A stretch of DNA of 64,000 bases from Hahella sp. CCB-MM4 (lineage in GTDB: Bacteria > Pseudomonadota > Gammaproteobacteria > Pseudomonadales > Oleiphilaceae), in assembly GCF_002260525.1 (NCBI RefSeq), contig NZ_MRYI01000008.1:1-64000 (forward strand). Direction: 5' to 3'. The stretch's first letter is position 1. Each line of letters starts with the position of its first letter. Under the pieces are notes generated by a model. It was not told the DNA's origin and did not search any database. It saw nothing but the letters and a program-made list of their open reading frames with translations. Both the position numbers and the translations under genes were made by a program. Of this stretch, positions 1 through 64,000 are shown piece by piece.

Positions 1-110
1 TCGATCAGATAGTGAACTGCGTATTCGAAAGTGCCGGGCTGGAGTTGGTCTTGATAATTGATGACCACCATGGAGTGCTGGTCATAGTTGTAGGGCTTAA
101 ACTTGGGCAT
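1..110 (-). CDS. IS1182-like transposase, N-terminal part only
   Basis: Reading the minus strand from the ATG at 110 gives an open frame to the window edge that begins MPKFKPYNYDQ and continues with a PGTFEYAVHYL stretch. This opening is typical of IS1182-type DDE transposases, which start with a basic-aromatic segment followed by a PGTFE/LEYALH-like motif. Only about 36 residues are visible, so the catalytic residues lie outside the window and intactness cannot be judged. The gene runs out of the window at its 3' end. The family call comes from recalled family consensus, not from a search. Confidence 0.6.
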   Translation of the reverse strand, partial: MPKFKPYNYDQHSMVVINYQDQLQPGTFEYAVHYLI

Positions 111-182
111 GGCAACAGATCCTTGTTATATACTGCCAGCATAGCAAAATTGATTCGGGTGGGAGGTTTTTCTACAGCCTCA
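1..182 (-). mobile_element. Left part of an IS1182-like insertion sequence
   Basis: The transposase start is preceded on the minus strand by about 70 bp of leader. Its outer limit is probably near 182, where the minus strand reads gaggctgtagaaaaacct, which resembles a terminal inverted repeat of this family. The other end is outside the window, so neither the repeat pair nor a target duplication can be checked. The boundary is an estimate. Confidence 0.4.
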
Positions 183-237
183 ACGCTTAGCTAATAAGCG
201 CGTAGTTGTTTGCGTCTTTTTCAGCGCATGGTTATAC
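183..237 (-). repeat. Candidate attC site, probably interrupted by the adjacent IS
   Basis: The core-like heptamer GTTATAC (231-237, plus strand) overlaps the stop codon of the neighbouring small gene, as is usual for integron cassettes. Partly complementary GCGC-containing segments follow before the putative IS end. The far core (minus-strand GTTGAGG) is imperfect and abuts the IS end, so the site may have been cut by the insertion. This is weaker than the next attC-like site. Confidence 0.35.
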
Positions 238-795
238 ATTTTTTGGTAAATCATTTGCCCTATTTATCCATTCTTCTCCGGTCTCTCCCCAAAAACCGGA
301 ATAAAATAAGACTTCGCGCTCTTCTGCAATTGACCTTAATGCTTTAAGCGCACATATATTGTATTGTTCTTCCATTTGCTCCTGCCAGATAGAGTCACGG
401 TCATCAGGGGTTCTGTCTGCAGAATTTAACATATGAACGAAGGAGCCCCATCGATTCCAATCTGAAGAGGTGGCTAGCTGTAAATAGCCGGTTGGCGTAT
501 TTTCATAGGGTTCGTCACATGGAATTACGCCTGACTCCGTTAATCCAAACAATCTAAACTCGACCTCAACACTTTCTTTTGGGTAGGCAATACAGCCATA
601 ACTCACAAAGCAAAAACGCTTAAAACGACTTAAGTCTGCCGATGCTATCTTATCCAAGATAAACTCTTTAAGCTCCGATTCAAATTGTTTCCATTTAATA
701 GAAACAATTCCAGGATAAACGGTTTCTTCAGGAGTAGATTCGAAATAGATGCTTTTGAAACCTTCAAATAGTGGAGCTTCCAAATCCTGAGTCAT
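232..795 (-). CDS. Cassette-borne hypothetical protein, 187 aa
   Basis: The ATG at 795 is preceded on the minus strand by GAGGAAGGA at a good distance, which supports this start. The product is acidic, soluble and rich in aromatic residues, with no signal peptide or membrane segment, and I do not recognise its family. The gene is flanked on both sides by attC-like sites and its stop codon overlaps a core site, so it behaves as a single-gene integron cassette. Small soluble proteins of this size in cassettes are often unrecognised and sometimes immunity-like or toxin/antitoxin partners, but nothing here fixes a function. Confidence 0.7.
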   Translation of the reverse strand: MTQDLEAPLFEGFKSIYFESTPEETVYPGIVSIKWKQFESELKEFILDKIASADLSRFKRFCFVSYGCIAYPKESVEVEFRLFGLTESGVIPCDEPYENTPTGYLQLATSSDWNRWGSFVHMLNSADRTPDDRDSIWQEQMEEQYNICALKALRSIAEEREVLFYSGFWGETGEEWINRANDLPKNV

Positions 796-813
796 AAATT
801 GAAGTCCTTCCTC

Positions 814-895
814 GTATTACGCCGCCAGCACAGGCCGGAGCACGCAGTGCGGAGATCCAGCCCCGCAGGGGCGATTGTGCCTGGCCTTGTTATAC
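814..895 (-). repeat. attC-like recombination site
   Basis: This 82-bp segment is bounded by GTATTAC (814-820) and GTTATAC (889-895). Inside are the imperfect inverted arms CACAGGCCGGAGCAC and GTGCCTGGCCTTG, which pair with the extra unpaired base typical of attC L sites. The centre contains a further short GC-rich hairpin. The site lies exactly between two minus-strand genes, which is the cassette arrangement. Confidence 0.65.
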
Positions 896-897
896 GC

Positions 898-1344
898 TTA
901 CTGCCAGCCACTGATATTTTTGTAAGTTTCATAATCTGTTGGGGAGACATACTCCCACTCTTTATCATTTTTCTGCTCGTATGCTTCCTGCGCGACGTAC
1001 AGTATGGCCTCGAACTCCATATCTTTAGGGAACTCCTTTGGGTTCTCTAAGATATGCTGGAAAAGCTCTTTACCATTGGCTACTACAACACACCTAGAAT
1101 AAAGAAAGCTATCTACAGAAAAGTACTTTTTCTCATTGACATAGGCGTCTTCTCCTATCTCTTTCGCATGGGCTTTGGTGTCTAATGCGTGGAGCTTTTG
1201 AGCCAATATCTCTTCAAATTGAAATATTTCTTCGTCCGACTTCTGTGACAACAAGTCTACGACCGGCTCCACGACAGCTTCGTCGTCTCCTGATTCTTCC
1301 CAGTTGAGCATTCCGATAATGCTCCAGAATTCATTTTCGTTCAT
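898..1344 (-). CDS. DUF4240-like cassette protein, 148 aa
   Basis: I chose the ATG at 1344 because the minus strand reads AAGGAGAG just before it; the reading frame extends further to 1374, but that part enters the attC-like site. The protein opens MNENEFWSIIGML and contains an EEIFQFEEIL segment and an LYSRCVVVANGKELF segment. This order matches the DUF4240 family, whose members start EFW and later carry a G-R/K-E-x-F segment. The family's function is not known to me. The gene sits between attC-like sites and its stop codon lies next to a core sequence, so it is probably a mobile cassette. Confidence 0.7.
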   Translation of the reverse strand: MNENEFWSIIGMLNWEESGDDEAVVEPVVDLLSQKSDEEIFQFEEILAQKLHALDTKAHAKEIGEDAYVNEKKYFSVDSFLYSRCVVVANGKELFQHILENPKEFPKDMEFEAILYVAQEAYEQKNDKEWEYVSPTDYETYKNISGWQ

Positions 1345-1356
1345 GACTCTCCTTGC

Positions 1357-1416
1357 GTATAAAGCTTCGCACATCGGTGTCCTGACAAGGACACCCGTTG
1401 CTGTGACTTGTTACAC
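1357..1416 (-). repeat. attC-like recombination site, short
   Basis: The segment runs from GTATAAA (1357-1363) to GTTACAC (1410-1416). It contains the perfect hairpin ggtgtcct/aggacacc and outer arms GCACA/TGTGA. At 60 bp it is near the lower end of the attC size range. It sits exactly between two small minus-strand genes. Confidence 0.55.
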
Positions 1417-1420
1417 GAAA

Positions 1421-1840
1421 TTATGGTGCAACCTCCGGAAGCATAATTGTAATCTGCTTTAACAAGTGTGAATCTGCGTGAAATTCAACATGAATGCTCA
1501 TAGCCTCCCGGTCGAAACGCATCCAAGGACCATACTTACCCAGAAGTTTATTCACTTGCTCGTCACCTTTTTTGTCTGGGATTCCGAAACGAGCCAATAC
1601 ATCTCTTGGCGCCATTCCTGCTTCAAGACCGAAAGGCAAAGAGGACTTCGGATCAACCTGAAGAAAAATGGTCTGAACCACACCATTGCCATCCAAATTC
1701 ATTTGCCAAAGCCCATTTCTTGCTTCGATGTGATGGGAATACAGACCATGCCCTTCATCACCTTCTATGGTAGTTCGTATGAAGGAACCATCTTCTTCTG
1801 CAGTGAAGGCTTTTCCAAGAAAGTCTATGACATTCAACAT
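1421..1840 (-). CDS. Cassette-borne hypothetical protein, 139 aa
   Basis: The ATG at 1840 is preferred, because a longer frame starting with GTG at 1861 would lie inside the attC-like site. No clear ribosome binding site precedes 1840, as is common for cassette genes. The protein is soluble and contains the segment GLEAGMAPRDVLARFGIP, a pattern seen in small immunity or stress-type proteins in which an effector-like sheet is followed by a short helix. I do not recognise the family. There is no signal peptide. It is flanked on both sides by attC-like sites. Confidence 0.6.
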   Translation of the reverse strand: MLNVIDFLGKAFTAEEDGSFIRTTIEGDEGHGLYSHHIEARNGLWQMNLDGNGVVQTIFLQVDPKSSLPFGLEAGMAPRDVLARFGIPDKKGDEQVNKLLGKYGPWMRFDREAMSIHVEFHADSHLLKQITIMLPEVAP

Positions 1841-1843
1841 ATC

Positions 1844-1930
1844 GTGTAACGCTTTGCACACCGGCCGGAAAAAGCGTAGCTTTTGGAGGTCCGAGCCGCG
1901 CAGCAGATGAAGTGCTGCAACTTATTATGT
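1844..1930 (-). repeat. attC-like recombination site
   Basis: The segment begins with GTGTAAC (1844-1850). It contains the arms TTGCACAC and GTGCTGCAA, which pair with one extra base, as in L sites of attC elements. The far core (CTTATTATG) is degenerate. The site is about 87 bp long and separates two small minus-strand genes. Confidence 0.5.
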
Positions 1931-1945
1931 GAATGCTTGTATAAA

Positions 1946-2320
1946 CTACGGAACATATACAAGCCCAATTTCATACCTGAAGTCATTTTCTACTGAAAAA
2001 ATTCGACATGATAAAGCGAGATCACTAACCCCTTCTTCTTTTGTGCAGAGATCAACGATTACTTCCCAATATTCTCCCATCCATTGATAACGCGATGTTT
2101 CCCAAACCTCTTCGGATAGAGGCTCTAAAGAGCAGCCATAACCTAATACATTAGACCTATTCAGCTGAGCGATATCGTCTGACTGCAATCGAGCATTTAA
2201 AACACAATTCGATAACTCAAAGTCATCATTACTCATCGCTATAACTACTTGCTCTAACGGCTTCTTCCATACCTCGGGGATTGGGTGTTCAATTGACATA
2301 TCTCTTTTAGGGAATCTCAT
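1946..2320 (-). CDS. Cassette-borne hypothetical protein, about 124 aa
   Basis: The frame is open from 2347, but the ATG at 2320 has AGGA eight bases upstream and gives the start MRFPKRDMSIEH; a later ATG at 2299 is also possible. The product is acidic and soluble, with a WKKPLEQVVIAMSNDDFEL segment and a tryptophan-rich middle (QWMGEYWEVIVDL). I do not recognise it. It is the last of four consecutive small minus-strand genes in the cassette-like array. No convincing attC was seen on its 5' side, where the IS110 relic lies. Confidence 0.6.
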   Translation of the reverse strand: MRFPKRDMSIEHPIPEVWKKPLEQVVIAMSNDDFELSNCVLNARLQSDDIAQLNRSNVLGYGCSLEPLSEEVWETSRYQWMGEYWEVIVDLCTKEEGVSDLALSCRIFSVENDFRYEIGLVYVP

Positions 2321-2584
2321 ACACGTCATCCTTGAATCACATAACATCTATGGACGCTCCACTTGTTGCAAGAAGATCCATTGATTAATTGGTTGTGCAG
2401 CCATCTATTCGGACTTTGCCATACTGCCATGTCTATGTCCCTGATGATTTCCGCCAATCCGATTCTAAACATTTGGACGTTCTATTAAAACGATGTTAAG
2501 CCCAGATTTTTCGGATTACGGTTCAACCGATTTGCCATCAATTTGACCTTCCCACACACAACGCGACGTCAACATTCAATTTGT

Positions 2585-2791
2585 TCAAACCACTCGATAA
2601 TGCTCGTCATAACTTCTGTGTTGATAAAGCATTGCCCAAGCAATCCGAGCCAGTTTATTGGCTAATGCAACAATGACAACATTTCTATGGCGACGGGCTG
2701 ACAAATCTGAGAGCCAATTCGTCACCAATCGTTTCGGGTTCATATGCCTTAGGACAGCCCTTGCTCCATGAATGAACATCCGTCGGAGGGA
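2585..2791 (-). pseudogene. IS110-family transposase, C-terminal relic
   Basis: The minus-strand frame reads LRRMFIHGARAVLR, then RRHRNVVIVALANKLARIAW, then ends about 14 codons later. This is the conserved C-terminal end of IS110/IS1111-type transposases (IHGAR and ALANKxARIxW motifs). The frame continues a few codons upstream of the first ATG (SLRR before MFIHGAR), so that ATG is internal and the N-terminal DEDD nuclease half is missing. Sequence upstream breaks off near 2791, next to an unrelated palindrome. Members of the IS1111 subgroup are known to insert into attC sites, which fits its position at the edge of the cassette array. Confidence 0.8.
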
Positions 2792-2802
2792 GGGTGTAGA
2801 GT

Positions 2803-2829
2803 GGGGTCAGACTCGCAGAGTCAGACCCC
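2803..2829. repeat. REP-like palindrome (GGGTCAGAC type)
   Basis: An imperfect inverted repeat pairs ggggtcagactc with gagtcagacccc around a 3-bp loop, with one mismatch. GGGGTCAGAC-type palindromes are scattered in many gammaproteobacterial genomes near transposase relics. It lies where the IS110 relic is broken off. I saw no second copy in this window. Confidence 0.5.
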
Positions 2830-2922
2830 GAGTGTTATTTCGAAATTGGGCTTCCATTTAAGGGCTTTTATTTGGGTGTTCCGGTGCTGGCTTTTTCCGG
2901 AACTGGTGTTCCTGCTTCTCTA

Positions 2923-3657
2923 CTATTCCGAACAGCGGAAGCGGAGCCCCAATACGATCGGGGTGTCTCCATAGCGTGCCAGTTTGGGGAATTCTTTCAC
3001 CAGTTCCGGTGTTCCCTGATATTCCTCTAACCGGTCAAGGATCAGACCGGCCTGCCGGGCTGCTTGAACATAGTCTTTGATGAGGTGAGGGTAACTGGGA
3101 AGAAACCGGTCTGTTCCACTTTCATCCTTGTAGTGAGCACGTCTGCCATTCAGGCGTTGATAGGGGTGAATCTCGAAGATTACCAGCTGTCCGTTAGGGG
3201 CCAGCATCCGTGAGGCCTCGGCAATAACAGGCTGGATATTTTCAATGTGTTCGAGAACCAGACTGATCAAAATAGTGTTGAAGGACTCGTCGTTCAGGGG
3301 GAGTCCGTTGCTCAGATCATGTCGCTGAACAGTTATCTCTGTACCCTCAAGACGTTTTCGCGCAATCGCCAACATTTCCTCTGAGATATCGACCCCGACT
3401 CCATTGGACGCGCCCATCTGCATCAGGTGCTCTAGATTTCGGCCCGTTCCGCATCCCAATTCCAGCACCGGGCTGATGTCATGTGCCCCATGAGAAACTA
3501 AATCGGCGAGGTGTTTTTCCACCAGATAGGTCATGGGATTGCTAAAGCTGTCATAGCTCTCTGACCAGAAGGCATAGCCGGTTTCTACTGAGACAGTTGA
3601 GTCATTCGTATCTTTCTGTGGGTGGTCGCCAGGAAGGGGGATTTGAATTTCAGACAT
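2923..3657 (-). CDS. Class I SAM-dependent methyltransferase, 244 aa
   Basis: The protein has the Rossmann-type SAM-binding signature VLELGCGTGRN (about residues 64-74), followed by an acidic GVDISEEML motif II and an LISLVLEHIENIQPV motif, which together are typical of small-molecule methyltransferases of the UbiE/BioC type. The substrate is not evident. The ATG at 3657 lies about 10 bases after GGAGAACTT on the minus strand. The gene faces away from the metallophosphoesterase gene and shares a roughly 300-bp intergenic region with it. Confidence 0.85.
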   Translation of the reverse strand: MSEIQIPLPGDHPQKDTNDSTVSVETGYAFWSESYDSFSNPMTYLVEKHLADLVSHGAHDISPVLELGCGTGRNLEHLMQMGASNGVGVDISEEMLAIARKRLEGTEITVQRHDLSNGLPLNDESFNTILISLVLEHIENIQPVIAEASRMLAPNGQLVIFEIHPYQRLNGRRAHYKDESGTDRFLPSYPHLIKDYVQAARQAGLILDRLEEYQGTPELVKEFPKLARYGDTPIVLGLRFRCSE

Positions 3658-3960
3658 GTAAGTTCTCCAATCGTTTAGCTTATGGAAAGTTCAATTCAAG
3701 GAGCACTTATTTTTAGGGATAACTTCAAAGTAACCGGTATGCGAGTGAAGATTTCCTTTCAGCTCCGCCAGAGCCCGTCCAGATTAATCAACCTGATATG
3801 GAAAGTAAAGGTGGCTTCATATGGTCGTCATGCCGAGGGATTAGACTAATGTATAGCTCCCAAATGACAAAAAATTAACGACGTTCATAAAAAGGTCACT
3901 TAAGTTTAATAACACGATGATCCAATGGCGTCCGCAAAAAAACTACTCGGAGCATGCGGT
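3658..3960. other. Divergent intergenic region, methyltransferase / metallophosphoesterase
   Basis: This 303-bp stretch has no gene I can support. It contains a Pho-box-like sequence (3882-3899) close to the metallophosphoesterase start and an AT-rich segment around 3850-3880. Another TGACA half-site lies at about 3865. No hairpin terminator was seen. Confidence 0.6.
3882..3899 (+). promoter_or_regulatory. Pho-box-like site
   Basis: cgttcataaaaaggtcac matches the 18-bp PhoB consensus (two CTGTCAT-like halves around an A-rich centre) at about 14 positions when Y is allowed in the last base. It lies about 60 bp upstream of the ATG of an exported phosphoesterase, where phosphate-starvation control would make sense. 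The match was judged by eye only. Confidence 0.45.
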
Positions 3961-6930
3961 ATGAAACCGGAATTAAAACAGGGACATTCCAGCCGGTCGG
4001 TCTGGATTGTTCTGATATTCATGTTAATGGTGGGAGGAGCTGCTCAGGCAGAAATTACTCCCTACCTGCAATCACCCACTGAAACATCTATTTGGGTGTC
4101 TTGGAAGACAGCTGACGGCACTGACACTGTCGTAGAATATGGGACCAGTAAAACGTCTCTGAATCAAACCGTCAGTGGCGGTTACCAGTCTCTGAAAACT
4201 GATTACCTTTACCACAGTGTACAGTTGACGGAACTCCAACCGGATACTCTCTACTACTATCGCGCCAGAACCGGTAGCAATATCTCCGGTATCTATCGTT
4301 TTAAAACACCGCCGGTAAAAGGGACTGATAACGGTCATGTGCGTGTTTTAGTGATGGGGGATCACCAGATTCGTAATGAGAACCGCTACGAACAATTGGT
4401 CAATGCCGCCAAGAACAAACTTGAGTCTATGTATGGTACACCGGTGGAGGAGAGCATCAACCTCATACTCAATGATGGTGACCAGGTGGACGTGGGTACC
4501 CTTGACCACTACGAAAATCTGCACTTTGCCCAGTCTGCAGCCTTGTCTCCCTATCTGCCGATCATGACGACAGTTGGTAATCATGAATACTATTACGACG
4601 GTAACCTGGCCAACTATAGCGCCCATTTCATATATGACGGCCTGAGCTATCAGGGGATCCAGGGCGCAGATGACGAAAGTTATTACGCCTATCAGATCGG
4701 CCGGGTGCTGTTTGTGCACATGAACAGCATGAAGGCGGATGCCATTCAGCAACAATGGTTGACCCAGGTTGTCGCAGCAGCGGACAAAGATACTTCCGTG
4801 GATTGGATTATCAGTGTGCTTCACCATCCCTATCAGGCGGAACAATACGTCGGAGACATCTCCAAAACCTTACGTGAAAGCTGGATGAGTATTCTGTCCA
4901 GTACCCGCAAACACGTTTTGAATATTGGTGGTCATCACCATCTGTACGCCCGAGGCCAGACCCGGGAATGGCCCACTTACCATATGATTTCGGGTGGAAC
5001 AGCTTGGGATCAGTATTGGGGGCAGTCCACGGAAGAAGACTTTGACGATGTGCAGAAAACGATTTCCAACTGGGCCTGGCAGGTTATTGATATCGACATA
5101 GTTAACCGGGAAATGTCGGTAGAAACCTATTCAGAAGCTCATCCGATCATCTACAAAACGGAAGGCTTTAATTATCACAGCCGGTTAATTGACAGCTTTC
5201 ATCGTAAGCTTGATGGTGGCGCACCCATGAAACCGGCCATCAAGAACGTGGTTGAAGCACCCGTTCAACTGCCTTATACCTTTGAGAGCACACCTTTTGG
5301 CTCATTGGATGCTGAGCAGCTCAACAGCACCCAGTTTCAGATTGCCAGCGATGGTAATTTTGAAAACCTGAAAGTCGATCGTATCCGCGATTATGAAAAC
5401 ATCTTCGGCGACACCGGCGCTCCTCTGTACGAGCCTGTCGATATTCACAAAGGGGTGAATATTCTGAATTGGGAGATACCCGCCTATGGATTGGCAAACG
5501 GAGATTACTTTATCCGGGTTCGCCATCGTGACCGCAATACCGAGTGGTCTGAGTGGTCTGATGCCGTGGCATTTTCAGTGCAGGGGAGTAGTGACGGCGA
5601 TCCTGAACTGGATCTAGCCAAAACCCGTTACCAGAGTGGCGAATCCATTGAGGTAACCTATAGCGGTGGCCGCGGCAATCCCAAAGACTGGATCGGTATA
5701 TACCGCAAAGGCCAGACCCCCAAGGGCACTGCGGCAACCCAGTGGAAGTATGTTCCCACTCCCAGCGGAACTGTCACCTTTGATGGATTGCAGGACGGCG
5801 AATATTTTGTCGGTTTCTTTGAAAATGACGGATATAGCGAAATCGCCGAAAGGGTGAACTTCTACGTCGGGCCGGTCGTTGACATGAGCTCGGACAAATC
5901 CCATTACGCCGAGGATGACATTGTTACTCTGAGCTGGAGCGGTTCCGGCGCGGGCAGCAAAGACTGGATTGGTATTTATCGGGTAGGCGATACACCCGGC
6001 AGCCAAAGCTCAACGTTATGGAAGTACACTCCGGCGGAAAGTGGCAGCGAAACCTTTGGTGGGCTCGCCAAGGGTTACTACTTTGCCTCATTCTTTATCA
6101 ACGACGGCTATGCAGAAGTTTCTGACAGAGTGTACTTCTCCGTCGGTGAAGAGATTGCAGAAGTCACTCTGGCGAAAACCCGGTTTGAGGAATCCGAGGA
6201 TGTCACGGTCTACTTCTCAGGAGGTCCGGGGATCCCCAAAGACTATATCGGCGTGTTTGAAAAAGGTGCCATTCCCGGGCAGACAGGAAGTGAGCTGGTG
6301 GCGTATCTGTACTTCGATGGCGCTGTAACCGGCAACGTGACCTTCACCCAGGATTTCCCCGTCGGTGAGTATTTTCTCGCCATGTATACCAATGATTCCT
6401 ACGACCAGGTATCCAACCGGGCCTGTTTTGTCGTCGGTAATATTAACGGCTGTGGCGATGGGCCGGTATTGGGACAGCTCACCGTAGCCAAAGATCCGGT
6501 TGATGTAGGAGAGAGTGTTTCCCTGTCATGGTCGTCGACTCCCGGTAATGCCAAGGATTGGATCGGAATATACAAATCCGGCGATACACCGGGAGAGACA
6601 GGTTCCACTGCCTGGCAATACCTGAACGGTAATGAAGGCTCTGCCGAATTCTCCGGTCTGCCAATTGGTGACTATTTCGCAGTGGTACTTGCCAATGACG
6701 GTTATGAGGAAGTGACACCAAGAGTTTCGTTCTCGGTCGTTCCTGCCTCTGTGGAAGGTGATGTCAATGGGGACGGGGTTCTTGACCTGTCTGACCGCAA
6801 TCAGCTGCGACAGGCATTTGGCCTTTGTGAAGGAGATGCCGGTTATCAAACTGCGGCGGATCTGGACAGCGATGGCTGTGTCAGCATGCAGGATTACCGT
6901 CTCTGGTTATCCCTCTATCGCGCTAACTGA
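3961..6930 (+). CDS. Exported metallophosphoesterase with four repeat domains and a C-terminal dockerin, 989 aa
   Basis: The ATG at 3961 has GGAG eight bases upstream and opens a signal peptide ending AQA; the frame also extends to 3925 without a ribosome site. An N-terminal Ig-like/FN3 domain of the purple-acid-phosphatase type is followed by a calcineurin-like phosphoesterase domain. Its metal motifs are GDH (D134), GDQVD (D174), GNHE (N207-H208), HHP (H288) and GHHH (324-327). From about residue 546 to 928 come four repeats of about 90 residues, each with KDWIGIY-like and NDGY cores that resemble SKICH/Ig-type folds. The last 55 residues hold two calcium loops (GDVNGDGVLDLSD and DLDSDG), which is a type I dockerin. 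The likely role is release of phosphate from organic phosphate outside the cell. The next gene encodes a cohesin-like surface protein, a possible docking partner. Confidence 0.85.
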   Translation: MKPELKQGHSSRSVWIVLIFMLMVGGAAQAEITPYLQSPTETSIWVSWKTADGTDTVVEYGTSKTSLNQTVSGGYQSLKTDYLYHSVQLTELQPDTLYYYRARTGSNISGIYRFKTPPVKGTDNGHVRVLVMGDHQIRNENRYEQLVNAAKNKLESMYGTPVEESINLILNDGDQVDVGTLDHYENLHFAQSAALSPYLPIMTTVGNHEYYYDGNLANYSAHFIYDGLSYQGIQGADDESYYAYQIGRVLFVHMNSMKADAIQQQWLTQVVAAADKDTSVDWIISVLHHPYQAEQYVGDISKTLRESWMSILSSTRKHVLNIGGHHHLYARGQTREWPTYHMISGGTAWDQYWGQSTEEDFDDVQKTISNWAWQVIDIDIVNREMSVETYSEAHPIIYKTEGFNYHSRLIDSFHRKLDGGAPMKPAIKNVVEAPVQLPYTFESTPFGSLDAEQLNSTQFQIASDGNFENLKVDRIRDYENIFGDTGAPLYEPVDIHKGVNILNWEIPAYGLANGDYFIRVRHRDRNTEWSEWSDAVAFSVQGSSDGDPELDLAKTRYQSGESIEVTYSGGRGNPKDWIGIYRKGQTPKGTAATQWKYVPTPSGTVTFDGLQDGEYFVGFFENDGYSEIAERVNFYVGPVVDMSSDKSHYAEDDIVTLSWSGSGAGSKDWIGIYRVGDTPGSQSSTLWKYTPAESGSETFGGLAKGYYFASFFINDGYAEVSDRVYFSVGEEIAEVTLAKTRFEESEDVTVYFSGGPGIPKDYIGVFEKGAIPGQTGSELVAYLYFDGAVTGNVTFTQDFPVGEYFLAMYTNDSYDQVSNRACFVVGNINGCGDGPVLGQLTVAKDPVDVGESVSLSWSSTPGNAKDWIGIYKSGDTPGETGSTAWQYLNGNEGSAEFSGLPIGDYFAVVLANDGYEEVTPRVSFSVVPASVEGDVNGDGVLDLSDRNQLRQAFGLCEGDAGYQTAADLDSDGCVSMQDYRLWLSLYRAN

Positions 6931-6937
6931 AACCATC

Positions 6938-6966
6938 TTCCATATCGATTGAATTCCATATCGATT
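6938..6966. repeat. Short tandem duplication after stop codon
   Basis: The 13-mer ttccatatcgatt occurs at 6938-6950 and again at 6954-6966, giving a 16-bp period. It starts 8 bp after the metallophosphoesterase stop codon. It belongs to a recurrent class of boundary duplications in this window. Confidence 0.75.
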
Positions 6967-7056
6967 AAATAAACACGATGAAAACAGGTAGCCGAATTCA
7001 GGCTGCCTTTCCCAATTTAGTTCTGCACAGCAGAGATGTTTGTATTGAGGTTTAAA

Positions 7057-7626
7057 ATGAAACAAGTGAAGTTTTTTCTGCAGGTGGCATTATTCATTAG
7101 TCTGAGTGTCTTTGGTGTCGGCTTTGCGAATGCCGGCTTGATCACGCTCACGCCAAATCAGCAGCAGATATTCGTAGGGGATACCATCGGGATTGATGTC
7201 ATTCTCAAGGACCCTTTCGAAGGGGCTTTCTCCGGTGATGTATTGTCCGGTTTTGGCTTCGATCTTTTGTTTGATTCCAACAACCTGGAATTTTCCGGTC
7301 GGGATATTTCCAGTCTGTGGGATGATGACTCGGACTTCTTTGCAGATACGGATGTTGCCGCATCCAATTTTCCGGGCATTGATGATCTGGGGCAGTCCGA
7401 GGTGTTCTTCGGGACTCTGTACTTTCATGTGCTCAGTGCCGGAGATCTGTCGCTAGGTATCGTATCCGATAGCTTGTCCTCTCCCAACCAGGGATTGTTT
7501 TATCTGTCGGATATCGCTGACTTTGGTACTTCCCTGACTCTGCATGTCAATGAAGTGCCTGCACCAGCCTCGTTGGCATTCATGGTTGTTGCTCTTGGTA
7601 TCTGTGGTGCCAGAGCGCGCCGTTAA
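7057..7626 (+). CDS. Cohesin-like PEP-CTERM surface protein, 189 aa
   Basis: The ATG at 7057 has GAGG six bases upstream; the frame opens earlier, at 7036. A signal peptide ending ANA leads into a domain with the cohesin pattern: IFVGDTIGIDVILKD, then GFGFDLLFDSNNLEF, then an FFGTLYFHVLSAG strand. This is the beta-sandwich layout of cohesins and related PEP-CTERM proteins. The C-terminus has VPAPASL, a hydrophobic segment and ARARR, i.e. a PEP-CTERM sorting tag of the VPxPxSL variant found in marine gammaproteobacteria. Exosortase would cleave there and place the protein in the envelope. No exosortase gene is in the window. It lies 126 bp after the dockerin-bearing phosphoesterase, so a cohesin-dockerin pair is plausible but not shown. 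Confidence 0.75.
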   Translation: MKQVKFFLQVALFISLSVFGVGFANAGLITLTPNQQQIFVGDTIGIDVILKDPFEGAFSGDVLSGFGFDLLFDSNNLEFSGRDISSLWDDDSDFFADTDVAASNFPGIDDLGQSEVFFGTLYFHVLSAGDLSLGIVSDSLSSPNQGLFYLSDIADFGTSLTLHVNEVPAPASLAFMVVALGICGARARR

Positions 7627-7640
7627 GTTTGTCCAGATTC

Positions 7641-7662
7641 CTGCACAGCGGTCGCTGTGCAG
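7641..7662 (+). terminator. Intergenic hairpin, possible attenuator
   Basis: ctgcacagcg and cgctgtgcag form a perfect 10-bp stem with a 2-bp loop. It lies just after the PEP-CTERM gene and before the HupE/UreJ gene. No clear T-run follows, so it may be a partial terminator or an mRNA-stabilising hairpin rather than a full stop. Confidence 0.5.
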
Positions 7663-7675
7663 GTGAGATAATGCA

Positions 7676-8926
7676 ATGAAAAAGCTGATCGTTTTCCTCC
7701 TGTTGTTTGTCTGCAAAGCTCAGGCGCATCTGGTGGGATTCACTGATACCTCGATCCAGATTGCCGAGCCCGGCATCAAAATTATCTATACATTGCCCAG
7801 TGATAATTTGATCGAGCTTGAGCAGGGCCCCGATGATCGTATCCGCACATCAGAAGGTGACAAAGCAGGTACCGAAAAAAGCAGCACCGAAAAAACAGGC
7901 TCAGATGAAAACAGTCCGGAAGAGGTGTTTCCGCCTGATTACTATGCAGATCTTGTGTCCCGGGGATGGCATGTGGATTCTCGCAAAAGGAATTGTCATC
8001 TGCAGGAAATGCATTCAATAGATCTGGAACAGATCGCGTCCTATCAATACACCATGGTGTTTGAATGTCCTCAGGGACTGGATGATGTTGATATTTACTA
8101 TTCTCTGTTTACAGAGCAATGGCGCGGCCACCGCAATTACAGTCGTGTTTATATGGCTGGCGAGCAGATGAGAACCCGGTTCGCTTTCGACCGGAATAAG
8201 CTATCCATTCCTGTCGCGAAGCTTTTACAGGAATGGAAATCGGAACTTGGTGGAAGTTTCTTTGCTGATGATCCCAACCATGTGATCAAAGAGTTGGAAA
8301 ATAGCGATAACGCCAATGCTGCCGGTGATTCTTCCAATCCTTTCAGCCGCCTGGGGACGGCTGAACCTGACTGGGCTGATCCCGGATTTATCTGGATGGG
8401 GATGGAGCATATCTGGACAGGGCTTGACCACGTGGTATTTGTGATTGCTTTGCTATTGGTTCCCGTATCCTGGAAGCGCTGGATGCTCTGGATCAGCCTG
8501 TTTACAGTGGCGCATTCCATTACTTTGGCGCTGTCTTATTTCAAAGTCATCCTGTTATTCCCATCAGTAACAGAGCCCTTGATTGCTCTCACCGTATTGG
8601 CAATAGGGATAGAGAATATTCTGGTGATGCGTCATGGAGAATCCATGCTGAAGTGGCGGTCTGTGATTATTCCTGTTTTTGGCCTGATTCACGGCGTGGG
8701 GTTCAGCTACATGCTCATTGAGCTTGGAAACGGCATACCGGCTGTCGGTCGATTATTCTTCTTTAATCTCGGAGTTGAGTTGGGTCAACTCGCTTTGGTT
8801 GCCTTGTTTCTGGTACCGGTATATCTGCTATTTCGATGGCAAAAGGGAAGGGCTGTTGCTGGCTTCCTTTCGGGAAATATCGCCTTGTTTGGTGCTTATT
8901 GGCTTTTTCAACGTCTGGTTTTTTAG
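7676..8926 (+). CDS. HupE/UreJ_2-family membrane protein, 416 aa
   Basis: A short signal peptide (MKKLIVFLLLFVCKAQA) precedes a periplasmic domain of about 220 residues. The C-terminal part holds several membrane helices and the family hallmark sequences GMEHIWTGLDHVVFVIAL and GLIHGVGFSYML. HupE/UreJ proteins are small nickel-type permeases, but the UreJ_2 branch with a large extracytoplasmic domain is found in PEP-CTERM/phosphoesterase settings where its substrate is unknown. The gene starts 49 bp after the PEP-CTERM gene in the same direction, so the three genes from 3961 may be one operon. The low-complexity linker at about residues 60-80 (Lys/Ser/Glu-rich) is unusual. Confidence 0.8.
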   Translation: MKKLIVFLLLFVCKAQAHLVGFTDTSIQIAEPGIKIIYTLPSDNLIELEQGPDDRIRTSEGDKAGTEKSSTEKTGSDENSPEEVFPPDYYADLVSRGWHVDSRKRNCHLQEMHSIDLEQIASYQYTMVFECPQGLDDVDIYYSLFTEQWRGHRNYSRVYMAGEQMRTRFAFDRNKLSIPVAKLLQEWKSELGGSFFADDPNHVIKELENSDNANAAGDSSNPFSRLGTAEPDWADPGFIWMGMEHIWTGLDHVVFVIALLLVPVSWKRWMLWISLFTVAHSITLALSYFKVILLFPSVTEPLIALTVLAIGIENILVMRHGESMLKWRSVIIPVFGLIHGVGFSYMLIELGNGIPAVGRLFFFNLGVELGQLALVALFLVPVYLLFRWQKGRAVAGFLSGNIALFGAYWLFQRLVF

Positions 8927-8967
8927 TACCGAGGTTAGGGCAGATATTCTGATTCCTGTGTTTCCAT

Positions 8968-9303
8968 TTACTTTTGTGTTTTTGGCTGAAAAGCAGCTGA
9001 ACGCAATATCAGATAAGTGGCCAGGCCAACCACGACACCAGGGATAATGCCAAGTATCAAGCATACCCAGCCGTACCTGATCTGCCGGGTAGTTTTCTCG
9101 TGAATAATCCAGATTGCCAGTACTACCCAACAGAGAATGACGTCGATAGAGTAGCCCGCGGCAAAGGGATTGACGAATCCAGCAGCAAAAGCACCGAAGA
9201 TGTCCCAATCCCTGGCAAGCGGCGGGATGATCGTTATCGAAAAAAAGACACAGAACAGACAGGCTGTGGCGATAAGAGCCATTCGAAAGGTACGATCACT
9301 CAT
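8968..9303 (-). CDS. DUF2834-like small membrane protein, 111 aa
   Basis: The ATG at 9303 is chosen because GGAGG lies eight bases upstream on the minus strand; the frame extends to 9336. The protein has three hydrophobic segments, and the central AAGFVNPFAAGYSIDVILCWVV motif is characteristic of DUF2834, whose members carry an NP-x-A-G-x-SxD segment between helices. Function is unknown. The start overlaps the stop of the EamA gene by 8 bp, so the two are probably co-transcribed and translationally coupled. Confidence 0.7.
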   Translation of the reverse strand: MSDRTFRMALIATACLFCVFFSITIIPPLARDWDIFGAFAAGFVNPFAAGYSIDVILCWVVLAIWIIHEKTTRQIRYGWVCLILGIIPGVVVGLATYLILRSAAFQPKTQK

Positions 9304-10267
9304 CCGGAAAACCTCCTGTTCGGATATTGGCTGCATTGACTGTCATTGGCGGACGCCTGTTGCGTTGAATGATCAACGCCACTCCCGCAAGAACCAGCAT
9401 GCCGCCAATGACAAAATAGTCTGATAAGTGTTCGCCCAACACGACAAAGGCAATGAGTCCGGCAAGCAAGGGCACGAATAAGGGTATGGTGGCCGTCACC
9501 ACTGCGGGCAGTTTATTTGAAGCCAGTGCAAAGCCCAGAGTGGGAATTGCGGTGGATAGGATGCCCAGGCCTAAAAATATGACAACGGAGTCAGGCTGGA
9601 TGCTGTTCAAGCCACTGGGAAGTGGCGTGACTGCCATCGCCGCCGTTAACAGGACGGTGCCGACAATGAAGGTCAACATGGATACTCCTGTCGACTCCGG
9701 TGCCCGGCTCTGCTCAGATAAACCTCGGAATATAAAAGCATACAAAGCGGTTAACGCGGCAGCGCAAGTGGCTATTGCGTCTCCATATAAATGCGTGCTG
9801 GAGAGGCCGCTCTCTACAGAAAAACCAGGAGCCATAATAATAGCCATACCTGCGACTGCCATCGCCGCTCCCGCCAGTTCGGTGCGGGCAGGTATATCCC
9901 GTTTCAGCCACCGGAAGAACAAAACAAACAGGGGAGGAGTACTCAGCAGCAGGGTGACTTCAGCAACAGGCGCATATTGAAATGCGGCGGTTGCCAGGAA
10001 GTAGTAGCCCACCAGAAATGACGACAACAGGTAAGCTGAGGGATGCCTGAGTGCAGAGATCAATCCACCGCGAGGGCCGGAAGCCAATAACATCAGGGGG
10101 ATCATTGCAAGTAGTGCAATGAACAGTCGCCCGGCGGTAATCGTCAGCGGTGAAATGGGAGGGAGCAGACGCACGAATATTCCGGTCAGGCTCCAGGTTA
10201 GGGAGGTCATCACTGCTGCAACCAGGGCATATCCTTCCGAGGGGAGGGCTTTGGCAGGGGATTCCAT
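9296..10267 (-). CDS. EamA/DMT-family transporter, 323 aa
   Basis: Ten hydrophobic segments in two similar halves match the drug/metabolite transporter (EamA) family. The first half opens with the TSLTWSLTGIFVRLL helix and the second half includes LGLGILSTAIPTLGFALAS. The length of 323 residues is usual for the family. These inner-membrane carriers export metabolites, amino acids or dyes, and the substrate cannot be inferred here. AAGGAGAG precedes the ATG at 10267. The gene is followed by the DUF2834 gene with an 8-bp overlap. Confidence 0.85.
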   Translation of the reverse strand: MESPAKALPSEGYALVAAVMTSLTWSLTGIFVRLLPPISPLTITAGRLFIALLAMIPLMLLASGPRGGLISALRHPSAYLLSSFLVGYYFLATAAFQYAPVAEVTLLLSTPPLFVLFFRWLKRDIPARTELAGAAMAVAGMAIIMAPGFSVESGLSSTHLYGDAIATCAAALTALYAFIFRGLSEQSRAPESTGVSMLTFIVGTVLLTAAMAVTPLPSGLNSIQPDSVVIFLGLGILSTAIPTLGFALASNKLPAVVTATIPLFVPLLAGLIAFVVLGEHLSDYFVIGGMLVLAGVALIIQRNRRPPMTVNAANIRTGGFPDE

Positions 10268-10413
10268 GGTGTTAACTCTCCTTGATTCTATGACCGAGGT
10301 GAAGCGGAAGAGCTGTAATGTAGAGTAAAAGAAAGCAATGAGGAAGAGGAGGCGGATTCAAAGCGATAACGGTCAGGGGGATATATCCCCCTTTAATGAA
10401 CATGAGCCGACAG

Positions 10414-11400
10414 CTAGAGCTTCAGCTGATCCAACGCGATTTTTAGCTGCTTTTCCTGCTGTTCAAGGAACTTTATCATCTCGTCCCCGTGCAGGAATTT
10501 CTCTGACCAAAAGTGTTGTCGGCGTACATCATGCCAGGTTTCCGTGTCGTTCAACTGTTCCAACATCCATCTCCAATGTACAAGCTTTTTCCTGGAAATG
10601 GTTGGGCTGGCGAAAAAGCCCCTCCAATTGGCAAACTCCACATCAATGCCTTGCTCGATAAAGGTTTTTACTTCGGGGAGTTCCGGCAGACGTGCAGGAC
10701 TGGTAACACCGAGGATTCTGATCTTACCCGCCTGATAAGCGTCCAGCATTTCGCCAATTCCGCTCACCAAAGCAGTACCGTACCCCTGTTCCAACAAGTG
10801 CATGGCTTCGCCGCCGCCATCGGAGGCAATGTACCTGATACTGCCTGAGGGGAGGTCGGCTGCCTTGGCAATTAGTTCAATGGAAATATGGTCAAGGCTG
10901 CCGTAGGAAGACCCGCCAATAATCGGATGTTTTGCCGGAGACATTCGTATTGAATCAACCAGCTCGTTAATGGACTGGTATTTTGAGTCAAACGGCACTG
11001 CTACTGCCTGATATTCCGTGATCATGATGCTGACAGGCGTAATATCGCGGAATCCGTATTTAATGGTCCCAGTTAACCGGCGCAACAGTAACGGGGTGGA
11101 TTGCACCATTAACGTATCGGTGTGTCGGTCTGGATGTTCAACGATATCAATGATGGCTCGTCCGCCTCCGGCGCCCACCAGGTTTTCATAATTGACTTTC
11201 TTAATCAGGTTGGATGCCAAAAGGGCATCGCCTGCTTCTCTGGCGGTGGTATCCCAGCCTCCACCTTCACCACTGGGGATGAGGAAATTAACAAATTCAA
11301 TCTTGGTTGCGCTGGATTGAACGGGCAGTAGAAGTAGTGCAAATAAAACCAGGTGCATTGGCAATCCCGCCAGTGCCTGGTGTAGGTTTATCGTGTTCAT
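10414..11400 (-). CDS. Bug/TctC-family periplasmic binding protein, 328 aa
   Basis: A signal peptide (hydrophobic stretch ending SSA) is followed by the TctC signature IPSGEGGGWDTTAREAG, which binds the carboxylate of the ligand. Members carry tricarboxylates, dicarboxylates, amino acids or aromatic acids to TctAB transporters or to sensors. No tctA or tctB is nearby. A chemoreceptor gene lies immediately upstream, 36 bp away, and a second family member lies beyond it, which suggests use of this protein as a sensing adaptor. Length is normal. Confidence 0.85.
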   Translation of the reverse strand: MNTINLHQALAGLPMHLVLFALLLLPVQSSATKIEFVNFLIPSGEGGGWDTTAREAGDALLASNLIKKVNYENLVGAGGGRAIIDIVEHPDRHTDTLMVQSTPLLLRRLTGTIKYGFRDITPVSIMITEYQAVAVPFDSKYQSINELVDSIRMSPAKHPIIGGSSYGSLDHISIELIAKAADLPSGSIRYIASDGGGEAMHLLEQGYGTALVSGIGEMLDAYQAGKIRILGVTSPARLPELPEVKTFIEQGIDVEFANWRGFFASPTISRKKLVHWRWMLEQLNDTETWHDVRRQHFWSEKFLHGDEMIKFLEQQEKQLKIALDQLKL

Positions 11401-11436
11401 TGCTTTGAGGTAAATATCCGGTTAACGAAACTATCG

Positions 11437-13194
11437 TCAACGATAAGTAAAATGCGCCAGTTGTGTTTGCAGGTCTTCGGAAAGACGGCTGATCAACTGG
11501 GAAACCTCGGCGGAATTCGCCGCAAAGTCCTTAACCCCGATTGATAATTCATTGATTTTATTTATTTCCTGATCGACCCCAATCACCGCCTGTTGCTGTT
11601 CCTGGGTAATGGAGGCAATCGCCTGATTACGTTCCACCAGATGGGACAGATCCTGGATGATCTCCTCCAGAGACTGACTGGCCTGTCTGGACAGCATAAC
11701 ACCACTTTCCATCTGGGTTCGATTCTCTTCCAACGCTTTGATCGCGTCATTGGCCAGCTTTTGCAGGAGATTGACCATGTTCTGGATTTCCCGGGTGGAT
11801 TCTGCGGTGCGTACAGCCAGCGTTCTGACTTCGTCCGCCACCACCGCAAACCCCCGCCCCTGGTCACCTGCGCGGGCGGCCTCAATCGCTGCGTTAAGTG
11901 CCAGCAGATTGGTTTGTTCGGCAATGCTGTTAATCACATCCAGTACGCCGCCAATGGAAAGGCTTTGTTCGGCCAGCTGGTTGACAACTGATTCCGCTTC
12001 TTCAAAGCGCTCCGCTAACTGCTGAATGGCGGCGGCGGTGTTGTTGACATCCTCTCTGCCGCTATTGGTTTTCTGATCGAGTTGTTCCACCAGATCGAGA
12101 CCGGATTTAGCCGTGTTGGAAATGTCTTCTGAACTTGCCCCCAGTTCTGTTGCGGCTGCGGCAATGGTTTCCGTGAGGCGTTGCTGTTCCATGCAGGATT
12201 CATGGGTTTGCTGGCTGAGATTCAGGCCCTTCTCCGACTTTTCAATCAACTGACTCGCAACGTCTCCCACGCTGACCAGGGTGTCCCGAATATGAGTAAT
12301 CACATTCCGGGTGGCATCCGCCATATCGTTGACTTCGTTCCGGCCTCTGAACTCCAGCTCCAGAGGTTGGGTGAGATCCTGTTTGCGGTCGATCACGGTT
12401 AATCTGTCCCGCAGCCCGTGCAGAGGTTTGGTGATAGAAAAAACAATGATCAAGGCGACCACGATGGTAATAGGAACGCAGATCACCAGGATTGCCAGAA
12501 TGATACTCTGGATTTCCTCGATTCTGGCAGTGTTCTGCTGGCTGGAGTTGGCGACATTCTCACTACCGGCCTGGGTCTGCTTGAGCGAGTTCTGGATTTT
12601 TTCATTGGAGGCATTCAACCGGTCCTGCAGATTAAGACCGATCTTCAGCAGGCTTTCGTTCATGCTTTCGATTTCAATCTTCGCCTCCGAGATTTCGGAG
12701 CCGCCCAGATTATTTTTCCCGACCATGTAGTATTGAATGGCCTGGTCCATGAACTCCCTATAGCTGGCCAGCCGCTCCTGAATATTGGTGACATCTCCAC
12801 TGAGTGAAGAGTCCTGTTTCAGTTGCTCAAGACTGGAAGAAAGAGTGTTGGCTGACTCGTTGGCACGGTTAACTGAATCGGGAAACAGAGATACCGAACC
12901 ATCGAAGTACCAGAACACCATATCGGAATAGGACTTCTGAATCTGTTGCAGCTTTTGCAGCAGCAACTGGGTATCCGCCTGGCTGTGAATGAGCTGCGCC
13001 TGTTGTTGGATCAGGGTTTCCTGGGCGTTGGCTTTGGTGAGTTGCTCCAGGCTTTCCGATTTAACATCCGTGACAGCGTTAAGCGTGAAAAACAATGCCA
13101 GACCAAAGACGATAATCGAGAACATTGCCAGAACCATAATTCGGACAACGACACTGGTATGGGAGAGCCACCTATAGATGATGTTCATATGCAA
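11437..13194 (-). CDS. Methyl-accepting chemotaxis protein, 585 aa
   Basis: A first membrane helix (about 18-40) is followed by a helical periplasmic sensor (about 45-230), a second helix (about 232-255) and a HAMP segment with DLTQPLEL. The long cytoplasmic coiled-coil then carries the signalling tip [18 protein letters not shown]. The sensor domain is predicted to be a helical bundle and lacks a PAS or Cache signature that I can see. The C-terminus (QLAHFTYR) lacks the NWETF-type CheR pentapeptide. The gene is flanked on both sides by Bug-type binding proteins, so the ligand may be delivered indirectly. An in-frame ATG at codon 3 is an equally possible start. Confidence 0.9.
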
Positions 13195-13270
13195 CTACCG
13201 ACTGTAAGACTGTACCGATCAAATGACTGTTACTGGGTGCCTTGAGTTTCCTGGGACGTGCCTGCTGATT

Positions 13271-14230
13271 TTAGTCTATTTTTTGTACAAGCTTGTTAAT
13301 CGTCCTTTCCTGCGTCAGCAGGAATGCTTCAGCGTTATCACCGCTGATATAGAACGGCTCCCAGCCGTATCGATTTCGGGCCTGTTTCCACTCCGGCGAC
13401 AGGTTCATCTCTGAGAGCAGGTCCTTGTAATTGTTCAGCAGCTCTGCATTTACGCCTTTCGATGCAAAGAAGCCACGCCAGTTAGCCAGTACCACATCAA
13501 TTCCCTGTTCTTTCATGGTTGGGGCATTCAATCCTTCGATGCGTTGCTCACTGGTAATGCCGAGAACCCTGAACTCTCCGCTTTTGACTTGTTCAATGAC
13601 CTCACCGAGACCCGTCACCATCGCCAGGGCATAGCCGACGGAGAATTTCCGAATGGCATCCCCACCGCCGTTGCTTGGAGAGTATCTGAGCTTAGAGGCA
13701 GGAATACCCGCTGCGTCCAGAACTGCCAAGGCGGTGATGTGGTCGAGGCTGCCTTTTGCGGAACCTCCTACCAGAGGCTTTTTCTTGCCATGTTCCTGGA
13801 TTGATTGCAGGAGTTCGGACATCGTGTGGAAAGGGGAGTCCTTGGTGACCACAACCACCTGGTATTCGGCGATCATGATCGCAACGGGCACGATATCCCT
13901 GAATGAGTGATCATACTGGCCGCTGATGTTGCGCATAATCAGCGGTAAAGATTGCACCATGAGGTGATTCTTATATTTGGGATTGGAGATGATTTCATTC
14001 AGAGCTCTTCCTCCACCGTTGCCGGAGAGATTTGTGTAGTTGGCAGATGTTACCAACTTAAGCTGTTGCAAGGTGTTGCCGGCTTCTCTGGCGGTGGTGT
14101 CCCATCCGCCCCCCTGTCCGGCAGGGATCAAAATGTCCAGATCAGCCAATGAGGCTGCCTGACTGGCATAACAAGGAGATAAGAGAAGAATGAAGACTAA
14201 ACGGAGTATGCGGGCGGCTGATTTTCGCAT
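13271..14230 (-). CDS. Second Bug/TctC-family periplasmic binding protein, 319 aa
   Basis: A signal peptide (MRKSAARILRLVFILL, cleaved after SQA) precedes the IPAGQGGGWDTTAREAGN signature of the TctC family. It is related to the protein encoded at 10414-11400, and both share the motif region around the GGGKA/GNGGGRA strand. Upstream on the minus strand is a 240-bp region before the phytase gene. The pair flanks a chemoreceptor and no transporter membrane subunits are present in the window. The ligand is unknown but is likely a carboxylate. Confidence 0.85.
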   Translation of the reverse strand: MRKSAARILRLVFILLLSPCYASQAASLADLDILIPAGQGGGWDTTAREAGNTLQQLKLVTSANYTNLSGNGGGRALNEIISNPKYKNHLMVQSLPLIMRNISGQYDHSFRDIVPVAIMIAEYQVVVVTKDSPFHTMSELLQSIQEHGKKKPLVGGSAKGSLDHITALAVLDAAGIPASKLRYSPSNGGGDAIRKFSVGYALAMVTGLGEVIEQVKSGEFRVLGITSEQRIEGLNAPTMKEQGIDVVLANWRGFFASKGVNAELLNNYKDLLSEMNLSPEWKQARNRYGWEPFYISGDNAEAFLLTQERTINKLVQKID

Positions 14231-14470
14231 GGTAATTCCACTTCTTTCTTGTTGGACTGGAACGCTCGGCTGCCTCCTCGGTCAGGACGTAGTCCCAGAA
14301 GACTAGGCTGGCAGTAATATGCGAGCTTAGGACAGATGGTTGGAGTACGACGGAATATTCAAATAATAGGTATATTGTTTTAATTGGTCGTTTTGTTCAT
14401 AAAGTTCACCGTGAGTGGCGATCTTAACCGGCTGCCCGATACAGCCGGCTTGCAGCAAGGAGGGATATGG

Positions 14471-16609
14471 TCAGTCGATGACCGTTTCAATGATGTCTTT
14501 CCAGCTCGCCAGTTTGAAGTTCTGGTTTTCGAGCTGATAGCGCTTATCAATGTTATACCAGTCCTGGGCGATGAACATGCCCTCCGGATAGTCTGCGCCA
14601 AGATTAGCGGAGATGACATCAATACCGTCGGTATCACTGGCGCCGTCGATGCCGGCGCTGTCATCACCGATGATGGCAAACGTGCCGATATAGTCTCCGT
14701 TATTCAGGAGGTCGTATAACACATACGTATTGTTACCCTGACTGGAAGCAATCAGAAATTTTTCCGCACCATTATCAAATATAGTCAAACCCTCAACGTC
14801 TGCCACCAGATGCTTTCCATCAACTTTGGCGAATTGGGTGGCGGAGGTATCGGCGCTTTCATCGGCGTCGAATACCCAGATACCGACGTCCTCTTCGCCA
14901 ACATAAAGCTTTCCGTCAGTATCGTCTGCGACACAGCCTTCCGGTTGGGTGGCGACAGTCAATGTTCGGACAACGGCGCCTTCAATGCCGGTTTCGCTCG
15001 TCGTGAGCCGCCATTGCTCAATCTGTCCATTCTTGCCGTTCACGAATACATAAGGCGTACCATCTACGGCCTGATACATGCAAAGGCCGTAGACTTCGTC
15101 CACGCCGGAGATCAACTGAGCGGCTTCAGCGTGTACGTTGTTTCCAACAGCATTGAGTGGCTGGATAGGGGACTGGGTATCAGTTGCTTCCACAATCTGA
15201 TAAAGCGCTATGGTGTTCAGTTCCCGGTTGGATGTTGCTGCTAGTGAAAAAGTAGTGTTATCCCAATCCCTGACTTCTGTTCGCAAGTCTATGTTATTGG
15301 GTTCACCCCCCTCCAGAAATTGCAGTAGATTGCCTTGCAGATCGTAAGCCATTAATCCACCCTGTTTGTTGGTGGCGATGATCATACTTTTGCTGACATC
15401 CGTCGGATGTAGCCAGAAGGCTGGATCGTCGGCGGCGTCACCATCATCGTCTACAGGAGTGGTTTCACCCTTTGCCGCAATTAGGTGCACATCCTGAATC
15501 TCCAGATCCCGAGGAGACAGAAGGTCAAGGAACCTGACGCTTTTAGCTGACAAATAGTGTGTGAGATCGGCTATTGGAAACTTCTCGTAGACGGGATCAT
15601 CTAATTCAGTATTTCCCAACCATAACGCGTCTGATGAGGTGGCCAGGACTTTTATTTCATCAAAATTCTCCACTTCTATTCGGGTAACGAAGGCGTAGTC
15701 GCTTTGACGCTGATATAGAAGGAATCCGGCACCTTCGTCTGCAATCATCAGATAGCCTTTACCGTCAGCCATGTAAACCAAATCCAGACCTTCAATCTCC
15801 TCCAGGTGACCCAGAGGAGTGATGCTGTCTACGAGTTGCCTGGCCTTTACATTTTCAGCATCGGCACCATATGCCCACACTCCCAGGTCCTGTTCGGCGA
15901 TAAACATTGTGCCGGTTTCGTCATCTGTAATGCAGGCGCTCAGTTCGCCGCCGACGGTAAATCGTCTGACTGGAAGAGGGGTTCCCATGCTGTCATTAAC
16001 GGTGCTGATCATGCCGGAGCCATCATAGCGGAGCTTGTATTGAATGACTTCACCCTGTTCGGAAAAGCCGGAAATTGTGAGTTCGTCTGTGGTGGTGTTT
16101 TTATAGAGGCAAACACCGGCGGGCTCCAGACCGATATCCAATGTACTGATATCCAAAGTACCGAGATCTGTCAGTGGGTTCGTAACATCGTCGTTAATGG
16201 CATAGAAGGCAAAAGCTTCTTCCTCAGGGAGTGCCACTGCCAACAGATCGACAGAGTGGCCGAGGCCGTCGCTGATGTTATAACGGATATCAGCCCCCAG
16301 AATCTCCCGGCTGTCATCCCGCCATAGTTGTTCACCCTGACTATCAAATACGGCTAGGCCATCCCCTTCAAGAGTGCCGATCAGAAGGTTTTTTGTGGCA
16401 TCTGTGGGGTGTTCCCAGACGGCAGCGTCCGCAATATCTTCGTAGCTTTGCGACGTTGAGAGCTGTGAAGTTATCGCTCTGTTTGAACCGGAGTGGTTAT
16501 CGTCGCCAGCGGGGTTGTGCTGTGAGTCGCTGTTGTTACAGCCACTCAGGATGAGTCCTGATAGCAGGATAGGAATGCCGATAAATTTCATAGAGAGTTG
16601 TTGTTTCAT
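14471..16609 (-). CDS. Phytase-like lipoprotein with two beta-propeller domains, 712 aa
   Basis: The ATG at 16609 (MKQQLSMKF) gives a lipoprotein signal ending LILSGC and has AGGAT upstream, so it is preferred to the frame's earlier ATG. Residues of about 40-350 and 355-712 form two related propeller domains. The second carries DDPAFWLHPTDVSKSMIIATNKQGGLMAYDL, typical of Bacillus-type beta-propeller phytase, and the first has a shorter AAVWEHPTDATKNLLIGTLEGDGLAVF counterpart. Such enzymes hydrolyse phytate with calcium. Dual-domain members are known, in which the incomplete first domain boosts activity. The protein is anchored in the outer or inner membrane. Two TGTCA-type sites lie in its upstream region. 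Confidence 0.85.
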   Translation of the reverse strand: MKQQLSMKFIGIPILLSGLILSGCNNSDSQHNPAGDDNHSGSNRAITSQLSTSQSYEDIADAAVWEHPTDATKNLLIGTLEGDGLAVFDSQGEQLWRDDSREILGADIRYNISDGLGHSVDLLAVALPEEEAFAFYAINDDVTNPLTDLGTLDISTLDIGLEPAGVCLYKNTTTDELTISGFSEQGEVIQYKLRYDGSGMISTVNDSMGTPLPVRRFTVGGELSACITDDETGTMFIAEQDLGVWAYGADAENVKARQLVDSITPLGHLEEIEGLDLVYMADGKGYLMIADEGAGFLLYQRQSDYAFVTRIEVENFDEIKVLATSSDALWLGNTELDDPVYEKFPIADLTHYLSAKSVRFLDLLSPRDLEIQDVHLIAAKGETTPVDDDGDAADDPAFWLHPTDVSKSMIIATNKQGGLMAYDLQGNLLQFLEGGEPNNIDLRTEVRDWDNTTFSLAATSNRELNTIALYQIVEATDTQSPIQPLNAVGNNVHAEAAQLISGVDEVYGLCMYQAVDGTPYVFVNGKNGQIEQWRLTTSETGIEGAVVRTLTVATQPEGCVADDTDGKLYVGEEDVGIWVFDADESADTSATQFAKVDGKHLVADVEGLTIFDNGAEKFLIASSQGNNTYVLYDLLNNGDYIGTFAIIGDDSAGIDGASDTDGIDVISANLGADYPEGMFIAQDWYNIDKRYQLENQNFKLASWKDIIETVID

Positions 16610-16659
16610 GATGAGATCCTGTGGTCGATTTCGATGCAGGCAGACCCTAGAAATGAGAG

Positions 16660-16677
16660 ATGTCATCTATGTGACAG
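16660..16677 (-). promoter_or_regulatory. Pho-box-like / TGTCA inverted repeat near phytase start
   Basis: Read on the minus strand, ctgtcacatagatgacat agrees with the PhoB consensus at about 15 of 18 positions when degenerate bases are allowed, 51 bp upstream of the phytase ATG. It is also an inverted repeat (TGTCA-N6-TGACA), so a dimeric repressor or activator other than PhoB is possible. Confidence 0.45.
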
Positions 16678-16890
16678 GGATTTTGGAACGGCCTGAAAGA
16701 CCATGAAAATGCAACTATTTTCTGGTTGAAAATTAGTCGGTTGAGCTGTTGTGACTGGAGGATATCGGAAGCGTTGTGATAAAGAGGCGACTTAAACGTT
16801 GATAGGCGCTGAAATTGAAACTGAAAAAGGTATGGAAATGGAAAGAGCCTGGAAACTTCCCTGAGCTGATCGGACTAAATGATATTTGAA

Positions 16891-16908
16891 GTGTCACAAA
16901 AGTGACAT
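16891..16908 (+). promoter_or_regulatory. Second TGTCA inverted repeat near GGDEF gene start
   Basis: gtgtcacaaaagtgacat repeats the TGTCA-N6-TGACA layout of the site at 16660-16677 and lies 21 bp upstream of the divergent GGDEF gene's ATG. It also fits the Pho box at about 15 of 18 positions with degenerate bases. Confidence 0.45.
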
Positions 16909-16929
16909 CTCCGGTCGGTAAAAAGCCCT

Positions 16930-17994
16930 ATGTTTCAATTTTATGGCACCCGACTCATGCCTGAATTCTATTATCGAATCCGTTACATGGGAGCAGAATT
17001 CATCAGGAATATACTGCGCCATCAGCTATGGTTGGTATTTCTTTTGAGCTGGATTGTTTTCCAGCTGGGTTTAAACATTCAGTACGGGTATTGGAAAAGC
17101 CATTCTGATCTGGACTGGATAGATATCGTCGGGGAAGGCGGCGCGGCTTTCTTTGTCATTACCTGGCTGTTGATCTTGCTTTCGGTAAGGCCTTCCGGCC
17201 GCGTCACAACCTTCCTGACAGCAGGTCTGATCGGCGTGTTTGCTTCCTGCTTCCAGGATCTGCTGGATGAGTTAATTGAGCTTCCAGAAAACGTTTACTG
17301 GGACAGCCTCATTGAATCAATCCCCCTAGGGTTGGTCATACTGACCTATGGTATTTGGCTGTGGTCCCGGGAGCAGAAGGTGATTAACCGCTATTTTGAC
17401 CGGCGTGAACTGCGATGTAGAGATCATCGTCCACTTGATCATATGACATCACTTTCAAAACCTTCCTATCTGAAACAGCAACTGGATCGTCTGCGAAAAC
17501 ATCAGGCGCGCAGTCGTGTTGCGCTGATCCAGTTGGACATCCGTAATGCAGAGGGCCTCTCTCATCAGTTGGGACATGCTGTGGCAGACCGGTTTCTGGC
17601 GGATCTGTCGGAAGTGTTGAGGGTGGCAATTCGCCAGAATGATTTGTTGTGCCACAGTGTCGGCTATCGGTTTTACCTTTTGTTGACTGACGTCAGCCCG
17701 GAGATGGCTGATCAAATGGTCGAGGATCTGGATCGCCTGATCAGGTACTTTCCGTTTAGGAGCGGCAATCACCAAGCGGCCGTCTATCTGACCCCTGTTT
17801 TCGGAATTGCTTATGGCAATGAAGTGATTGAGTCTGGTGAGGAAGAAGATAAATTGCCCTGGTCTGAACGTATGATGGCCATGGCGAAGCAGGGAAGATG
17901 GAACCCGAATGACACTGCTGACAGTAGCGCTGTCGGCGTTGAAACAACCGGAAGTGATCTGACCAGCGGGGCACCTTCGGGAAATCTGGTGTAG
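16930..17994 (+). CDS. Membrane protein with degenerate GGDEF domain, 354 aa
   Basis: Three to four hydrophobic segments (about residues 30-145) precede a cytoplasmic GGDEF-fold domain starting at LTHMTSLSKPSYLK-like sequence near residue 165. In the fold's key position, where active diguanylate cyclases have GGDEF, this protein has VGYRF (244-248), and the neighbouring strand reads LCHS. The metal-binding and catalytic residues are therefore absent, so it should not make c-di-GMP; binding or signalling roles are possible. The start at 16930 lacks a clear ribosome site, and ATGs at 16957 or 16987 are alternatives. The AraC-type gene follows after 9 bp. Confidence 0.75.
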   Translation: MFQFYGTRLMPEFYYRIRYMGAEFIRNILRHQLWLVFLLSWIVFQLGLNIQYGYWKSHSDLDWIDIVGEGGAAFFVITWLLILLSVRPSGRVTTFLTAGLIGVFASCFQDLLDELIELPENVYWDSLIESIPLGLVILTYGIWLWSREQKVINRYFDRRELRCRDHRPLDHMTSLSKPSYLKQQLDRLRKHQARSRVALIQLDIRNAEGLSHQLGHAVADRFLADLSEVLRVAIRQNDLLCHSVGYRFYLLLTDVSPEMADQMVEDLDRLIRYFPFRSGNHQAAVYLTPVFGIAYGNEVIESGEEEDKLPWSERMMAMAKQGRWNPNDTADSSAVGVETTGSDLTSGAPSGNLV

Positions 17995-18003
17995 GCCCCC
18001 GGA

Positions 18004-19032
18004 ATGATACCGTCACCCGGGAACCGGCAACGTTGGCATGAGCGGACGACCCGATTTATTGCAGCTGATCGGTTACCGGCATTGTTGATTGACTTGCTCA
18101 ACAGTCGTGGCTTGAATCAGCATTACTATCTTCGTAAAACCGGGATATTTTACGAAGATGTCCTGAAGGGCAACCTAATGATCAACCCCATACAGCTGGC
18201 GCAGTTTTCCCGCAATGTCAGCATGATTGGCGATGTGCCCGACATTAGCTTCCTGTCCGGCCAGCGCTTGTTTTCCGGAGGCTTTGGGGCACTCTCCACT
18301 GCCATCCGCTATGCCCCGGATTTACGCACATTTATCTCATTGCTGATTGACCATTCCCAGCAGTTCTTTCCCCTGATGACAATACGAAAACTGGCCTCAT
18401 CAAAAGACCTGTATCTGGGTTTTAACGATGTCTTTGGTTTTGTGGAGGGGGTGGGGAAGCCCCAGTGGCCACTTAAGCGGTTTCTCCTGGAGCAGTTGAT
18501 TTCATTTCTTGTTTCTCTGGCGTCCTGGTTATCCGGAAAGAAACAGGTATGGGAACTCCATTTCGATTATCCGGAACCCTGCTGTCGGGACGCTTACGAA
18601 GTCTATCTCTCCAGTCATCTGACGTTTGACGCGGGCTATTGCTCAATAAAGATTCCGGCTCCTGATCTGAATAGTTCCTGGCCGGGAGCGTCAGAAACTC
18701 CCTATCGGCTGGCGCTTAAGGAGCTTGAATCGGCGGAGGCGGCTCCCGGGCTGATTGGGATGATCGAGGGTCAGTTACGGCAGGATCTTAAACAGTTGCC
18801 ATCTCTGGAATCGATCTCCGATAGACTATCGATCAGTCCGGCAACGCTGAAGCGAAAGCTGAAACAGCATGATACCAGCTACCAGAAACTATGCGATCTG
18901 GTCAGAAAACAGGAGGCGTTTCACCTGAAAGAGGTGATGAGTTTTGATGATGAGCAGGTCGCCAACTACCTGAATTACTATGATGTCAGCAATTACCGCC
19001 GGTCATTCCGCCGGTGGCTGGCGTATTCTTAG
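18004..19032 (+). CDS. AraC-family transcriptional regulator, 342 aa
   Basis: The C-terminal third (about residues 245-342) is an AraC-type helix-turn-helix pair, with SISPATLKRKLKQHDTSYQKL in the first helix-turn-helix and a DVSNYRRSFRRW segment in the second. The N-terminal part matches the arabinose-binding-like domain of OruR-type regulators (PF12625), seen in FGALSTAIRYAPDLRTF. Members of this group regulate catabolism of ornithine and other compounds. It is 9 bp downstream of the degenerate GGDEF gene, so both are probably one transcription unit. Target genes are not evident. Confidence 0.85.
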   Translation: MIPSPGNRQRWHERTTRFIAADRLPALLIDLLNSRGLNQHYYLRKTGIFYEDVLKGNLMINPIQLAQFSRNVSMIGDVPDISFLSGQRLFSGGFGALSTAIRYAPDLRTFISLLIDHSQQFFPLMTIRKLASSKDLYLGFNDVFGFVEGVGKPQWPLKRFLLEQLISFLVSLASWLSGKKQVWELHFDYPEPCCRDAYEVYLSSHLTFDAGYCSIKIPAPDLNSSWPGASETPYRLALKELESAEAAPGLIGMIEGQLRQDLKQLPSLESISDRLSISPATLKRKLKQHDTSYQKLCDLVRKQEAFHLKEVMSFDDEQVANYLNYYDVSNYRRSFRRWLAYS

Positions 19033-19036
19033 GTGA

Positions 19037-19834
19037 TTAATCTCTCTTGTTCCAGACAGCAGTAAAACCCAGTGGAGGGTTGTTTTCTGCCTGTTCCAGG
19101 TCGGCACAGTAATTTCCGATGTTCTCTGCCAGTTCTTCAATATGCTGTAGTTGAAGCCCGGCATTCAATGCCGACATCAGGATTTCACTCAGCGAGTGAT
19201 TGAACCAGAAGTTCTTCTTCGCCTTGTATTGGGTCGCATTGAAATAATCTAATCCGTTTTCGTCCTCATAAGGTGTTTTGTCGAAATAGGAAGCGCCGAT
19301 GTGAGAAGGTTCGCCTTCGACGTACATTGAAAGTATCGGATGAATTTCTTCCATGATGAGTCGGCCTCCCGGTTTCAATAAGGAGGCACACACCTTCATG
19401 AAGCGCGTAAGGTCTGGCATCCAGTTGAGCACTCCCACGGTAATGAGGGCAACATCAAACTGGCCTTGATAGCCGGCCGGTAGCTCGTAGATATTGTGCC
19501 TGACGAAGCTGATCTCTTTGAGCCCGGCCAGTTCGGCCAGCTCCTGCGCCTGCTTTATGAACGCTGGTGATCCGTCAATACCCAGGCAGTTTCCCGCCCC
19601 TTTCTTTTTTAATGAGATGAGATCGATACCGTTATTGCAGCAAATTTGTACGCAGGACAAACCTGTAATATCGACCTCATCCATCAGATCCGTCAGGTGC
19701 GGGTCGAGGTTGGAATAGTCGGCTCTTGATACTTCCTGGAGCAGATGTTGGTTGATCCCCGCATGCAGTGGAGCGGCTTCGTCCCAGGAGGCTAGATTCT
19801 GTTGGGTATAATTGAGCAGATCATGAATATCCAT
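19037..19834 (-). CDS. Class I SAM-dependent methyltransferase, 265 aa
   Basis: The protein has the motif I-like sequence VQICCNNGIDLISL (less canonical than usual), followed by GIDGSPAFIKQAQELAELAGL and a VALITVGVLNWMPDLTRFM motif, matching methyltransferase-11/25-type enzymes. The NGID form replaces the usual GxGxG loop but keeps the aspartate that binds SAM. The substrate is unknown. It precedes a thioesterase gene with a short gap on the minus strand. Confidence 0.75.
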   Translation of the reverse strand: MDIHDLLNYTQQNLASWDEAAPLHAGINQHLLQEVSRADYSNLDPHLTDLMDEVDITGLSCVQICCNNGIDLISLKKKGAGNCLGIDGSPAFIKQAQELAELAGLKEISFVRHNIYELPAGYQGQFDVALITVGVLNWMPDLTRFMKVCASLLKPGGRLIMEEIHPILSMYVEGEPSHIGASYFDKTPYEDENGLDYFNATQYKAKKNFWFNHSLSEILMSALNAGLQLQHIEELAENIGNYCADLEQAENNPPLGFTAVWNKRD

Positions 19835-19841
19835 AAGAGAA

Positions 19842-20246
19842 TTATCCTAAAGCTTGTCTCAGGCCGTCGGGAATCTTCACCGGTTTTTTGGTCTCAGGCG
19901 AGACGCATACCTGAGTAATACTGGCGGTAAATGCCACGATGTCCGGTTCCAGTCTTCCTATGACTGAGAAGGTATAGGAGTGCTCACGGAGTTCGGCGAC
20001 GGAGACTTCCATGATTAACTCATCATCCCAGGTGACAGGGTGGAGAAATTCAAGGGAAAAAGCCCTTGCTGGCGGAAGAATGCCAAACTCCATCAACCGT
20101 CTGAAACCGGAGCCATCCAGCCAGATGCACAGAGCATCATGAACGGCTTCCAGGGCAAAATAGGAAAACCTGGGGGTGTAAACGATTCCCTCTGGATCAC
20201 AGTCACCAAACAGGACTTTGCGACGAACGAAGACGGGGCTTGGCAT
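19842..20246 (-). CDS. Acyl-CoA thioesterase of the hotdog (4HBT/YbgC) family, 134 aa
   Basis: The ATG at 20246 gives a normal family length and avoids overlap with the upstream gene; the frame runs on to 20306. The protein opens with FVRRKVLFGDCDPEGIVYTPRFSYF, a hotdog thioesterase motif in which the aspartate is catalytic, and continues with DELIMEVSVAEL. Such enzymes hydrolyse acyl-CoA thioesters. The gene lies directly before a methyltransferase gene and after a membrane-associated hydrolase-like gene. Confidence 0.8.
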   Translation of the reverse strand: MPSPVFVRRKVLFGDCDPEGIVYTPRFSYFALEAVHDALCIWLDGSGFRRLMEFGILPPARAFSLEFLHPVTWDDELIMEVSVAELREHSYTFSVIGRLEPDIVAFTASITQVCVSPETKKPVKIPDGLRQALG

Positions 20247-20262
20247 AATGGACTCGCGACTC

Positions 20263-20793
20263 TTATGTGAACAGTTTCCTGTTAACAAGAAAATAAATTC
20301 CAGCACCTAACATTCCACTATACAGGCAGAACTTATGCAATGCGTAGACTGAAATAATGCCAAGAAACTCGTTGGCTTCTGTAAATGGATAAAAAGGTTG
20401 TAGATCGCCGTGCATGATGCTGTCCAACAATACGTGGCTGAAGCTCCCGATAAAGGCACTGATAAACGTCACAAGCCAACTGATTTTGATCGGGCCATCG
20501 TTGGTAACGCCCAGAATTCTCAACCCAAGCTCTGACAGGTATTTCCCGCTAAGTGCTGATGCCACGGCTATGAGAACAGCGCCGATGTAGGTATGGGTAA
20601 ATCCGTGCAGGTGGCCTTCGCCGGTAATCATCACAACGAGGGGTTGGATATCCATCACAATCTGGGTCCAACCAAATACCATCAGACTGAAGGAGCCCTG
20701 GAGTAATGCTTTAATGAAGATTCCAGGGCCCATGTGAATTGGGGTAAAGGGCATATCGAGTACCGGTTTCTCGGTGGAAATGTGAAGTGGCAT
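20263..20793 (-). CDS. YdjM/DUF4184-like integral membrane protein, 176 aa
   Basis: Four to five hydrophobic segments are present and the frame includes MPFTPIHMGPGIFIKALL, the opening typical of YdjM/DUF457-related predicted metal-dependent membrane hydrolases. An HVLLDSIMHGDLQPFYPF motif follows, with the histidine and aspartate expected for the family. The ATG at 20754 (MPFTP) may be the real start, 13 residues inside the longer frame. Function is not known. It is 16 bp upstream of the thioesterase gene. Confidence 0.7.
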   Translation of the reverse strand: MPLHISTEKPVLDMPFTPIHMGPGIFIKALLQGSFSLMVFGWTQIVMDIQPLVVMITGEGHLHGFTHTYIGAVLIAVASALSGKYLSELGLRILGVTNDGPIKISWLVTFISAFIGSFSHVLLDSIMHGDLQPFYPFTEANEFLGIISVYALHKFCLYSGMLGAGIYFLVNRKLFT

Positions 20794-20865
20794 ATTAGCC
20801 TCCGGCAGATGCAGAATGCCACATCAATGTATGTCCATCGTCTGGAGATAAACGCTTTAGAATGG

Positions 20866-21726
20866 CTACCAGGACGATAAAAAGAGACTGAATTGCAGGG
20901 TGTCCAGATCTGGAATAGATAGATAAGTGGATTGTCCATCGTCCAATTGATACTTCCATTCCTGTCGCCAATAGTGGTTCAGCCCCAATCTGAATGAGGC
21001 CAATCGGACTGGGGACCATTGAAGATAAGGAGGGGACCATTGGAGATAGAGCGAAGCATTCCAGCGTTTTTGGCTTAAATCCGAAGATTGTCTGAAATTT
21101 TTATCCCTGACATGCCAGAACCCGCCATCAGGTCCCACCTCCAAACCAACGGACCAGTCTGATCGAAAACGCCAGGCTATATCGCTGTTCGGCAGACCTA
21201 ATCCTATCTGAGTGTTGCCGACATTTTTTTGCCATTGCACCGAAGGATAGGGCAGATAGCGACCAAATCTGCTGTCTGCGATCACTCCCCATTGCCACTG
21301 TCCCGCCGCAGGGCCTGTATCTGATCTGAGCAACGATCCGTGAAGCTGCCAGTCTTCCAGCTTCATTTCATCCGGATGAACCAGGACATTGGAACTGGTG
21401 GCGATTGTCGGTGCCAGTTCTATTTGCCACTGGGAAAAATGTGCAAACCATCGTAGGGAAAGAGCGTGGGCATCGCCGTTGCTGGCTGGTTCATGATTGT
21501 CTATCTTGGGCTGGTGAAAGGAGCGATAGTCCTCTCTTAATGACCAACGGGTCGGGCTTTCCTCCTGCGGGAACCTGTCCAGTTGAAAGAAACTCTCGAA
21601 GTAGCGGGCATCTTCTTCAGGTGTGTTGATTGTCTCTGAAAGAGTCGTGCTTAGCGTTAAATTCCAGGATAGTTCGCCGGCGATGGCGGTTTCTGTTACC
21701 AGGAGGAGTAAGAGTAGCCGTTTCAC
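20866..21726 (-). CDS. Predicted outer-membrane beta-barrel protein, 286 aa
   Basis: A signal peptide (MKRLLLLLLVTETAIA) leads into a sequence of alternating polar and aromatic strands, with many W, Y and F residues, ending LSLFLSSW, an aromatic C-terminus as expected for an outer-membrane barrel. It resembles porin-like or DUF6268-type proteins but I cannot name it. The DNA carries a 21-bp in-frame tandem duplication (21011-21052) that encodes YLQWSP twice. It is oriented away from the plus-strand binding-protein gene at 21976. Confidence 0.65.
   Translation of the reverse strand: MKRLLLLLLVTETAIAGELSWNLTLSTTLSETINTPEEDARYFESFFQLDRFPQEESPTRWSLREDYRSFHQPKIDNHEPASNGDAHALSLRWFAHFSQWQIELAPTIATSSNVLVHPDEMKLEDWQLHGSLLRSDTGPAAGQWQWGVIADSRFGRYLPYPSVQWQKNVGNTQIGLGLPNSDIAWRFRSDWSVGLEVGPDGGFWHVRDKNFRQSSDLSQKRWNASLYLQWSPPYLQWSPVRLASFRLGLNHYWRQEWKYQLDDGQSTYLSIPDLDTLQFSLFLSSW
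21011..21052. repeat. In-frame 21-bp tandem duplication
   Basis: Two copies of a 21-bp unit starting ggggaccattg (21011-21031 and 21032-21052) encode YLQWSP twice in the barrel protein. The copies differ at a few bases, which indicates an old duplication. Confidence 0.7.
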
Positions 21727-21975
21727 TCGTTGTCTCCTGTGTTTGCTTGAGTCGTTATCTACGATGCTGGGGCATCAGGTTTAATTTTAGTCTAATTACT
21801 AAGGGTATGGCTGGAATGAGGTGACTTCTGTCCATAGGGAGGCTGGGTGGTGGATATCAGGCGGTGCCTTGTGCATGTGAAAGTGGTTGTTAATGAAGAC
21901 GACATGGGGAAGTCGGGTAAAGCGGACTACACTTAGTACAGGCACTGGCAGGTAACACTGTAGAGAAAATATTCG

Positions 21976-22734
21976 ATGAATATGCGAGCCCCGGTATTTT
22001 ACATTGTAAGTATTTGCATGGTGCTCTTATTCAATGCCGGTATTTCTTATTCAGATGCTGAAGATGAAATTACACTGGTAACGGCTGATTATCCTCCTTA
22101 CGAAATAGAAACCCCGCAAGATGGATTGGTAGGGTATGACGTTGAGGTGGTTCAGGAGGCCTTTCGGCGTGCCGGTATTAAGGCTAATGTCATTTTCATT
22201 CCATGGAAAAGGGCGGTGAGGCAGTTGACGGAGGGACAGTCTTTAGCGGGATTTTCCGTCGGTGATTCGCCTGAGAGGCGGGACATGTGCATGTTGTCCG
22301 ATCCGATCAGCACGATCACTCCAGTGTTGGCTATCAGGACAAACTATGGTGGTCCTATTCCCGAGACGTTAGCGGATACCGTAACACTAAGGGGGATTGG
22401 GATTAACGGCTATTCCTATGAGAGGGAGCTCGTAGATCTGGGGGCACCACATCAGATTCTGAATACTGACCAACAAGCACTGTTGTTTCTTACCCGATCC
22501 CGCGCAGATGTATTCTATACAATTAAGGAAAGTACTCAGTATCTTGCAAAAAACATGGGGCTATCCGAGAAGATAAAATATGTCGGACTGAAAGACCGAC
22601 GCGCCGGTTATTTTCATGTATGTTTCAGTAGATCCTGGCCGGGTTACGAAGAGTATTTGAGGGTCTTTAACAGGGAGTTGGGACGCATGAGGGCGGATGG
22701 TACCTACGACAGCATCCATCGTAAGTACCAGTAG
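21976..22734 (+). CDS. Periplasmic solute-binding protein, family 3, 252 aa
   Basis: A signal peptide with a hydrophobic core (about 5-25) is followed by EITLVTADYPPYEIE and GLVGYDVEVVQEAFRRAGI, the SBP_bac_3 opening, and the later IPWKRAVRQL motif. Family members bind amino acids or other polar ligands. No ABC permease genes are adjacent, so a signalling or receptor-linked role is possible. The length is usual for the family. Confidence 0.8.
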   Translation: MNMRAPVFYIVSICMVLLFNAGISYSDAEDEITLVTADYPPYEIETPQDGLVGYDVEVVQEAFRRAGIKANVIFIPWKRAVRQLTEGQSLAGFSVGDSPERRDMCMLSDPISTITPVLAIRTNYGGPIPETLADTVTLRGIGINGYSYERELVDLGAPHQILNTDQQALLFLTRSRADVFYTIKESTQYLAKNMGLSEKIKYVGLKDRRAGYFHVCFSRSWPGYEEYLRVFNRELGRMRADGTYDSIHRKYQ

Positions 22735-22775
22735 CCACTATTGTTTCAGCAGTAGGTCAATTGCTACTTAATATG

Positions 22776-23279
22776 CTAAGTCTCACTTTCATCCCACAAT
22801 CCATCCATCATGACCGGGTAAGTGACGGGTCTGTATTCTGTGAAAGTGATATCCCTGACATGGGTAAAGTTTGTCCATAGCAAACGGCTGCCTTTTAGCC
22901 ATTTGGTGGGGCGGACCCGTTTCTCTATTTTGGCAATTTCCTCTTCCGTGGCAGGCCTTAGCGGACTGGCTTTGCCGTAAAGCCTGACTCCGGGCGGTGC
23001 GAGAAACCGACCTTTCAGGAAGGAGCGGAACCAGAACCAAAAGCCTGAGTCTACTGACATGACGCAGACATTCGGATTGTGATCGAGGTTACGCGCCAGG
23101 GCACTTGTATAGTGGTCGAAGTAGTAGCCGGTATTGTCTTCGCGGAGGAAAACGGTGCCAATGGGGGTGATGGTTGGCGTTCCATCGGGATTAATGGAAG
23201 CGATGGAACAATAAATAGAGGATGCCTGCCCGCGTTCAAGTACGGCTTTGACTTTCATCCAGTGATTCTTGATTTTCAA
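22776..23279 (-). CDS. PPOX-class flavin-binding protein, 167 aa
   Basis: The protein has the FMN-binding-split-barrel pattern: IYCSIASINPDGTPTITPIGTVFL, then YYFDHYTSALARNLDHNPNVCV. This matches the pyridoxamine 5'-phosphate oxidase-like family of FMN-dependent oxidoreductases. The exact substrate is unknown. It lies downstream of the wax-ester synthase gene on the same strand but after a hairpin. Confidence 0.8.
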   Translation of the reverse strand: MKIKNHWMKVKAVLERGQASSIYCSIASINPDGTPTITPIGTVFLREDNTGYYFDHYTSALARNLDHNPNVCVMSVDSGFWFWFRSFLKGRFLAPPGVRLYGKASPLRPATEEEIAKIEKRVRPTKWLKGSRLLWTNFTHVRDITFTEYRPVTYPVMMDGLWDESET

Positions 23280-23370
23280 GCGCAGACTCCGTTGTATCGA
23301 ATGTAATGACTTATTGTTGTGAAAAGTTTGTTTGTGGGCAAGATAGTTGTGGCCCGGATATCGCCGAAGA

Positions 23371-23393
23371 CGCCGGTGGGGAGACCACCGGCG
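23371..23393 (-). terminator. Hairpin after wax-ester synthase gene
   Basis: cgccggtgg (23371-23379) and ccaccggcg (23385-23393) form a perfect 9-bp stem with a 5-bp loop. It lies 38 bp after the stop codon of the wax-ester synthase gene on the minus strand and could act as a terminator. The following T-run is weak. Confidence 0.5.
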
Positions 23394-23430
23394 ACTTGAC
23401 TGGACTCATACTAGGCCTGAAACCCGCAAA

Positions 23431-24891
23431 TCAGGCGGTTTCTGCTTTTTTACTGGTTTTCCTGCTACGTATAGCCCGCTTGGGTTTGGCTTTCGCCGGT
23501 TTGAACAGTTGTTCCAGTTCTTCCAAGGCCTCACCGGTATAGACCGCCAGGCGCTGCATGCTTGGCAGCGTATCTCTGCAGCCTGTGTAGCCGAAGGTCA
23601 GGGACCCGGCATAGCTCAGGCAGGTGATATTTAACGCACCACCATGGGCGATGAGGGATACAGGATACATGGCCTCCAGCTTCGCACCTTCGAAGTAGAG
23701 TTCTTCCTCCGGACCCGGGACGTTGGATATGGTGATGTTGAACGCTGGACGCATGCGGCCGCCTAAACCTGTCATCAGCTGCAGAATGTAGGGAGACATC
23801 ATCAGCATGGTGTATTGATTTAACGCTTGGCGTGGCAGGCTTTGCAAATGTTCCTTGGCCGTGCGGGTGGAATCCTTGATGACTTCCAAACGCTCTTCGG
23901 GATCGTCGATATCCGTCGCCAGACTGGCAATCATAAAACTGATGGCGGTACCGGTACCGTCATCATCAGCCGGACGAATATTGACCGGTATGCCTGCAGT
24001 GAGTGCCTGATTCGGCAGACTGTCGCGTTCCAACAGGAACCGGCGTAATGCCGAACCGCACAGGTACAACACTATATCGTTCAGCGATGCATCTACCTGA
24101 TGCGCCAGGTTCTTGAGCCTGTCCAGTTGGTATTGCTGGGTAGCGAAGCGGCGCTGGGCGGTGACGCGCTTGTTGAGCACTGATTGAGGCCCGACAAATG
24201 GTGCCGCCAGGTGACTGCCATTGTGGCTGGCCGAATAGGTCAGGCGGCCCAGGGCTGATAGCAGTTTGGGCAGGGTAGATGCCTGTTGGCGTAGTGAATC
24301 GATGGCCTGCAGCGCAGCTCCCTGTACTGTCGGTACATGGTCTTCTGCCAAGCCGTGAGGTTTGCGCTTAGGACCAATCGACCAGGGGGCCAGCATGTTT
24401 TTGGCATTGGGATCTTTAGAGAGGATTTTCTGCGTCAGACGTACACCACTGATGCCATCAATCAGGGAGTGATGCATCTTGGTATACATCGCGAATCGGT
24501 TATTTTCCAAACCCTCAATAATATGGCATTCCCAGAGAGGGCGTTTAAAGTCCAGATGATTGGAATGAAGTCTCGAAACCAGTACCCCGAGTTCACGTTC
24601 TCCACCAGGTTTGGGCAGGGCCGAGTGCCGAACGTGATAATCCAGATCGATGTCTTTATCAATCTTCCAGGAAGGTGCAATGGTTCTTCCGAGTAACCCG
24701 GAGTAGGCGAGTTTCAGGTTCCAGGGAGGAACCACTTCATTGGTATCTTTCATCCGCTGTACCAGATCACGCAGGAATGTCTCCGGCGCACCTTCAGGCA
24801 GAGAATAGATATGCAGGTTGCCGACATGCATCGGCGTATCATCTGACTCCACTGCCAGCCAGGCAGCGTCCAGAATATTGACTCGCTTCAT
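23431..24891 (-). CDS. Wax ester synthase / diacylglycerol acyltransferase (WS/DGAT), 486 aa
   Basis: The catalytic HHxxxDG motif is present as MHHSLIDG (H140-H141, D145). Further family landmarks are PLWECHIIEGL before it, a NDIVLYLCGSALRRFLL block and the ITISNVPGP block near residue 390. This enzyme esterifies acyl-CoA with fatty alcohols or diacylglycerols to make neutral lipid stores, and it is characteristic of hydrocarbon-degrading and marine bacteria. The C-terminus is Lys/Arg-rich (KAKPKRAIRSRKTSKK). The gene is monocistronic as far as seen. Confidence 0.93.
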   Translation of the reverse strand: MKRVNILDAAWLAVESDDTPMHVGNLHIYSLPEGAPETFLRDLVQRMKDTNEVVPPWNLKLAYSGLLGRTIAPSWKIDKDIDLDYHVRHSALPKPGGERELGVLVSRLHSNHLDFKRPLWECHIIEGLENNRFAMYTKMHHSLIDGISGVRLTQKILSKDPNAKNMLAPWSIGPKRKPHGLAEDHVPTVQGAALQAIDSLRQQASTLPKLLSALGRLTYSASHNGSHLAAPFVGPQSVLNKRVTAQRRFATQQYQLDRLKNLAHQVDASLNDIVLYLCGSALRRFLLERDSLPNQALTAGIPVNIRPADDDGTGTAISFMIASLATDIDDPEERLEVIKDSTRTAKEHLQSLPRQALNQYTMLMMSPYILQLMTGLGGRMRPAFNITISNVPGPEEELYFEGAKLEAMYPVSLIAHGGALNITCLSYAGSLTFGYTGCRDTLPSMQRLAVYTGEALEELEQLFKPAKAKPKRAIRSRKTSKKAETA

Positions 24892-25021
24892 ATTGGGCTC
24901 TTTCCGTGATGATGATTGTAGTCGTAAGTAATTTTAGTTTTCTAATTGTTATCATCACCATTATAGCCACCTAAAGCCAGGTATTCTGTGACCAGGACCA
25001 TTAGTTGGATCGTGCACCAGT

Positions 25022-25053
25022 GCACAGGAAGGCAGTTTGCCGTATTCCTGTGC
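25022..25053. repeat. Intergenic hairpin with inner stem
   Basis: gcacaggaa (25022-25030) pairs with ttcctgtgc (25045-25053) and an inner ggca/tgcc stem lies between. No T-run follows on either strand. Its role, if any, is unknown. Confidence 0.4.
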
Positions 25054-25080
25054 CTGATTGCAGGTTGTCAAAACCACGAG

Positions 25081-25160
25081 GTTATCTACCACCTCATGAG
25101 ACTATCTACCCCCTCATGAGACTTCTCACCACCCAATAAGACTACTCAACCACGAACGTT
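25081..25160. repeat. Four 20-bp degenerate tandem units overlapping the SDR stop
   Basis: Units of exactly 20 bp are in register at 25081-25100, 25101-25120, 25121-25140 and 25141-25160. The fourth, nearest the gene, includes the SDR stop codon (minus-strand TAG at 25142-25144) and its last codons. The second and third share long identical stretches (for example ccctcatgag). The array decays away from the gene. Confidence 0.8.
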
Positions 25161-25741
25161 TCTCCGGAGGCGACACCCAGAGTCGATCTTACATAAGCCT
25201 GGGCAACTGTCTTGCCTGGAACCGGGATAAAGCCCGGGAAGAAATCGCCGTACATTGGAAGGGATTCTTCCAGCACAGTGGGGCTGACAACATTGATACG
25301 AATGCCCTTTGGCATCTCGGTTGCTGCTGCCTTAACGAAGTGTTCCAGGGCTCCATTGATGGTTGTGGCAGCCACTCCCCCAGCAATTGGATCTTTGCTG
25401 AGTATGCCGGAGGTAAGGGTAATTGAACCTCCTGGTGTCAGGTATTCCAGCGCTTCACGGGCCAGGTTGATTTGACCCATCAGTTTGCTGTTGATGCCTA
25501 CATTCCATTCCTGTGCAGACATCTCAGACAGGCTGTTAAAGGCCAAGTCTCCTGAGGCCACGATCAGTGCATCAAAGCTGCCGATTTGCTGAAGAGCTGA
25601 GCGGATGGAATCCACATCGGTGATATCCAGATTTACGTCCCCTTTGGTTTTTCCGACTTTTACCAGCTCATGCTTTGATTCCAGAGCACTGACAACTGCT
25701 GAGCCAATGGTACCGGTAGCGCCGACAATCACAATTTTCAT
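25142..25741 (-). CDS. Short-chain dehydrogenase/reductase, 199 aa
   Basis: The GATGTIGSAVV sequence (residues 7-17) is the Rossmann glycine-rich motif in a single-domain, short SDR. The YxxxK-type catalytic centre is not seen in its usual form: the stretch ITLTSGILS is followed by TINGALEHFVKAAATE, lacking the catalytic tyrosine. It may therefore be an atypical member of the family. Length (199 aa) is shorter than classical SDRs (about 250). The LysR gene is divergent. Confidence 0.8.
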   Translation of the reverse strand: MKIVIVGATGTIGSAVVSALESKHELVKVGKTKGDVNLDITDVDSIRSALQQIGSFDALIVASGDLAFNSLSEMSAQEWNVGINSKLMGQINLAREALEYLTPGGSITLTSGILSKDPIAGGVAATTINGALEHFVKAAATEMPKGIRINVVSPTVLEESLPMYGDFFPGFIPVPGKTVAQAYVRSTLGVASGETFVVE

Positions 25742-25852
25742 ATCTGTCTCCTGAAGAGTGCTGATTAATGTTTACGATAAGAATGCTATACCCTGTGAAA
25801 TTGGCGAAAAACAACATATATTGAATTCATTGTTTACTATTTGGGTATAAAG

Positions 25853-26752
25853 ATGAGCCTCGTATATTTGGAAACTTTCTATGAAGTGGCCAGGTTGCAG
25901 AGTTTTTCTGCGGCGGCAGATGCTCTGGATGTCTCAAAAGGTCTGGTGAGCCGCCATGTTCGTCAGTTGGAAAAAGACATGAATGCACAACTGTTTCACC
26001 GGACGACTCGAGTGGTGACCCTAACCGAGGCAGGCAGCCGTCTGTTTACCAAGGCTGAACAAATATTTTTGCTGGCCAGGGAGGCGGCGCGGGAGGTTCG
26101 GGATATCACCGAAGAGGCCAGTGGTGTATTGAGGTTCACGGCCCCTCTGTCTCTCGGGGAGCGCTTGATGGGTGACCTGTTGCCGGAGTATCGATCACTG
26201 TGCCCCGGTGTGAAGGTGGAGCTGGATTTCTCTAGTGCTTCCCTGAGTATCGAACATGGGCATCAGGATATTGCCCTGAGGGCCGCTGACCGGATGCCCG
26301 ATAATGTTGTCGCCCGGCATATTGGCCGGATGAGAAATATCCTGTTAGCGTCCCCGGAATATCTTCTTCAACATGGAGACATTGCTCGGCCTGAGGACCT
26401 GAACCGGCATGAGTGCCTGTTGAGCAGCCATCGGGCGGCATGGAACGAATGGAAGTTGACTCGTGGTGACGAGGTGGTACAGGTCAATGCCAAGGGGCAG
26501 TTGTCCTCCAATCAATACACCGCCACCCGACAGCTGGCCCTGGCGGGTCAGGGGGTTGCCAGTCTGCCGGTTTATCTGGTGGAGGAGGACATCGAAAAGG
26601 GACGCCTGAAGCATGTGTTGCCTGAATATATTCTGCCACTACACGACTTATCGGTTGTGGTCGCCCGGCACCGTATGTTGCCGCGAAAAATCATCACTTT
26701 CCGGGAATTGATTGAGCGTTGGTTTCGGGATCATCCTTTTTATCTTGTGTAA
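25853..26752 (+). CDS. LysR-family transcriptional regulator, 299 aa
   Basis: The ATG at 25853 is preferred to a TTG at 25841. The N-terminal winged helix has SFSAAADALDVSKGLVSRHVRQLEKDMNAQLFHRTTR, the typical LysR DNA-binding helix-turn-helix, and the rest is a substrate-binding domain with GVKVELDFSSASLSIEHG and an LALAGQGVASLPVYLV stretch. It faces the SDR gene across a 111-bp intergenic region, the classic arrangement in which the regulator controls its neighbour. Confidence 0.9.
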   Translation: MSLVYLETFYEVARLQSFSAAADALDVSKGLVSRHVRQLEKDMNAQLFHRTTRVVTLTEAGSRLFTKAEQIFLLAREAAREVRDITEEASGVLRFTAPLSLGERLMGDLLPEYRSLCPGVKVELDFSSASLSIEHGHQDIALRAADRMPDNVVARHIGRMRNILLASPEYLLQHGDIARPEDLNRHECLLSSHRAAWNEWKLTRGDEVVQVNAKGQLSSNQYTATRQLALAGQGVASLPVYLVEEDIEKGRLKHVLPEYILPLHDLSVVVARHRMLPRKIITFRELIERWFRDHPFYLV

Positions 26753-26980
26753 CCGGCGATCTTGTCTGACCAGCTGTATCGTGTCACTGGTTCTCCCGTG
26801 TCACTGGATATTAGGTCTAGCTGTTTATCTCGCGAAATTGGCCATCTCCTATGGCCGGCGGTTATTGCCGTGTCTGGCAAACGGGACTTCATCTTAAGCC
26901 GGGTTTCAGGTTACGGAATCTTTCGGTCAGATTCAGGGCCGAATCAGATTATGTGAACGGAGTTAAATAAAACCTTTTCA

Positions 26981-26998
26981 GTGTCATCTACCATTCAT
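26981..26998 (+). promoter_or_regulatory. Pho-box-like site upstream of PhoD gene
   Basis: gtgtcatctaccattcat fits the 18-bp PhoB consensus at about 12-13 positions, including the full TGTCAT half and TCAT in the second half. It lies 129 bp before the ATG of a PhoD-type phosphatase. Confidence 0.4.
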
Positions 26999-27020
26999 GG
27001 GGTGCTGGTATAACGTTAGG

Positions 27021-27120
27021 CCCAAAGCACAATGGCGTTCCCCAAAAAATAGCTATGTGCATCAAAAAAATAACCATGCACCTCAAAAATAACAATAGCC
27101 TCAAAGAATATTCAATGGAG
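27021..27120. repeat. Degenerate tandem array, about 20-bp units, before phoD
   Basis: Units beginning ccaaa or caaaa occur at about 27021, 27041, 27063, 27084 and 27102, each about 18-22 bp long. They are A-rich and more diverged than the arrays near stop codons. The array ends at the start region of the phosphatase gene and could affect spacing of regulatory elements. Confidence 0.6.
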
Positions 27121-27126
27121 TAAAAG

Positions 27127-28800
27127 ATGAGTCTGAAAATCAATCGGCGGAGCTTTGTAAAATCCACTCTGTTAGTGTCCGGTGCGGCGGCGACTACTGG
27201 AATGTTGAGCGGATGTGCAACGGGTGAGTTTATTCACGGGATTGCCAGTGGCGACCCTTTGCAGGACCGGGTCATTATCTGGACCCGGGTGACTCCTCAA
27301 GGGATGGGGAAGGTGCCGGTGGAGTGGGAGGTGGCCACTGACCTCGGATGCCATAACGTGGTCCAGCGCGGAATCTATGTGACCGATGAATTCCGCGATT
27401 ATACCGTCAAGGTTGATGTTAAAGGGCTGACTCCGGGAACCCGCTACTATTATCGGTTCCGGACCACCATGGATGTTTCTCCCACTGGAATCACCCGCAC
27501 TTTGCCGCAGGGAGCAGTAGACCAGTTTAAGTTTGCGGTGTTCTCCTGTTCCAACTATCCGGCGGGGTATTTCAACGTATATCGTCATGCTGTCGAACGG
27601 GATGATATTGATGCTGTGCTGCACATTGGTGACTATTTTTATGAGTACGGCATGGGCGGTTATGCAACCGAAGATGCCGAAGAAATGGGGCGGGTTCCCG
27701 CGCCGGAGAATGAGCTGCTGACGCTACAGGATTATCGCGCCCGCTACGCTCAATATCATACCGACCCAGATCTTCAGGCACTCCACGCCAAACTACCGTT
27801 TATTACCGTTTGGGATGATCATGAGATAGCCAACGATGCCTGGAAAGCCGGTGCGGAAAACCACAATGATGGAGAAGGTGATTATTTTCTGCGGAAAGCC
27901 AATGCGATAAAAGCGTATTTCGAGTGGTTACCGATCAGGGAGCGTCACGGAGAAGATAACGATGATATCTACCGGTCATTTGAAATTGGTGACCTGGTCA
28001 GTTTGTATATGCTGGAAACTCGTTTGCTGGCGCGGGATAAGCAACTTGATTATGCCGATTACATGACGCCGACCGGTGGATTTGACAGTGACCGATTTCT
28101 GGCGGATTTGTCCAACCCTGCCCGGGCGCTGTTGGGAGAGGAACAGAAAGCCTGGCTGCAAAATGGTATGGCAACATCCGGCGCTACCTGGCAAGTGCTG
28201 GGGCAGCAAATTCTGATGGGGAGAATGAATCTGCCGATTCCACTGATCACCTTCCAGATTGGGTTCGCTGAGTACATTCAACTGACGCAGTTGGCGCAAA
28301 CCAACCCTGATCAACTGACACCTGAACAATGGGCAATTCTCCAGGCGCCGTCAGTGCCCTATAACCTGGATGCCTGGGACGGTTACCCGGTGGAGCGTGA
28401 AACTGTGCTGGAAACAGCTCGCCTGCTGAATAAAAATCTGGTGGTGCTGGCAGGTGATACCCACAATGCCTGGGCCAGCAATCTTAAAACCCTGTCCGGT
28501 GACCTGGTGGGTGTTGAGTTTGCGACACCGGGCGTGACGTCGCCAGGCCTGGAGACCTATCTGGAAGGGCAGGATCCTGATCTGGTAGCTGCCGGGGCCG
28601 TTGCATTTATTGATGACCTGAAATGGGCCAACACCCAATATCGTGGCTATATGACAGTGACGTTTACTCCTGAAGAGGCCGTTTCCCAGTGGATTCTGGT
28701 AGATACGGTGAAAGATAAGGACTTCAGAGTGTTGGATGTATATGGGAAATCTTTGAAAGTCCTGCCTGGACCAACCAACAGGCAAATTCTGGATGTATAG
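27127..28800 (+). CDS. phoD: PhoD-type alkaline phosphatase with Tat signal, 557 aa
   Basis: The N-terminus NRRSFVKSTLLVSG is a twin-arginine signal, so the enzyme is exported folded. The signal ends at LSGC, a lipobox, so it may also be lipid-anchored. The PhoD core is seen in GIASGDPLQDRVIIWTRVTP, FSCSNYPAGYFNVY, GDYFYEYG and WDDHEIANDAW. PhoD enzymes are calcium/iron phosphodiesterase-phosphomonoesterases used in phosphate starvation. Length is typical. Good ribosome site: GGAG before ATG at 27127. A Pho-like box lies upstream and a terminator follows. Confidence 0.93.
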   Translation: MSLKINRRSFVKSTLLVSGAAATTGMLSGCATGEFIHGIASGDPLQDRVIIWTRVTPQGMGKVPVEWEVATDLGCHNVVQRGIYVTDEFRDYTVKVDVKGLTPGTRYYYRFRTTMDVSPTGITRTLPQGAVDQFKFAVFSCSNYPAGYFNVYRHAVERDDIDAVLHIGDYFYEYGMGGYATEDAEEMGRVPAPENELLTLQDYRARYAQYHTDPDLQALHAKLPFITVWDDHEIANDAWKAGAENHNDGEGDYFLRKANAIKAYFEWLPIRERHGEDNDDIYRSFEIGDLVSLYMLETRLLARDKQLDYADYMTPTGGFDSDRFLADLSNPARALLGEEQKAWLQNGMATSGATWQVLGQQILMGRMNLPIPLITFQIGFAEYIQLTQLAQTNPDQLTPEQWAILQAPSVPYNLDAWDGYPVERETVLETARLLNKNLVVLAGDTHNAWASNLKTLSGDLVGVEFATPGVTSPGLETYLEGQDPDLVAAGAVAFIDDLKWANTQYRGYMTVTFTPEEAVSQWILVDTVKDKDFRVLDVYGKSLKVLPGPTNRQILDV

Positions 28801-29213
28801 TTGCTGAAATCATACGCCTGCCGACGTACGTTGCCTCGGCAGGCTGTTTTCTCTGGAACCGTCTTCATTCGGCCTGCGGAGACGATATCCCCTACGCCAT
28901 TCCAAATCTCAACATGCGCTTCCGGGTATATATGTACTCGTATTAACTTGTGTTTGGTCATTATCACTGCCGCATATTCAGGCCGTTATGAATTGACTGT
29001 TCTTGTTCTATAGGCACGTCACTCAAATAGGCCATGAGAATTTTTGTTTCGCAAACGTGAGGCTCGTCACATTGTGCGTGAGGGGTTCTGAATGTTCATG
29101 CCGCTGTAGCGATAAACACATGGTTTTCCCTTAAAGGAAATGCAACGAAATCAAAAAAGCCATATCCGTATGGAGGCGTTGGAGATTTCTATTCAACATT
29201 GAAGGATGCTTAT
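28801..29213. other. Intergenic region downstream of phoD
   Basis: This 413-bp stretch holds a terminator (28816-28850) just after phoD. I see no gene in the rest. AT-rich sequence around 28915-28980 has no clear promoter. Confidence 0.6.
28816..28850 (+). terminator. Terminator after phoD
   Basis: gcctgccga (28816-28824) and tcggcaggc (28836-28844) form a perfect 9-bp GC-rich stem with an 11-bp loop, followed by tgtttt. It is the expected rho-independent terminator of phoD. Confidence 0.75.
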
Positions 29214-31736
29214 ATGGACATTCCAGCTGGCACCAGTATCACGCGGTGGGGCTTGTTCGCACTTACAACTATCCTGGCCACAGGGTGTGGTGGGGGTAAC
29301 TCTTCTTCCAATGCGGGAGATAGTAATGGCTCAGGGGATACTCCTACAAGAGCTGAAAACAATCGTCCGGTCGCTTCGTTTTCCATTCCGCTTTCTTCCA
29401 CTCTCGGCGGACGTGTCGCCATAGACGCATCAGCAAGTTATGACGCCGATAACGATGATTTAGTCTATCAATGGGAGCTGACCAAGCCTGCGGCGTCGTT
29501 AGCGGAGTTGGATGCAACAAACCAGACGGCAGGATTTACCCCTGATGTGACTGGAGATTACGTGGTTAAGCTGATGGTGAGTGATGGTACTGATCAGACG
29601 ACCATTTCCAAAACGATCCATATTCTTACTCCGCCTGATGATTTCTCGATCAAAATTGAAAGCACTTCTGATGTGGCGCAGAGTGATATTCCTTTCACCT
29701 TTGCTTATGTCTTCAAACAGGGTGAGTATTCAGCTGATAAGGGTTATTCATTGGTTATTGAAGAAACCAATGCTGTGATTGATTTGCAATCCAATATTAA
29801 GGCAACTCACAGCGACGGCTCTGTCCGTCATGCTGTTTTTTCCGGTGTAATACCCAATTTAGATGCTCACCAGATTCTGACCGGCTCCCTGGCCGAAAGG
29901 ACTGCTGACAGTGCCGATGCTCCAGTGGATTTGAATGCACTGTTAAACGGTGCCTGGAATGTGGAATTTGTAGTCAACGTTGATGGTGAAACCTACACCG
30001 CCAATGCCAAGGATCTTTTGCGCAATGGTGCCACACAGTGGCTTTCCGGACCGGTTGCGAACGAGTGGTACGCCAATGGAGCTTTAAAGACCAGTGCTAA
30101 CGTTGAACATGATCAACTGTCCGCGGTGTTTTACGTCAGAGTATACGGAAATATGGATCATATCCGGTTCGGTGTGGTGGCGGAAAATGGTTGGGCGTTT
30201 GAAGAACATCCCCGAAATATCACCTACGATTCTGTCATTCGGCAGAATGGCCTGACACTGGATCAACAGACACACCTGACTCATCTGCGCCACGCCCGTT
30301 GGAGCAAGTTTTTCTGGTCCGATGCAGAGCCGGCGATCAGTATATCCCATAACCCCCACTCCCTGATTACTACCGGTGCAGTGCCCAATTTTGATCCCTC
30401 TCTGATTAATAACGTCAGTGAAGATAAATTGACCTGGTACGATCAACAGTGGAAAGACACACAGGTGACGGTCGCTGTTGATGACAACGGATATATTGTG
30501 CCCGTTGGTAGCGGTGGTCATGAGTTTACCTACAATCGTATAGGCCCGATGGGGTTGGGGCTGGCTCATCCGCAAATGCCTACCACAGGGGCGCGGCCTG
30601 ATATCGGCCCTTTACCGACCTGGGGCGCAATGTATCTGTTAAGTCAGGATAAGCGCGCTAAACAGGCGGCTGTGGGAATGGGGAACCAGGCTGGTTCGTA
30701 CTCTATTCATTTCCGCGACCGCAACACGGGTAAGCCGGTCTCTGTAGACCAGTATCCTTATGCTTCGACTATTTGGGACAAGAATCTGACTAAAAACCCG
30801 GATACGGGAGAGTTTGAAAATATTGCCCGTTGTGATTCAAGTACGGTGAGTGACTGTGTTTTGCCTTACCGGGCAGATTCATCTCATCAGCCATCCATGG
30901 CCTATGTTCCGTATTTGACAACAGGGGATCATTTCTATCTGGAAGAACTGCAGTTTTGGGCTAACTACAACTTCATCGAAATGAATCCTCACTATCGCGG
31001 TTTTAGCGCAGGATATTTTGAGCGTGCCATGCAGGACAGGGCACAGGCCTGGTCCATGCGTACCTTGGGGCATGCTGCCTACATCACGCCGGACGATGAT
31101 TCATTTAAAAGCTATTTTCACACTAAGTTGCTGGGCAATATTGCGAAATACAATGAAAAGTATCTTACCTCTCCGCCTAACGGCTATGGTGCGATGATTC
31201 CAAATTACTCCTATCCCACTGCCTCTCCCTGGATGGACGATTTCTTCACCTGGTCTCTGAGTGCGGTTGTTGATCTGGGGTATTCCGAAGCTTCTGATCT
31301 GTTGAGGTGGAAAGCGAAATTTCCGATTCAGCGTATGGGGTTGGGTTCCGCCAGTGCCAGTGATTATTGCTGGATATTCGCACCTGCCTATCATTTGCTG
31401 GTGGCGCCGAGTAAAGATGACGACATGTTCTCAACGATTGCTGAGGTATACCAGAACACCAACGGACAGGATATTCCGTATCACGGTGCCTTTGATGATA
31501 AGGGAACAGAGTGCGCCAGTGCCGAGCAGGCTGAGGTGTTGGGATTGCAGCAAGGTGAGATGATCGGTTATTCGACCAGTCCCACCGGGTTTCCTTCCAA
31601 TTTACAAATTGCATTGGCCGCGGCGGCGGATTCAGGGGCAGATAAGGGACGGGAAGCCTGGGAGAAGTTTATGGCCAGACCAGTGAAGCCGGACTACTCT
31701 GCCATGCCTAACTATGCTGTTGTTCCACGTCATTAG
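29214..31736 (+). CDS. Large PKD-domain lipoprotein of unknown function, 840 aa
   Basis: The ATG at 29214 has GAAGG eight bases upstream and gives a lipoprotein signal ending ILATGC, followed by a Gly/Ser-rich linker. A PKD-like Ig domain (about residues 45-135) has RPVASFSIPLSSTLGGRVAIDASASYDADNDDLVYQW. After about residue 140, the sequence has a RIFT-barrel-like start (FTFAYVFKQGEYSADKGY) and a long alpha/alpha-type region with many aromatic and HPQ/GPL motifs, reminiscent of YetA/PcRGLX-type exo-polysaccharide lyases, but I cannot confirm this. It may bind or degrade an exopolysaccharide. It is anchored to the membrane. A terminator follows it. Confidence 0.6.
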   Translation: MDIPAGTSITRWGLFALTTILATGCGGGNSSSNAGDSNGSGDTPTRAENNRPVASFSIPLSSTLGGRVAIDASASYDADNDDLVYQWELTKPAASLAELDATNQTAGFTPDVTGDYVVKLMVSDGTDQTTISKTIHILTPPDDFSIKIESTSDVAQSDIPFTFAYVFKQGEYSADKGYSLVIEETNAVIDLQSNIKATHSDGSVRHAVFSGVIPNLDAHQILTGSLAERTADSADAPVDLNALLNGAWNVEFVVNVDGETYTANAKDLLRNGATQWLSGPVANEWYANGALKTSANVEHDQLSAVFYVRVYGNMDHIRFGVVAENGWAFEEHPRNITYDSVIRQNGLTLDQQTHLTHLRHARWSKFFWSDAEPAISISHNPHSLITTGAVPNFDPSLINNVSEDKLTWYDQQWKDTQVTVAVDDNGYIVPVGSGGHEFTYNRIGPMGLGLAHPQMPTTGARPDIGPLPTWGAMYLLSQDKRAKQAAVGMGNQAGSYSIHFRDRNTGKPVSVDQYPYASTIWDKNLTKNPDTGEFENIARCDSSTVSDCVLPYRADSSHQPSMAYVPYLTTGDHFYLEELQFWANYNFIEMNPHYRGFSAGYFERAMQDRAQAWSMRTLGHAAYITPDDDSFKSYFHTKLLGNIAKYNEKYLTSPPNGYGAMIPNYSYPTASPWMDDFFTWSLSAVVDLGYSEASDLLRWKAKFPIQRMGLGSASASDYCWIFAPAYHLLVAPSKDDDMFSTIAEVYQNTNGQDIPYHGAFDDKGTECASAEQAEVLGLQQGEMIGYSTSPTGFPSNLQIALAAAADSGADKGREAWEKFMARPVKPDYSAMPNYAVVPRH

Positions 31737-31802
31737 TGTGAGGCTCTATTCCTCTGTGTTTTGATGTTTTTGAAACTGCAGGAACTATTCGGAAACAATT
31801 TT

Positions 31803-31836
31803 AGTGGAGGGGAGTGTCCCCTCCACTTGGTTTGTC
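31803..31836 (+). terminator. Terminator after the PKD lipoprotein gene
   Basis: agtggagggga and tcccctccact form a perfect 11-bp stem with a 3-bp loop (31803-31827), followed by a T-rich segment (tggtttgt). It lies 66 bp after the stop codon. Confidence 0.75.
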
Positions 31837-31993
31837 AGAATGCTTCTTGGGTCAGTTCGGTGCATTACTTCAGTAGAGTCTCGGCATTTCGAAAAAAAGC
31901 ATACTGCTTCTTCACATATACTTGCATGAGAAAGTGAAATAGATAAAGAGTAAAGGGTCGGAAAACTACAAGGGGCTGCAGTACTGAAAACTG

Positions 31994-32521
31994 ATGAATT
32001 TCGAAGAATTGGACATAGCTGATCGGTATATGAAGGTCAATCATTCTGGTGAGTTCGGGGCTATGAACATTTACCGGGCTCAGATTGCCGTTTCGAAGAT
32101 ATTTCGCTCTAACCAGATTGATATGCTAGAGGAGTTTCTGGCCCATGAAACGTCCCATCGTGATATTTTTGCTGCTGAACTGAAAGCCAGAAATGTCAGG
32201 CAATGCCGTAGTTATTTGTTGTGTGGTATTGGAGGTTATTGCCTGGGATTGATATCTGCGCTGTTGGGCAGGAATTCAATTTTGGCCTGTACCGCTGCAG
32301 TGGAATCGGTTGTTATCACTCACCTGGAAATGCAGCTGAAGGTTTTGGAAAGGGCTGGGGATGAGCATGCCTATAATGCTGTAAAGAGTATTTATGTTGA
32401 TGAAATGCAACATTTGGAAAAGGGTGAAAACTCGAATAAGGATTGTGTGTTCTATAAGCCCTACGTTAAAGCTGTGTCGATTTGTACTGAATTGGTCATT
32501 TGGTTAGGCATGAAACTTTGA
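31994..32521 (+). CDS. Coq7-like diiron hydroxylase, 175 aa
   Basis: The iron-binding pattern of demethoxyubiquinone hydroxylases is present: ADRYMKVNHSGEFGAMNIYRAQ, then LEEFLAHETSHRDIF, then AAVESVVITHLEMQL, then DEMQHLE, which gives the six expected Glu/His ligands. It is short like other Coq7-type proteins (about 175-215 aa) and ends in a hydrophobic stretch. It would hydroxylate ubiquinone precursors or a related quinone. Gammaproteobacteria often also have UbiF; that gene is not in view. It is isolated between a terminator and a small membrane protein gene. Confidence 0.85.
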   Translation: MNFEELDIADRYMKVNHSGEFGAMNIYRAQIAVSKIFRSNQIDMLEEFLAHETSHRDIFAAELKARNVRQCRSYLLCGIGGYCLGLISALLGRNSILACTAAVESVVITHLEMQLKVLERAGDEHAYNAVKSIYVDEMQHLEKGENSNKDCVFYKPYVKAVSICTELVIWLGMKL

Positions 32522-32631
32522 TGGGGCTCTAACTTCGCTACTGTCACTATCAACAGATTTCCGCTCGATTTGACCTCAGGGGCATTGTGCAGCGAAACTG
32601 GCAGGCAGGAAAAAGAGAATAGGATGTCGTA

Positions 32632-32988
32632 GTGAGTAACGTATTGGCAGTATTATTAGGATTTATCGCCATCACATGGGGTTGGTTGAACCTGGTCGCA
32701 ATTGTGTCAGTTTTTGGAGATGCGACACTGGATTCATTCCAGAAGAAAGCCCAGATCGGGGTTGTCGTATTGTTGCCTTTTATTGGTGCCGTATTGGTAA
32801 TCTCTCTGGTACGTCAGTATTCTCCTGAAGCGGTGCCCAAAGCACTGATGCCCTGGCCGGCGTCACTGATGTTTCGCCACTCTAAGATGTATGCCCCTGG
32901 AATCTACGGTGGAGGAGGGGAAGGGATGGATTCGCATGCGGTCTACTATGGAGGGAGTTCCGATTCAGGAGGGGATGGTGGTGACTGA
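32632..32988 (+). CDS. Small membrane protein of unknown function, 118 aa
   Basis: The start is GTG at 32632, preceded by AGGA seven bases upstream. The protein has two hydrophobic segments (about residues 3-25 and 42-62) with short charged loops, and a Gly/Ser/Asp-rich C-terminus. I do not recognise it. It follows the Coq7-like gene by 110 bp on the same strand. Confidence 0.55.
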   Translation: MSNVLAVLLGFIAITWGWLNLVAIVSVFGDATLDSFQKKAQIGVVVLLPFIGAVLVISLVRQYSPEAVPKALMPWPASLMFRHSKMYAPGIYGGGGEGMDSHAVYYGGSSDSGGDGGD

Positions 32989-33020
32989 AGCCCTTATGTG
33001 TAGTGTTGGGTTGATGGGCT

Positions 33021-33050
33021 TTGTCAGATCCGAAATTTGCGTGCTATAAT
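33021..33050 (+). promoter_or_regulatory. Consensus-like sigma-70 promoter without an obvious gene
   Basis: TTGTCA (33021-33026) and TATAAT (33045-33050) are separated by 18 bp, close to the ideal. No plus-strand gene follows for nearly 3 kb. A nine-codon reading frame starting at 33089 (MKGPGPLVI) follows GAGG. Transcription here could produce a small RNA or a short peptide, or the match may be chance. Confidence 0.4.
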
Positions 33051-33185
33051 CCGAGCAAGTCCGTAACTTCCACTAGTGAGGCGCTCTGATGAAAGGTCCT
33101 GGTCCTTTGGTAATTTAAGACGTTACATAAGCTAATTGGCTGTTTTGTAACAATTTTCATCTCTCCATCCTTCTTCTGATCTCCC

Positions 33186-33869
33186 TCAGTGGTCCTTCAG
33201 AACCTCTTTTAATTCTCTAGTACTGACCAACCAGGCATCAAACTGCTTTTTTACCTGTTCCAAGGCTGCGACATAGCGTTTCCTATCATGCTTCACCAGT
33301 TCCAGATACTCTTTATCCATTACCGAGCGACACATAAACCTTGCTCTGGAAGCATTTTCCTCGAATTTGATAAAAGCCCGCAGAACCTCTTCTTCTACCA
33401 ACCAGAAATGTTCTTCATCCATCAGTTTGGTTCGAATGATGTCTTCGTTTGATACTGATACGTGGGCGATATAGCTCTCGTCTTTTGCCGCTCTCTCTAT
33501 CTGCTGTTCTATCTGATAAGAGACCTTGTCAAAAATAGAGGTTGAGGTGTTGTCACCAAAGAAATCCAGAGTTTTGTCGGCCATGACTTTCATAATGGTG
33601 AGAATCAGCTCTTTGCCCCTCTTTTGCTCCCGCTGGTATTTATATAAAGGGATCAGGACCTGGCCGCTCATGAAGGTCATTAATGCCACAAAGGCACCGG
33701 CGAGAAGAGAAAACTCTCTCAGGGTCATGGGATCTGGCGCGAATCCTTCTGCCTGACAGTGAGCGCTTAAGGCAAATATCATCGACAGACCGGACAACTT
33801 CGCCCAAAAGCGGCGGTTGCGGAAAAATAACGTCGTGAGGCGGGAGATTGAAATCATTCCCTGGTTCAT
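33186..33869 (-). CDS. Membrane-anchored protein of unknown function, 227 aa
   Basis: The protein has one or two hydrophobic segments (about 24-42 and 52-72) and a charged cytoplasmic-type helical rest rich in Glu and Lys, with REQKRGKELILTIMKVMADK. I do not recognise the family. Its ATG at 33869 lies 17 bp after the SCO1-like gene's stop on the same strand, so it is probably the last gene of the copper operon. Confidence 0.6.
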   Translation of the reverse strand: MNQGMISISRLTTLFFRNRRFWAKLSGLSMIFALSAHCQAEGFAPDPMTLREFSLLAGAFVALMTFMSGQVLIPLYKYQREQKRGKELILTIMKVMADKTLDFFGDNTSTSIFDKVSYQIEQQIERAAKDESYIAHVSVSNEDIIRTKLMDEEHFWLVEEEVLRAFIKFEENASRARFMCRSVMDKEYLELVKHDRKRYVAALEQVKKQFDAWLVSTRELKEVLKDH

Positions 33870-33886
33870 GGGGGTATCCTGGGCGA

Positions 33887-34639
33887 CTACTTGGATTGAG
33901 GTGAAGCTGTGGTTAAGTCGATCAAAAACTTACGTAATTTAGCGCTATCGTAAGAGCCAATCAACTGGCCCGCGAGTCCTCCCTCCGGATTTAAGACACT
34001 TAACACGGAATTATGGGAGAGTGAGTAGAAGCCACCGGGTTCAGGATCATTGTTCATGAACACGGTCCCCAGATTCTTGGCGAACTCTGCAATATCCTGA
34101 ACCGGTCCCGTTGCTCCCTGGTAGCTTTGATCAAAATAGGAAAGATAGTCGTGCAGCTCTTCGGCAGAATCCCGCGCCGGGTCCATCGTGACATAAAGCA
34201 CAGTAATGTTGTCGGGAAGAGAAGGAGGCTCCTTCACTGTCAGAGCCCGATGTATCGCAGCCATGTTGACCGGGCAGACATCAGGGCATGATAAGTAGCC
34301 AAAATTGACGACCGTCCAGTGACCATGCATTGTCTGTTCAGTGAGCGGGCTCCCATCCACATTTTCCAGCACTGGCAACTGTAGTTTTTTGGCAGGTTGA
34401 AAACGGACGCCTCCTTCTACTGATGTCGGGCGGGCTGGGCTGTTGGCCTGGGATACCCAAAGGACAATGACCGAAATGAGCACAAGAGACATACCGACCA
34501 CGGGCAGCCCCAGCCCGACAATAAATGCAGGTAAGGGAACGGAGGCAGACTTGCCTGATTTTGCTTTGGAAGCTTTGGAGCTGCTCACGGAGTGACCCGA
34601 ATCAAATTTTACCAGTGCCAAGTCTGCCTTTATTAACAA
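33887..34639 (-). CDS. SCO1/SenC-family copper chaperone, 250 aa
   Basis: The copper-binding signature YLSCPDVCP (C118-x3-C122) and the third ligand H209 (SLSHNSVLSVL) are present. A membrane helix (about 38-62) places the thioredoxin-like domain outside. SCO proteins hand copper to cytochrome oxidase or act in copper redox control. The N-terminal 30 residues are Ser/Lys-rich, so the start may be internal. It lies downstream of an outer-membrane protein gene within the copper cluster. Confidence 0.9.
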   Translation of the reverse strand: MLIKADLALVKFDSGHSVSSSKASKAKSGKSASVPLPAFIVGLGLPVVGMSLVLISVIVLWVSQANSPARPTSVEGGVRFQPAKKLQLPVLENVDGSPLTEQTMHGHWTVVNFGYLSCPDVCPVNMAAIHRALTVKEPPSLPDNITVLYVTMDPARDSAEELHDYLSYFDQSYQGATGPVQDIAEFAKNLGTVFMNNDPEPGGFYSLSHNSVLSVLNPEGGLAGQLIGSYDSAKLRKFLIDLTTASPQSK

Positions 34640-34682
34640 CCTGATAGCAAGCTTTCAGGTAGGTACCGACCAGTGCTCATGT

Positions 34683-34790
34683 GTTCTAACAGGAGCCAGG
34701 TCGGTCTAACTAGAACCCAGAATGCTCCAACAACAACCCAGAGAGCTCCAACAACAACTAAGAGGTCTAACAAAAGCATCGATAGCCTAA
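34683..34790. repeat. Tandem array of about 20-bp units overlapping the OMP stop codon
   Basis: Five degenerate units (starting near 34683, 34703, 34724, 34745 and 34765) share the pattern g-t/c-t-c-y-aac-aacaac-c/t-agag. A sixth (from about 34784) overlaps the stop codon (TAG at 34787-34789) of the outer-membrane gene. The array occupies the whole gap between that gene and the SCO1 gene. Confidence 0.75.
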
Positions 34791-36010
34791 AGCGAAGCCC
34801 CCCATGTTACGCCAACAGCACCATAGTTTTTGTCTGACTCCTGGGTCATATTTTCAATCCACTCCAGTCTGAGAGCCAGGTTCTCGTGCAAGCGGTAGCG
34901 ATAGCTCAGCCCAAGCCATTCGGGGTTCTGCCCCATATCCGTGAGGCCGGCATCATTGGCCAGGCTTTTACCCGCGGCACCGATCAGGTGATTATCAAGA
35001 TTAAGAGTGGCATAACGAAGTGCAATCTGATGTTGTTGGAATTCCAGTTCCGGCTGAATCCAATAGCCGTTGTAGCGTCCCTCAAGGGTCGCCAGGCGAG
35101 TGCTGTCAGTGAGATTACCATCAACTTTGACCTGGTGAACTTCGCCGCTGAGCCTCAGTTGCCAGTCGTCTTGCAATATCCAGCCTAATGTAACGTGAAT
35201 GCCGGCAGCATTTTGTGATCCGTCAAATTCAATACCGGCTGCCACGCTCGTATCTGTTGTGGTGCCGTGTTGATGGTCGTCTGATAGGCGATCATCCTTT
35301 CGGTTTTCCGCTCTGGAATGGAAAATCCAGCCTCCCAAGCGCCACCAGATGGTGTCTGACTGGCCAAGCCAATAGAGATAAATATCCTGCGCTTCCCCTC
35401 CGGTGCCGGAAGTCGCTGGAAATTGATCTCCCCGCCACAGCTCGGTGCCCAGTGTCAGGTTCCCTGAGCTCATTGCCAGCCGCGCGCCTTCGTCAACATA
35501 ATGGCCGCCGTAGAAGGCATCAAAAAGAAGATTGTTGTCACTAAATGGCCGTTGATAGGCATGGGTGCCGTTTTCCGGGGAAAAGGCCCCTTTCATGCTT
35601 CCTGCGGTGATCTCCATACTCAGATGGTCTGTCACTTCAAAGTCCATACCCGCATAAGCTTCTTCCAACTCCAGATCATGATCTCCATGTTTGCTGAACT
35701 CGAGTCCGGCAAAAACACCGTCGGGGTCCTTCCAATCGAGCATCAGGCTGGCATCATCCAGCGTAAAGTCTTTCTCGGGAGCGTGCGCATCTCCGCCCAT
35801 CAGTACGCCGGGGATCTGCCATACACTGTTCTCTGCAACAGTATCGCTTCTATAGCTGGTGGATAGTCCTGCGCTGATGCGGGTTTGCGAAAGTACAGAG
35901 TCCAGCCCGGTGTGGGAATGTGACTCGATATCAAAGGGCTGGTCGCTGTGAGCGAGGGTGTAAGTTGATAGGAACGCCATTGTTGTGGCTAGTGTTACTC
36001 GAAACATCAA
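34787..36010 (-). CDS. Outer-membrane beta-barrel protein of copper cluster, 407 aa
   Basis: A signal peptide (LATTMAFLSTYTLA) is followed by alternating strands with many aromatic residues and a C-terminal GVTWGASL. The early region is His/Asp-rich (HSDQPFDIESHSHTGLDS, GGDAHAPEKDFTL, EFSKHGDHD), as in metal-related porins. Members are likely to form channels or bind a periplasmic metal protein. It lies between MbnH and SCO1 genes, which supports a copper role. Function is inferred. Confidence 0.75.
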   Translation of the reverse strand: MMFRVTLATTMAFLSTYTLAHSDQPFDIESHSHTGLDSVLSQTRISAGLSTSYRSDTVAENSVWQIPGVLMGGDAHAPEKDFTLDDASLMLDWKDPDGVFAGLEFSKHGDHDLELEEAYAGMDFEVTDHLSMEITAGSMKGAFSPENGTHAYQRPFSDNNLLFDAFYGGHYVDEGARLAMSSGNLTLGTELWRGDQFPATSGTGGEAQDIYLYWLGQSDTIWWRLGGWIFHSRAENRKDDRLSDDHQHGTTTDTSVAAGIEFDGSQNAAGIHVTLGWILQDDWQLRLSGEVHQVKVDGNLTDSTRLATLEGRYNGYWIQPELEFQQHQIALRYATLNLDNHLIGAAGKSLANDAGLTDMGQNPEWLGLSYRYRLHENLALRLEWIENMTQESDKNYGAVGVTWGASL

Positions 36011-37218
36011 GGGGTACTCCAGGGGTTGGAGAAACGGTCATTGGCCAGATACGTTTCGTCCGTCAAACTGTTAAGAAAGGCAATAAGATCGGCTTTTTCC
36101 TGATTGGTAACTTCAAAACCTGTGACGAAACCATCCTTGAAGGGATTGAAACGTCCGTCCCCGGCATTTGGGCCGCTTTCGATATTACGGCCACCAGCGG
36201 CATAGAATTCGATGACGTCTTCCAGAGAATTCATGCTGCCGTCATGCATATAGGGGGCTGTTAAGGCAATATTGCGTAGGGTGGGGGCGCGGAATTTACC
36301 CATGTCTGAGGGATCTTCTGTAACTTCAAATACCCCACGGTTGTTCTCCGGGAATGCTCCTGTACCGTTAATATTGAATAAACCGGTGTTATGAAAGGGC
36401 CGTTCAATAAAAGTTTGGGTGCGGTCAAATGTTGAATCGCTGAAGTTATAGCCTCCGTGGCAGTGAAAGCATTCCATGTCTTCCCCAAAAAACAGTTGAC
36501 GGCCTCGCTTTGCACTGGCACTTAGCGCTGACGAATCGCCTCGCTCATAACGGTCAAAGTCACTGTTGAACGACACCATTCCGCGGACAAATGAGGCCAA
36601 CGCAAAGACGATATTGTTGTAGTCGATGGGATCACCTTGTTCAGGAAAAGCATCAGGAAATAATTCCTGGTAGCGGGACTCGTCCCTTAGCCTTTCCAGT
36701 ATTTGCTCCTGGTTACCATCGTTAATTCCCTGTTCCACCGGGAACTCTCCGAACAGAGGGACCAGAATCTGCTGCTCAAGTGTGCGAAGTGAGGGGTTCC
36801 CCCAAGTCAGGGTGGCGTTGTACGCAACATTCAACAATGGTTGTGCATTGCGAGGATGTAGCTCCCCTGTTGATCCCACTGAAACTGCCAGTCCATCGGT
36901 AAATCCGATGGACTGTTGATGGCAATCTGCACAGGATTGTGTGCCGTTACCGGACAACCGGCGGTCATAAAACAGATGACGGCCAAGCTGAAACTTGGCC
37001 TCTGTCATGGGATTGATTTCCGGCTCGACAGGAAGAGGAGCTGAATCCGGCAAATACCAGTTAAAAGCCGTTCGGTTAACGCCGAGGTCATCAAAAGTGG
37101 TTTTGCTTTCCCCTCCGCAGGCAGTGAGCAGAGCCACGACAGCTATCAGAAAAAGCCCAGGTATTCGTGCCTGATCGTACCGGGGAGGTTTTCCGGCAAT
37201 CACCAATACATCATTCAT
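36007..37218 (-). CDS. MbnH-like di-heme cytochrome c, MauG family, 403 aa
   Basis: Two CxxCH heme motifs are present (C96-C99-H100 in SCADCH and C250-C253-H254 in ECFHCH). A lipoprotein signal ends LTAC (C34). The protein belongs to the di-heme peroxidase/MauG family. The next gene is MbnP-like; MbnH is known to oxidise a Trp of its partner MbnP. Both together are the metallo-mystery pair. The gene overlaps the outer-membrane gene by 4 bp, which suggests coupling. Confidence 0.9.
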   Translation of the reverse strand: MNDVLVIAGKPPRYDQARIPGLFLIAVVALLTACGGESKTTFDDLGVNRTAFNWYLPDSAPLPVEPEINPMTEAKFQLGRHLFYDRRLSGNGTQSCADCHQQSIGFTDGLAVSVGSTGELHPRNAQPLLNVAYNATLTWGNPSLRTLEQQILVPLFGEFPVEQGINDGNQEQILERLRDESRYQELFPDAFPEQGDPIDYNNIVFALASFVRGMVSFNSDFDRYERGDSSALSASAKRGRQLFFGEDMECFHCHGGYNFSDSTFDRTQTFIERPFHNTGLFNINGTGAFPENNRGVFEVTEDPSDMGKFRAPTLRNIALTAPYMHDGSMNSLEDVIEFYAAGGRNIESGPNAGDGRFNPFKDGFVTGFEVTNQEKADLIAFLNSLTDETYLANDRFSNPWSTP

Positions 37219-37233
37219 AAGTGATTGCCCAAC

Positions 37234-38154
37234 CTATTTCAGCCGAAAAACGGTCTGCGCGGGTGTTCTGATAGAAGAGCCTTCCGCAAGATCCAATCCC
37301 AGGGCCGTGAAGATGGCTGCGCACTCCGGATCTGTGCTGCCGGACATGCAGCCCCCGGCACCTCCTTCATCCTGGCCAAGATTGGCATTGGCGACCAGGG
37401 CCGAATAATCCACGACAATCGTATCTTTCCCAAGCGTGAAGTCGTTGAGATTGACCTCTGGACGGTTACTGCGGCCACAAACAACTTCTTCACCTAGCGC
37501 AGGGGTTCCGGTGCAGTTGGTGCTGCCCAGATGGAAATTCCAGCTGGTTCCGTTGTAGTTGCCGTCGGTTGGCCGTGTAATTCCGCCGACAGGCGCAATA
37601 TCCAGGCGCATGAACTTGTGCCCGGCCTGCCAGCCCCAGCTTAATCCTGGGATATTCATCGGGCTAACAGCGTCGGTGGGGTTTTGATGGTTCAGGTTGG
37701 ATGGCAGACCAATTTTAAAGCCGATACCGGTAATGGATTCTCCCGCTTTTAGTTTGACTTTGCCGCTAATGGACTTGTGAGTCTCTTTGGCGTCGCCCGA
37801 ACAGGAGTCACTTTTATTTTGGAAATCCAGCAGTGCAACACCGTTGGATTGCCAGATGCTGGTATCAAGAGTGACAGGGAGTGTGCGGCTGGCATCCGTG
37901 GTGACTTCAATGTCATGAAGGTAGAAGCGAAAGTCCTTCAAACTGGCGTCTGTGCCGGCAATCCCCAGGCCAGTCAAAACGGTATCGCAATCTATGGGGA
38001 TGTTGTTGGCGCTGGCTTCAAAAGGAATATTGACAGTCACTGAAGCGGAGTGATCAGCGGACGGTTCGTCATTGGATGTGCTGGTGGAGCCTCCACCGCC
38101 GCAGCCGGTGATAGGCAATAGGGTGCATGCAAAAAAAGCCATGAACTTTTTCAT
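37234..38154 (-). CDS. MbnP-like copper-binding lipoprotein, 306 aa
   Basis: A lipoprotein signal (LLPITGC) is followed by a Ser-rich linker and the MbnP beta-sandwich: ASVTVNIPFEASANNIPIDC, DFRFYLHDIEV, and a WGWQAGHKFMRLDI motif that contains the Trp-rich element of MbnP. Four or more conserved cysteines (IDCDT, SDSCSG, STNCTG, VVCGRS) match the four-Cys motif of the family. It binds copper(I). It is 15 bp upstream of the MbnH gene. Confidence 0.9.
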   Translation of the reverse strand: MKKFMAFFACTLLPITGCGGGGSTSTSNDEPSADHSASVTVNIPFEASANNIPIDCDTVLTGLGIAGTDASLKDFRFYLHDIEVTTDASRTLPVTLDTSIWQSNGVALLDFQNKSDSCSGDAKETHKSISGKVKLKAGESITGIGFKIGLPSNLNHQNPTDAVSPMNIPGLSWGWQAGHKFMRLDIAPVGGITRPTDGNYNGTSWNFHLGSTNCTGTPALGEEVVCGRSNRPEVNLNDFTLGKDTIVVDYSALVANANLGQDEGGAGGCMSGSTDPECAAIFTALGLDLAEGSSIRTPAQTVFRLK

Positions 38155-38169
38155 TGGATGTTTTCCTGA

Positions 38170-38214
38170 TAGTCGTTGGTAAGTTTTAAATAGTCGTTGG
38201 CAATCGTTCGAAAG
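38170..38214. repeat. 21-bp tandem duplication upstream of MbnP gene
   Basis: Units starting tagtcgttgg lie at 38170-38190 and 38191-38214 and share the first 10 bp. They are in the gap between the MbnP start and the small lipoprotein gene. Confidence 0.65.
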
Positions 38215-38266
38215 TTATAAGGTGAAAAAAAGGCACAAGTTGCCTTGTGCCAAGCACCATTCATTC

Positions 38267-38470
38267 TTATTTTGGTGGCTTCAGGTCATTGCTGAGGCCG
38301 CGCAAAGTTCGGGGAGGAGCCATTACCTGCTTCTCGACAGGATTCAGTTGATCCAGGAAACTGGTATTGTCTTTTGTCTCTGAGGAGGGATTGTCACCGT
38401 TGCTACACGCCACGACTGACCAAGCCAGTACAAGACATAACGAGACCTTTTGCAGGAATCGGTAGAGCAT
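38267..38470 (-). CDS. Small lipoprotein in copper cluster, 67 aa
   Basis: The protein is a signal peptide (MLYRFLQKVSLCLVLAWSVVAC) with a lipobox, followed by 45 polar residues with no known domain. Such small lipoproteins in copper clusters are uncharacterised. It is 10 bp downstream of the YcnI-like gene. Confidence 0.65.
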   Translation of the reverse strand: MLYRFLQKVSLCLVLAWSVVACSNGDNPSSETKDNTSFLDQLNPVEKQVMAPPRTLRGLSNDLKPPK

Positions 38471-38480
38471 GGTTGCCTCC

Positions 38481-39215
38481 TCAGTACTTCACCCAGATTT
38501 CAGAGCCGGGATGAATCTGTTCGAGTACGCCGGCATTTCCATCAGCTCTGATCATTTCCATCGTGACAGGATTGCTGCTGTAAGCACTGGTGCCGAACCA
38601 GACGATTTCTGCGTCATCGAAAACGCTCAGATCATGAATGTGTTCATCAACGGTATACTGGTTCCAGCCTGGGTAGCGCTTTGGATAAATGAATAAGCTG
38701 GGAGCAGGAAGCTCGTCTGATGTGCTGTCATGATCATGACCGGCAGTACCGACCCATTCGGAAGTGGATTCCTCAAGAGTTTCGTCATCGCGGCAATACT
38801 GGACTGTGGGAAAATGTATGCTGGTAAAAGGTGTGTCGGGTAGCTTGGTTCTAAAGCCGAAGTTATAACTCTCAGTATCTGCTTCCGATACGTTGCCGCT
38901 ACGTTCCCAGGTAACGGTATAGCTGGTAATGGTCTCACCATCCATTATGGTTTCAATGGAGCTTGGACCGAAGCTGCTGTGAATGGCTCGAACCTTTCCG
39001 AATGTTCCGGGAATGGTCATTACAACTTTATAAGTATCATCTCCGTCGCACCCATGAGGGACCGCAAGAGTGGCTTCGTAGTAAGAGCCGGCAAATGCCG
39101 TCTTCGAGGTAACTGAGACGTGTGCCTGTACTGTAGCGGATACGAAAAGAGCAGCGGGCACTGTCAGGACAGAGAAAAGCAATGCGACTCTGCCGCCTGA
39201 TTGTAGCGGATTCAT
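38481..39215 (-). CDS. YcnI-like (DUF1775) copper-binding protein, 244 aa
   Basis: The protein begins with a signal peptide followed directly by AHVSVTSKTAFAGSYYEATLAVPHGCDGD, the YcnI/DUF1775 signature with N-terminal His and the Trp-brace type copper site. It is followed by PGTFGKVRAIHSSFG and a C-terminal extension with HDHDSTSD, a possible extra metal-binding patch. YcnI proteins bind Cu(II) and are found next to copper importers. It lies in a copper operon here. Confidence 0.85.
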   Translation of the reverse strand: MNPLQSGGRVALLFSVLTVPAALFVSATVQAHVSVTSKTAFAGSYYEATLAVPHGCDGDDTYKVVMTIPGTFGKVRAIHSSFGPSSIETIMDGETITSYTVTWERSGNVSEADTESYNFGFRTKLPDTPFTSIHFPTVQYCRDDETLEESTSEWVGTAGHDHDSTSDELPAPSLFIYPKRYPGWNQYTVDEHIHDLSVFDDAEIVWFGTSAYSSNPVTMEMIRADGNAGVLEQIHPGSEIWVKY

Positions 39216-39354
39216 ACTGTTTCCTTGCTAATTTAGTGATGTCATTCCGCAACACAATGGCCATATGTATTTCCGAAGAAGCATGATAAACGCCAGGTTT
39301 CAGCAACAGGCAAATATCTGGCAAAGACCGGATTGTGCTGGGATTTAAGGGTGA

Positions 39355-39762
39355 TTAGCAGGGAGAAACGGGAGGTGCCCGGGAGAGCGGTAGGATGTAG
39401 TGGGGAGTTAGAAGGTCGGATGGTGGATCATAGCCGGTAAATGAATTCGTTAACGCGGAGATATAAAGATCAGGAGCTTCGAATGAGGTTAGGGTGGCGG
39501 ATTGGGCAAATGAAGTAAATGCGCAGAGATTGTGCTTTTCCGCCAGATAATGGGAATCCTGGCTGTTGTCATCCGGGTTATCCGCATTTTGGGAAAGATC
39601 CAGCCCGCAAAATACCAACGCACCATCGCCAGCGGCAAGATTGCCCGGCATATAGCCGTGGGGAATCAGTGCCTGCAGCATCAAACAGGACAACAACAGG
39701 GTCAGCAGTAACTGATGCCCAGGTTTCCTGAATTGATTTTGTTGATGAGGAGTCCCTTTCAT
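39355..39762 (-). CDS. DUF2946-family protein, 135 aa
   Basis: The ATG at 39762 (MKGTPHQQ) follows a CGGGAACG segment on the minus strand and is preferred to the longer frame to 39804. A hydrophobic segment LLLTLLLSCLMLQALIPHGYMPGNLAA and a later CGLDLSQNADNPDDNS are typical of DUF2946, which occur next to copper genes. Function is unknown. It is the first gene of the copper cluster. Confidence 0.75.
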   Translation of the reverse strand: MKGTPHQQNQFRKPGHQLLLTLLLSCLMLQALIPHGYMPGNLAAGDGALVFCGLDLSQNADNPDDNSQDSHYLAEKHNLCAFTSFAQSATLTSFEAPDLYISALTNSFTGYDPPSDLLTPHYILPLSRAPPVSPC

Positions 39763-39850
39763 CGTTCCCGAATTTAGAAATTTCGAACCGGGAAATTTAG
39801 CCACAGTTAAAAAAGATTAACAAGGACAAAGTTTATGGGAAGAGGGAGAA

Positions 39851-39870
39851 GGGCAAACGAATGTTTGCCC
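39851..39870 (-). terminator. Hairpin after aspA
   Basis: gggcaaac and gtttgccc form a perfect 8-bp stem with a 4-bp loop. On the minus strand it is followed by TTCTCCCTCTT. It lies downstream of aspA and upstream of the DUF2946 gene, so it probably ends aspA transcription. Confidence 0.6.
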
Positions 39871-39883
39871 ATGAAAACTTGTT

Positions 39884-39939
39884 AGGTTTTAGCTTGGAGT
39901 CAGATTTTAGCTTCGACTCGGGTTTTAGCTTCGACGGGT
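39884..39939. repeat. Three 18-19-bp tandem units including the aspA stop codon
   Basis: Units of the pattern gg-tttt-agctt-gac (39884-39901, 39902-39920, 39921-39939) are arranged head to tail. The last contains the aspA stop (minus-strand TAA at 39925-39927). The array decays away from the gene. Confidence 0.8.
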
Positions 39940-41328
39940 GGACAGCATGTTGGTGGGTTGCAGCAATTCATCCAACTGTTCAACAGACATCAGCTTTTCC
40001 TCAAGAACCAGCTCTACCACGCCACGTCCTGTTTCAAGGGCTTTTTTCGCAATCCGGGTGGCATTCTGATAACCAATGTAGGGATTGAGCGCGGTAATAA
40101 TGCCGATACTGTTTTTGACCTGATTGGCACAGTGTTCCACGTTGGCGGTTATACCGGTAATACACTTGGATTCCAGCATACTGATGGCTTTGCCCAGCAT
40201 ACGCATGCCATTCAGCAGGTTATAAATAATCAAAGGCTCCATGGCGTTGAGCTGTAATTGGCCCGCTTCAGCGGCCATGGTGATCGCCATATCGTTGCCG
40301 ATGACCTGAAATGCTGTTTGGTTGACCGCCTCTGGAATCACCGGATTGACCTTCCCGGGCATGATTGAGGAACCGGGTTGCATGGCGGGCAGGTTAATTT
40401 CATTCAAACCTGTGCGAGGGCCGCTTGACAGCAGACGCAGGTCGTTACAGATCTTGGACAGTTTAACTGCCAAACGTTTGAGAACGCCGGAAAAGAGCAC
40501 GAAAGCGCCCATGTCAGAGGTGGCTTCCACCAGATTGTGGGCCAGCTGCATGGGGCGGCCGGAGATGTCTGTCAGCTCGGCAATGGCGTAGTCAGGGTAA
40601 TCCGGATGGGCATTAAGTCCTGTACCGATAGCCGTGCCTCCGAGGTTAACTTCGTGCAGCAGGCTGGCAGCATATTCGATACGATCGATATCTTCGCGCA
40701 GGGTCACGGCAAATGCACCGAATTCCTGGCCCAGTGTCATAGGGACAGCATCCTGCATTTGGGTGCGGCCCATCTTGATCACTTCATTGAATTCAGTCGC
40801 CTTTGTTTCCAGAGCCCGGATCAGATTATGCAGATGCTGCCGCAGTGGCTCTGAGGCAAAGATGATGGCCATGGAAGCGGCTGTGGGGTAGGCGTCATTG
40901 GTCGACTGGGACATGTTGACGTCATTGTTCGGATGAAGGTGCTGATATTCGCCTTTCTGATGTCCGAGATGCTCCAAAGCCCGGTTGGCAATGACTTCGT
41001 TGGCATTCATGTTGGTGGAAGTGCCGGCACCGCCCTGGATCAGGTCCACAATGAAGTGATCGTGAAGATTTCCGTCAATGATGTCCTGGCAGGCTTTCTC
41101 AATCACGTTGAGCTTGTCTTCCGGCAGGTGACCGGTCTTTGCGTTGGCTCTGGCTGCGGCCATTTTGACCATGGCCAAGCTGATGATCAGCTCAGGGAAA
41201 TGGCTGATGGGAACGCCGGTGATATTGAAATTCCGTTGTGCCCGGAGGGTCTGGATGCCGTAGTAAGCCTCAGCGGGGACAGCTTCGTCTCCCAGTAAAT
41301 CATGTTCCAGACGGGTATCAGACATCAT
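39925..41328 (-). CDS. aspA: Aspartate ammonia-lyase, 467 aa
   Basis: The fumarase/aspartase signature GSSIMPGKVNPVIPE is present, with the upstream TSTNMNANEVIANRALE and GGTAIGTGLN blocks. The enzyme converts aspartate to fumarate and ammonia. Length (467 aa) is normal for aspartase. The C-terminal last few codons and stop codon are part of a tandem duplication, so the C-terminus may have been altered by it. Confidence 0.92.
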   Translation of the reverse strand: MMSDTRLEHDLLGDEAVPAEAYYGIQTLRAQRNFNITGVPISHFPELIISLAMVKMAAARANAKTGHLPEDKLNVIEKACQDIIDGNLHDHFIVDLIQGGAGTSTNMNANEVIANRALEHLGHQKGEYQHLHPNNDVNMSQSTNDAYPTAASMAIIFASEPLRQHLHNLIRALETKATEFNEVIKMGRTQMQDAVPMTLGQEFGAFAVTLREDIDRIEYAASLLHEVNLGGTAIGTGLNAHPDYPDYAIAELTDISGRPMQLAHNLVEATSDMGAFVLFSGVLKRLAVKLSKICNDLRLLSSGPRTGLNEINLPAMQPGSSIMPGKVNPVIPEAVNQTAFQVIGNDMAITMAAEAGQLQLNAMEPLIIYNLLNGMRMLGKAISMLESKCITGITANVEHCANQVKNSIGIITALNPYIGYQNATRIAKKALETGRGVVELVLEEKLMSVEQLDELLQPTNMLSTRRS

Positions 41329-41578
41329 CGCCTCCGATAGACAAATAAACAGCCGCCAAAGCAGGACGGCACGGGTGTTGTGGAATGCGCGCTATAGGAA
41401 CATAACCGCGGGAACTCCAACAATCGGGTAGACTACTTATATGACCGACTATCACCAGTTATGGCTAACTGGAGCACTACCGAAGCAATGGCTCCAGATT
41501 TTGAGTTCTTCCGTCAAGTCAAATAACGGGCTTCATATTCCTTTTATGATTACAGAACTAAATTTTCTGTTTGGCAAA

Positions 41579-44002
41579 TCAGGAAGGTTTATCTGAAGCT
41601 ATTAGCCACTCTTTCAGTTCTTTTCTTAACAATTGGACAGCCTGCTTTCTACCCGTAAGCGAAAACCAGGACGCCAGCGCTTGTAATTCAACGGATTCCT
41701 GTTTGAGCGCCTTATCGCGCAGATATTTCAAGGCGGGATAATCTGAAACCCCTGGCAGTCTTGTCAGCAGATCTTCAATGTTTTCAAACGGGCGGGCTCC
41801 CTCTGCAAATAGTGCCAGCAGTGCTTTTTCTCCATCATATAGTCTTTGCCTTGGGGACCACTGGGAATTGCGCTTTGAACGGGATGGTAATTTTGAACGG
41901 GATGGTAATTTTGAACGGGAAGATAATAAAGCCTGTTCCAATATTTCAGAGGTTTGGCGCGGGTATTTCTGAAAATGAAGATCGTAATGGCTACGTCTTT
42001 GAAACCTGATATTGGCCGTACGGAGTATGTGCTTACCCTCTGGACTCATTGGGCACAGCACCATCGCGGCATAGGTGCCGCTGACGTGGTCCCGTTTTGA
42101 ACCCATGCGTACCAAGTGATAACCGTTCTTCAGCCAGAACCGCACGACGTCAGGTTCACCGGCAAAGCTGGCGCCTATCAATGAAACCTGTGGTTTCAGG
42201 TGCTGCTTTAGTTTGCCCAATAACCAGGAACCAATGCCTTTATGTTGTAGTAAGGGATGAACGGCGATACGGATTACCCTGGCCACAGGTGTTCCCAAGC
42301 CTTCCCGGATACACAGCTGTTGAGCCAGTGATTGTTGCAGAAGGTGACCTCTGGGCCGTCTTTCACCCTGCCAGATCGCATCGATCATCGTGGGGTCAGT
42401 AAAAGGCGATTCCATGGAAATCAGCGCCGCTGCGACCACTTCCTCTCTTTCTCCCTCGCCCTTTCCCTCTCTCAGGGTTACGGAGAATGTTCTGACCCCT
42501 GGAGCATCGAGGATTGTCCTGAGGTCGTCAGGCGTTGTGCGATAGTGGGCGATGGTCAGAAGTCGCATAAGTTTGCCTAACAAATGCTGATCGCCACACA
42601 GCGTTTCCGCCGGGTGAAGTGACATCTTTAGCCGACGTAGGGAAAAAGCATTTAACGCCGCTTCATCGAATGATTTCTGATACACCGGCTGATTATCGAG
42701 AATGAAGCTTTTCTCGATAAAGTTTTCCAATGGGTCTTTGGGTTGCCATCTGACCGGGTGCTTCAGCGTAATCGTTTTCCAGCGGGGGAACAGAGATGAC
42801 AATACAGGGAAAAACTTTAGCGCGAACCCTTGCCCGGTACCTTCGTAACCGTGCGTGGTTGTCGCAAATATCAGTCGGGGGAAGGTATTCGCCATAGCCT
42901 TCAGGAGGCTGGTGGAAATGGCGGCGGCTTCGTCAACGATGACCAGCGTGGGCAGTTCTTTGGGACTTAGCAGCTGTCCCTTCTGCAACAAGTCATCCGG
43001 CGCGTAGAAATGTACCCTTGGATCGGAACTCTCCGCGGAGTTGTCGGCAAGAAAACGATAGAAGCTGTGCAGGGTGGCTTTCGAAGGGGCCGTTACCCAG
43101 ATCTGGCCGGCAAATTTCTCCAGCCATTGGTTTACCGCAAGACCTAACCCTGACGACTTTCCCCGCCCCCTGCCTGCAGTGACGACCAAGGCATTCCTGC
43201 GACCGGGAGACATTTTCAGGACCCATTGGATGAGTTTCTGCTGGTCCCCGGTAGCGGTAAAACGTGGGGGAGCATTTGAGGAGGGCAGAGTGCTACGTTC
43301 CGGGAGATTTGCCTGTATTGACACTTTTACCGGATGATTGCCTGATACCTGGATTGAACGCCGTATCTCCAGTCGTGAATTGTCCTGTAGCAAAGACAGA
43401 TTGAATACTGCCCAGGACTTTGATTGAGAGATATGCCTGGAAAGATAGTGAAGGAAGTGGCCTTTGATGTCCTGTTGACTTTGAGGGTAGGCAAGAAGCC
43501 GGTGATATTCCGGATCAGCGAACGTGGGCCAGTCCTTCAGTCTTGGGCCAACCAGAATGAAAGCGCCTCCTGCTGTCAGGGTGCCGCTTAATGCAGTAAA
43601 TGCATCTGGATGCAGACCGGAAAACATGTCGAAGATGACACAGTCAAATTCTTGTCCGAGAACGGAGCTGTATTTGCCGGCAGTGAGATGAACCACAGAC
43701 CTGGAAAAGCCGGTGCTGCTCGAATCGGACTCGTAGTTAATCGAGGAAACCCAAAGTATCCTGGAATAAACTTTCTGCCGCACGACCCACTTCAGCATGC
43801 TATGTGAGGCATGATGGAGTTCCGTGTGTGATTCTGGATGCCGCTCCGTATGGGTGTGTGCCGAGAGAGCACAAGAGGGTGCGCAGACTTCGACTAAAAT
43901 CGGTTGCCGGTGGCCCGCCAGTCGATGGGCTTTTTTTTGTGTCCAGAACCAGCGGGCGGCTTTGGGGGAAAGTATTGGGCCGAAAGCTTTCTGCGATGAC
44001 AT
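41579..44002 (-). CDS. tmcA: tRNA(Met) cytidine acetyltransferase, 807 aa
   Basis: A Walker A-like motif TAGRGRGKSSGLG and a VDEAAAI Walker B identify the helicase part; a GNAT part follows with VIRIAVHPLLQHKGIGSWLL, which binds acetyl-CoA. The enzyme makes N4-acetylcytidine at C34 of the elongator tRNA(Met). It is longer than the E. coli protein (671 aa). A tandem in-frame repeat (SKLPSR) lies at about residues 690-708, before the C-terminal helical region. The start is the ATG at 44002, which shares one base with the stop of the upstream gene (TGATG). Confidence 0.92.
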   Translation of the reverse strand: MSSQKAFGPILSPKAARWFWTQKKAHRLAGHRQPILVEVCAPSCALSAHTHTERHPESHTELHHASHSMLKWVVRQKVYSRILWVSSINYESDSSSTGFSRSVVHLTAGKYSSVLGQEFDCVIFDMFSGLHPDAFTALSGTLTAGGAFILVGPRLKDWPTFADPEYHRLLAYPQSQQDIKGHFLHYLSRHISQSKSWAVFNLSLLQDNSRLEIRRSIQVSGNHPVKVSIQANLPERSTLPSSNAPPRFTATGDQQKLIQWVLKMSPGRRNALVVTAGRGRGKSSGLGLAVNQWLEKFAGQIWVTAPSKATLHSFYRFLADNSAESSDPRVHFYAPDDLLQKGQLLSPKELPTLVIVDEAAAISTSLLKAMANTFPRLIFATTTHGYEGTGQGFALKFFPVLSSLFPRWKTITLKHPVRWQPKDPLENFIEKSFILDNQPVYQKSFDEAALNAFSLRRLKMSLHPAETLCGDQHLLGKLMRLLTIAHYRTTPDDLRTILDAPGVRTFSVTLREGKGEGEREEVVAAALISMESPFTDPTMIDAIWQGERRPRGHLLQQSLAQQLCIREGLGTPVARVIRIAVHPLLQHKGIGSWLLGKLKQHLKPQVSLIGASFAGEPDVVRFWLKNGYHLVRMGSKRDHVSGTYAAMVLCPMSPEGKHILRTANIRFQRRSHYDLHFQKYPRQTSEILEQALLSSRSKLPSRSKLPSRSKRNSQWSPRQRLYDGEKALLALFAEGARPFENIEDLLTRLPGVSDYPALKYLRDKALKQESVELQALASWFSLTGRKQAVQLLRKELKEWLIASDKPS
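41877..41930. repeat. In-frame 18-bp tandem repeat in tmcA
   Basis: Units gaacgggatggtaatttt at 41877-41894 and 41895-41912 are identical. A third at 41913-41930 is degenerate. The encoded peptide is a repeated SRSKLP in a linker of the C-terminal region. The identical copies suggest recent expansion. Confidence 0.85.
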
Positions 44003-44259
44003 CAAACGGTTTTGGGCCGCCTGTCCCCTTGCATATACTTGGCGACGAAAACGCAGTGGCCATATTTTTCAAAGGACCAGGCCATGGTTTGATTAAGGGC
44101 ATTCATAACCTTTTGATATTCACCAAAGACCTGGGTGCTCATGCGATTAGGCTGAACCTCTATATCGGCGAAGGAAGTCAATTTGGCGATAACATCTTTA
44201 ACCGGTGGTTTAAAATCGGCATCAAACGGATAAAAACTGAGTTCAACAGATAACTCCAT
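44002..44259 (-). CDS. MTH1187-family thiamine-binding-like protein, 85 aa
   Basis: The 85-residue protein has the ferredoxin-like layout of the MTH1187/YkoF group: ELSVELSFYPFDADF, then FADIEVQPNRMSTQVFGEYQ, then SFEKYGHCVFVAKYMQGD. Members bind thiamine or related ligands. GGGAGG precedes the ATG at 44259. It overlaps the tmcA start. Confidence 0.8.
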   Translation of the reverse strand: MELSVELSFYPFDADFKPPVKDVIAKLTSFADIEVQPNRMSTQVFGEYQKVMNALNQTMAWSFEKYGHCVFVAKYMQGDRRPKTV

Positions 44260-44452
44260 GATGACCTCCCGTCATATTTCGGATGAATTGCTGAAATGGT
44301 ATCAATCAGACCGGCCTCTGTCATGAAGATGTTTCAAGTCAGAGCTTCGCTTCCCGGATCATTCGCCTCTATAATATTGGTCCATAAAAACCCGCCGATG
44401 ATCAGTGCATGCGGCCCAGGGTTCCGAATAATATGTTGGGGGGAAACTGCAA

Positions 44453-45079
44453 GTGTTCGATATCAGACGATTGGCTGAATGCAGCCAGGAAATTATCAGT
44501 GCAGGTCAGTTTTTATACGGCAAAGGCTGGTCCCCGGCCACCAGTAGCAATTATTCATCCCGAATAGACTGGGAACACGTGGCCATCACCGTTTCCGGCA
44601 AACACAAAGGCGAACTGACTCCCAGGGACATTATGGTCGTGGATCTAAAGGGAAGGCCTGTTGCCAGTGAGGCGAAGCCTTCTGCTGAGACATTGCTGCA
44701 TACCGTGATCTACCAGGAAAAGCCTGAAGTCGGTGCAGTACTGCATACCCATTCTGTATGTGCGACGGTCGTGTCACGTTACTATGCGGATCGCAACAGT
44801 CTTGAGCTGCAGGATTATGAATTGCAGAAAGCGTTTGCCGGGATTACCAGCCATGAAGGGATGGTGAACATCCCCATATACGAGAATACACAGGATATCG
44901 GGCAGCTTTCCGAAGATACCAGGAAGCTCTTCCTGGAGCATCCGGAATGTCCGGGATACCTGATCCGAGGGCATGGTGTTTACACCTGGGGGCAAACTAT
45001 GCAGGAATGCCTGCGCCATATAGAAGCGATGGAATTCTTGTTAAGCTGTGAATTAGAAATGCTGAGGATTAAACGATGA
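44453..45079 (+). CDS. mtnB: Methylthioribulose-1-phosphate dehydratase, 208 aa
   Basis: Class II aldolase-fold enzyme with LHTHSVCATVV (H98 and H100) and IRGHGVYTWG (H174) as zinc ligands. It dehydrates methylthioribulose-1-phosphate in methionine salvage. The start is GTG at 44453 after a GGGGGGAAAC ribosome-site-like sequence. mtnD starts within its last codons (4-bp overlap). Confidence 0.9.
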   Translation: MFDIRRLAECSQEIISAGQFLYGKGWSPATSSNYSSRIDWEHVAITVSGKHKGELTPRDIMVVDLKGRPVASEAKPSAETLLHTVIYQEKPEVGAVLHTHSVCATVVSRYYADRNSLELQDYELQKAFAGITSHEGMVNIPIYENTQDIGQLSEDTRKLFLEHPECPGYLIRGHGVYTWGQTMQECLRHIEAMEFLLSCELEMLRIKR

Positions 45080-45636
45080 GTAGTTTGAGAATTTATAACG
45101 AGACTGATTTTGGTGAGCCGGTATCGTATACAGAAGACGGTGCGGAAATCAGTCGGCAACTCAATGAGATGGGGGTTCGCTTTGAACGCTGGTCAACTCG
45201 TGATTTGGGAGCAAGTGCGTCTCCGGATGATATTCTGACAGCATATGCCGATGAAGTAGAGCGTTTGAAAAAGGAAAACGGTTTTACCACGGCGGATGTC
45301 ATCAGTTTGAACAGCAATCATCCCCAAAAGGATGAGTTGCGTAAGAAATTCCTGGACGAACATCGCCACTCGGAAGATGAAGTCCGCTTTTTTGTCAGAG
45401 GGCAGGGGCTGTTTTATCTGCATCTGGAAGACAAAGTCTATGTTGTGCAATGTTGCCAGGACGACCTGATCAGTGTGCCCAATGGCACCAAGCACTGGTT
45501 TGATATGGGACCGACTCCGGAATTCACCTGTGTTCGTCTGTTTACCAACCCTGAAGGTTGGGTAGCCCAGTTTACTGGTGATGAAATCGCCTCCCATGGG
45601 CCTCGATTCGAGCAGTTGTTACCTGAGGCCTGCTGA
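45076..45636 (+). CDS. mtnD: Acireductone dioxygenase, 186 aa
   Basis: Cupin enzyme with the metal ligands in EHRHSEDEVRFFV (His, His and Glu) and a later H in GTKHWFDMG. It splits acireductone to formate and the keto acid precursor of methionine. Its ATG overlaps mtnB by 4 bp. mtnC follows 89 bp later. Confidence 0.92.
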   Translation: MSSLRIYNETDFGEPVSYTEDGAEISRQLNEMGVRFERWSTRDLGASASPDDILTAYADEVERLKKENGFTTADVISLNSNHPQKDELRKKFLDEHRHSEDEVRFFVRGQGLFYLHLEDKVYVVQCCQDDLISVPNGTKHWFDMGPTPEFTCVRLFTNPEGWVAQFTGDEIASHGPRFEQLLPEAC

Positions 45637-45725
45637 GTTCGCCCAAATAGACCTGAAATCTTCGTAGTAGAAGACAGATTTAATTGAAGTAAAAGACACA
45701 CAGATATAGGAAAACAAGAGACAGC

Positions 45726-46421
45726 ATGACCATCAAAGCTATTTTGACCGATATCGAAGGAACCACCAGCAGTATCAGCTTTGTTCACGAAGTGCTGTTT
45801 CCTTATGCCGCCAGCCGTCTGGAGGCATTTGTCAGGGAGCACCTGAGCGATGATGAGGTGCAGGCTCAGTTGACTGCAGTGTCCGTTGAATCAGGTATCG
45901 ACGTGAGAGATGTGGATGCTCTATGTCGACAGTTGCTTGACTGGATCAGGGAAGACAAGAAAATTACTCCCTTGAAAGCCCTGCAGGGGATGATCTGGAA
46001 GCATGGCTATGCTCAAGGGGACTTTACCGGTCATGTTTATCAAGATGCGGCTGACAACCTGAAATCCTGGCATGAGCAAGGGTTAAAACTGTATGTGTAT
46101 TCCTCCGGCTCTGTGGCTGCCCAGAAGCTGATATTCGGATACTCGGATTTTGGTGATCTGACCCCGCTCTTTTCAGACTACTTTGACACCAAAATAGGCG
46201 GTAAAAAGGAAGCTGCATCTTATGCCGGGATTGTTGAGAAAATTGGATTACCCGCAGAGGAAATCCTGTTTCTTTCCGATGTGCCGGATGAGCTGGATGC
46301 CGCTGCCGCTTCTGGACTGAAGGTTTGTCATCTGGTCCGTGTCGATGAAGTGACCAAACAGGATCGTTATCCCGTGGCGGCAACATTTGATGAGGTGAGA
46401 GCGACCTTTGCCCTGGTCTGA
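45726..46421 (+). CDS. mtnC: Enolase-phosphatase E1, 231 aa
   Basis: HAD-type enzyme beginning ILTDIEGTTSSISFV, with the SSGSVAAQKLIFG motif II and a later FLSDVPDELDAAAASGL. It both enolises and dephosphorylates in methionine salvage. The three genes mtnB-mtnD-mtnC form an operon; mtnA and mtnK/P are not in the window. The stop codon is inside a 20-bp perfect tandem duplication. Confidence 0.93.
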   Translation: MTIKAILTDIEGTTSSISFVHEVLFPYAASRLEAFVREHLSDDEVQAQLTAVSVESGIDVRDVDALCRQLLDWIREDKKITPLKALQGMIWKHGYAQGDFTGHVYQDAADNLKSWHEQGLKLYVYSSGSVAAQKLIFGYSDFGDLTPLFSDYFDTKIGGKKEAASYAGIVEKIGLPAEEILFLSDVPDELDAAAASGLKVCHLVRVDEVTKQDRYPVAATFDEVRATFALV

Positions 46422-46452
46422 GGACTATTTGGCTGGTCTGAGGACTATTTGG
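46413..46452. repeat. Perfect 20-bp tandem duplication across the mtnC stop codon
   Basis: ctggtctgaggactatttgg occurs at 46413-46432 and again at 46433-46452, without a mismatch. The TGA stop of mtnC (46419-46421) lies in the first copy, and a second in-frame-like TGA appears in the copy. Absence of mismatches suggests a young event. Confidence 0.9.
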
Positions 46453-46541
46453 ATTGTATTTAGCTTCGCCTGAGAATGATATGACGACCACGGGTCTTTG
46501 TACGGTTATATTCATTGTGTGGTTGAATAAATCTCGACGGG

Positions 46542-46570
46542 AAGACCTCGATTAGCCGAGGTCTTTTCTC
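46542..46570 (+). terminator. Terminator after the mtn operon
   Basis: aagacctcg (46542-46550) and cgaggtctt (46557-46565) form a 9-bp stem with a 6-bp loop, followed by ttctc. It ends the mtnBDC operon. Confidence 0.7.
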
Positions 46571-46605
46571 ATCCAAGGCCTGAAAACAAGCGTATTATCC
46601 TGATC

Positions 46606-47730
46606 ATGCGACGCATTGAGGACTGTGTGCTTATTCAAGAGCAATCTCTCTCAATCAGCCTGAAAGAGCGAATGAATCCCCAGGGCATGGTTGTCACGTT
46701 GATGATCCTGGTGATGCTGCTATCCACCACAGGCTGTGCGAAGCAAGACACCATGCAAGGCCGTATCCAGGACTATCAGGAACGTCTGGAGCGGGTGTTG
46801 GATACGGAGTTTCCAGAACTTGATGTCGGCGATCCGGCTATTCGATATTCTCTTCCGAAAAATCTTCGCCGCAGTACATCTGCCTTTACCATTAACTGGC
46901 TCGACTTTTTCTCCATCATGCATTGTGACCTCAACCGGCTGGTTGGGCAGCGAAACAGTTCTCTTGGTAAGGTGATGAGTGCCAGCCAGAGATGGCGTTA
47001 TGAACAGGAGTTTCTGGTTGTGGGGCAGCAATGCCTTGAAATGCTCCAGAAGGAGGAGCGTAAACCGGATCTGCAGAAACAGTTAGCTGAAGTGTTGAGG
47101 GTGAAATCTCTCGAAATGGTGGATATTGCCTGGAATGCCACATGGGCTGGACCCGAGTTTCAACAGCTCATGAGTTTTCATGATGGTCCTCTGCCAACCG
47201 ACTTTCGATATGCCGACTGGTCAGAGTTAACCGCCGCACTGGGATTATTAGTGGAGGGCTCTGAGCATCCGACTCGGATGGAAAATAGTTCGGAACCTGA
47301 AGAGATGAATCTGAAGCTGGTGTCCTATCCCGTTGTTGGCCGTTTGCTATTGTCCGTCCGGCAGGCGACCTTGCAAATCGAGAATATTAATCAAGGGCTG
47401 CGCCAGGTAATGTCGCGCCGTCCGGTTTGCTTTAACCAGACTCCCAATCCTAAAGCGAGAATACTGAGTAATGTGTTGACCAATATTTTTATTGTCAAAG
47501 TCCAGCCCTATCTAGCGGAGTTGAATAAGGGGATGGAGCAGTGGAGGCCAATGCTGAAGCGTAGCTACAGCGCGCTTGAAGGAAATGAAGATAATGCCTT
47601 TTACCAGGCTTATCTGGCTGATCATACATTGATGCGCTCTTTCAAACAGAGCCTCACTGAACACGGTATCCTATGGACTGAGTTACTTGCACAATGCGGG
47701 CTGAGCCCCGGAAACCCTCCCAGTCCTTGA
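46606..47730 (+). CDS. DUF3080 lipoprotein, 374 aa
   Basis: A hydrophobic segment ends at LLSTTGC, a lipobox, followed by a long helical domain that matches DUF3080 (for example QDYQERLERVLDTEFP and FFSIMHCDLNRLVGQRNSSLG). The family is restricted to gammaproteobacteria and has no known role. The real start may be the ATG at 46672 (MNPQGM), but its leader lacks basic residues, so the longer start is kept. Confidence 0.75.
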   Translation: MRRIEDCVLIQEQSLSISLKERMNPQGMVVTLMILVMLLSTTGCAKQDTMQGRIQDYQERLERVLDTEFPELDVGDPAIRYSLPKNLRRSTSAFTINWLDFFSIMHCDLNRLVGQRNSSLGKVMSASQRWRYEQEFLVVGQQCLEMLQKEERKPDLQKQLAEVLRVKSLEMVDIAWNATWAGPEFQQLMSFHDGPLPTDFRYADWSELTAALGLLVEGSEHPTRMENSSEPEEMNLKLVSYPVVGRLLLSVRQATLQIENINQGLRQVMSRRPVCFNQTPNPKARILSNVLTNIFIVKVQPYLAELNKGMEQWRPMLKRSYSALEGNEDNAFYQAYLADHTLMRSFKQSLTEHGILWTELLAQCGLSPGNPPSP

Positions 47731-47762
47731 GATTTCTAGCCGTTTGGATAGGACTCCTTGGA

Positions 47763-47781
47763 AAATGACAATAGGTCATTT
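47763..47781. promoter_or_regulatory. Inverted repeat upstream of FHA gene
   Basis: aaatgac (47763-47769) and gtcattt (47775-47781) form a perfect inverted repeat of 7 bp with a 5-bp gap, between the DUF3080 gene and the FHA gene. It is a possible operator. Confidence 0.4.
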
Positions 47782-47875
47782 GTCCGCTTGGCAAAGTTGA
47801 TCATTTTTTGATATGGTTCACATCCCTGGCACGGATAGCCAGAAATTTTCATCATACAAACAGGGATGTCATCAT

Positions 47876-48346
47876 ATGGAAGTAACCTTTTCTGTACTTG
47901 GAACCGACTCTGGTTCTGTCTTTAATCTCTCCTATACCTTCGATTACCGCGGTGGTTTGATCGGTCACTCAACCGATTGTGACTGGTGCTTGCCTGTGGG
48001 GCGGAATACTCATCCAAGGCATGCAAAAGTGATATTTTCCGACGGCGAATTCTTGATTGAAGGCTTGGCCGCTGATGGCTTGATTATCTGTCGCAATACA
48101 ATGCCTCTGGCTCAGGGTGGGCGTTATGCCATTCGTCATGGTGACCAATTTCGAATTGGCTCCTATCAGGTACTTGCTCAGTATCACTCAGATATATTTC
48201 TACCTCCCTGGCTAAACAAGGGAGAGGTCATAGATTTAGCGGACAACCACCGGAAAAGAAAAACCTTGCCCGCTGAATTCAAGAGCTCTGATTTTGATAT
48301 GTTGTTAGCCTTGCTGGGTGAGGAAAAACAGGGACGTCACCACTAA
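47876..48346 (+). CDS. FHA-domain protein, 156 aa
   Basis: The ATG at 47876 (MEVTFSVLG) follows an AGGGA site; the frame extends to 47813. The FHA-fold pattern is seen: an RGGLIGHSTDCDWCLP start, NTHPRHAKVIF, and RHGDQFRIGSYQVLA. The usual arginine of the GRS motif is replaced by histidine (GHS), which may alter phospho-threonine binding. C-terminal 50 residues are polar and charged. Such proteins read kinase signals; the kinase-like gene is next. No type VI genes are nearby. Confidence 0.75.
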   Translation: MEVTFSVLGTDSGSVFNLSYTFDYRGGLIGHSTDCDWCLPVGRNTHPRHAKVIFSDGEFLIEGLAADGLIICRNTMPLAQGGRYAIRHGDQFRIGSYQVLAQYHSDIFLPPWLNKGEVIDLADNHRKRKTLPAEFKSSDFDMLLALLGEEKQGRHH

Positions 48347-48398
48347 CGCCTCAACCCTAATCTCTCTAAATTTATCATGGCCATTAAGGAAGGAACCT

Positions 48399-49451
48399 AT
48401 GAATTCCATGGAAAGTAGTGTCGTACGTTTGCAGTCCAACTCCGCCTCGATAGCAAGAGGAAAAGCACTATCTGTCGGCGGAACAGGGAAAGGATTTTCC
48501 GTCGGGCAGATCGTCAATGATCGATATCTTTTGGTAGAAAAATCCTGTTCGTCGGGGGCCTTTGTGGTGTTCAAAGCTCAGGATTTGTGGAGGTTGGCGG
48601 AATTGGGGCAGGAGCATTTTCTTGCATTCAAAACCCTGAAAAACCAGTGGATAGATTGCCGAGAAGCGGTTAATACGTTGCTGTGTGAGGGGGACATGCT
48701 TCATAAGATTCAGCATGAATCCGTGATAAGAAGCTTTATTTCAGGAAACGAGGATGGTATTCCATTTCTGCTGTTGGAGTGGCACGAGGGACGGACACTG
48801 GAAAACATGATGAAGGATTCTCATTATCCGCTAAGTGCCCAGGTAAAGCGGCGGATTATATGGCAGCTTGTGGCTGTCGTCGGTTCTTTGCACCGGCAGG
48901 GAATTGTGCACGGTGATATCCAACCTGCCAATATTGTTATCAGGCCGGATGGAAGGTTATATCTTAATAATTTTGGAGCTGCGTGCCTGGATAATATGGC
49001 GAAGCTTCCTCAACGCCTCTATCGTGCACTTCCTGATTTCGTCATTAAAAATCATGATCCGACCCAAGCCCCAAAGCGAGAGGGTGACTGGTATGCCATT
49101 TTACAGGTGCTTCGATGCCTGTATTTTGGAGGACCCAGGACCAGAATGCGACCGAAGCCGGGACTAACCTTCTTCCAGATCAGGGCATTACGCAAAGCAC
49201 TCTGGAAGCTGGAAAGGAAAAAAATGCCGGATATTTACCTGCTTGATGAGGTGTTTGGGGTATCTCTGGAGCAATTGAGCACTTGTAACCTGAAGGCGCT
49301 GACGACTGACAGTCGTGCTCAGCAAGCAGAATCAGACAGCCCCCTGAAACATGTTGGACTGGTTTTTTCGGGCTTATGTATCGGAGTGCTGAGCAGCCAA
49401 TATGGATACCTTCTGGATTTGATTAAGGAAGGATGGACCATCATCTCATAG
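48399..49451 (+). CDS. Ser/Thr-kinase-like protein with degenerate motifs and a C-terminal membrane segment, 350 aa
   Basis: The ATG at 48399 has GGAAGGAA upstream. The kinase fold is recognisable: VLR-like lysine K78 (LAFKTLK) and the catalytic loop HGDIQPAN (H171-D173-N178), with the Mg-binding DFG replaced by NFG (N191-F-G193). The Gly-rich loop is also weak (SCSSGAFVV). It is thus a likely pseudokinase or a low-activity kinase. The C-terminus has a hydrophobic segment (HVGLVFSGLCIGVL). It follows an FHA gene, as in the PppA/PpkA/Fha type of regulation, but without type VI secretion genes. Confidence 0.75.
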   Translation: MNSMESSVVRLQSNSASIARGKALSVGGTGKGFSVGQIVNDRYLLVEKSCSSGAFVVFKAQDLWRLAELGQEHFLAFKTLKNQWIDCREAVNTLLCEGDMLHKIQHESVIRSFISGNEDGIPFLLLEWHEGRTLENMMKDSHYPLSAQVKRRIIWQLVAVVGSLHRQGIVHGDIQPANIVIRPDGRLYLNNFGAACLDNMAKLPQRLYRALPDFVIKNHDPTQAPKREGDWYAILQVLRCLYFGGPRTRMRPKPGLTFFQIRALRKALWKLERKKMPDIYLLDEVFGVSLEQLSTCNLKALTTDSRAQQAESDSPLKHVGLVFSGLCIGVLSSQYGYLLDLIKEGWTIIS

Positions 49452-49899
49452 GCCCACCTTCCGTCAGTTTTTGGTGAAACAGACCAACCTGCCATAGATG
49501 ATTTATTTTTCTGTGGGTTGGTCTTTTTCATGATGCCGCTACACACTGGACTAGAGCGAATAGCAGACGATTTTGCTGACTCCTGTCGCTATGATCAGGT
49601 TGTATATGACTGGGTATAAAGATATTGACACTCAGTCACCAAGGGCGTACAAAAATTAATCAGTGCGTAGTTGCCAGGCAGTATCAGGTATTTTTGCACG
49701 GAAACGATTGATACTTGCAGATGTGGATCAGCAACAATGCATAAGTTTTTCTGTTCACTCTATAACTCCGCTTGCGTAAATCCTTCCTCTCTGGAATTTC
49801 ACATATTTCCTAACTGGCCGGTGAACGAAAGCGCGAATTCCACGATTCCCTTCTGCAAACACGTCATTGGTCCTGATGATTCAATAAGAGGATTCAGAC
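49452..49899. other. Intergenic region between pseudokinase and muramidase genes
   Basis: These 448 bp contain a terminator-like hairpin (49481-49528) and then sequence without a supported gene. A weak reading frame over 49671-49958 overlaps the muramidase start and has no coding signs. The start-side segment (49840-49899) is the leader of the muramidase gene. Confidence 0.6.
49481..49528 (+). terminator. Terminator after pseudokinase gene
   Basis: agaccaacc (49481-49489) and ggttggtct (49516-49524) form a 9-bp stem with a 26-bp loop, followed by ttttc. It separates the FHA/kinase unit from the muramidase/holin unit. Confidence 0.6.
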
Positions 49900-51258
49900 A
49901 TGATGGGAGCCGTTACTGCCACACATCTGAATGTAAGATCTCAGCCCAATACCAATAGCCGGATATTGGGTGAAATAGCTTCGGGAACTCTGGTAGAGGT
50001 CGTTGGCCAGAAGAGCGGTTGGTTTGAAATTCAGTACCAGGGCAGACCAGCCTTTGTCTATGGCGACTACATACAGCTCGATAATGATATCCCCCGTCAG
50101 ATTGGGGTAGTGACTGCGAGCCTATTGAATGTGAGGAGCCGTCCGGCCGTGAGCGCGGAGGTGATAGGTACCCTGGGGAGTGGAACCGTGGTTCCTGTGG
50201 TATCAAGTCAGTCCGGTTGGCTGGAAATTCCTTTTCATGGAAGTCTCGGTTATTGCTCAGCCTCTTATATTGAACTGCATCGGCAAGGCCAACGAAGACA
50301 AGGGGTGGTGAGCGCAAGTTTGTTGAATGTCAGGTCGAATCCGACCTCCGAAGCTCCTGTTCTCGGCCAGCTAAGAAGGCAGGCGGAAATCACTGTTGAG
50401 TCGACCTTGGGCGCTTGGCACGAGATTTCATTTAATAACAGCCGAGGTTACGTCGCCGCCCAATACATCAAGCTTCTTCCGGAGAAAGAGGTCACACCTT
50501 CCATCCCGATTGCCGCCAATGAACTGGACGAAGCTCTATCGTCTGATGCTGTTACAGCCCCAGTCGGTGGAGATCAACGCTTTAGTCCGGCTAATCAGTT
50601 ACCCGTTTCGGGGTCCGCCGAAGAGCGCAAAGTCGCATCGACCTGGAATAAGTATGGAGGCCTGCTTGCCCAACTCAGTGATACTGAAGGGGTGGATGAA
50701 GCATGCTCTGTAGCTGTTTTGTGCGTCGAAAGTTCGGGTGAGGGCTTCGATCCGGATAATCAAAATCGCATGGTCATCCGATTCGAAAATCATAAGTTTT
50801 GGAAATACTGGGGGAAGACGGACCCTGCTCGTTATCGACAACATTTTACCTATGATGCAAATCAGGTTTGGAAAGGCCACCAGTGGCGCAAATCGCCCGG
50901 TGACCATTGGCAAATCTTTCACGGTATACAGAAGGCCGAGTGGGAGGTCCTGGAGTTTGCCCGTTCGATTGATAACGATGCTGCACTGATGTCAATCAGC
51001 ATGGGGGGCCCCCAGATTATGGGCTTTAACTATGAAGCATTGGGATTTCGTTCGGTGCAGGAGATGTACAACGCATTCTCTGCGGACATGGGAGCTCAGA
51101 TCACCGGCATGTTCGATTTTATGTCAGCGGCAATGATCAGATATCTCCAGGTTCTCAATTTTGTTGGGTTTGCCGGTCTGTATAACGGGAGTGGCCAGAA
51201 GGATATATACGGTCGCCGGATAAAGAACTTCTACGATGCTTTTAAGCGCATTTCCTGA
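49900..51258 (+). CDS. N-acetylmuramidase with three SH3b domains, 452 aa
   Basis: The ATG at 49900 has GAGG eight bases upstream. Three SH3b domains (about 1-63, 68-133, 137-198) share LNVRSxPxxxxxxL and GW/WxEI patterns. After a linker, a muramidase domain (DUF3380 type) starts near residue 250: VAVLCVESSGEGFDPDNQNR contains the catalytic glutamate. It cuts peptidoglycan. No signal peptide is seen, so export may depend on the holin encoded next. The domain order (SH3 in front) is unlike typical phage endolysins, which place binding domains behind. Confidence 0.85.
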   Translation: MMGAVTATHLNVRSQPNTNSRILGEIASGTLVEVVGQKSGWFEIQYQGRPAFVYGDYIQLDNDIPRQIGVVTASLLNVRSRPAVSAEVIGTLGSGTVVPVVSSQSGWLEIPFHGSLGYCSASYIELHRQGQRRQGVVSASLLNVRSNPTSEAPVLGQLRRQAEITVESTLGAWHEISFNNSRGYVAAQYIKLLPEKEVTPSIPIAANELDEALSSDAVTAPVGGDQRFSPANQLPVSGSAEERKVASTWNKYGGLLAQLSDTEGVDEACSVAVLCVESSGEGFDPDNQNRMVIRFENHKFWKYWGKTDPARYRQHFTYDANQVWKGHQWRKSPGDHWQIFHGIQKAEWEVLEFARSIDNDAALMSISMGGPQIMGFNYEALGFRSVQEMYNAFSADMGAQITGMFDFMSAAMIRYLQVLNFVGFAGLYNGSGQKDIYGRRIKNFYDAFKRIS

Positions 51259-51333
51259 TACATGAAAGCCTGAAACTAAAAAGGAAAGCTGCGTGAAGAC
51301 AAGTTGGAATTTTGATTGCCAAGGAGAAAAACA

Positions 51334-51756
51334 ATGAATGTCCTGTCATTTATCAGCAGTATCTTTGAGCCAGCGGTTAGGTTGGTGGATGAGCTGCACA
51401 CCAGCGAAGAAGAAAAGCTGGATATGAGACGTCGGATTCAGCAGATTGAGAATGAGTTTCTCGGTAAGGTGCTGGAATATGAGACCAAACTCATGGATAA
51501 CCAGGCCACAATCATCAAGGCTGAGGCCATGGGACAGTCGTGGCTGCAGCGTAGTTGGCGTCCTATCACCATGTTAACTTTTCTGGTCCTGGTGGTATTT
51601 GATAGCTTCGGGATTCTGGCAACGCCTCTGGCGGATGAAGCCTGGCTGTTATTGCAAATAGGCTTGGGAGGGTATGTTGCCGGCCGGTCAGCGGAAAAGA
51701 TTACCAGCCAGGTGATGGGAGCTCGTGCCAGAAGGGATAACGAAGCCAAAGGTTAG
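51334..51756 (+). CDS. 3TM holin-like membrane protein, 140 aa
   Basis: The ATG at 51334 has AAGGAG seven bases upstream; the frame starts earlier. An amphipathic, charged N-terminal half (EEEKLDMRRRIQQIENEF) is followed by SWRPITMLTFLVLVVFDSFG and a second hydrophobic segment. This layout matches the GTA-type 3TM holins (PF11351). Holins make membrane lesions that let muramidases reach the wall. It lies 75 bp after the muramidase gene. Its stop overlaps the first unit of a tandem array. Confidence 0.8.
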   Translation: MNVLSFISSIFEPAVRLVDELHTSEEEKLDMRRRIQQIENEFLGKVLEYETKLMDNQATIIKAEAMGQSWLQRSWRPITMLTFLVLVVFDSFGILATPLADEAWLLLQIGLGGYVAGRSAEKITSQVMGARARRDNEAKG

Positions 51757-51874
51757 GAAACAGAAGGCTATCAAACAGAAAGCGATAAATCCCAGGAAAA
51801 GCTGACACTATTTATTAACAGGCAAAGCTGGTGCTATCAATCACAGGCAAAGCTAGCGCTATCAATAAAAAGGA
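51750..51874. repeat. About 25-bp degenerate tandem units after the holin stop
   Basis: Five units of about 25 bp begin around 51750, 51775, 51800, 51825 and 51850. The last two share aagctggtgctatcaatcac-like text with the motif ctatcaat. The first includes the holin stop codon (51754-51756), and the last ends in AAAAAGGAC, which is the ribosome site of the next gene. Confidence 0.75.
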
Positions 51875-51880
51875 CATGTT

Positions 51881-52384
51881 TTGGCAATCATACATTTGGT
51901 AGAAGGACCGGTGGGAGCAGGTAAGTCCACTTACGCTTCGCAACTGGGTCAGGAATATCGAGCGCCTGTGCTGAATCTGGATGACTGGATGGTCACCCTA
52001 TTCAGCCCGGATCGCCCAATGGAAAATGCCATTGAATGGTATATCGAGCGTAAAGAACGTTGCATAGAGCAGATTTGGAAAGTCACCTCAGAGATAATCA
52101 GCTCAGGAAACGACGTCATTCTTGAGCTGGGACTGATTCAACAGGCAAGTCGGCAAAAATTTTTCGACAAGGTGGAGTTTGCCCGTTACATGATGAGAAT
52201 TTATGTGCTGGATGCGCCGAGGGAAATTCGGCGGATGCGGGTTCAGCGGCGCAACAGGGAGCAGGGAACCACCTATTCCATGGCGGTTCCAGATCACGTA
52301 TTCGAGATGGCGAGTAATCTGTGGGAGCCCGTTGAACAGCTCGAATGCAACGGTTACGAAGTTAAATACATTTCAACTGTATAA
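51881..52384 (+). CDS. P-loop NTPase / predicted kinase, 167 aa
   Basis: The start is TTG at 51881, preceded by AGGA. Walker A (EGPVGAGKSTYA) and LNLDDWMVTLF indicate a small phosphotransferase-type P-loop protein (AAA_33-like), with a DAPREIRRMRVQRRN lid segment. The substrate is unknown. It may belong functionally to the muramidase/holin unit or be independent. Confidence 0.8.
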   Translation: MAIIHLVEGPVGAGKSTYASQLGQEYRAPVLNLDDWMVTLFSPDRPMENAIEWYIERKERCIEQIWKVTSEIISSGNDVILELGLIQQASRQKFFDKVEFARYMMRIYVLDAPREIRRMRVQRRNREQGTTYSMAVPDHVFEMASNLWEPVEQLECNGYEVKYISTV

Positions 52385-52396
52385 TCGGTTCTGTTT

Positions 52397-53197
52397 TTAG
52401 CGAGCCCGCTTGAGACTGTTCTGGGTGAAGTCATTGTCATCCAGACCTGTCTTGAACTCGATCTTGTCTGTTTTCAACAGTGTCTTTTTACCCGTCTGCA
52501 GATTTTCCATCATACTGTAGTGGGCTCTCCAGTATTTGTTCAGATACTGCTTAAATTCCTTCGCTGTCAGAGTTTTCAGCAAGCTATCTTTGCGGTCATA
52601 AAATTCGACCAGGAATGTGCGGTATTCCTCTTGATCAATCCAGTTAACCTGTTTGCTGTAACCCGAGTTCTCGTCCACCGGATAACTTTCCACGACAAAG
52701 CACTTAATATCTTGATAGGGTTCCGGGCAGGCTTCGTCGCGCAGGTATTTATAGGTGTATTTTTCCACCTCTTGTGAGGAAAGATCTTCAAAAGCAAATT
52801 CACTTCCCATGAATGGGCCTGACTTGTTTTTGGAGGCGATTCTTTTTACGCGCTTCAGTGCCGGAAGGTATAACCACTGGTCATCGTCTTCTGCTTTATG
52901 GGAATAGGTCAGTAGTTTGGTTCCACGAACATCTCTGGGGCTATCAAAGATGGTGAGACTCTTGTCACCGTCCAGCCGGACTTCAAGCCCCCACATACGC
53001 ATATCCCGGACAGTTTCGTCGCCACCTTTGTTGATCAGTATCATCTTGACGTCAGCCTGGCTGTCTTTCCAGCCACGGTCCCGACGGTCGGCTTGTTTGG
53101 CGATTTCCAGGCCACGGTCTTCTGGAGATAATTCCGCCAGGCTGTTCATTGCTAATGCAAACAGGCTGACTCCAAAGACTATTTTAATTAGTTTCAT
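52397..53197 (-). CDS. LolA-like outer-membrane lipoprotein-sorting protein, 266 aa
   Basis: A signal peptide (MKLIKIVFGVSLFALAMNSLA) is followed by an open-barrel fold with RMWGLEVRLDGDKSLTIF and DDQWLYLPALKRVKRIASKNKSGPFMGSEF, which match the PF17131 family of LolA-like proteins. Members work with MMPL/RND-type transporters; none is adjacent. The length is typical. Confidence 0.85.
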   Translation of the reverse strand: MKLIKIVFGVSLFALAMNSLAELSPEDRGLEIAKQADRRDRGWKDSQADVKMILINKGGDETVRDMRMWGLEVRLDGDKSLTIFDSPRDVRGTKLLTYSHKAEDDDQWLYLPALKRVKRIASKNKSGPFMGSEFAFEDLSSQEVEKYTYKYLRDEACPEPYQDIKCFVVESYPVDENSGYSKQVNWIDQEEYRTFLVEFYDRKDSLLKTLTAKEFKQYLNKYWRAHYSMMENLQTGKKTLLKTDKIEFKTGLDDNDFTQNSLKRAR

Positions 53198-53322
53198 TTT
53201 TCCCTCTCTTTCATTGGCGCTTGGTGTCGCCAGATGGCGCAGTATTTTGGGGTTGTTGTTCTTTCTTTTACAAGTGACAGGTTTTCCATCTGGTTATAGA
53301 GATTGAGGCGCTTATTGAACCG

Positions 53323-55107
53323 TTACTCTATGCTTAGCTGAGAAGATGGTGTCACCCTTAATACTTCATCTATTGTGGTTTGGCCATTGGCAACTTTCTG
53401 TGCGCCACTGAGTCTCAGTGTTCTCATACCTTCTTTAATGGCGATTTTCCTGACCCGGTCCAGGTCACAGTTGTCGGAAATGGCCTCTTTGACCATCTCG
53501 GACATCATCAGAATTTCATAAACGCCTGCTCGACCTCTGTAGCCGGTATTGCGGCATTCAAGACAACCATTGGGGATACAGGTGTGGTCGGGCATTGGGG
53601 CTTTCCAGGGGCGAATCAGGCTCTGCCAGTCTTCAGTGCTGATGGTGCTGGTCTGTTTACACTGAGGACACAGTATTCTGACCAATCGTTGAGCCATAAC
53701 GCCCAGGACGGTTGCCTTAACCAGATAACCAGGAACGCCCAACTCCATTAACCGGGTGATGGCTGAAGGAGCGTCATTGGTGTGCAGAGTGGAAAGCACC
53801 AAGTGGCCGGTCAAGGCTGCCTGTATCGCCATTTCTGCGGTTTCCAGATCTCGTATCTCACCGACCATGATGATGTCCGGGTCCTGACGCAACAGAGCTC
53901 GGACCCCAGACGCAAAGTCCACTCCGATATTGCTTTGTACCTGCATCTGATTGAAGGCCGGCTCCACCATTTCTATGGGATCCTCAATGGTGCAGACGTT
54001 TACTTCAGGAGTCGCCAGAGATTTCAAAGTAGAGTAGAGGGTGGTGGTTTTACCCGACCCAGTTGGACCGGTGACGAGAATGATGCCGTTAGGCTGGCGG
54101 GTCATGCTGTTCCAGCGCTTGCTGTCGTCCTGTCCGAACCCCAGATCATTGAAAGATCTTAATAGCACCTCCGGATCGAATACCCGCATGACCAGCTTTT
54201 CGCCGAAGGCTGTCGGCAAAGTGGAAAGACGAAGTTCTATTTCAAGACCGTCCGGATTTTTGGTTTTAATACGGCCATCCTGGGGTTTCCGTTTTTCTGC
54301 CACGTTGATCCGGCTGAGAATCTTCAGGCGGCTGACAACGGCGGTGGAAACCTGGGAGGGAAGTTCGTAAACATTATGTAGAACGCCGTCAATACGAAAC
54401 CGGACCTGACCGATTTCCCGGCGTGGCTCAATATGGATATCGCTGGCCCGCTGATCGAACGCATACTGCAAAAGCCAGTCCACGATATTGATAATATGCT
54501 GGTCATTGGCATCTGGGTTGGCAACGTTACCCAGTTCGAGCAATTGCTCAAAATTTCCGATGCCGGGAGCTGCCGCCTGCCCGCCAATGGCTTTGTCCAC
54601 AGAAGAAGCCAGCCGATAAAATTCCACTGTAAAGCGGGAGATATCCGCCGGATTCGCAACAACCCGGCGAATATCCTTGCGGATCACATGGCGCAGGTTC
54701 TCTTCCCACCCGGTGACAAAAGGTTCCGCACTGGCAATGACAACATGATCGGAGCGAATCTCCACCCCCAGAATACGATGCCGCTGTGCATAGGCAAAAC
54801 TCATCAGGCTGGCAACGCCGCGGGTATCGATTTTCAGAGGGTCAATATGATAGTAGGGTTGGCCGGATTCTTTAGCCAGCCACTCAGTCAATTGTTCAAG
54901 GTCAAATTTCTTACCAGACTTCAGATCTTTAAGTTCTGCTTTAACGATCTGTTCCAGAGGGTGAAGAGCTTTGTCTTCTTTGCTGGTAGGCATGGCGAGA
55001 AACTTGTCTGCCTCGTCCTGGGCTAGACGTCCGATTCTCACCAAGCGGCTTAAAACGTCGAAAGGGGTGAGCCAGTCACGGGTTAATTCTTTTGATACAG
55101 AGTTCAT
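53323..55107 (-). CDS. GspE/PilB-family secretion ATPase, 594 aa
   Basis: The ATG at 55107 (MNSVSKELTRDW) is chosen because the frame upstream does not look like coding sequence; no strong ribosome site is seen. The order is an N-terminal MshEN-like domain, then Walker A GPTGSGKTTTLYS, Walker B (QDPDIIMVGEIRDLETAEMA) and a four-Cys zinc motif CPQC...CLEC. The ATPase powers type II secretion or type IV pili. No pilin, GspF or other T2SS gene is in the window. Confidence 0.88.
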   Translation of the reverse strand: MNSVSKELTRDWLTPFDVLSRLVRIGRLAQDEADKFLAMPTSKEDKALHPLEQIVKAELKDLKSGKKFDLEQLTEWLAKESGQPYYHIDPLKIDTRGVASLMSFAYAQRHRILGVEIRSDHVVIASAEPFVTGWEENLRHVIRKDIRRVVANPADISRFTVEFYRLASSVDKAIGGQAAAPGIGNFEQLLELGNVANPDANDQHIINIVDWLLQYAFDQRASDIHIEPRREIGQVRFRIDGVLHNVYELPSQVSTAVVSRLKILSRINVAEKRKPQDGRIKTKNPDGLEIELRLSTLPTAFGEKLVMRVFDPEVLLRSFNDLGFGQDDSKRWNSMTRQPNGIILVTGPTGSGKTTTLYSTLKSLATPEVNVCTIEDPIEMVEPAFNQMQVQSNIGVDFASGVRALLRQDPDIIMVGEIRDLETAEMAIQAALTGHLVLSTLHTNDAPSAITRLMELGVPGYLVKATVLGVMAQRLVRILCPQCKQTSTISTEDWQSLIRPWKAPMPDHTCIPNGCLECRNTGYRGRAGVYEILMMSEMVKEAISDNCDLDRVRKIAIKEGMRTLRLSGAQKVANGQTTIDEVLRVTPSSQLSIE

Positions 55108-55193
55108 ATGGCGGTAGTGTCCATTCTTCAAGTCGCTTTCGACATTATAGCTTATCGCTTGTCTGCCAGATGGGGGATTAACCTTCTGAAAGA

Positions 55194-55553
55194 TTAGGCG
55201 CAGGCTTTGCGAGCTTTGGCATTCGCTTTGATAAACAGCATGATGAAAATAAATAACCCTGCTGAGAAGATTGCCATGCCAATGTTCAGGGCCGTCGGAG
55301 CCACGGTCATGGAATGGACAACGGCGTCTGTAAAGTACAGACAAAGTACAAAGCATAGCCATATCAGGCCACGGATATTGACCTTGAACACCGCCGGTGC
55401 AAACGCCAGCAGCGGCAATACTCTCACTGCCGTAATCAGTAACCATGAGGCGTCGGTATGCTGGATGCTCTGCCAGGTGCTGGCGATGACCAGGGCCAAC
55501 AGGATTAAGTAGCTGATCTGGTAGGACTGGCGAAACAGTTTAATCGTATGCAA
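55194..55553 (-). CDS. DUF2069 membrane protein, 119 aa
   Basis: Four hydrophobic segments (for example SYLILLALVIASTWQ and GLIWLCFVLCLYFTDAV) match DUF2069, which is common in gammaproteobacteria next to wrbA and arsC. The start is TTG at 55553, with AGG eight bases upstream. That ribosome site and the leader are duplicated by a 21-bp tandem repeat. Confidence 0.8.
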   Translation of the reverse strand: MHTIKLFRQSYQISYLILLALVIASTWQSIQHTDASWLLITAVRVLPLLAFAPAVFKVNIRGLIWLCFVLCLYFTDAVVHSMTVAPTALNIGMAIFSAGLFIFIMLFIKANAKARKACA

Positions 55554-55593
55554 TGTGGTTACCTAAATTGGAAAATGTGGTTACCTAAATTGG
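55552..55593. repeat. 21-bp perfect tandem duplication carrying the DUF2069 ribosome site
   Basis: The same 21-bp unit starting aatgtggttacc occurs at 55552-55572 and 55573-55593. It includes the AGG ribosome-site segment and the TTG start region of the DUF2069 gene, so an extra translation-initiation-like element is present upstream. Confidence 0.85.
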
Positions 55594-55623
55594 AAATAAA
55601 GTCGAAACAGGGGCTATCCGGTT

Positions 55624-56611
<988 letters not shown>

Positions 56612-56812
56612 GGACATTCCTCTTGGATATTGCGCACTTGCTATGTGCAGATTGCCGGAAGATTGATTCATGTGCATTGATTAGGTGTGAAATTGCCCAA
56701 AAAATGTACGATCTCTTCCGACCTGCCATTAATTTTCATATGGGGTTGTGATGGGTAGGCAAGTTTAAAGTAGAATGCCCAAGATCGCCACGTTACCTCC
56801 AGCTGTCTTTCT

Positions 56813-56852
56813 ATTGATTTAAATATGAGATGGATTGATTTAAATGAGATGG
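56813..56852. repeat. Tandem duplication between arsC and the TlpA-like gene
   Basis: attgatttaaatatgagatg (56813-56833 region) and attgatttaaatgagatgg (56834-56852) are adjacent copies that differ by a 2-bp deletion. They lie in the divergent gap. Confidence 0.7.
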
Positions 56853-56903
56853 ACATGTGCGCCGAACTTAGCTAATAAAACCGGATAACCCAGGGAGCAT
56901 TCA

Positions 56904-57377
56904 TTGATTTTCGTCAGGAGCGTTCTTTGGCCAGGCGCACTAGTGCTGTTGTTGACCGCCTGCCAGCCTCAGGAATCTGAAAAAGCTGAAATAGCCACGG
57001 ATGAGTTGGCCACTGCCAATGCAGGGCCTATCAAAACGGCCTCTTTGGAAGGACAATGGGTGGTCGTCAATTTTTGGGCCGAATGGTGCGCGCCCTGCAG
57101 AAAGGAAATCCCCGAGCTCAATGAACTGGACAAAGCGCCGGACATTCAGGTGCTCGGCGTGGATTTTGACAGGCATGAAGGCGCTGAGCTGACGGGAGTT
57201 ATCGACAGAATGAAGATCCAGTTTCCGGTTATTCTGGAAGGACAGGTTGGTGATATCAGTTTACCCTGGCCGTCAGTGCTCCCGGTAACCTACCTGATTC
57301 ACAACGGTACTCTGGTAGATACCCTACAGGGTCCCCAGACACAGCAGGGACTCCTGAAAAAAACGGCATCTCAATAA
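56904..57377 (+). CDS. TlpA-like thioredoxin lipoprotein, 157 aa
   Basis: The start is TTG at 56904 with GGGAG upstream. A lipoprotein signal ends LLTAC, then a thioredoxin-fold with WAEWCAPCRKEIPEL (active CAPC) follows. Such proteins reduce disulfides in the periplasm. It is 87 bp before dnaE on the same strand. Confidence 0.85.
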   Translation: MIFVRSVLWPGALVLLLTACQPQESEKAEIATDELATANAGPIKTASLEGQWVVVNFWAEWCAPCRKEIPELNELDKAPDIQVLGVDFDRHEGAELTGVIDRMKIQFPVILEGQVGDISLPWPSVLPVTYLIHNGTLVDTLQGPQTQQGLLKKTASQ

Positions 57378-57464
57378 AGCCGGACTAGTTTCGCAAAATG
57401 GCCGGGAGTGACTCAAGGTTGCTCGTAGAACCGGTTTGAATCAACGCAAGAGGTTTTTTGCCCG

Positions 57465-60400
57465 ATGGGCGACTTTATTCATCTACGAATCCACTCTGAA
57501 TTTTCATTGGTCGATGGGCTGGTGAAAATCAAGCCATTGGTCAGCAAGCTGGTTGATATGAAAATGCCGGCGGCAGCAATTACCGACCAGTCCAATATGT
57601 GCTGCCTGGTGAAATACTACAAAAATGCGATTGGTGCCGGAATCAAGCCCATTGTGGGGGTCGATGTCTGGGTGGAAAATCCCGAGGAGGAAGAATCCCC
57701 TTTTCGCCTGACTCTCTATGCCCGCAATGACAAGGGCTATTTGAATTTGACCGAGTTGGTTTCCCGAGGGTTTACCGAAGGTCAGCACCATGATCGTGCC
57801 GTATTGCAAGAGGAATGGATCAAAGCCCAGTCGGAAGGGTTGCTGGCGCTTTCAGGAGCTAGTTTGGGAGATGTCGGTCAAGCGTTATTGGCCGGCAAAC
57901 CTGATTTGGCTGAGCAGCGTCTGGCTCGGTGGATGGAGATATTTCCTGACGCTTTTTATCTTGAGCTGCAGCGAACCGGACGGGTAGGGGATGAAGAGTG
58001 CGTCCATGCCAGCGTTGAGCTGGCTACGGCTACCGGGTGCCCAGTGGTCGCTACCAACGATGTTCACTTCCTTGCGGCGGATGATTTTGATGCGCACGAG
58101 GCCAGGGTTTGTATACACGATAGTAAGACCATTGATGACCCCCGCCGTGAGAGGCGCTTCAGCGAAGAGCAGTACCTCAAATCCAGTGAGGAAATGCAGG
58201 AGCTTTTCAGCGATATTCCTGAAGCGATTGAAAATACGGTTGAGATTGCCAAGAGATGCAATGTCAGTCTGCGTTTAGGTAAATACTTTCTGCCGAATTA
58301 CCCAATTCCGGAAGGTATGACGATGGACGAGTTCTTCATCAAGATTACCGAAGAAGGGCTTGAAGATCGTTTGAAATCACTACTAGATCCATCAGATCCG
58401 GAATATCAGGAGAAGCGTCAACGATACTATGACCGGTTGAAGTTCGAGCTTGATATCATTATCCAGATGGGATTCCCCGGTTACTTCCTGATCGTTATGG
58501 ACTTTATCCAGTGGGCGAAGAGCAACGGGGTCCCGGTAGGCCCTGGCCGGGGATCCGGTGCAGGTTCTCTGGTGGCCTACGCGCAGAAAATCACCGATCT
58601 GGATCCAATGGCCTATGATCTGCTGTTCGAACGATTCCTTAATCCTGAACGGGTTTCGATGCCGGACTTTGACGTTGACTTCTGTATGGACGGCCGGGAC
58701 CGGGTTATATCCTATGTGGCAGATACCTATGGTCGTAATGCGGTAAGTCAGATTATCACCTTCGGTACCATGGCGGCTAAGGCTGTGGTTCGGGATGTGG
58801 CGCGGGTGCAGGGGAAGCCCTATTCTCTTGGTGATCGCTTATCCAAACTGATTCCATTCGAAGTGGGCATGACGCTGGCCAAGGCTTATGAAGCGGAAGA
58901 GCCATTACGTGAGTATCTGGCCAATGATGAAGAAGCTTCCGAAGTCTGGGAGATGGCCAAGAAGCTGGAAGGTGTGACCCGGAACGTCGGTAAACACGCT
59001 GGTGGGGTTGTTATTGCGCCTACCAAGCTGACTGATTTCGCCCCTTTATACTGTGATGAGTTCGGTCAGAGCCTGGTGACCCAGTTCGATAAGGACGACG
59101 TCGAACAGGCTGGTTTGGTAAAGTTCGACTTCCTGGGGTTGCGGACACTGACAATCGTCAACTGGGCCGTCAATATGATCAACCCCCGGCTGGAAGCTGA
59201 GGGCAAGCCGGCGCTGGATATCAACTTTATCCCCATCGATGATGATGCAACCTTCCGGTTGCTGAAGAATGGTGAAACGACAGCCGTTTTCCAGCTTGAA
59301 TCCCGCGGGATGAAAGAGCTGATCAAACGTCTGCAGCCAGACTGTTTCGAAGATATCGTCGCACTTGTGGCGCTGTTCCGGCCTGGTCCTCTGCAATCAG
59401 GGATGGTTGACGACTTTATCAACCGGAAGCACGGCCGCGCCGAGTTGGCCTATCCGCACCCGGATTATCAGTTGGAATCCTTAAAACCGGTCCTGCAACC
59501 GACCTATGGAATCATCCTGTATCAGGAACAGGTTATGCAGATTGCCCAGGTGATGGCCGGTTATACCCTCGGGGGCGCTGACCTGTTGCGACGGGCAATG
59601 GGTAAAAAGAAACCCGAAGAAATGGCGAAACAGAAAGCCATCTTCGTTGAGGGGAGTATCAATCAGGGCCTTGAAAAGGATCTGGCGGAAAAGATTTTTG
59701 ACCTGGTGGAAAAATTCGCCGGTTATGGTTTTAACAAATCTCACTCCGCCGCTTATGCCTTGGTGTCTTATCAAACAGCCTGGTTGAAACAGCATTTTCC
59801 TGCACCATTCATGGCTGCGGTACTGACGGCGGATATGCAGAACACCGACAAGGTGGTAACGCTGATTGAAGAATGCCGCCGGATGAAGTTGGAGTTGGTG
59901 CTGCCGGACGTCAACAACAGTCAATACACCTTCACGGTGGATGACGATAGCCGTATAGTCTATGGACTTGGAGCGGTGAAAGGCTTGGGTGAAGGCCCGG
60001 TCCAGAGTGTCCTGGATGCCAGGGCGGAAGGTGGGCCTTTCAGGGATCTGTTTGATTTTTGCAAGCGGGTCGATCTGCGCAAGGTGAACAAAAGAGCTCT
60101 GGAAGCGTTGATACGCTCAGGAGCCATGGACAAGCTCGGACCCGGCCGCGCCAGAATGATGGCGTCAATAAATGAAGCGGTGCAGAGGGCAGAGCAACAT
60201 GCCCGTAATGAAAATGCGGGTATGATGGACCTCTTCGGAGAAGTGATTCCGGAAGCCGAGGCGGATGCCTATTCCGCGACAACCCATATTAAGGAATGGC
60301 CGGAGAAGGAGAGGCTCAAGCTGGAGAAGGATACTCTGGGTCTATATTTAACCGGACATCCTTTTGATGAATATGAGCAGGAAGTCCGGCGCTTCGTCCG

Positions 60401-60944
60401 GACGCCGATATCAGAGCTGCGTCCCGGCAAAGGACTGCAGACAGTAGCGGGCCTTGTTGTGGCTGTGCGTACCATGAAGAGTAAGCGCGGGGGCTATATC
60501 GGTTTCGTGACGTTGGATGACCGTAGCGGTCGAATTGAAGTAACCCTGTTTTCCAATGCCTATGAAGAGGCAAAGGAGCTCTTACACACGGATCGAATAC
60601 TGGTGGTGGAAGGCAATGTTGAGGATGATGAGTACTCTGGTGGCTTGTCTGTTCGTGCAAAATCCGTCACAGATATTAGTCAGGCCCGTCTTAAGTTCGC
60701 CAAAGAGCTTATACTATTTCTTAACAAAAACGATTTTAATAATGGTTTCGTTGAGAAATTGGGTGGCGTGTTGGGTGACCCCTTCGATGAAGGTTGCCCG
60801 GTTGTCATTCATTATGAAACCGAAACCGCCAGGACCAAGCTCCGTTTGAGCGAGTCCTGGAAAGTGAATCCCAGTGATGATTTGATCCAGGGGCTGCGTG
60901 GAATGTTAGGCAGTGAACGGGTCCAGTTGAGGTATAACGGTTGA
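57465..60944 (+). CDS. dnaE: DNA polymerase III alpha subunit, 1159 aa
   Basis: The polymerase core is intact: [15 protein letters not shown] with D401 and D403, the same positions as in E. coli, and a third acidic block downstream. An N-terminal PHP domain ([16 protein letters not shown]), a helix-hairpin-helix and an OB domain ([20 protein letters not shown]) are in order. It is the replicative polymerase. Length is normal (about 1160). Confidence 0.97.
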
Positions 60945-61015
60945 TATGCTTGACTGTACCACCTGAGTCAGACACTGGGGTTGCATGAATACATTAAACG
61001 GACATGTGAACACTT

Positions 61016-61993
61016 ATGAGTAATTCAGCCAAGTCTATGAATCTCAATTACCTGGATTTTGAGCAGCCGATTGCCGAACTGGAAGAAAAAATTGAAGAGC
61101 TTCGTCTTGTCGGCAACGATAATGAGGTCAATATTTCGGATGAAATTAATCGGCTGAAGGCGAAGAGTGTCAGTCTGACGGAGTCGATCTTTGCGGATCT
61201 GTCTCCCTGGGATATCTCAAGGGTTTCCCGGCATCCTAAGCGGCCATATACGCTGGACTATGTTGATTTGATTTTTGATGATTTCGACGAGCTGCATGGC
61301 GATCGTAAATATGCTGACGATAAAGCGATCGTCGGCGGTCTGGCCAGGCTAGAAGGGCAGCCGGTGATGGTGATTGGTCACCAGAAGGGACGTGAGATCA
61401 AAGAGAAAGTCCGACGCAATTTCGGTATGCCGAGACCTGAAGGGTATCGGAAAGCATTGCGCCTGATGGAAATGGCAGAGCGTTTCAATGTGCCCATCCT
61501 GACCTTTATCGATACGCCTGGAGCCTATCCTGGTATCGGAGCGGAGGAGCGTGGCCAGAGTGAGGCGATCGCCTACAATCTGGCGGTAATGTCCCGCCTT
61601 AAAACGCCGATCATTTCCACCGTCATCGGTGAGGGCGGTTCCGGGGGGGCTTTGGCCATTGGAGTCTGTGATCGCCTGATGATGCTGCAGTATGCAACCT
61701 ATTCGGTTATCTCTCCTGAAGGCTGTGCCTCCATTTTGTGGAAGAGTGCGGACTATGCCTCCGAGGCAGCCAAGGCCATGGGGATCACTGCCAGAAGGCT
61801 GAAAGAGCTGAACCTGACCGATTACGTGTTGGACGAACCTCTGGGTGGGGCACATCGTAATCCGGAGCAGATGGCCGCCACCATCAAAAGCGCATTGGTA
61901 GCCCGTATGGAAGAACTCAACAAGCTTAGTAAGGAAGAGCTGATCAAGCAGCGATACGAGCGCTTAACCTCTTATGAACGCTTTTTGGACTAA
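61016..61993 (+). CDS. accA: Acetyl-CoA carboxylase carboxyltransferase subunit alpha, 325 aa
   Basis: The protein has the carboxyltransferase pattern: [17 protein letters not shown], then [19 protein letters not shown], then [23 protein letters not shown] and [16 protein letters not shown]. It is the alpha half of carboxyltransferase in fatty acid synthesis. The order dnaE-accA-tilS is conserved in gammaproteobacteria. The ribosome site is weak. Confidence 0.97.
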
Positions 61994-62001
61994 GGTGTTT
62001 T

Positions 62002-63321
62002 CTGGATAATCCTGCTATTCACATTGAGCAGTGTTTACGTGAAGCCATCCAATCCCTTCCTGAAGGACGAGATTGGATGGTTGCCTTCAGCGGGGGACTG
62101 GATTCTACAGTCCTGTTGCATGCCTGCCACCGTTATTCTCCACAGAAAGCCATTCAGGCTATTCATATTCATCACGGCTTGAGCCCCAATGCAGACGCCT
62201 GGATGCAGCACTGTATCGGGCAATGTCATCAATTGGGTATTCCCCTGGTTACAAAAAAAGTGGCGGTGCATTCTGACGGCACCGGCGTGGAAGGTGCTGC
62301 CAGACATGCCAGGTATCGCGTGTTTGAGCAAACCCTTCCGGAGAAGGGGCTTTTGTTGCAGGGGCACCATTGTGATGATCAGGCCGAGACAATTCTCTAT
62401 CGTCTGATTCAAGGGCATGGTGTTCGAGGTCTGGCCGGCATTCCTTCACGAAGGAATATTGGACAGGGAGAATTGTTTCGTCCTCTGCTCGCGTTTACCC
62501 GGCAAGAGCTGGAATTGGTTGCCGAATATTGGCAGTTGAGCTGGATTGATGACGAAAGCAATACCGATCCAGGCTATTCCCGCAATTATCTACGTCATCG
62601 AGTCTTGCCAGCTATCCGTGCCCGTTGGCCAAAAACTTCCAGTCGAATATCAAATGCTGGCCGCTGGTGCCGTGAAGCATCCGGTATGCTTGAGGATCTT
62701 GCCCGGATAGATTTCGAATCATGCCGAGTAGGTGAACAGGCTGATCGACTGCTGATGTCTGGACTAAGGTTATTGTCCGTGCCTAGGCAATACAATCTAT
62801 TACGATATTGGTTGCAATGTGCCAATATCGAATTAAATGAAAACAAGATGCAGTCTCTTGTGGACTTCATTTTCGGGAAGTCCCCGGAAGGGATCTTCAA
62901 AATTCATGATGAATACGGGATTGGTGTTCATCGAGAAACGGTCTATCTGGTGAAGTCCTGTCATGACATCGATATTCCGTATCAGGTATGGAAATTCCCA
63001 GGCTTGGTTAATACGCCATTTGGTGAATTGAGGGCCGAAATTCAGGAGGGTGAGGGGCAGGCGTTTCTATTAACACCACCTGCTTCCGGGCAGGAAGTCA
63101 CTATCCGTATGCGCCGTGGAGGGGAAAAGTTTCGTCCGGCTGGCCGGGGCGGAAAGTGCAGCCTGAAAAAATGGTTGAATGAGCACCATATACCTGAATG
63201 GGAAAGGACAAGAATACCATTGGTATTTTACGACGATGTCTTGGTGGCTGTTGGCGATTTGGCGTTGGATTCCGCCTATGCCAGTAAGGAGCAGGGTTAC
63301 CGCATAATTTGGAGGAGGTGA
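62002..63321 (+). CDS. tilS: tRNA(Ile)-lysidine synthetase, about 439 aa, probable non-ATG start
   Basis: The PP-loop VAFSGGLDSTVLL and the later GHHCDDQAETILYRL identify TilS, which makes lysidine at C34 of tRNA(Ile2). The first ATG (62077) would start right at the PP-loop strand. Family members have about 15-25 residues before it, and the upstream in-frame sequence does fit such a leader (IHIEQCLREAIQSLPEGRDW). No ATG, GTG or TTG exists there; CTG at 62002 has AGG (61993-61995) at a good distance, and ATT at 62017 or 62023 are alternatives. I therefore place the start at 62002 with reserve. Confidence 0.85.
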   Translation: MDNPAIHIEQCLREAIQSLPEGRDWMVAFSGGLDSTVLLHACHRYSPQKAIQAIHIHHGLSPNADAWMQHCIGQCHQLGIPLVTKKVAVHSDGTGVEGAARHARYRVFEQTLPEKGLLLQGHHCDDQAETILYRLIQGHGVRGLAGIPSRRNIGQGELFRPLLAFTRQELELVAEYWQLSWIDDESNTDPGYSRNYLRHRVLPAIRARWPKTSSRISNAGRWCREASGMLEDLARIDFESCRVGEQADRLLMSGLRLLSVPRQYNLLRYWLQCANIELNENKMQSLVDFIFGKSPEGIFKIHDEYGIGVHRETVYLVKSCHDIDIPYQVWKFPGLVNTPFGELRAEIQEGEGQAFLLTPPASGQEVTIRMRRGGEKFRPAGRGGKCSLKKWLNEHHIPEWERTRIPLVFYDDVLVAVGDLALDSAYASKEQGYRIIWRR

Positions 63322-63418
63322 AACCTAAGGAAGTCAGATCGGGCTAAATACGAAATAACTTGGATCAGGAAAGTAGTTTAAGAAGGAAAAGGAGGAGCGT
63401 CCCAAGCGCCTTTAACAT

Positions 63419-63436
63419 TTTGCAAAGCTTTGCAAA
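63419..63436. promoter_or_regulatory. Perfect 18-bp palindrome upstream of lipoprotein gene
   Basis: tttgcaaag and ctttgcaaa form an uninterrupted, perfect 18-bp palindrome, 127 bp before the start of the truncated lipoprotein gene. It is an operator candidate. Confidence 0.45.
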
Positions 63437-63562
63437 TTGTCAGCATGGATAGAATGTCAGCTGTGACCATAACAATTACAATGGTCGCAAAATGTAACAT
63501 ACCGTTACTTACTGCTTAGGATTAGGCAGTGCGTCATTTTAAAGTGCATGAAAGGTATATTT

Positions 63563-64000
63563 ATGAATAACATCGGAGTGATGTTGATAGTGTTTGTTTG
63601 TTCCCTGATGTTGGGCTGCGGAGGAGGTGGCTCTAGCGGGGGATCTGGTGCCGTTGGGATTAATACTGACGGGGCTGAAGAAGTTTCCACCGATCTGAAC
63701 CTTGAATTGGAACAGAGCGATCTGGATGCCGTCGACGATAGCGGCGGTGATGTTGTGGGGGTTGTGTTTGACTGCAGCGATGAAGCTTACAGTGAGCTCG
63801 GAGGCTGCTGGACTACCGACGATGCAGCAGAAGGTTGTACCGCCTCGGCAGGTGTTGGTGCGGGAGACTACTGGCTAAGTGTTAACGTCGATTTTGAAGA
63901 ATCTAGTGTCGAGACAAAGAAGCCCCTCAATATCGCTGGGTACTTTTATGATAATGACACATGCAGCGGGACGCCGAAAGTTGTTAAGCGGTTTGATAAT
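63563..64000 (+). CDS. Lipoprotein, truncated by window end, at least 146 aa
   Basis: The ATG at 63563 has AAAGG seven bases upstream; an in-frame ATG at 63548 is an alternative. A signal peptide ends SLMLGC, followed by a Gly/Ser linker and an acidic domain with several cysteines (FDCSDEAYSELGGCW, AEGCTASAG, TCSGTP). I do not recognise it. The 3' part is outside the window. Confidence 0.7.
   Translation, partial: MNNIGVMLIVFVCSLMLGCGGGGSSGGSGAVGINTDGAEEVSTDLNLELEQSDLDAVDDSGGDVVGVVFDCSDEAYSELGGCWTTDDAAEGCTASAGVGAGDYWLSVNVDFEESSVETKKPLNIAGYFYDNDTCSGTPKVVKRFDN

Follow-up and report, generated by a model that had tools for sequence, protein, structure and literature searches.

The window, a stretch of 64,000 nucleotides from Hahella sp. 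CCB-MM4, carries five open reading frames on the plus strand between positions 47876 and 52384, arranged as an earlier note on this DNA had described (Table 1). That note read the five genes as one module. We found that only the muramidase and the holin-like gene are conserved as a pair, and found no support for counting the FHA, kinase and P-loop genes with it; the locus is probably two unrelated units side by side plus one stray gene. That genes lie side by side in a single genome, or in two sister species, says little about whether they form a module. The nine window neighbours that were scanned encode housekeeping proteins, except for one T2SSE-type ATPase, and include no phage structural or packaging genes. 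The earlier statement that no type VI, phage structural or phage regulatory genes lie nearby needs one amendment, namely that the FHA protein is closest to type VI FHA proteins. An Rfam search of positions 44000-56000 gave no match.

Table 1. Features of the Hahella sp. CCB-MM4 locus, in window coordinates; the cassette is the muramidase/holin pair.
Feature	Position	Strand	Remarks
FHA-domain protein	47876..48346	+	156 aa; neighbour, probably outside cassette
Protein-kinase-like protein	48399..49451	+	350 aa; neighbour, probably outside cassette
Terminator-type hairpin with U run, kinase/muramidase interval	49475..49535	+	folding energy against shuffles
31-base block 5' of muramidase, possible control element	49663..49693	+	Hahella species comparison
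Muramidase	49900..51258	+	452 aa; three SH3b domains and PF11860
Holin-like membrane protein	51334..51756	+	140 aa; PF11351 / phrog_3427, strongly conserved
Three 24-base direct repeats before P-loop gene	51792..51866	+	spacing 26 and 25
AAA_33 P-loop protein	51881..52384	+	167 aa; TTG start

The muramidase combines three SH3_3 stretches with a PF11860 domain (Pfam, E 1.3e-36), which bears out the three SH3b domains noticed earlier. These lie at about residues 5-58, 72-125 and 135-193, and the PF11860 domain at residues 268-449. Glu277 aligns with Glu101 of AP3gp15 (residue 101 of 5nm7), which is described as the catalytic residue (PMC5674055), and was invariant in all 16 aligned sequences. 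By eye, no signal peptide is visible, and the first SH3b domain begins in the opening residues in 16/16 sequences. The holin-like protein, whose gene starts 75 bases past the muramidase stop in the window, matched PF11351 above its curated cut-off (E 2e-10; 41.7 bits against 24.8) and the holin family phrog_3427 of PHROGs (E 8e-39); a PDB sequence search returned nothing useful. Its earlier description as a 3TM holin stands for the family and is less secure for the number of helices: the structure model has four, at low confidence (67.2, pTM 0.32), so that the "3TM" label rests on the Pfam name.

Scanning named genomes, we recovered the muramidase on 26 contigs, from Hahella, Aliikangiella, Paraglaciecola, Aestuariibacter, Pseudomaricurvus and several MAGs, with the query covered from residue 1 to residue 449 or beyond in 23 of them. 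The holin gene directly follows on the same strand in 23/26 contigs, at a gap of -4 to 58 bp in 22 and of 150 bp in one. Three loci show no holin: the contig of L062 stops about 140 bases on, and L081 and L084 have sequence there, yet no holin. By our count the cassette occupies at least nine different neighbourhoods. We scanned 37 proteins encoded near the pair at 12 of the 26 loci. The Pfam families listed (25 of 66) were housekeeping or transport families and included no type VI family, and the PHROG families listed (25 of 35) included no terminase, portal or tail. No neighbour family was widely recurrent across genera in the flanks examined. Muramidase and holin distances correlate (r 0.84, 24 rows, 0/5000 permutations), a figure in which species kinship remains. 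A plasmid search with the muramidase gave one match, to the SH3 part only. The muramidase and holin-like protein, which the earlier note had already placed outside a recognisable prophage, are a robust stand-alone unit kept in mostly marine bacteria.

The window is collinear with a Hahella ganghwensis contig across the whole 34 kb compared, and the FHA, kinase, muramidase and holin genes are adjacent, in the same direction and with open frames in both species. Between the two, the holin is 94% identical as against 63% for the muramidase, with similarly worn silent sites. Recent exchange was rejected as the source of the 94% identity because fourfold sites have diverged about as far in the holin gene as in its neighbours (22/55 identical, against 60/143 in AccA). 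Its dN of 0.035 is like that of AccA (0.034), and dN is 0.39 in the kinase and 0.47 in the FHA protein. In this species pair, the only one in which constraint was measured, the holin is strongly constrained, with a saturated or undefined dS in most of the genes.

The cassette has the look of a phage-derived holin/endolysin pair that was domesticated and is now bacterial, outside prophages where the surroundings were examined. It shares the catalytic domain, the single Glu and a holin in the gene set with phage PF11860 endolysin cassettes such as that of AP3gp15 (PMC5674055), whereas AP3gp15 carries another wall-binding domain instead of three SH3b domains. The best 80 of 94 viral muramidase loci match solely from residue 207 on, and none of 501 phage records covers 80% of the query. 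Among the viral loci and phage records that were searched, none showed the three-SH3 layout, and both families occurred together in one of 160 viral loci (80 per family search, with limited flanks, the holin set being the best 80 of 511). In a quick holin tree of few columns, with 54 viral rows left once weak or short ones had been removed, 21 of 24 cassette holins fell into one supported set together with two viral rows. A single origin of the cassette holins does not follow, because L079 stood among viral rows and L075 and L085 were unplaced.

The phage relationship of both families could also mean that the pair is a decaying prophage remnant, its lysis genes left after the rest was lost. 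Holins 54-66% alike do sit elsewhere in four genomes of the same genus; of the surroundings scanned, those at L048 include terminase and portal domains, and two proteins at L047 matched SASA and DUF1441. We consider a remnant unlikely, since the same two genes standing together in several genera and in different places are hard to square with it. The muramidase frame is unbroken and full-length in 21/26 contigs (at L063 and L080 the match is split across two frames). The structural or packaging genes expected close to a prophage lysis module were found neither among the window neighbours nor among the listed families of the 37 neighbour proteins, and the constraint on the holin in Hahella and the three-SH3 layout likewise argue against decay.

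The FHA protein matched the Pfam FHA family (E 1.3e-4) and, at model positions 18-103 of 420, the NCBIfam TagH-type FHA family TIGR03354 (E 5.3e-17; 62.7 bits, under the cut-off of 120.25). It resembles the N-terminal FHA domain of type VI TagH, without the C-terminal T6SS_FHA domain and outside a type VI cluster; its relatives at L290 and L291 have both TagH domains and lie beside TssF, TssK and TssM. FHA domains usually carry an SxxH motif, at the position of which this protein has PRH. The earlier note was right about the fold; the GRS motif that it called changed reads GHS in the window and GRS in the sister species. A PDB sequence search with this protein was not useful either. The neighbouring kinase-like protein matched Pkinase (Pfam, E 1.1e-16) and, as had been read before, keeps HGD..N within HGDIQPAN and has NFG instead of DFG, in both Hahella species. 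It thus lacks the DFG aspartate of active Ser/Thr kinases, although some kinases without DFG are active. A C-terminal hydrophobic segment, judged by eye, agrees with the membrane segment proposed earlier; the structure model reached a mean pLDDT of 33.6 from a two-row alignment. The best match of the kinase lies in a TssM-PP2C-kinase-Hcp run, and a first genome-contig scan with it as query found no relative. Its PADLOC matches were set aside as general kinase similarity. Both proteins resemble TagH and the Ser/Thr kinase/PP2C regulators of type VI secretion. They differ in the short FHA protein, in the NFG motif and in their setting, since neither a type VI gene nor a phosphatase was found next to them in the window. 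We think that the FHA/pseudokinase pair is transcribed separately and came from a type VI-like source.

The earlier note inferred that this pair reads a phospho-signal and controls the wall cutting. The shared order and open frames of the four genes in two Hahella species are consistent with such control. The 31-base block 5' of the muramidase is identical in both except for a 3-base insertion, which makes regulation at this point plausible. The terminator-like hairpin noticed after the kinase is present and followed by a U run (-24 kcal/mol, z -5.6, 0/200 shuffles as good), between the two units in the window; its counterpart in the sister species is weaker (z -2.2, 5/200) and has no U run. 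In Aliikangiella marina a weak match, to a different kinase (27%, E 3e-6), occurs 4.3 kb beyond the cassette. Against this, the FHA gene stands beside the cassette in 1/26 contigs and a close kinase in 1/26, in both cases H. ganghwensis, an absence somewhat weakened because in nine of the 26 contigs one flank of the pair or both fall short of 5 kb. Because all 34 kb compared are collinear, the co-location in H. ganghwensis is not independent evidence and counts once. The type VI resemblance of both proteins, and their dN values beside that of the holin, also speak against a joint system, so that control by the FHA protein and pseudokinase appears improbable. The earlier note would have abandoned its module if relatives had the two pairs in unrelated places; one half of this was found, in that muramidase and holin occur elsewhere without the FHA and kinase genes.

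The closest known counterpart of the cassette is type 10 secretion, a release by holin and endolysin described for ChiW/ChiX of Serratia and TtsA of S. Typhi (PMC9527704). As there, a wall hydrolase in which no signal peptide is visible by eye adjoins a holin outside a working or recognisable prophage. The cassette differs in its PF11860 muramidase with three SH3b domains and its PF11351 holin, for which secretion would be an analogy. Known type 10 loci have linked cargo such as chitinases or toxins, whereas no cargo gene family and no third gene recurs beside the pair in the flanks examined.

We regard as probable that a phage-derived holin/endolysin pair has been turned into a bacterial cassette, lying beside a probably unrelated FHA/pseudokinase pair and a stray gene. 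The muramidase, lacking an export signal, would be synthesised in the cytoplasm and passed through the inner membrane by the holin-like protein; its three SH3b domains would then hold it on the peptidoglycan while Glu277 cuts the glycan. The purpose may be a local or limited wall opening, as in type 10-like release, or the lysis of a few cells; either seems likelier than full phage-type lysis because the comparison of neighbouring genes, as distinct from a spanin search, showed no third gene kept with the two. More tentatively, the pair could be a self-contained, cargo-less, phage-derived device for bacterial use, patchy in mostly marine Gammaproteobacteria, with the holin as its constrained part, perhaps a regulated channel, and in Hahella perhaps also under the pseudokinase and FHA protein. 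A pair with no linked cargo, conserved in free-living marine bacteria, would be a minimal natural system in which to ask whether holins serve bacteria to open the wall in a controlled way, to release common goods or to lyse themselves.

Another reading is an abortive-infection use of the lysis pair, in which a cell infected by phage or damaged lyses itself altruistically. It would fit a holin and muramidase that could suffice to kill the cell. It would also fit their patchy distribution in a phylum sample, in which the cassette is rare (muramidase in 2/398 and holin in 8/398 genomes, own genome included). We nevertheless find it quite doubtful, as PADLOC gave no match for either protein and the flanks share no widespread neighbour family between genera, a comparison made over families in general and not for defence genes in particular. 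Very unlikely is a type VI effector used against rivals, placed next to type VI-like FHA and kinase genes, with the membrane protein as immunity or export partner. In its favour, the type VI effectors named for V. cholerae include a PF11860 domain (PMC5361080), and other contigs of the same genome as the window carry type VI genes. However, the pair seems to be independent of type VI, because VipB was found in 9/26 cassette genomes (the other 17 show none, some being incomplete). The Pfam families listed for cassette neighbours include no type VI family, and the membrane protein is a member of a holin family.

The small P-loop protein was confirmed by an AAA_33 match (Pfam, E 3.1e-18), but its gene, formerly placed in the module, is missing here even in H. 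ganghwensis and is therefore not counted in the cassette. A simple terminator scan listed seven sites against 4.5 expected, missing the hairpin between the kinase and muramidase genes because its loop exceeds the length allowed. No promoter-like site was listed just before the muramidase (four sites in the regional scan, 6.1 expected). The 31-base block was not found in 22 other upstream regions, where its first 15 bases had at least four mismatches in the best match. Sixteen of its bases recurred in 51 stretches of viral contigs, which we put down to chance, given the size of that collection, and did not use.

The muramidase gene and the holin-like gene that follows it form a real, conserved bicistron and a new variation on holin/endolysin pairs; no description of a PF11860/three-SH3 and PF11351 pair outside phages was found in the open-access literature searched. 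The earlier note had placed this pair in a single candidate five-gene module, in which an FHA protein and a pseudokinase would exert phospho-control over the muramidase and holin. The underlying observation holds, with the five genes reading in one direction in the window and family profile searches returning the families that had been named, but the one-module reading is not supported: among 26 muramidase contigs, FHA and a close kinase occur near the pair only in the sister species, Hahella ganghwensis DSM 17046 (locus L060), where the P-loop gene is missing. Nine neighbours in the window were scanned for domains, and housekeeping domains were found in eight and a T2SSE-type ATPase in one.

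Coordinates of genes and sequence features in the window and in compared loci
Feature	Location	Coordinates	Strand
FHA gene	window	47876-48346	+
Kinase gene	window	48399-49451	+
31-base block	window	49663-49693	
Muramidase gene	window	49900-51258	+
Holin-like gene	window	51334-51756	+
Three 24-base direct repeats	window	51792-51866	
P-loop gene	window	51881-52384	+
Three extra small genes	L045 (sister species)	14752-16514	
Split muramidase, two frames	L063	4693-6055	
Split muramidase, two frames	L080	10046-11409	
PF11860-type enzyme and related holin	L239 (viral contig)	7920-9921	

The 26 contigs were recovered from named genomes with the muramidase alignment, and in 23 of them the match runs from query residue 1 to at least residue 449; the partial matches are L081, L084 and L085, the last two cut by the contig end. 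The holin then follows in 23/26, being missing in L081, L084 and L062, whose contig stops about 140 bases further on. Neighbourhoods of the pair vary (histidine-use genes, a Na+/H+ antiporter, Mrp-type antiporter genes and others, some named by eye), and few of the families listed, ABC ATPases for example, recur in more than one genus, and these only in scattered cases; less than 5 kb is available on at least one side in L062, L063, L064, L066, L072, L075, L081, L084 and L085. Muramidase and holin distances correlate (r 0.84, 0/5000 permutations, with three partial or split muramidase rows included and species kinship still in the value), which is what joint inheritance would be expected to give. 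In the phylum sample of 398 genomes, own included, the muramidase was detected in two at 1e-40 and the holin in eight at 1e-10. VipB is present in 9/26 cassette genomes, some of the other 17 being incomplete assemblies. The split muramidase genes of L063 and L080 look broken, or may be assembly errors.

The order FHA-kinase-muramidase-holin is retained in the sister species, of the same genus as the window genome, at 46%, 55%, 64% and 94% identity, respectively. All 34 kb of the sister contig compared are collinear with the window, so this adjacency reflects shared ancestry and is not independent evidence. Between the two species, dN is 0.035 for the holin and 0.034 for AccA, against 0.28 for the muramidase, 0.39 for the kinase and 0.47 for FHA, while for most genes dS is either saturated or undefined. 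Because fourfold sites are worn similarly in holin (22/55 identical) and AccA (60/143), we attribute the holin identity to selection and reject recent exchange as its source. In the other five same-genus genomes the muramidase has no match at 1e-5. Two of these five give weak FHA matches at best (E 5.6e-4 and 7.9e-4), and kinase matches cover part of the protein with no more than 35% identity.

In profile searches, the catalytic domain of the muramidase resembles endolysins and the holin matches phrog_3427. Phage records gave 12 holin matches (best 51%) and 501 muramidase matches, none covering 80%. From IMG/VR, the analysis retained the 80 best of at least 511 holin relatives and the 80 best of 94 muramidase relatives; these muramidase matches begin at residue 207 or later, and by profile search 1/160 loci contained both families. 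This sole locus lies on a viral contig, with the two genes 497 bases apart. The holin family occurs elsewhere in other same-genus genomes, and the one such surrounding scanned (L048) contains terminase and portal domains. A quick tree of 86 holins, built on few columns after viral matches that were short or below 60 bits were dropped, grouped 21/24 cassette rows and two viral rows into a single supported set, with the other three cassette rows elsewhere.

In both species FHA aligns with the type VI TagH model over its first quarter, scoring below the cut-off (E 5e-17 and 2e-19). It has matches in 37/369 class-sample genomes, own included, and the two best non-own matches are located in type VI clusters that also encode TssF, TssK and TssM. 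For the kinase, 3/369 genomes reach 1e-22, own included; the other two score 97.7 and 84.3 bits, the latter on a 3.5 kb contig with no type VI gene seen beside it by eye. Its best non-Hahella match among the loci compared (132.6 bits; next 81.1) sits in a TssM-PP2C-kinase-Hcp run, and type VI genes are found on other contigs of the window's genome. We infer that FHA and the kinase may together be a regulator pair of the type VI kind that became detached from its system. As the earlier note had recognized, the kinase keeps HGD and N and carries NFG for DFG; NFG recurs in both species, so the protein is unlikely to be a normal kinase. A weak kinase match in Aliikangiella marina (L061; 246 aa, 4.3 kb from the cassette) is not accompanied by an FHA match and was not counted as the same pair.

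In the sister species, the P-loop gene is absent at this place and about 80 bases separate the holin from a LolA-like gene. Three direct repeats directly 5' of the P-loop gene in the window are perhaps an insertion scar. Between the DUF3080 gene and FHA, the sister species also has three small genes that the window lacks there; one of them encodes a YkuD L,D-transpeptidase domain. According to PMC9527704, muramidase-dependent typhoid toxin release requires a transpeptidase that makes LD cross-links.

The terminator-like hairpin reported between kinase and muramidase is present in the window (z -5.6); at this boundary in the sister species the fold is less distinct (z -2.2, 5/200 shuffles as good) and the corresponding stretch has no U run. 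This hairpin was not among the sites given by a simple terminator/promoter scan, which likewise showed no promoter ahead of the muramidase gene. The intergenic DNA upstream of that gene is otherwise diverged between the two Hahella species but contains a 31-base block that they share except for a 3-base insertion, a candidate control site.
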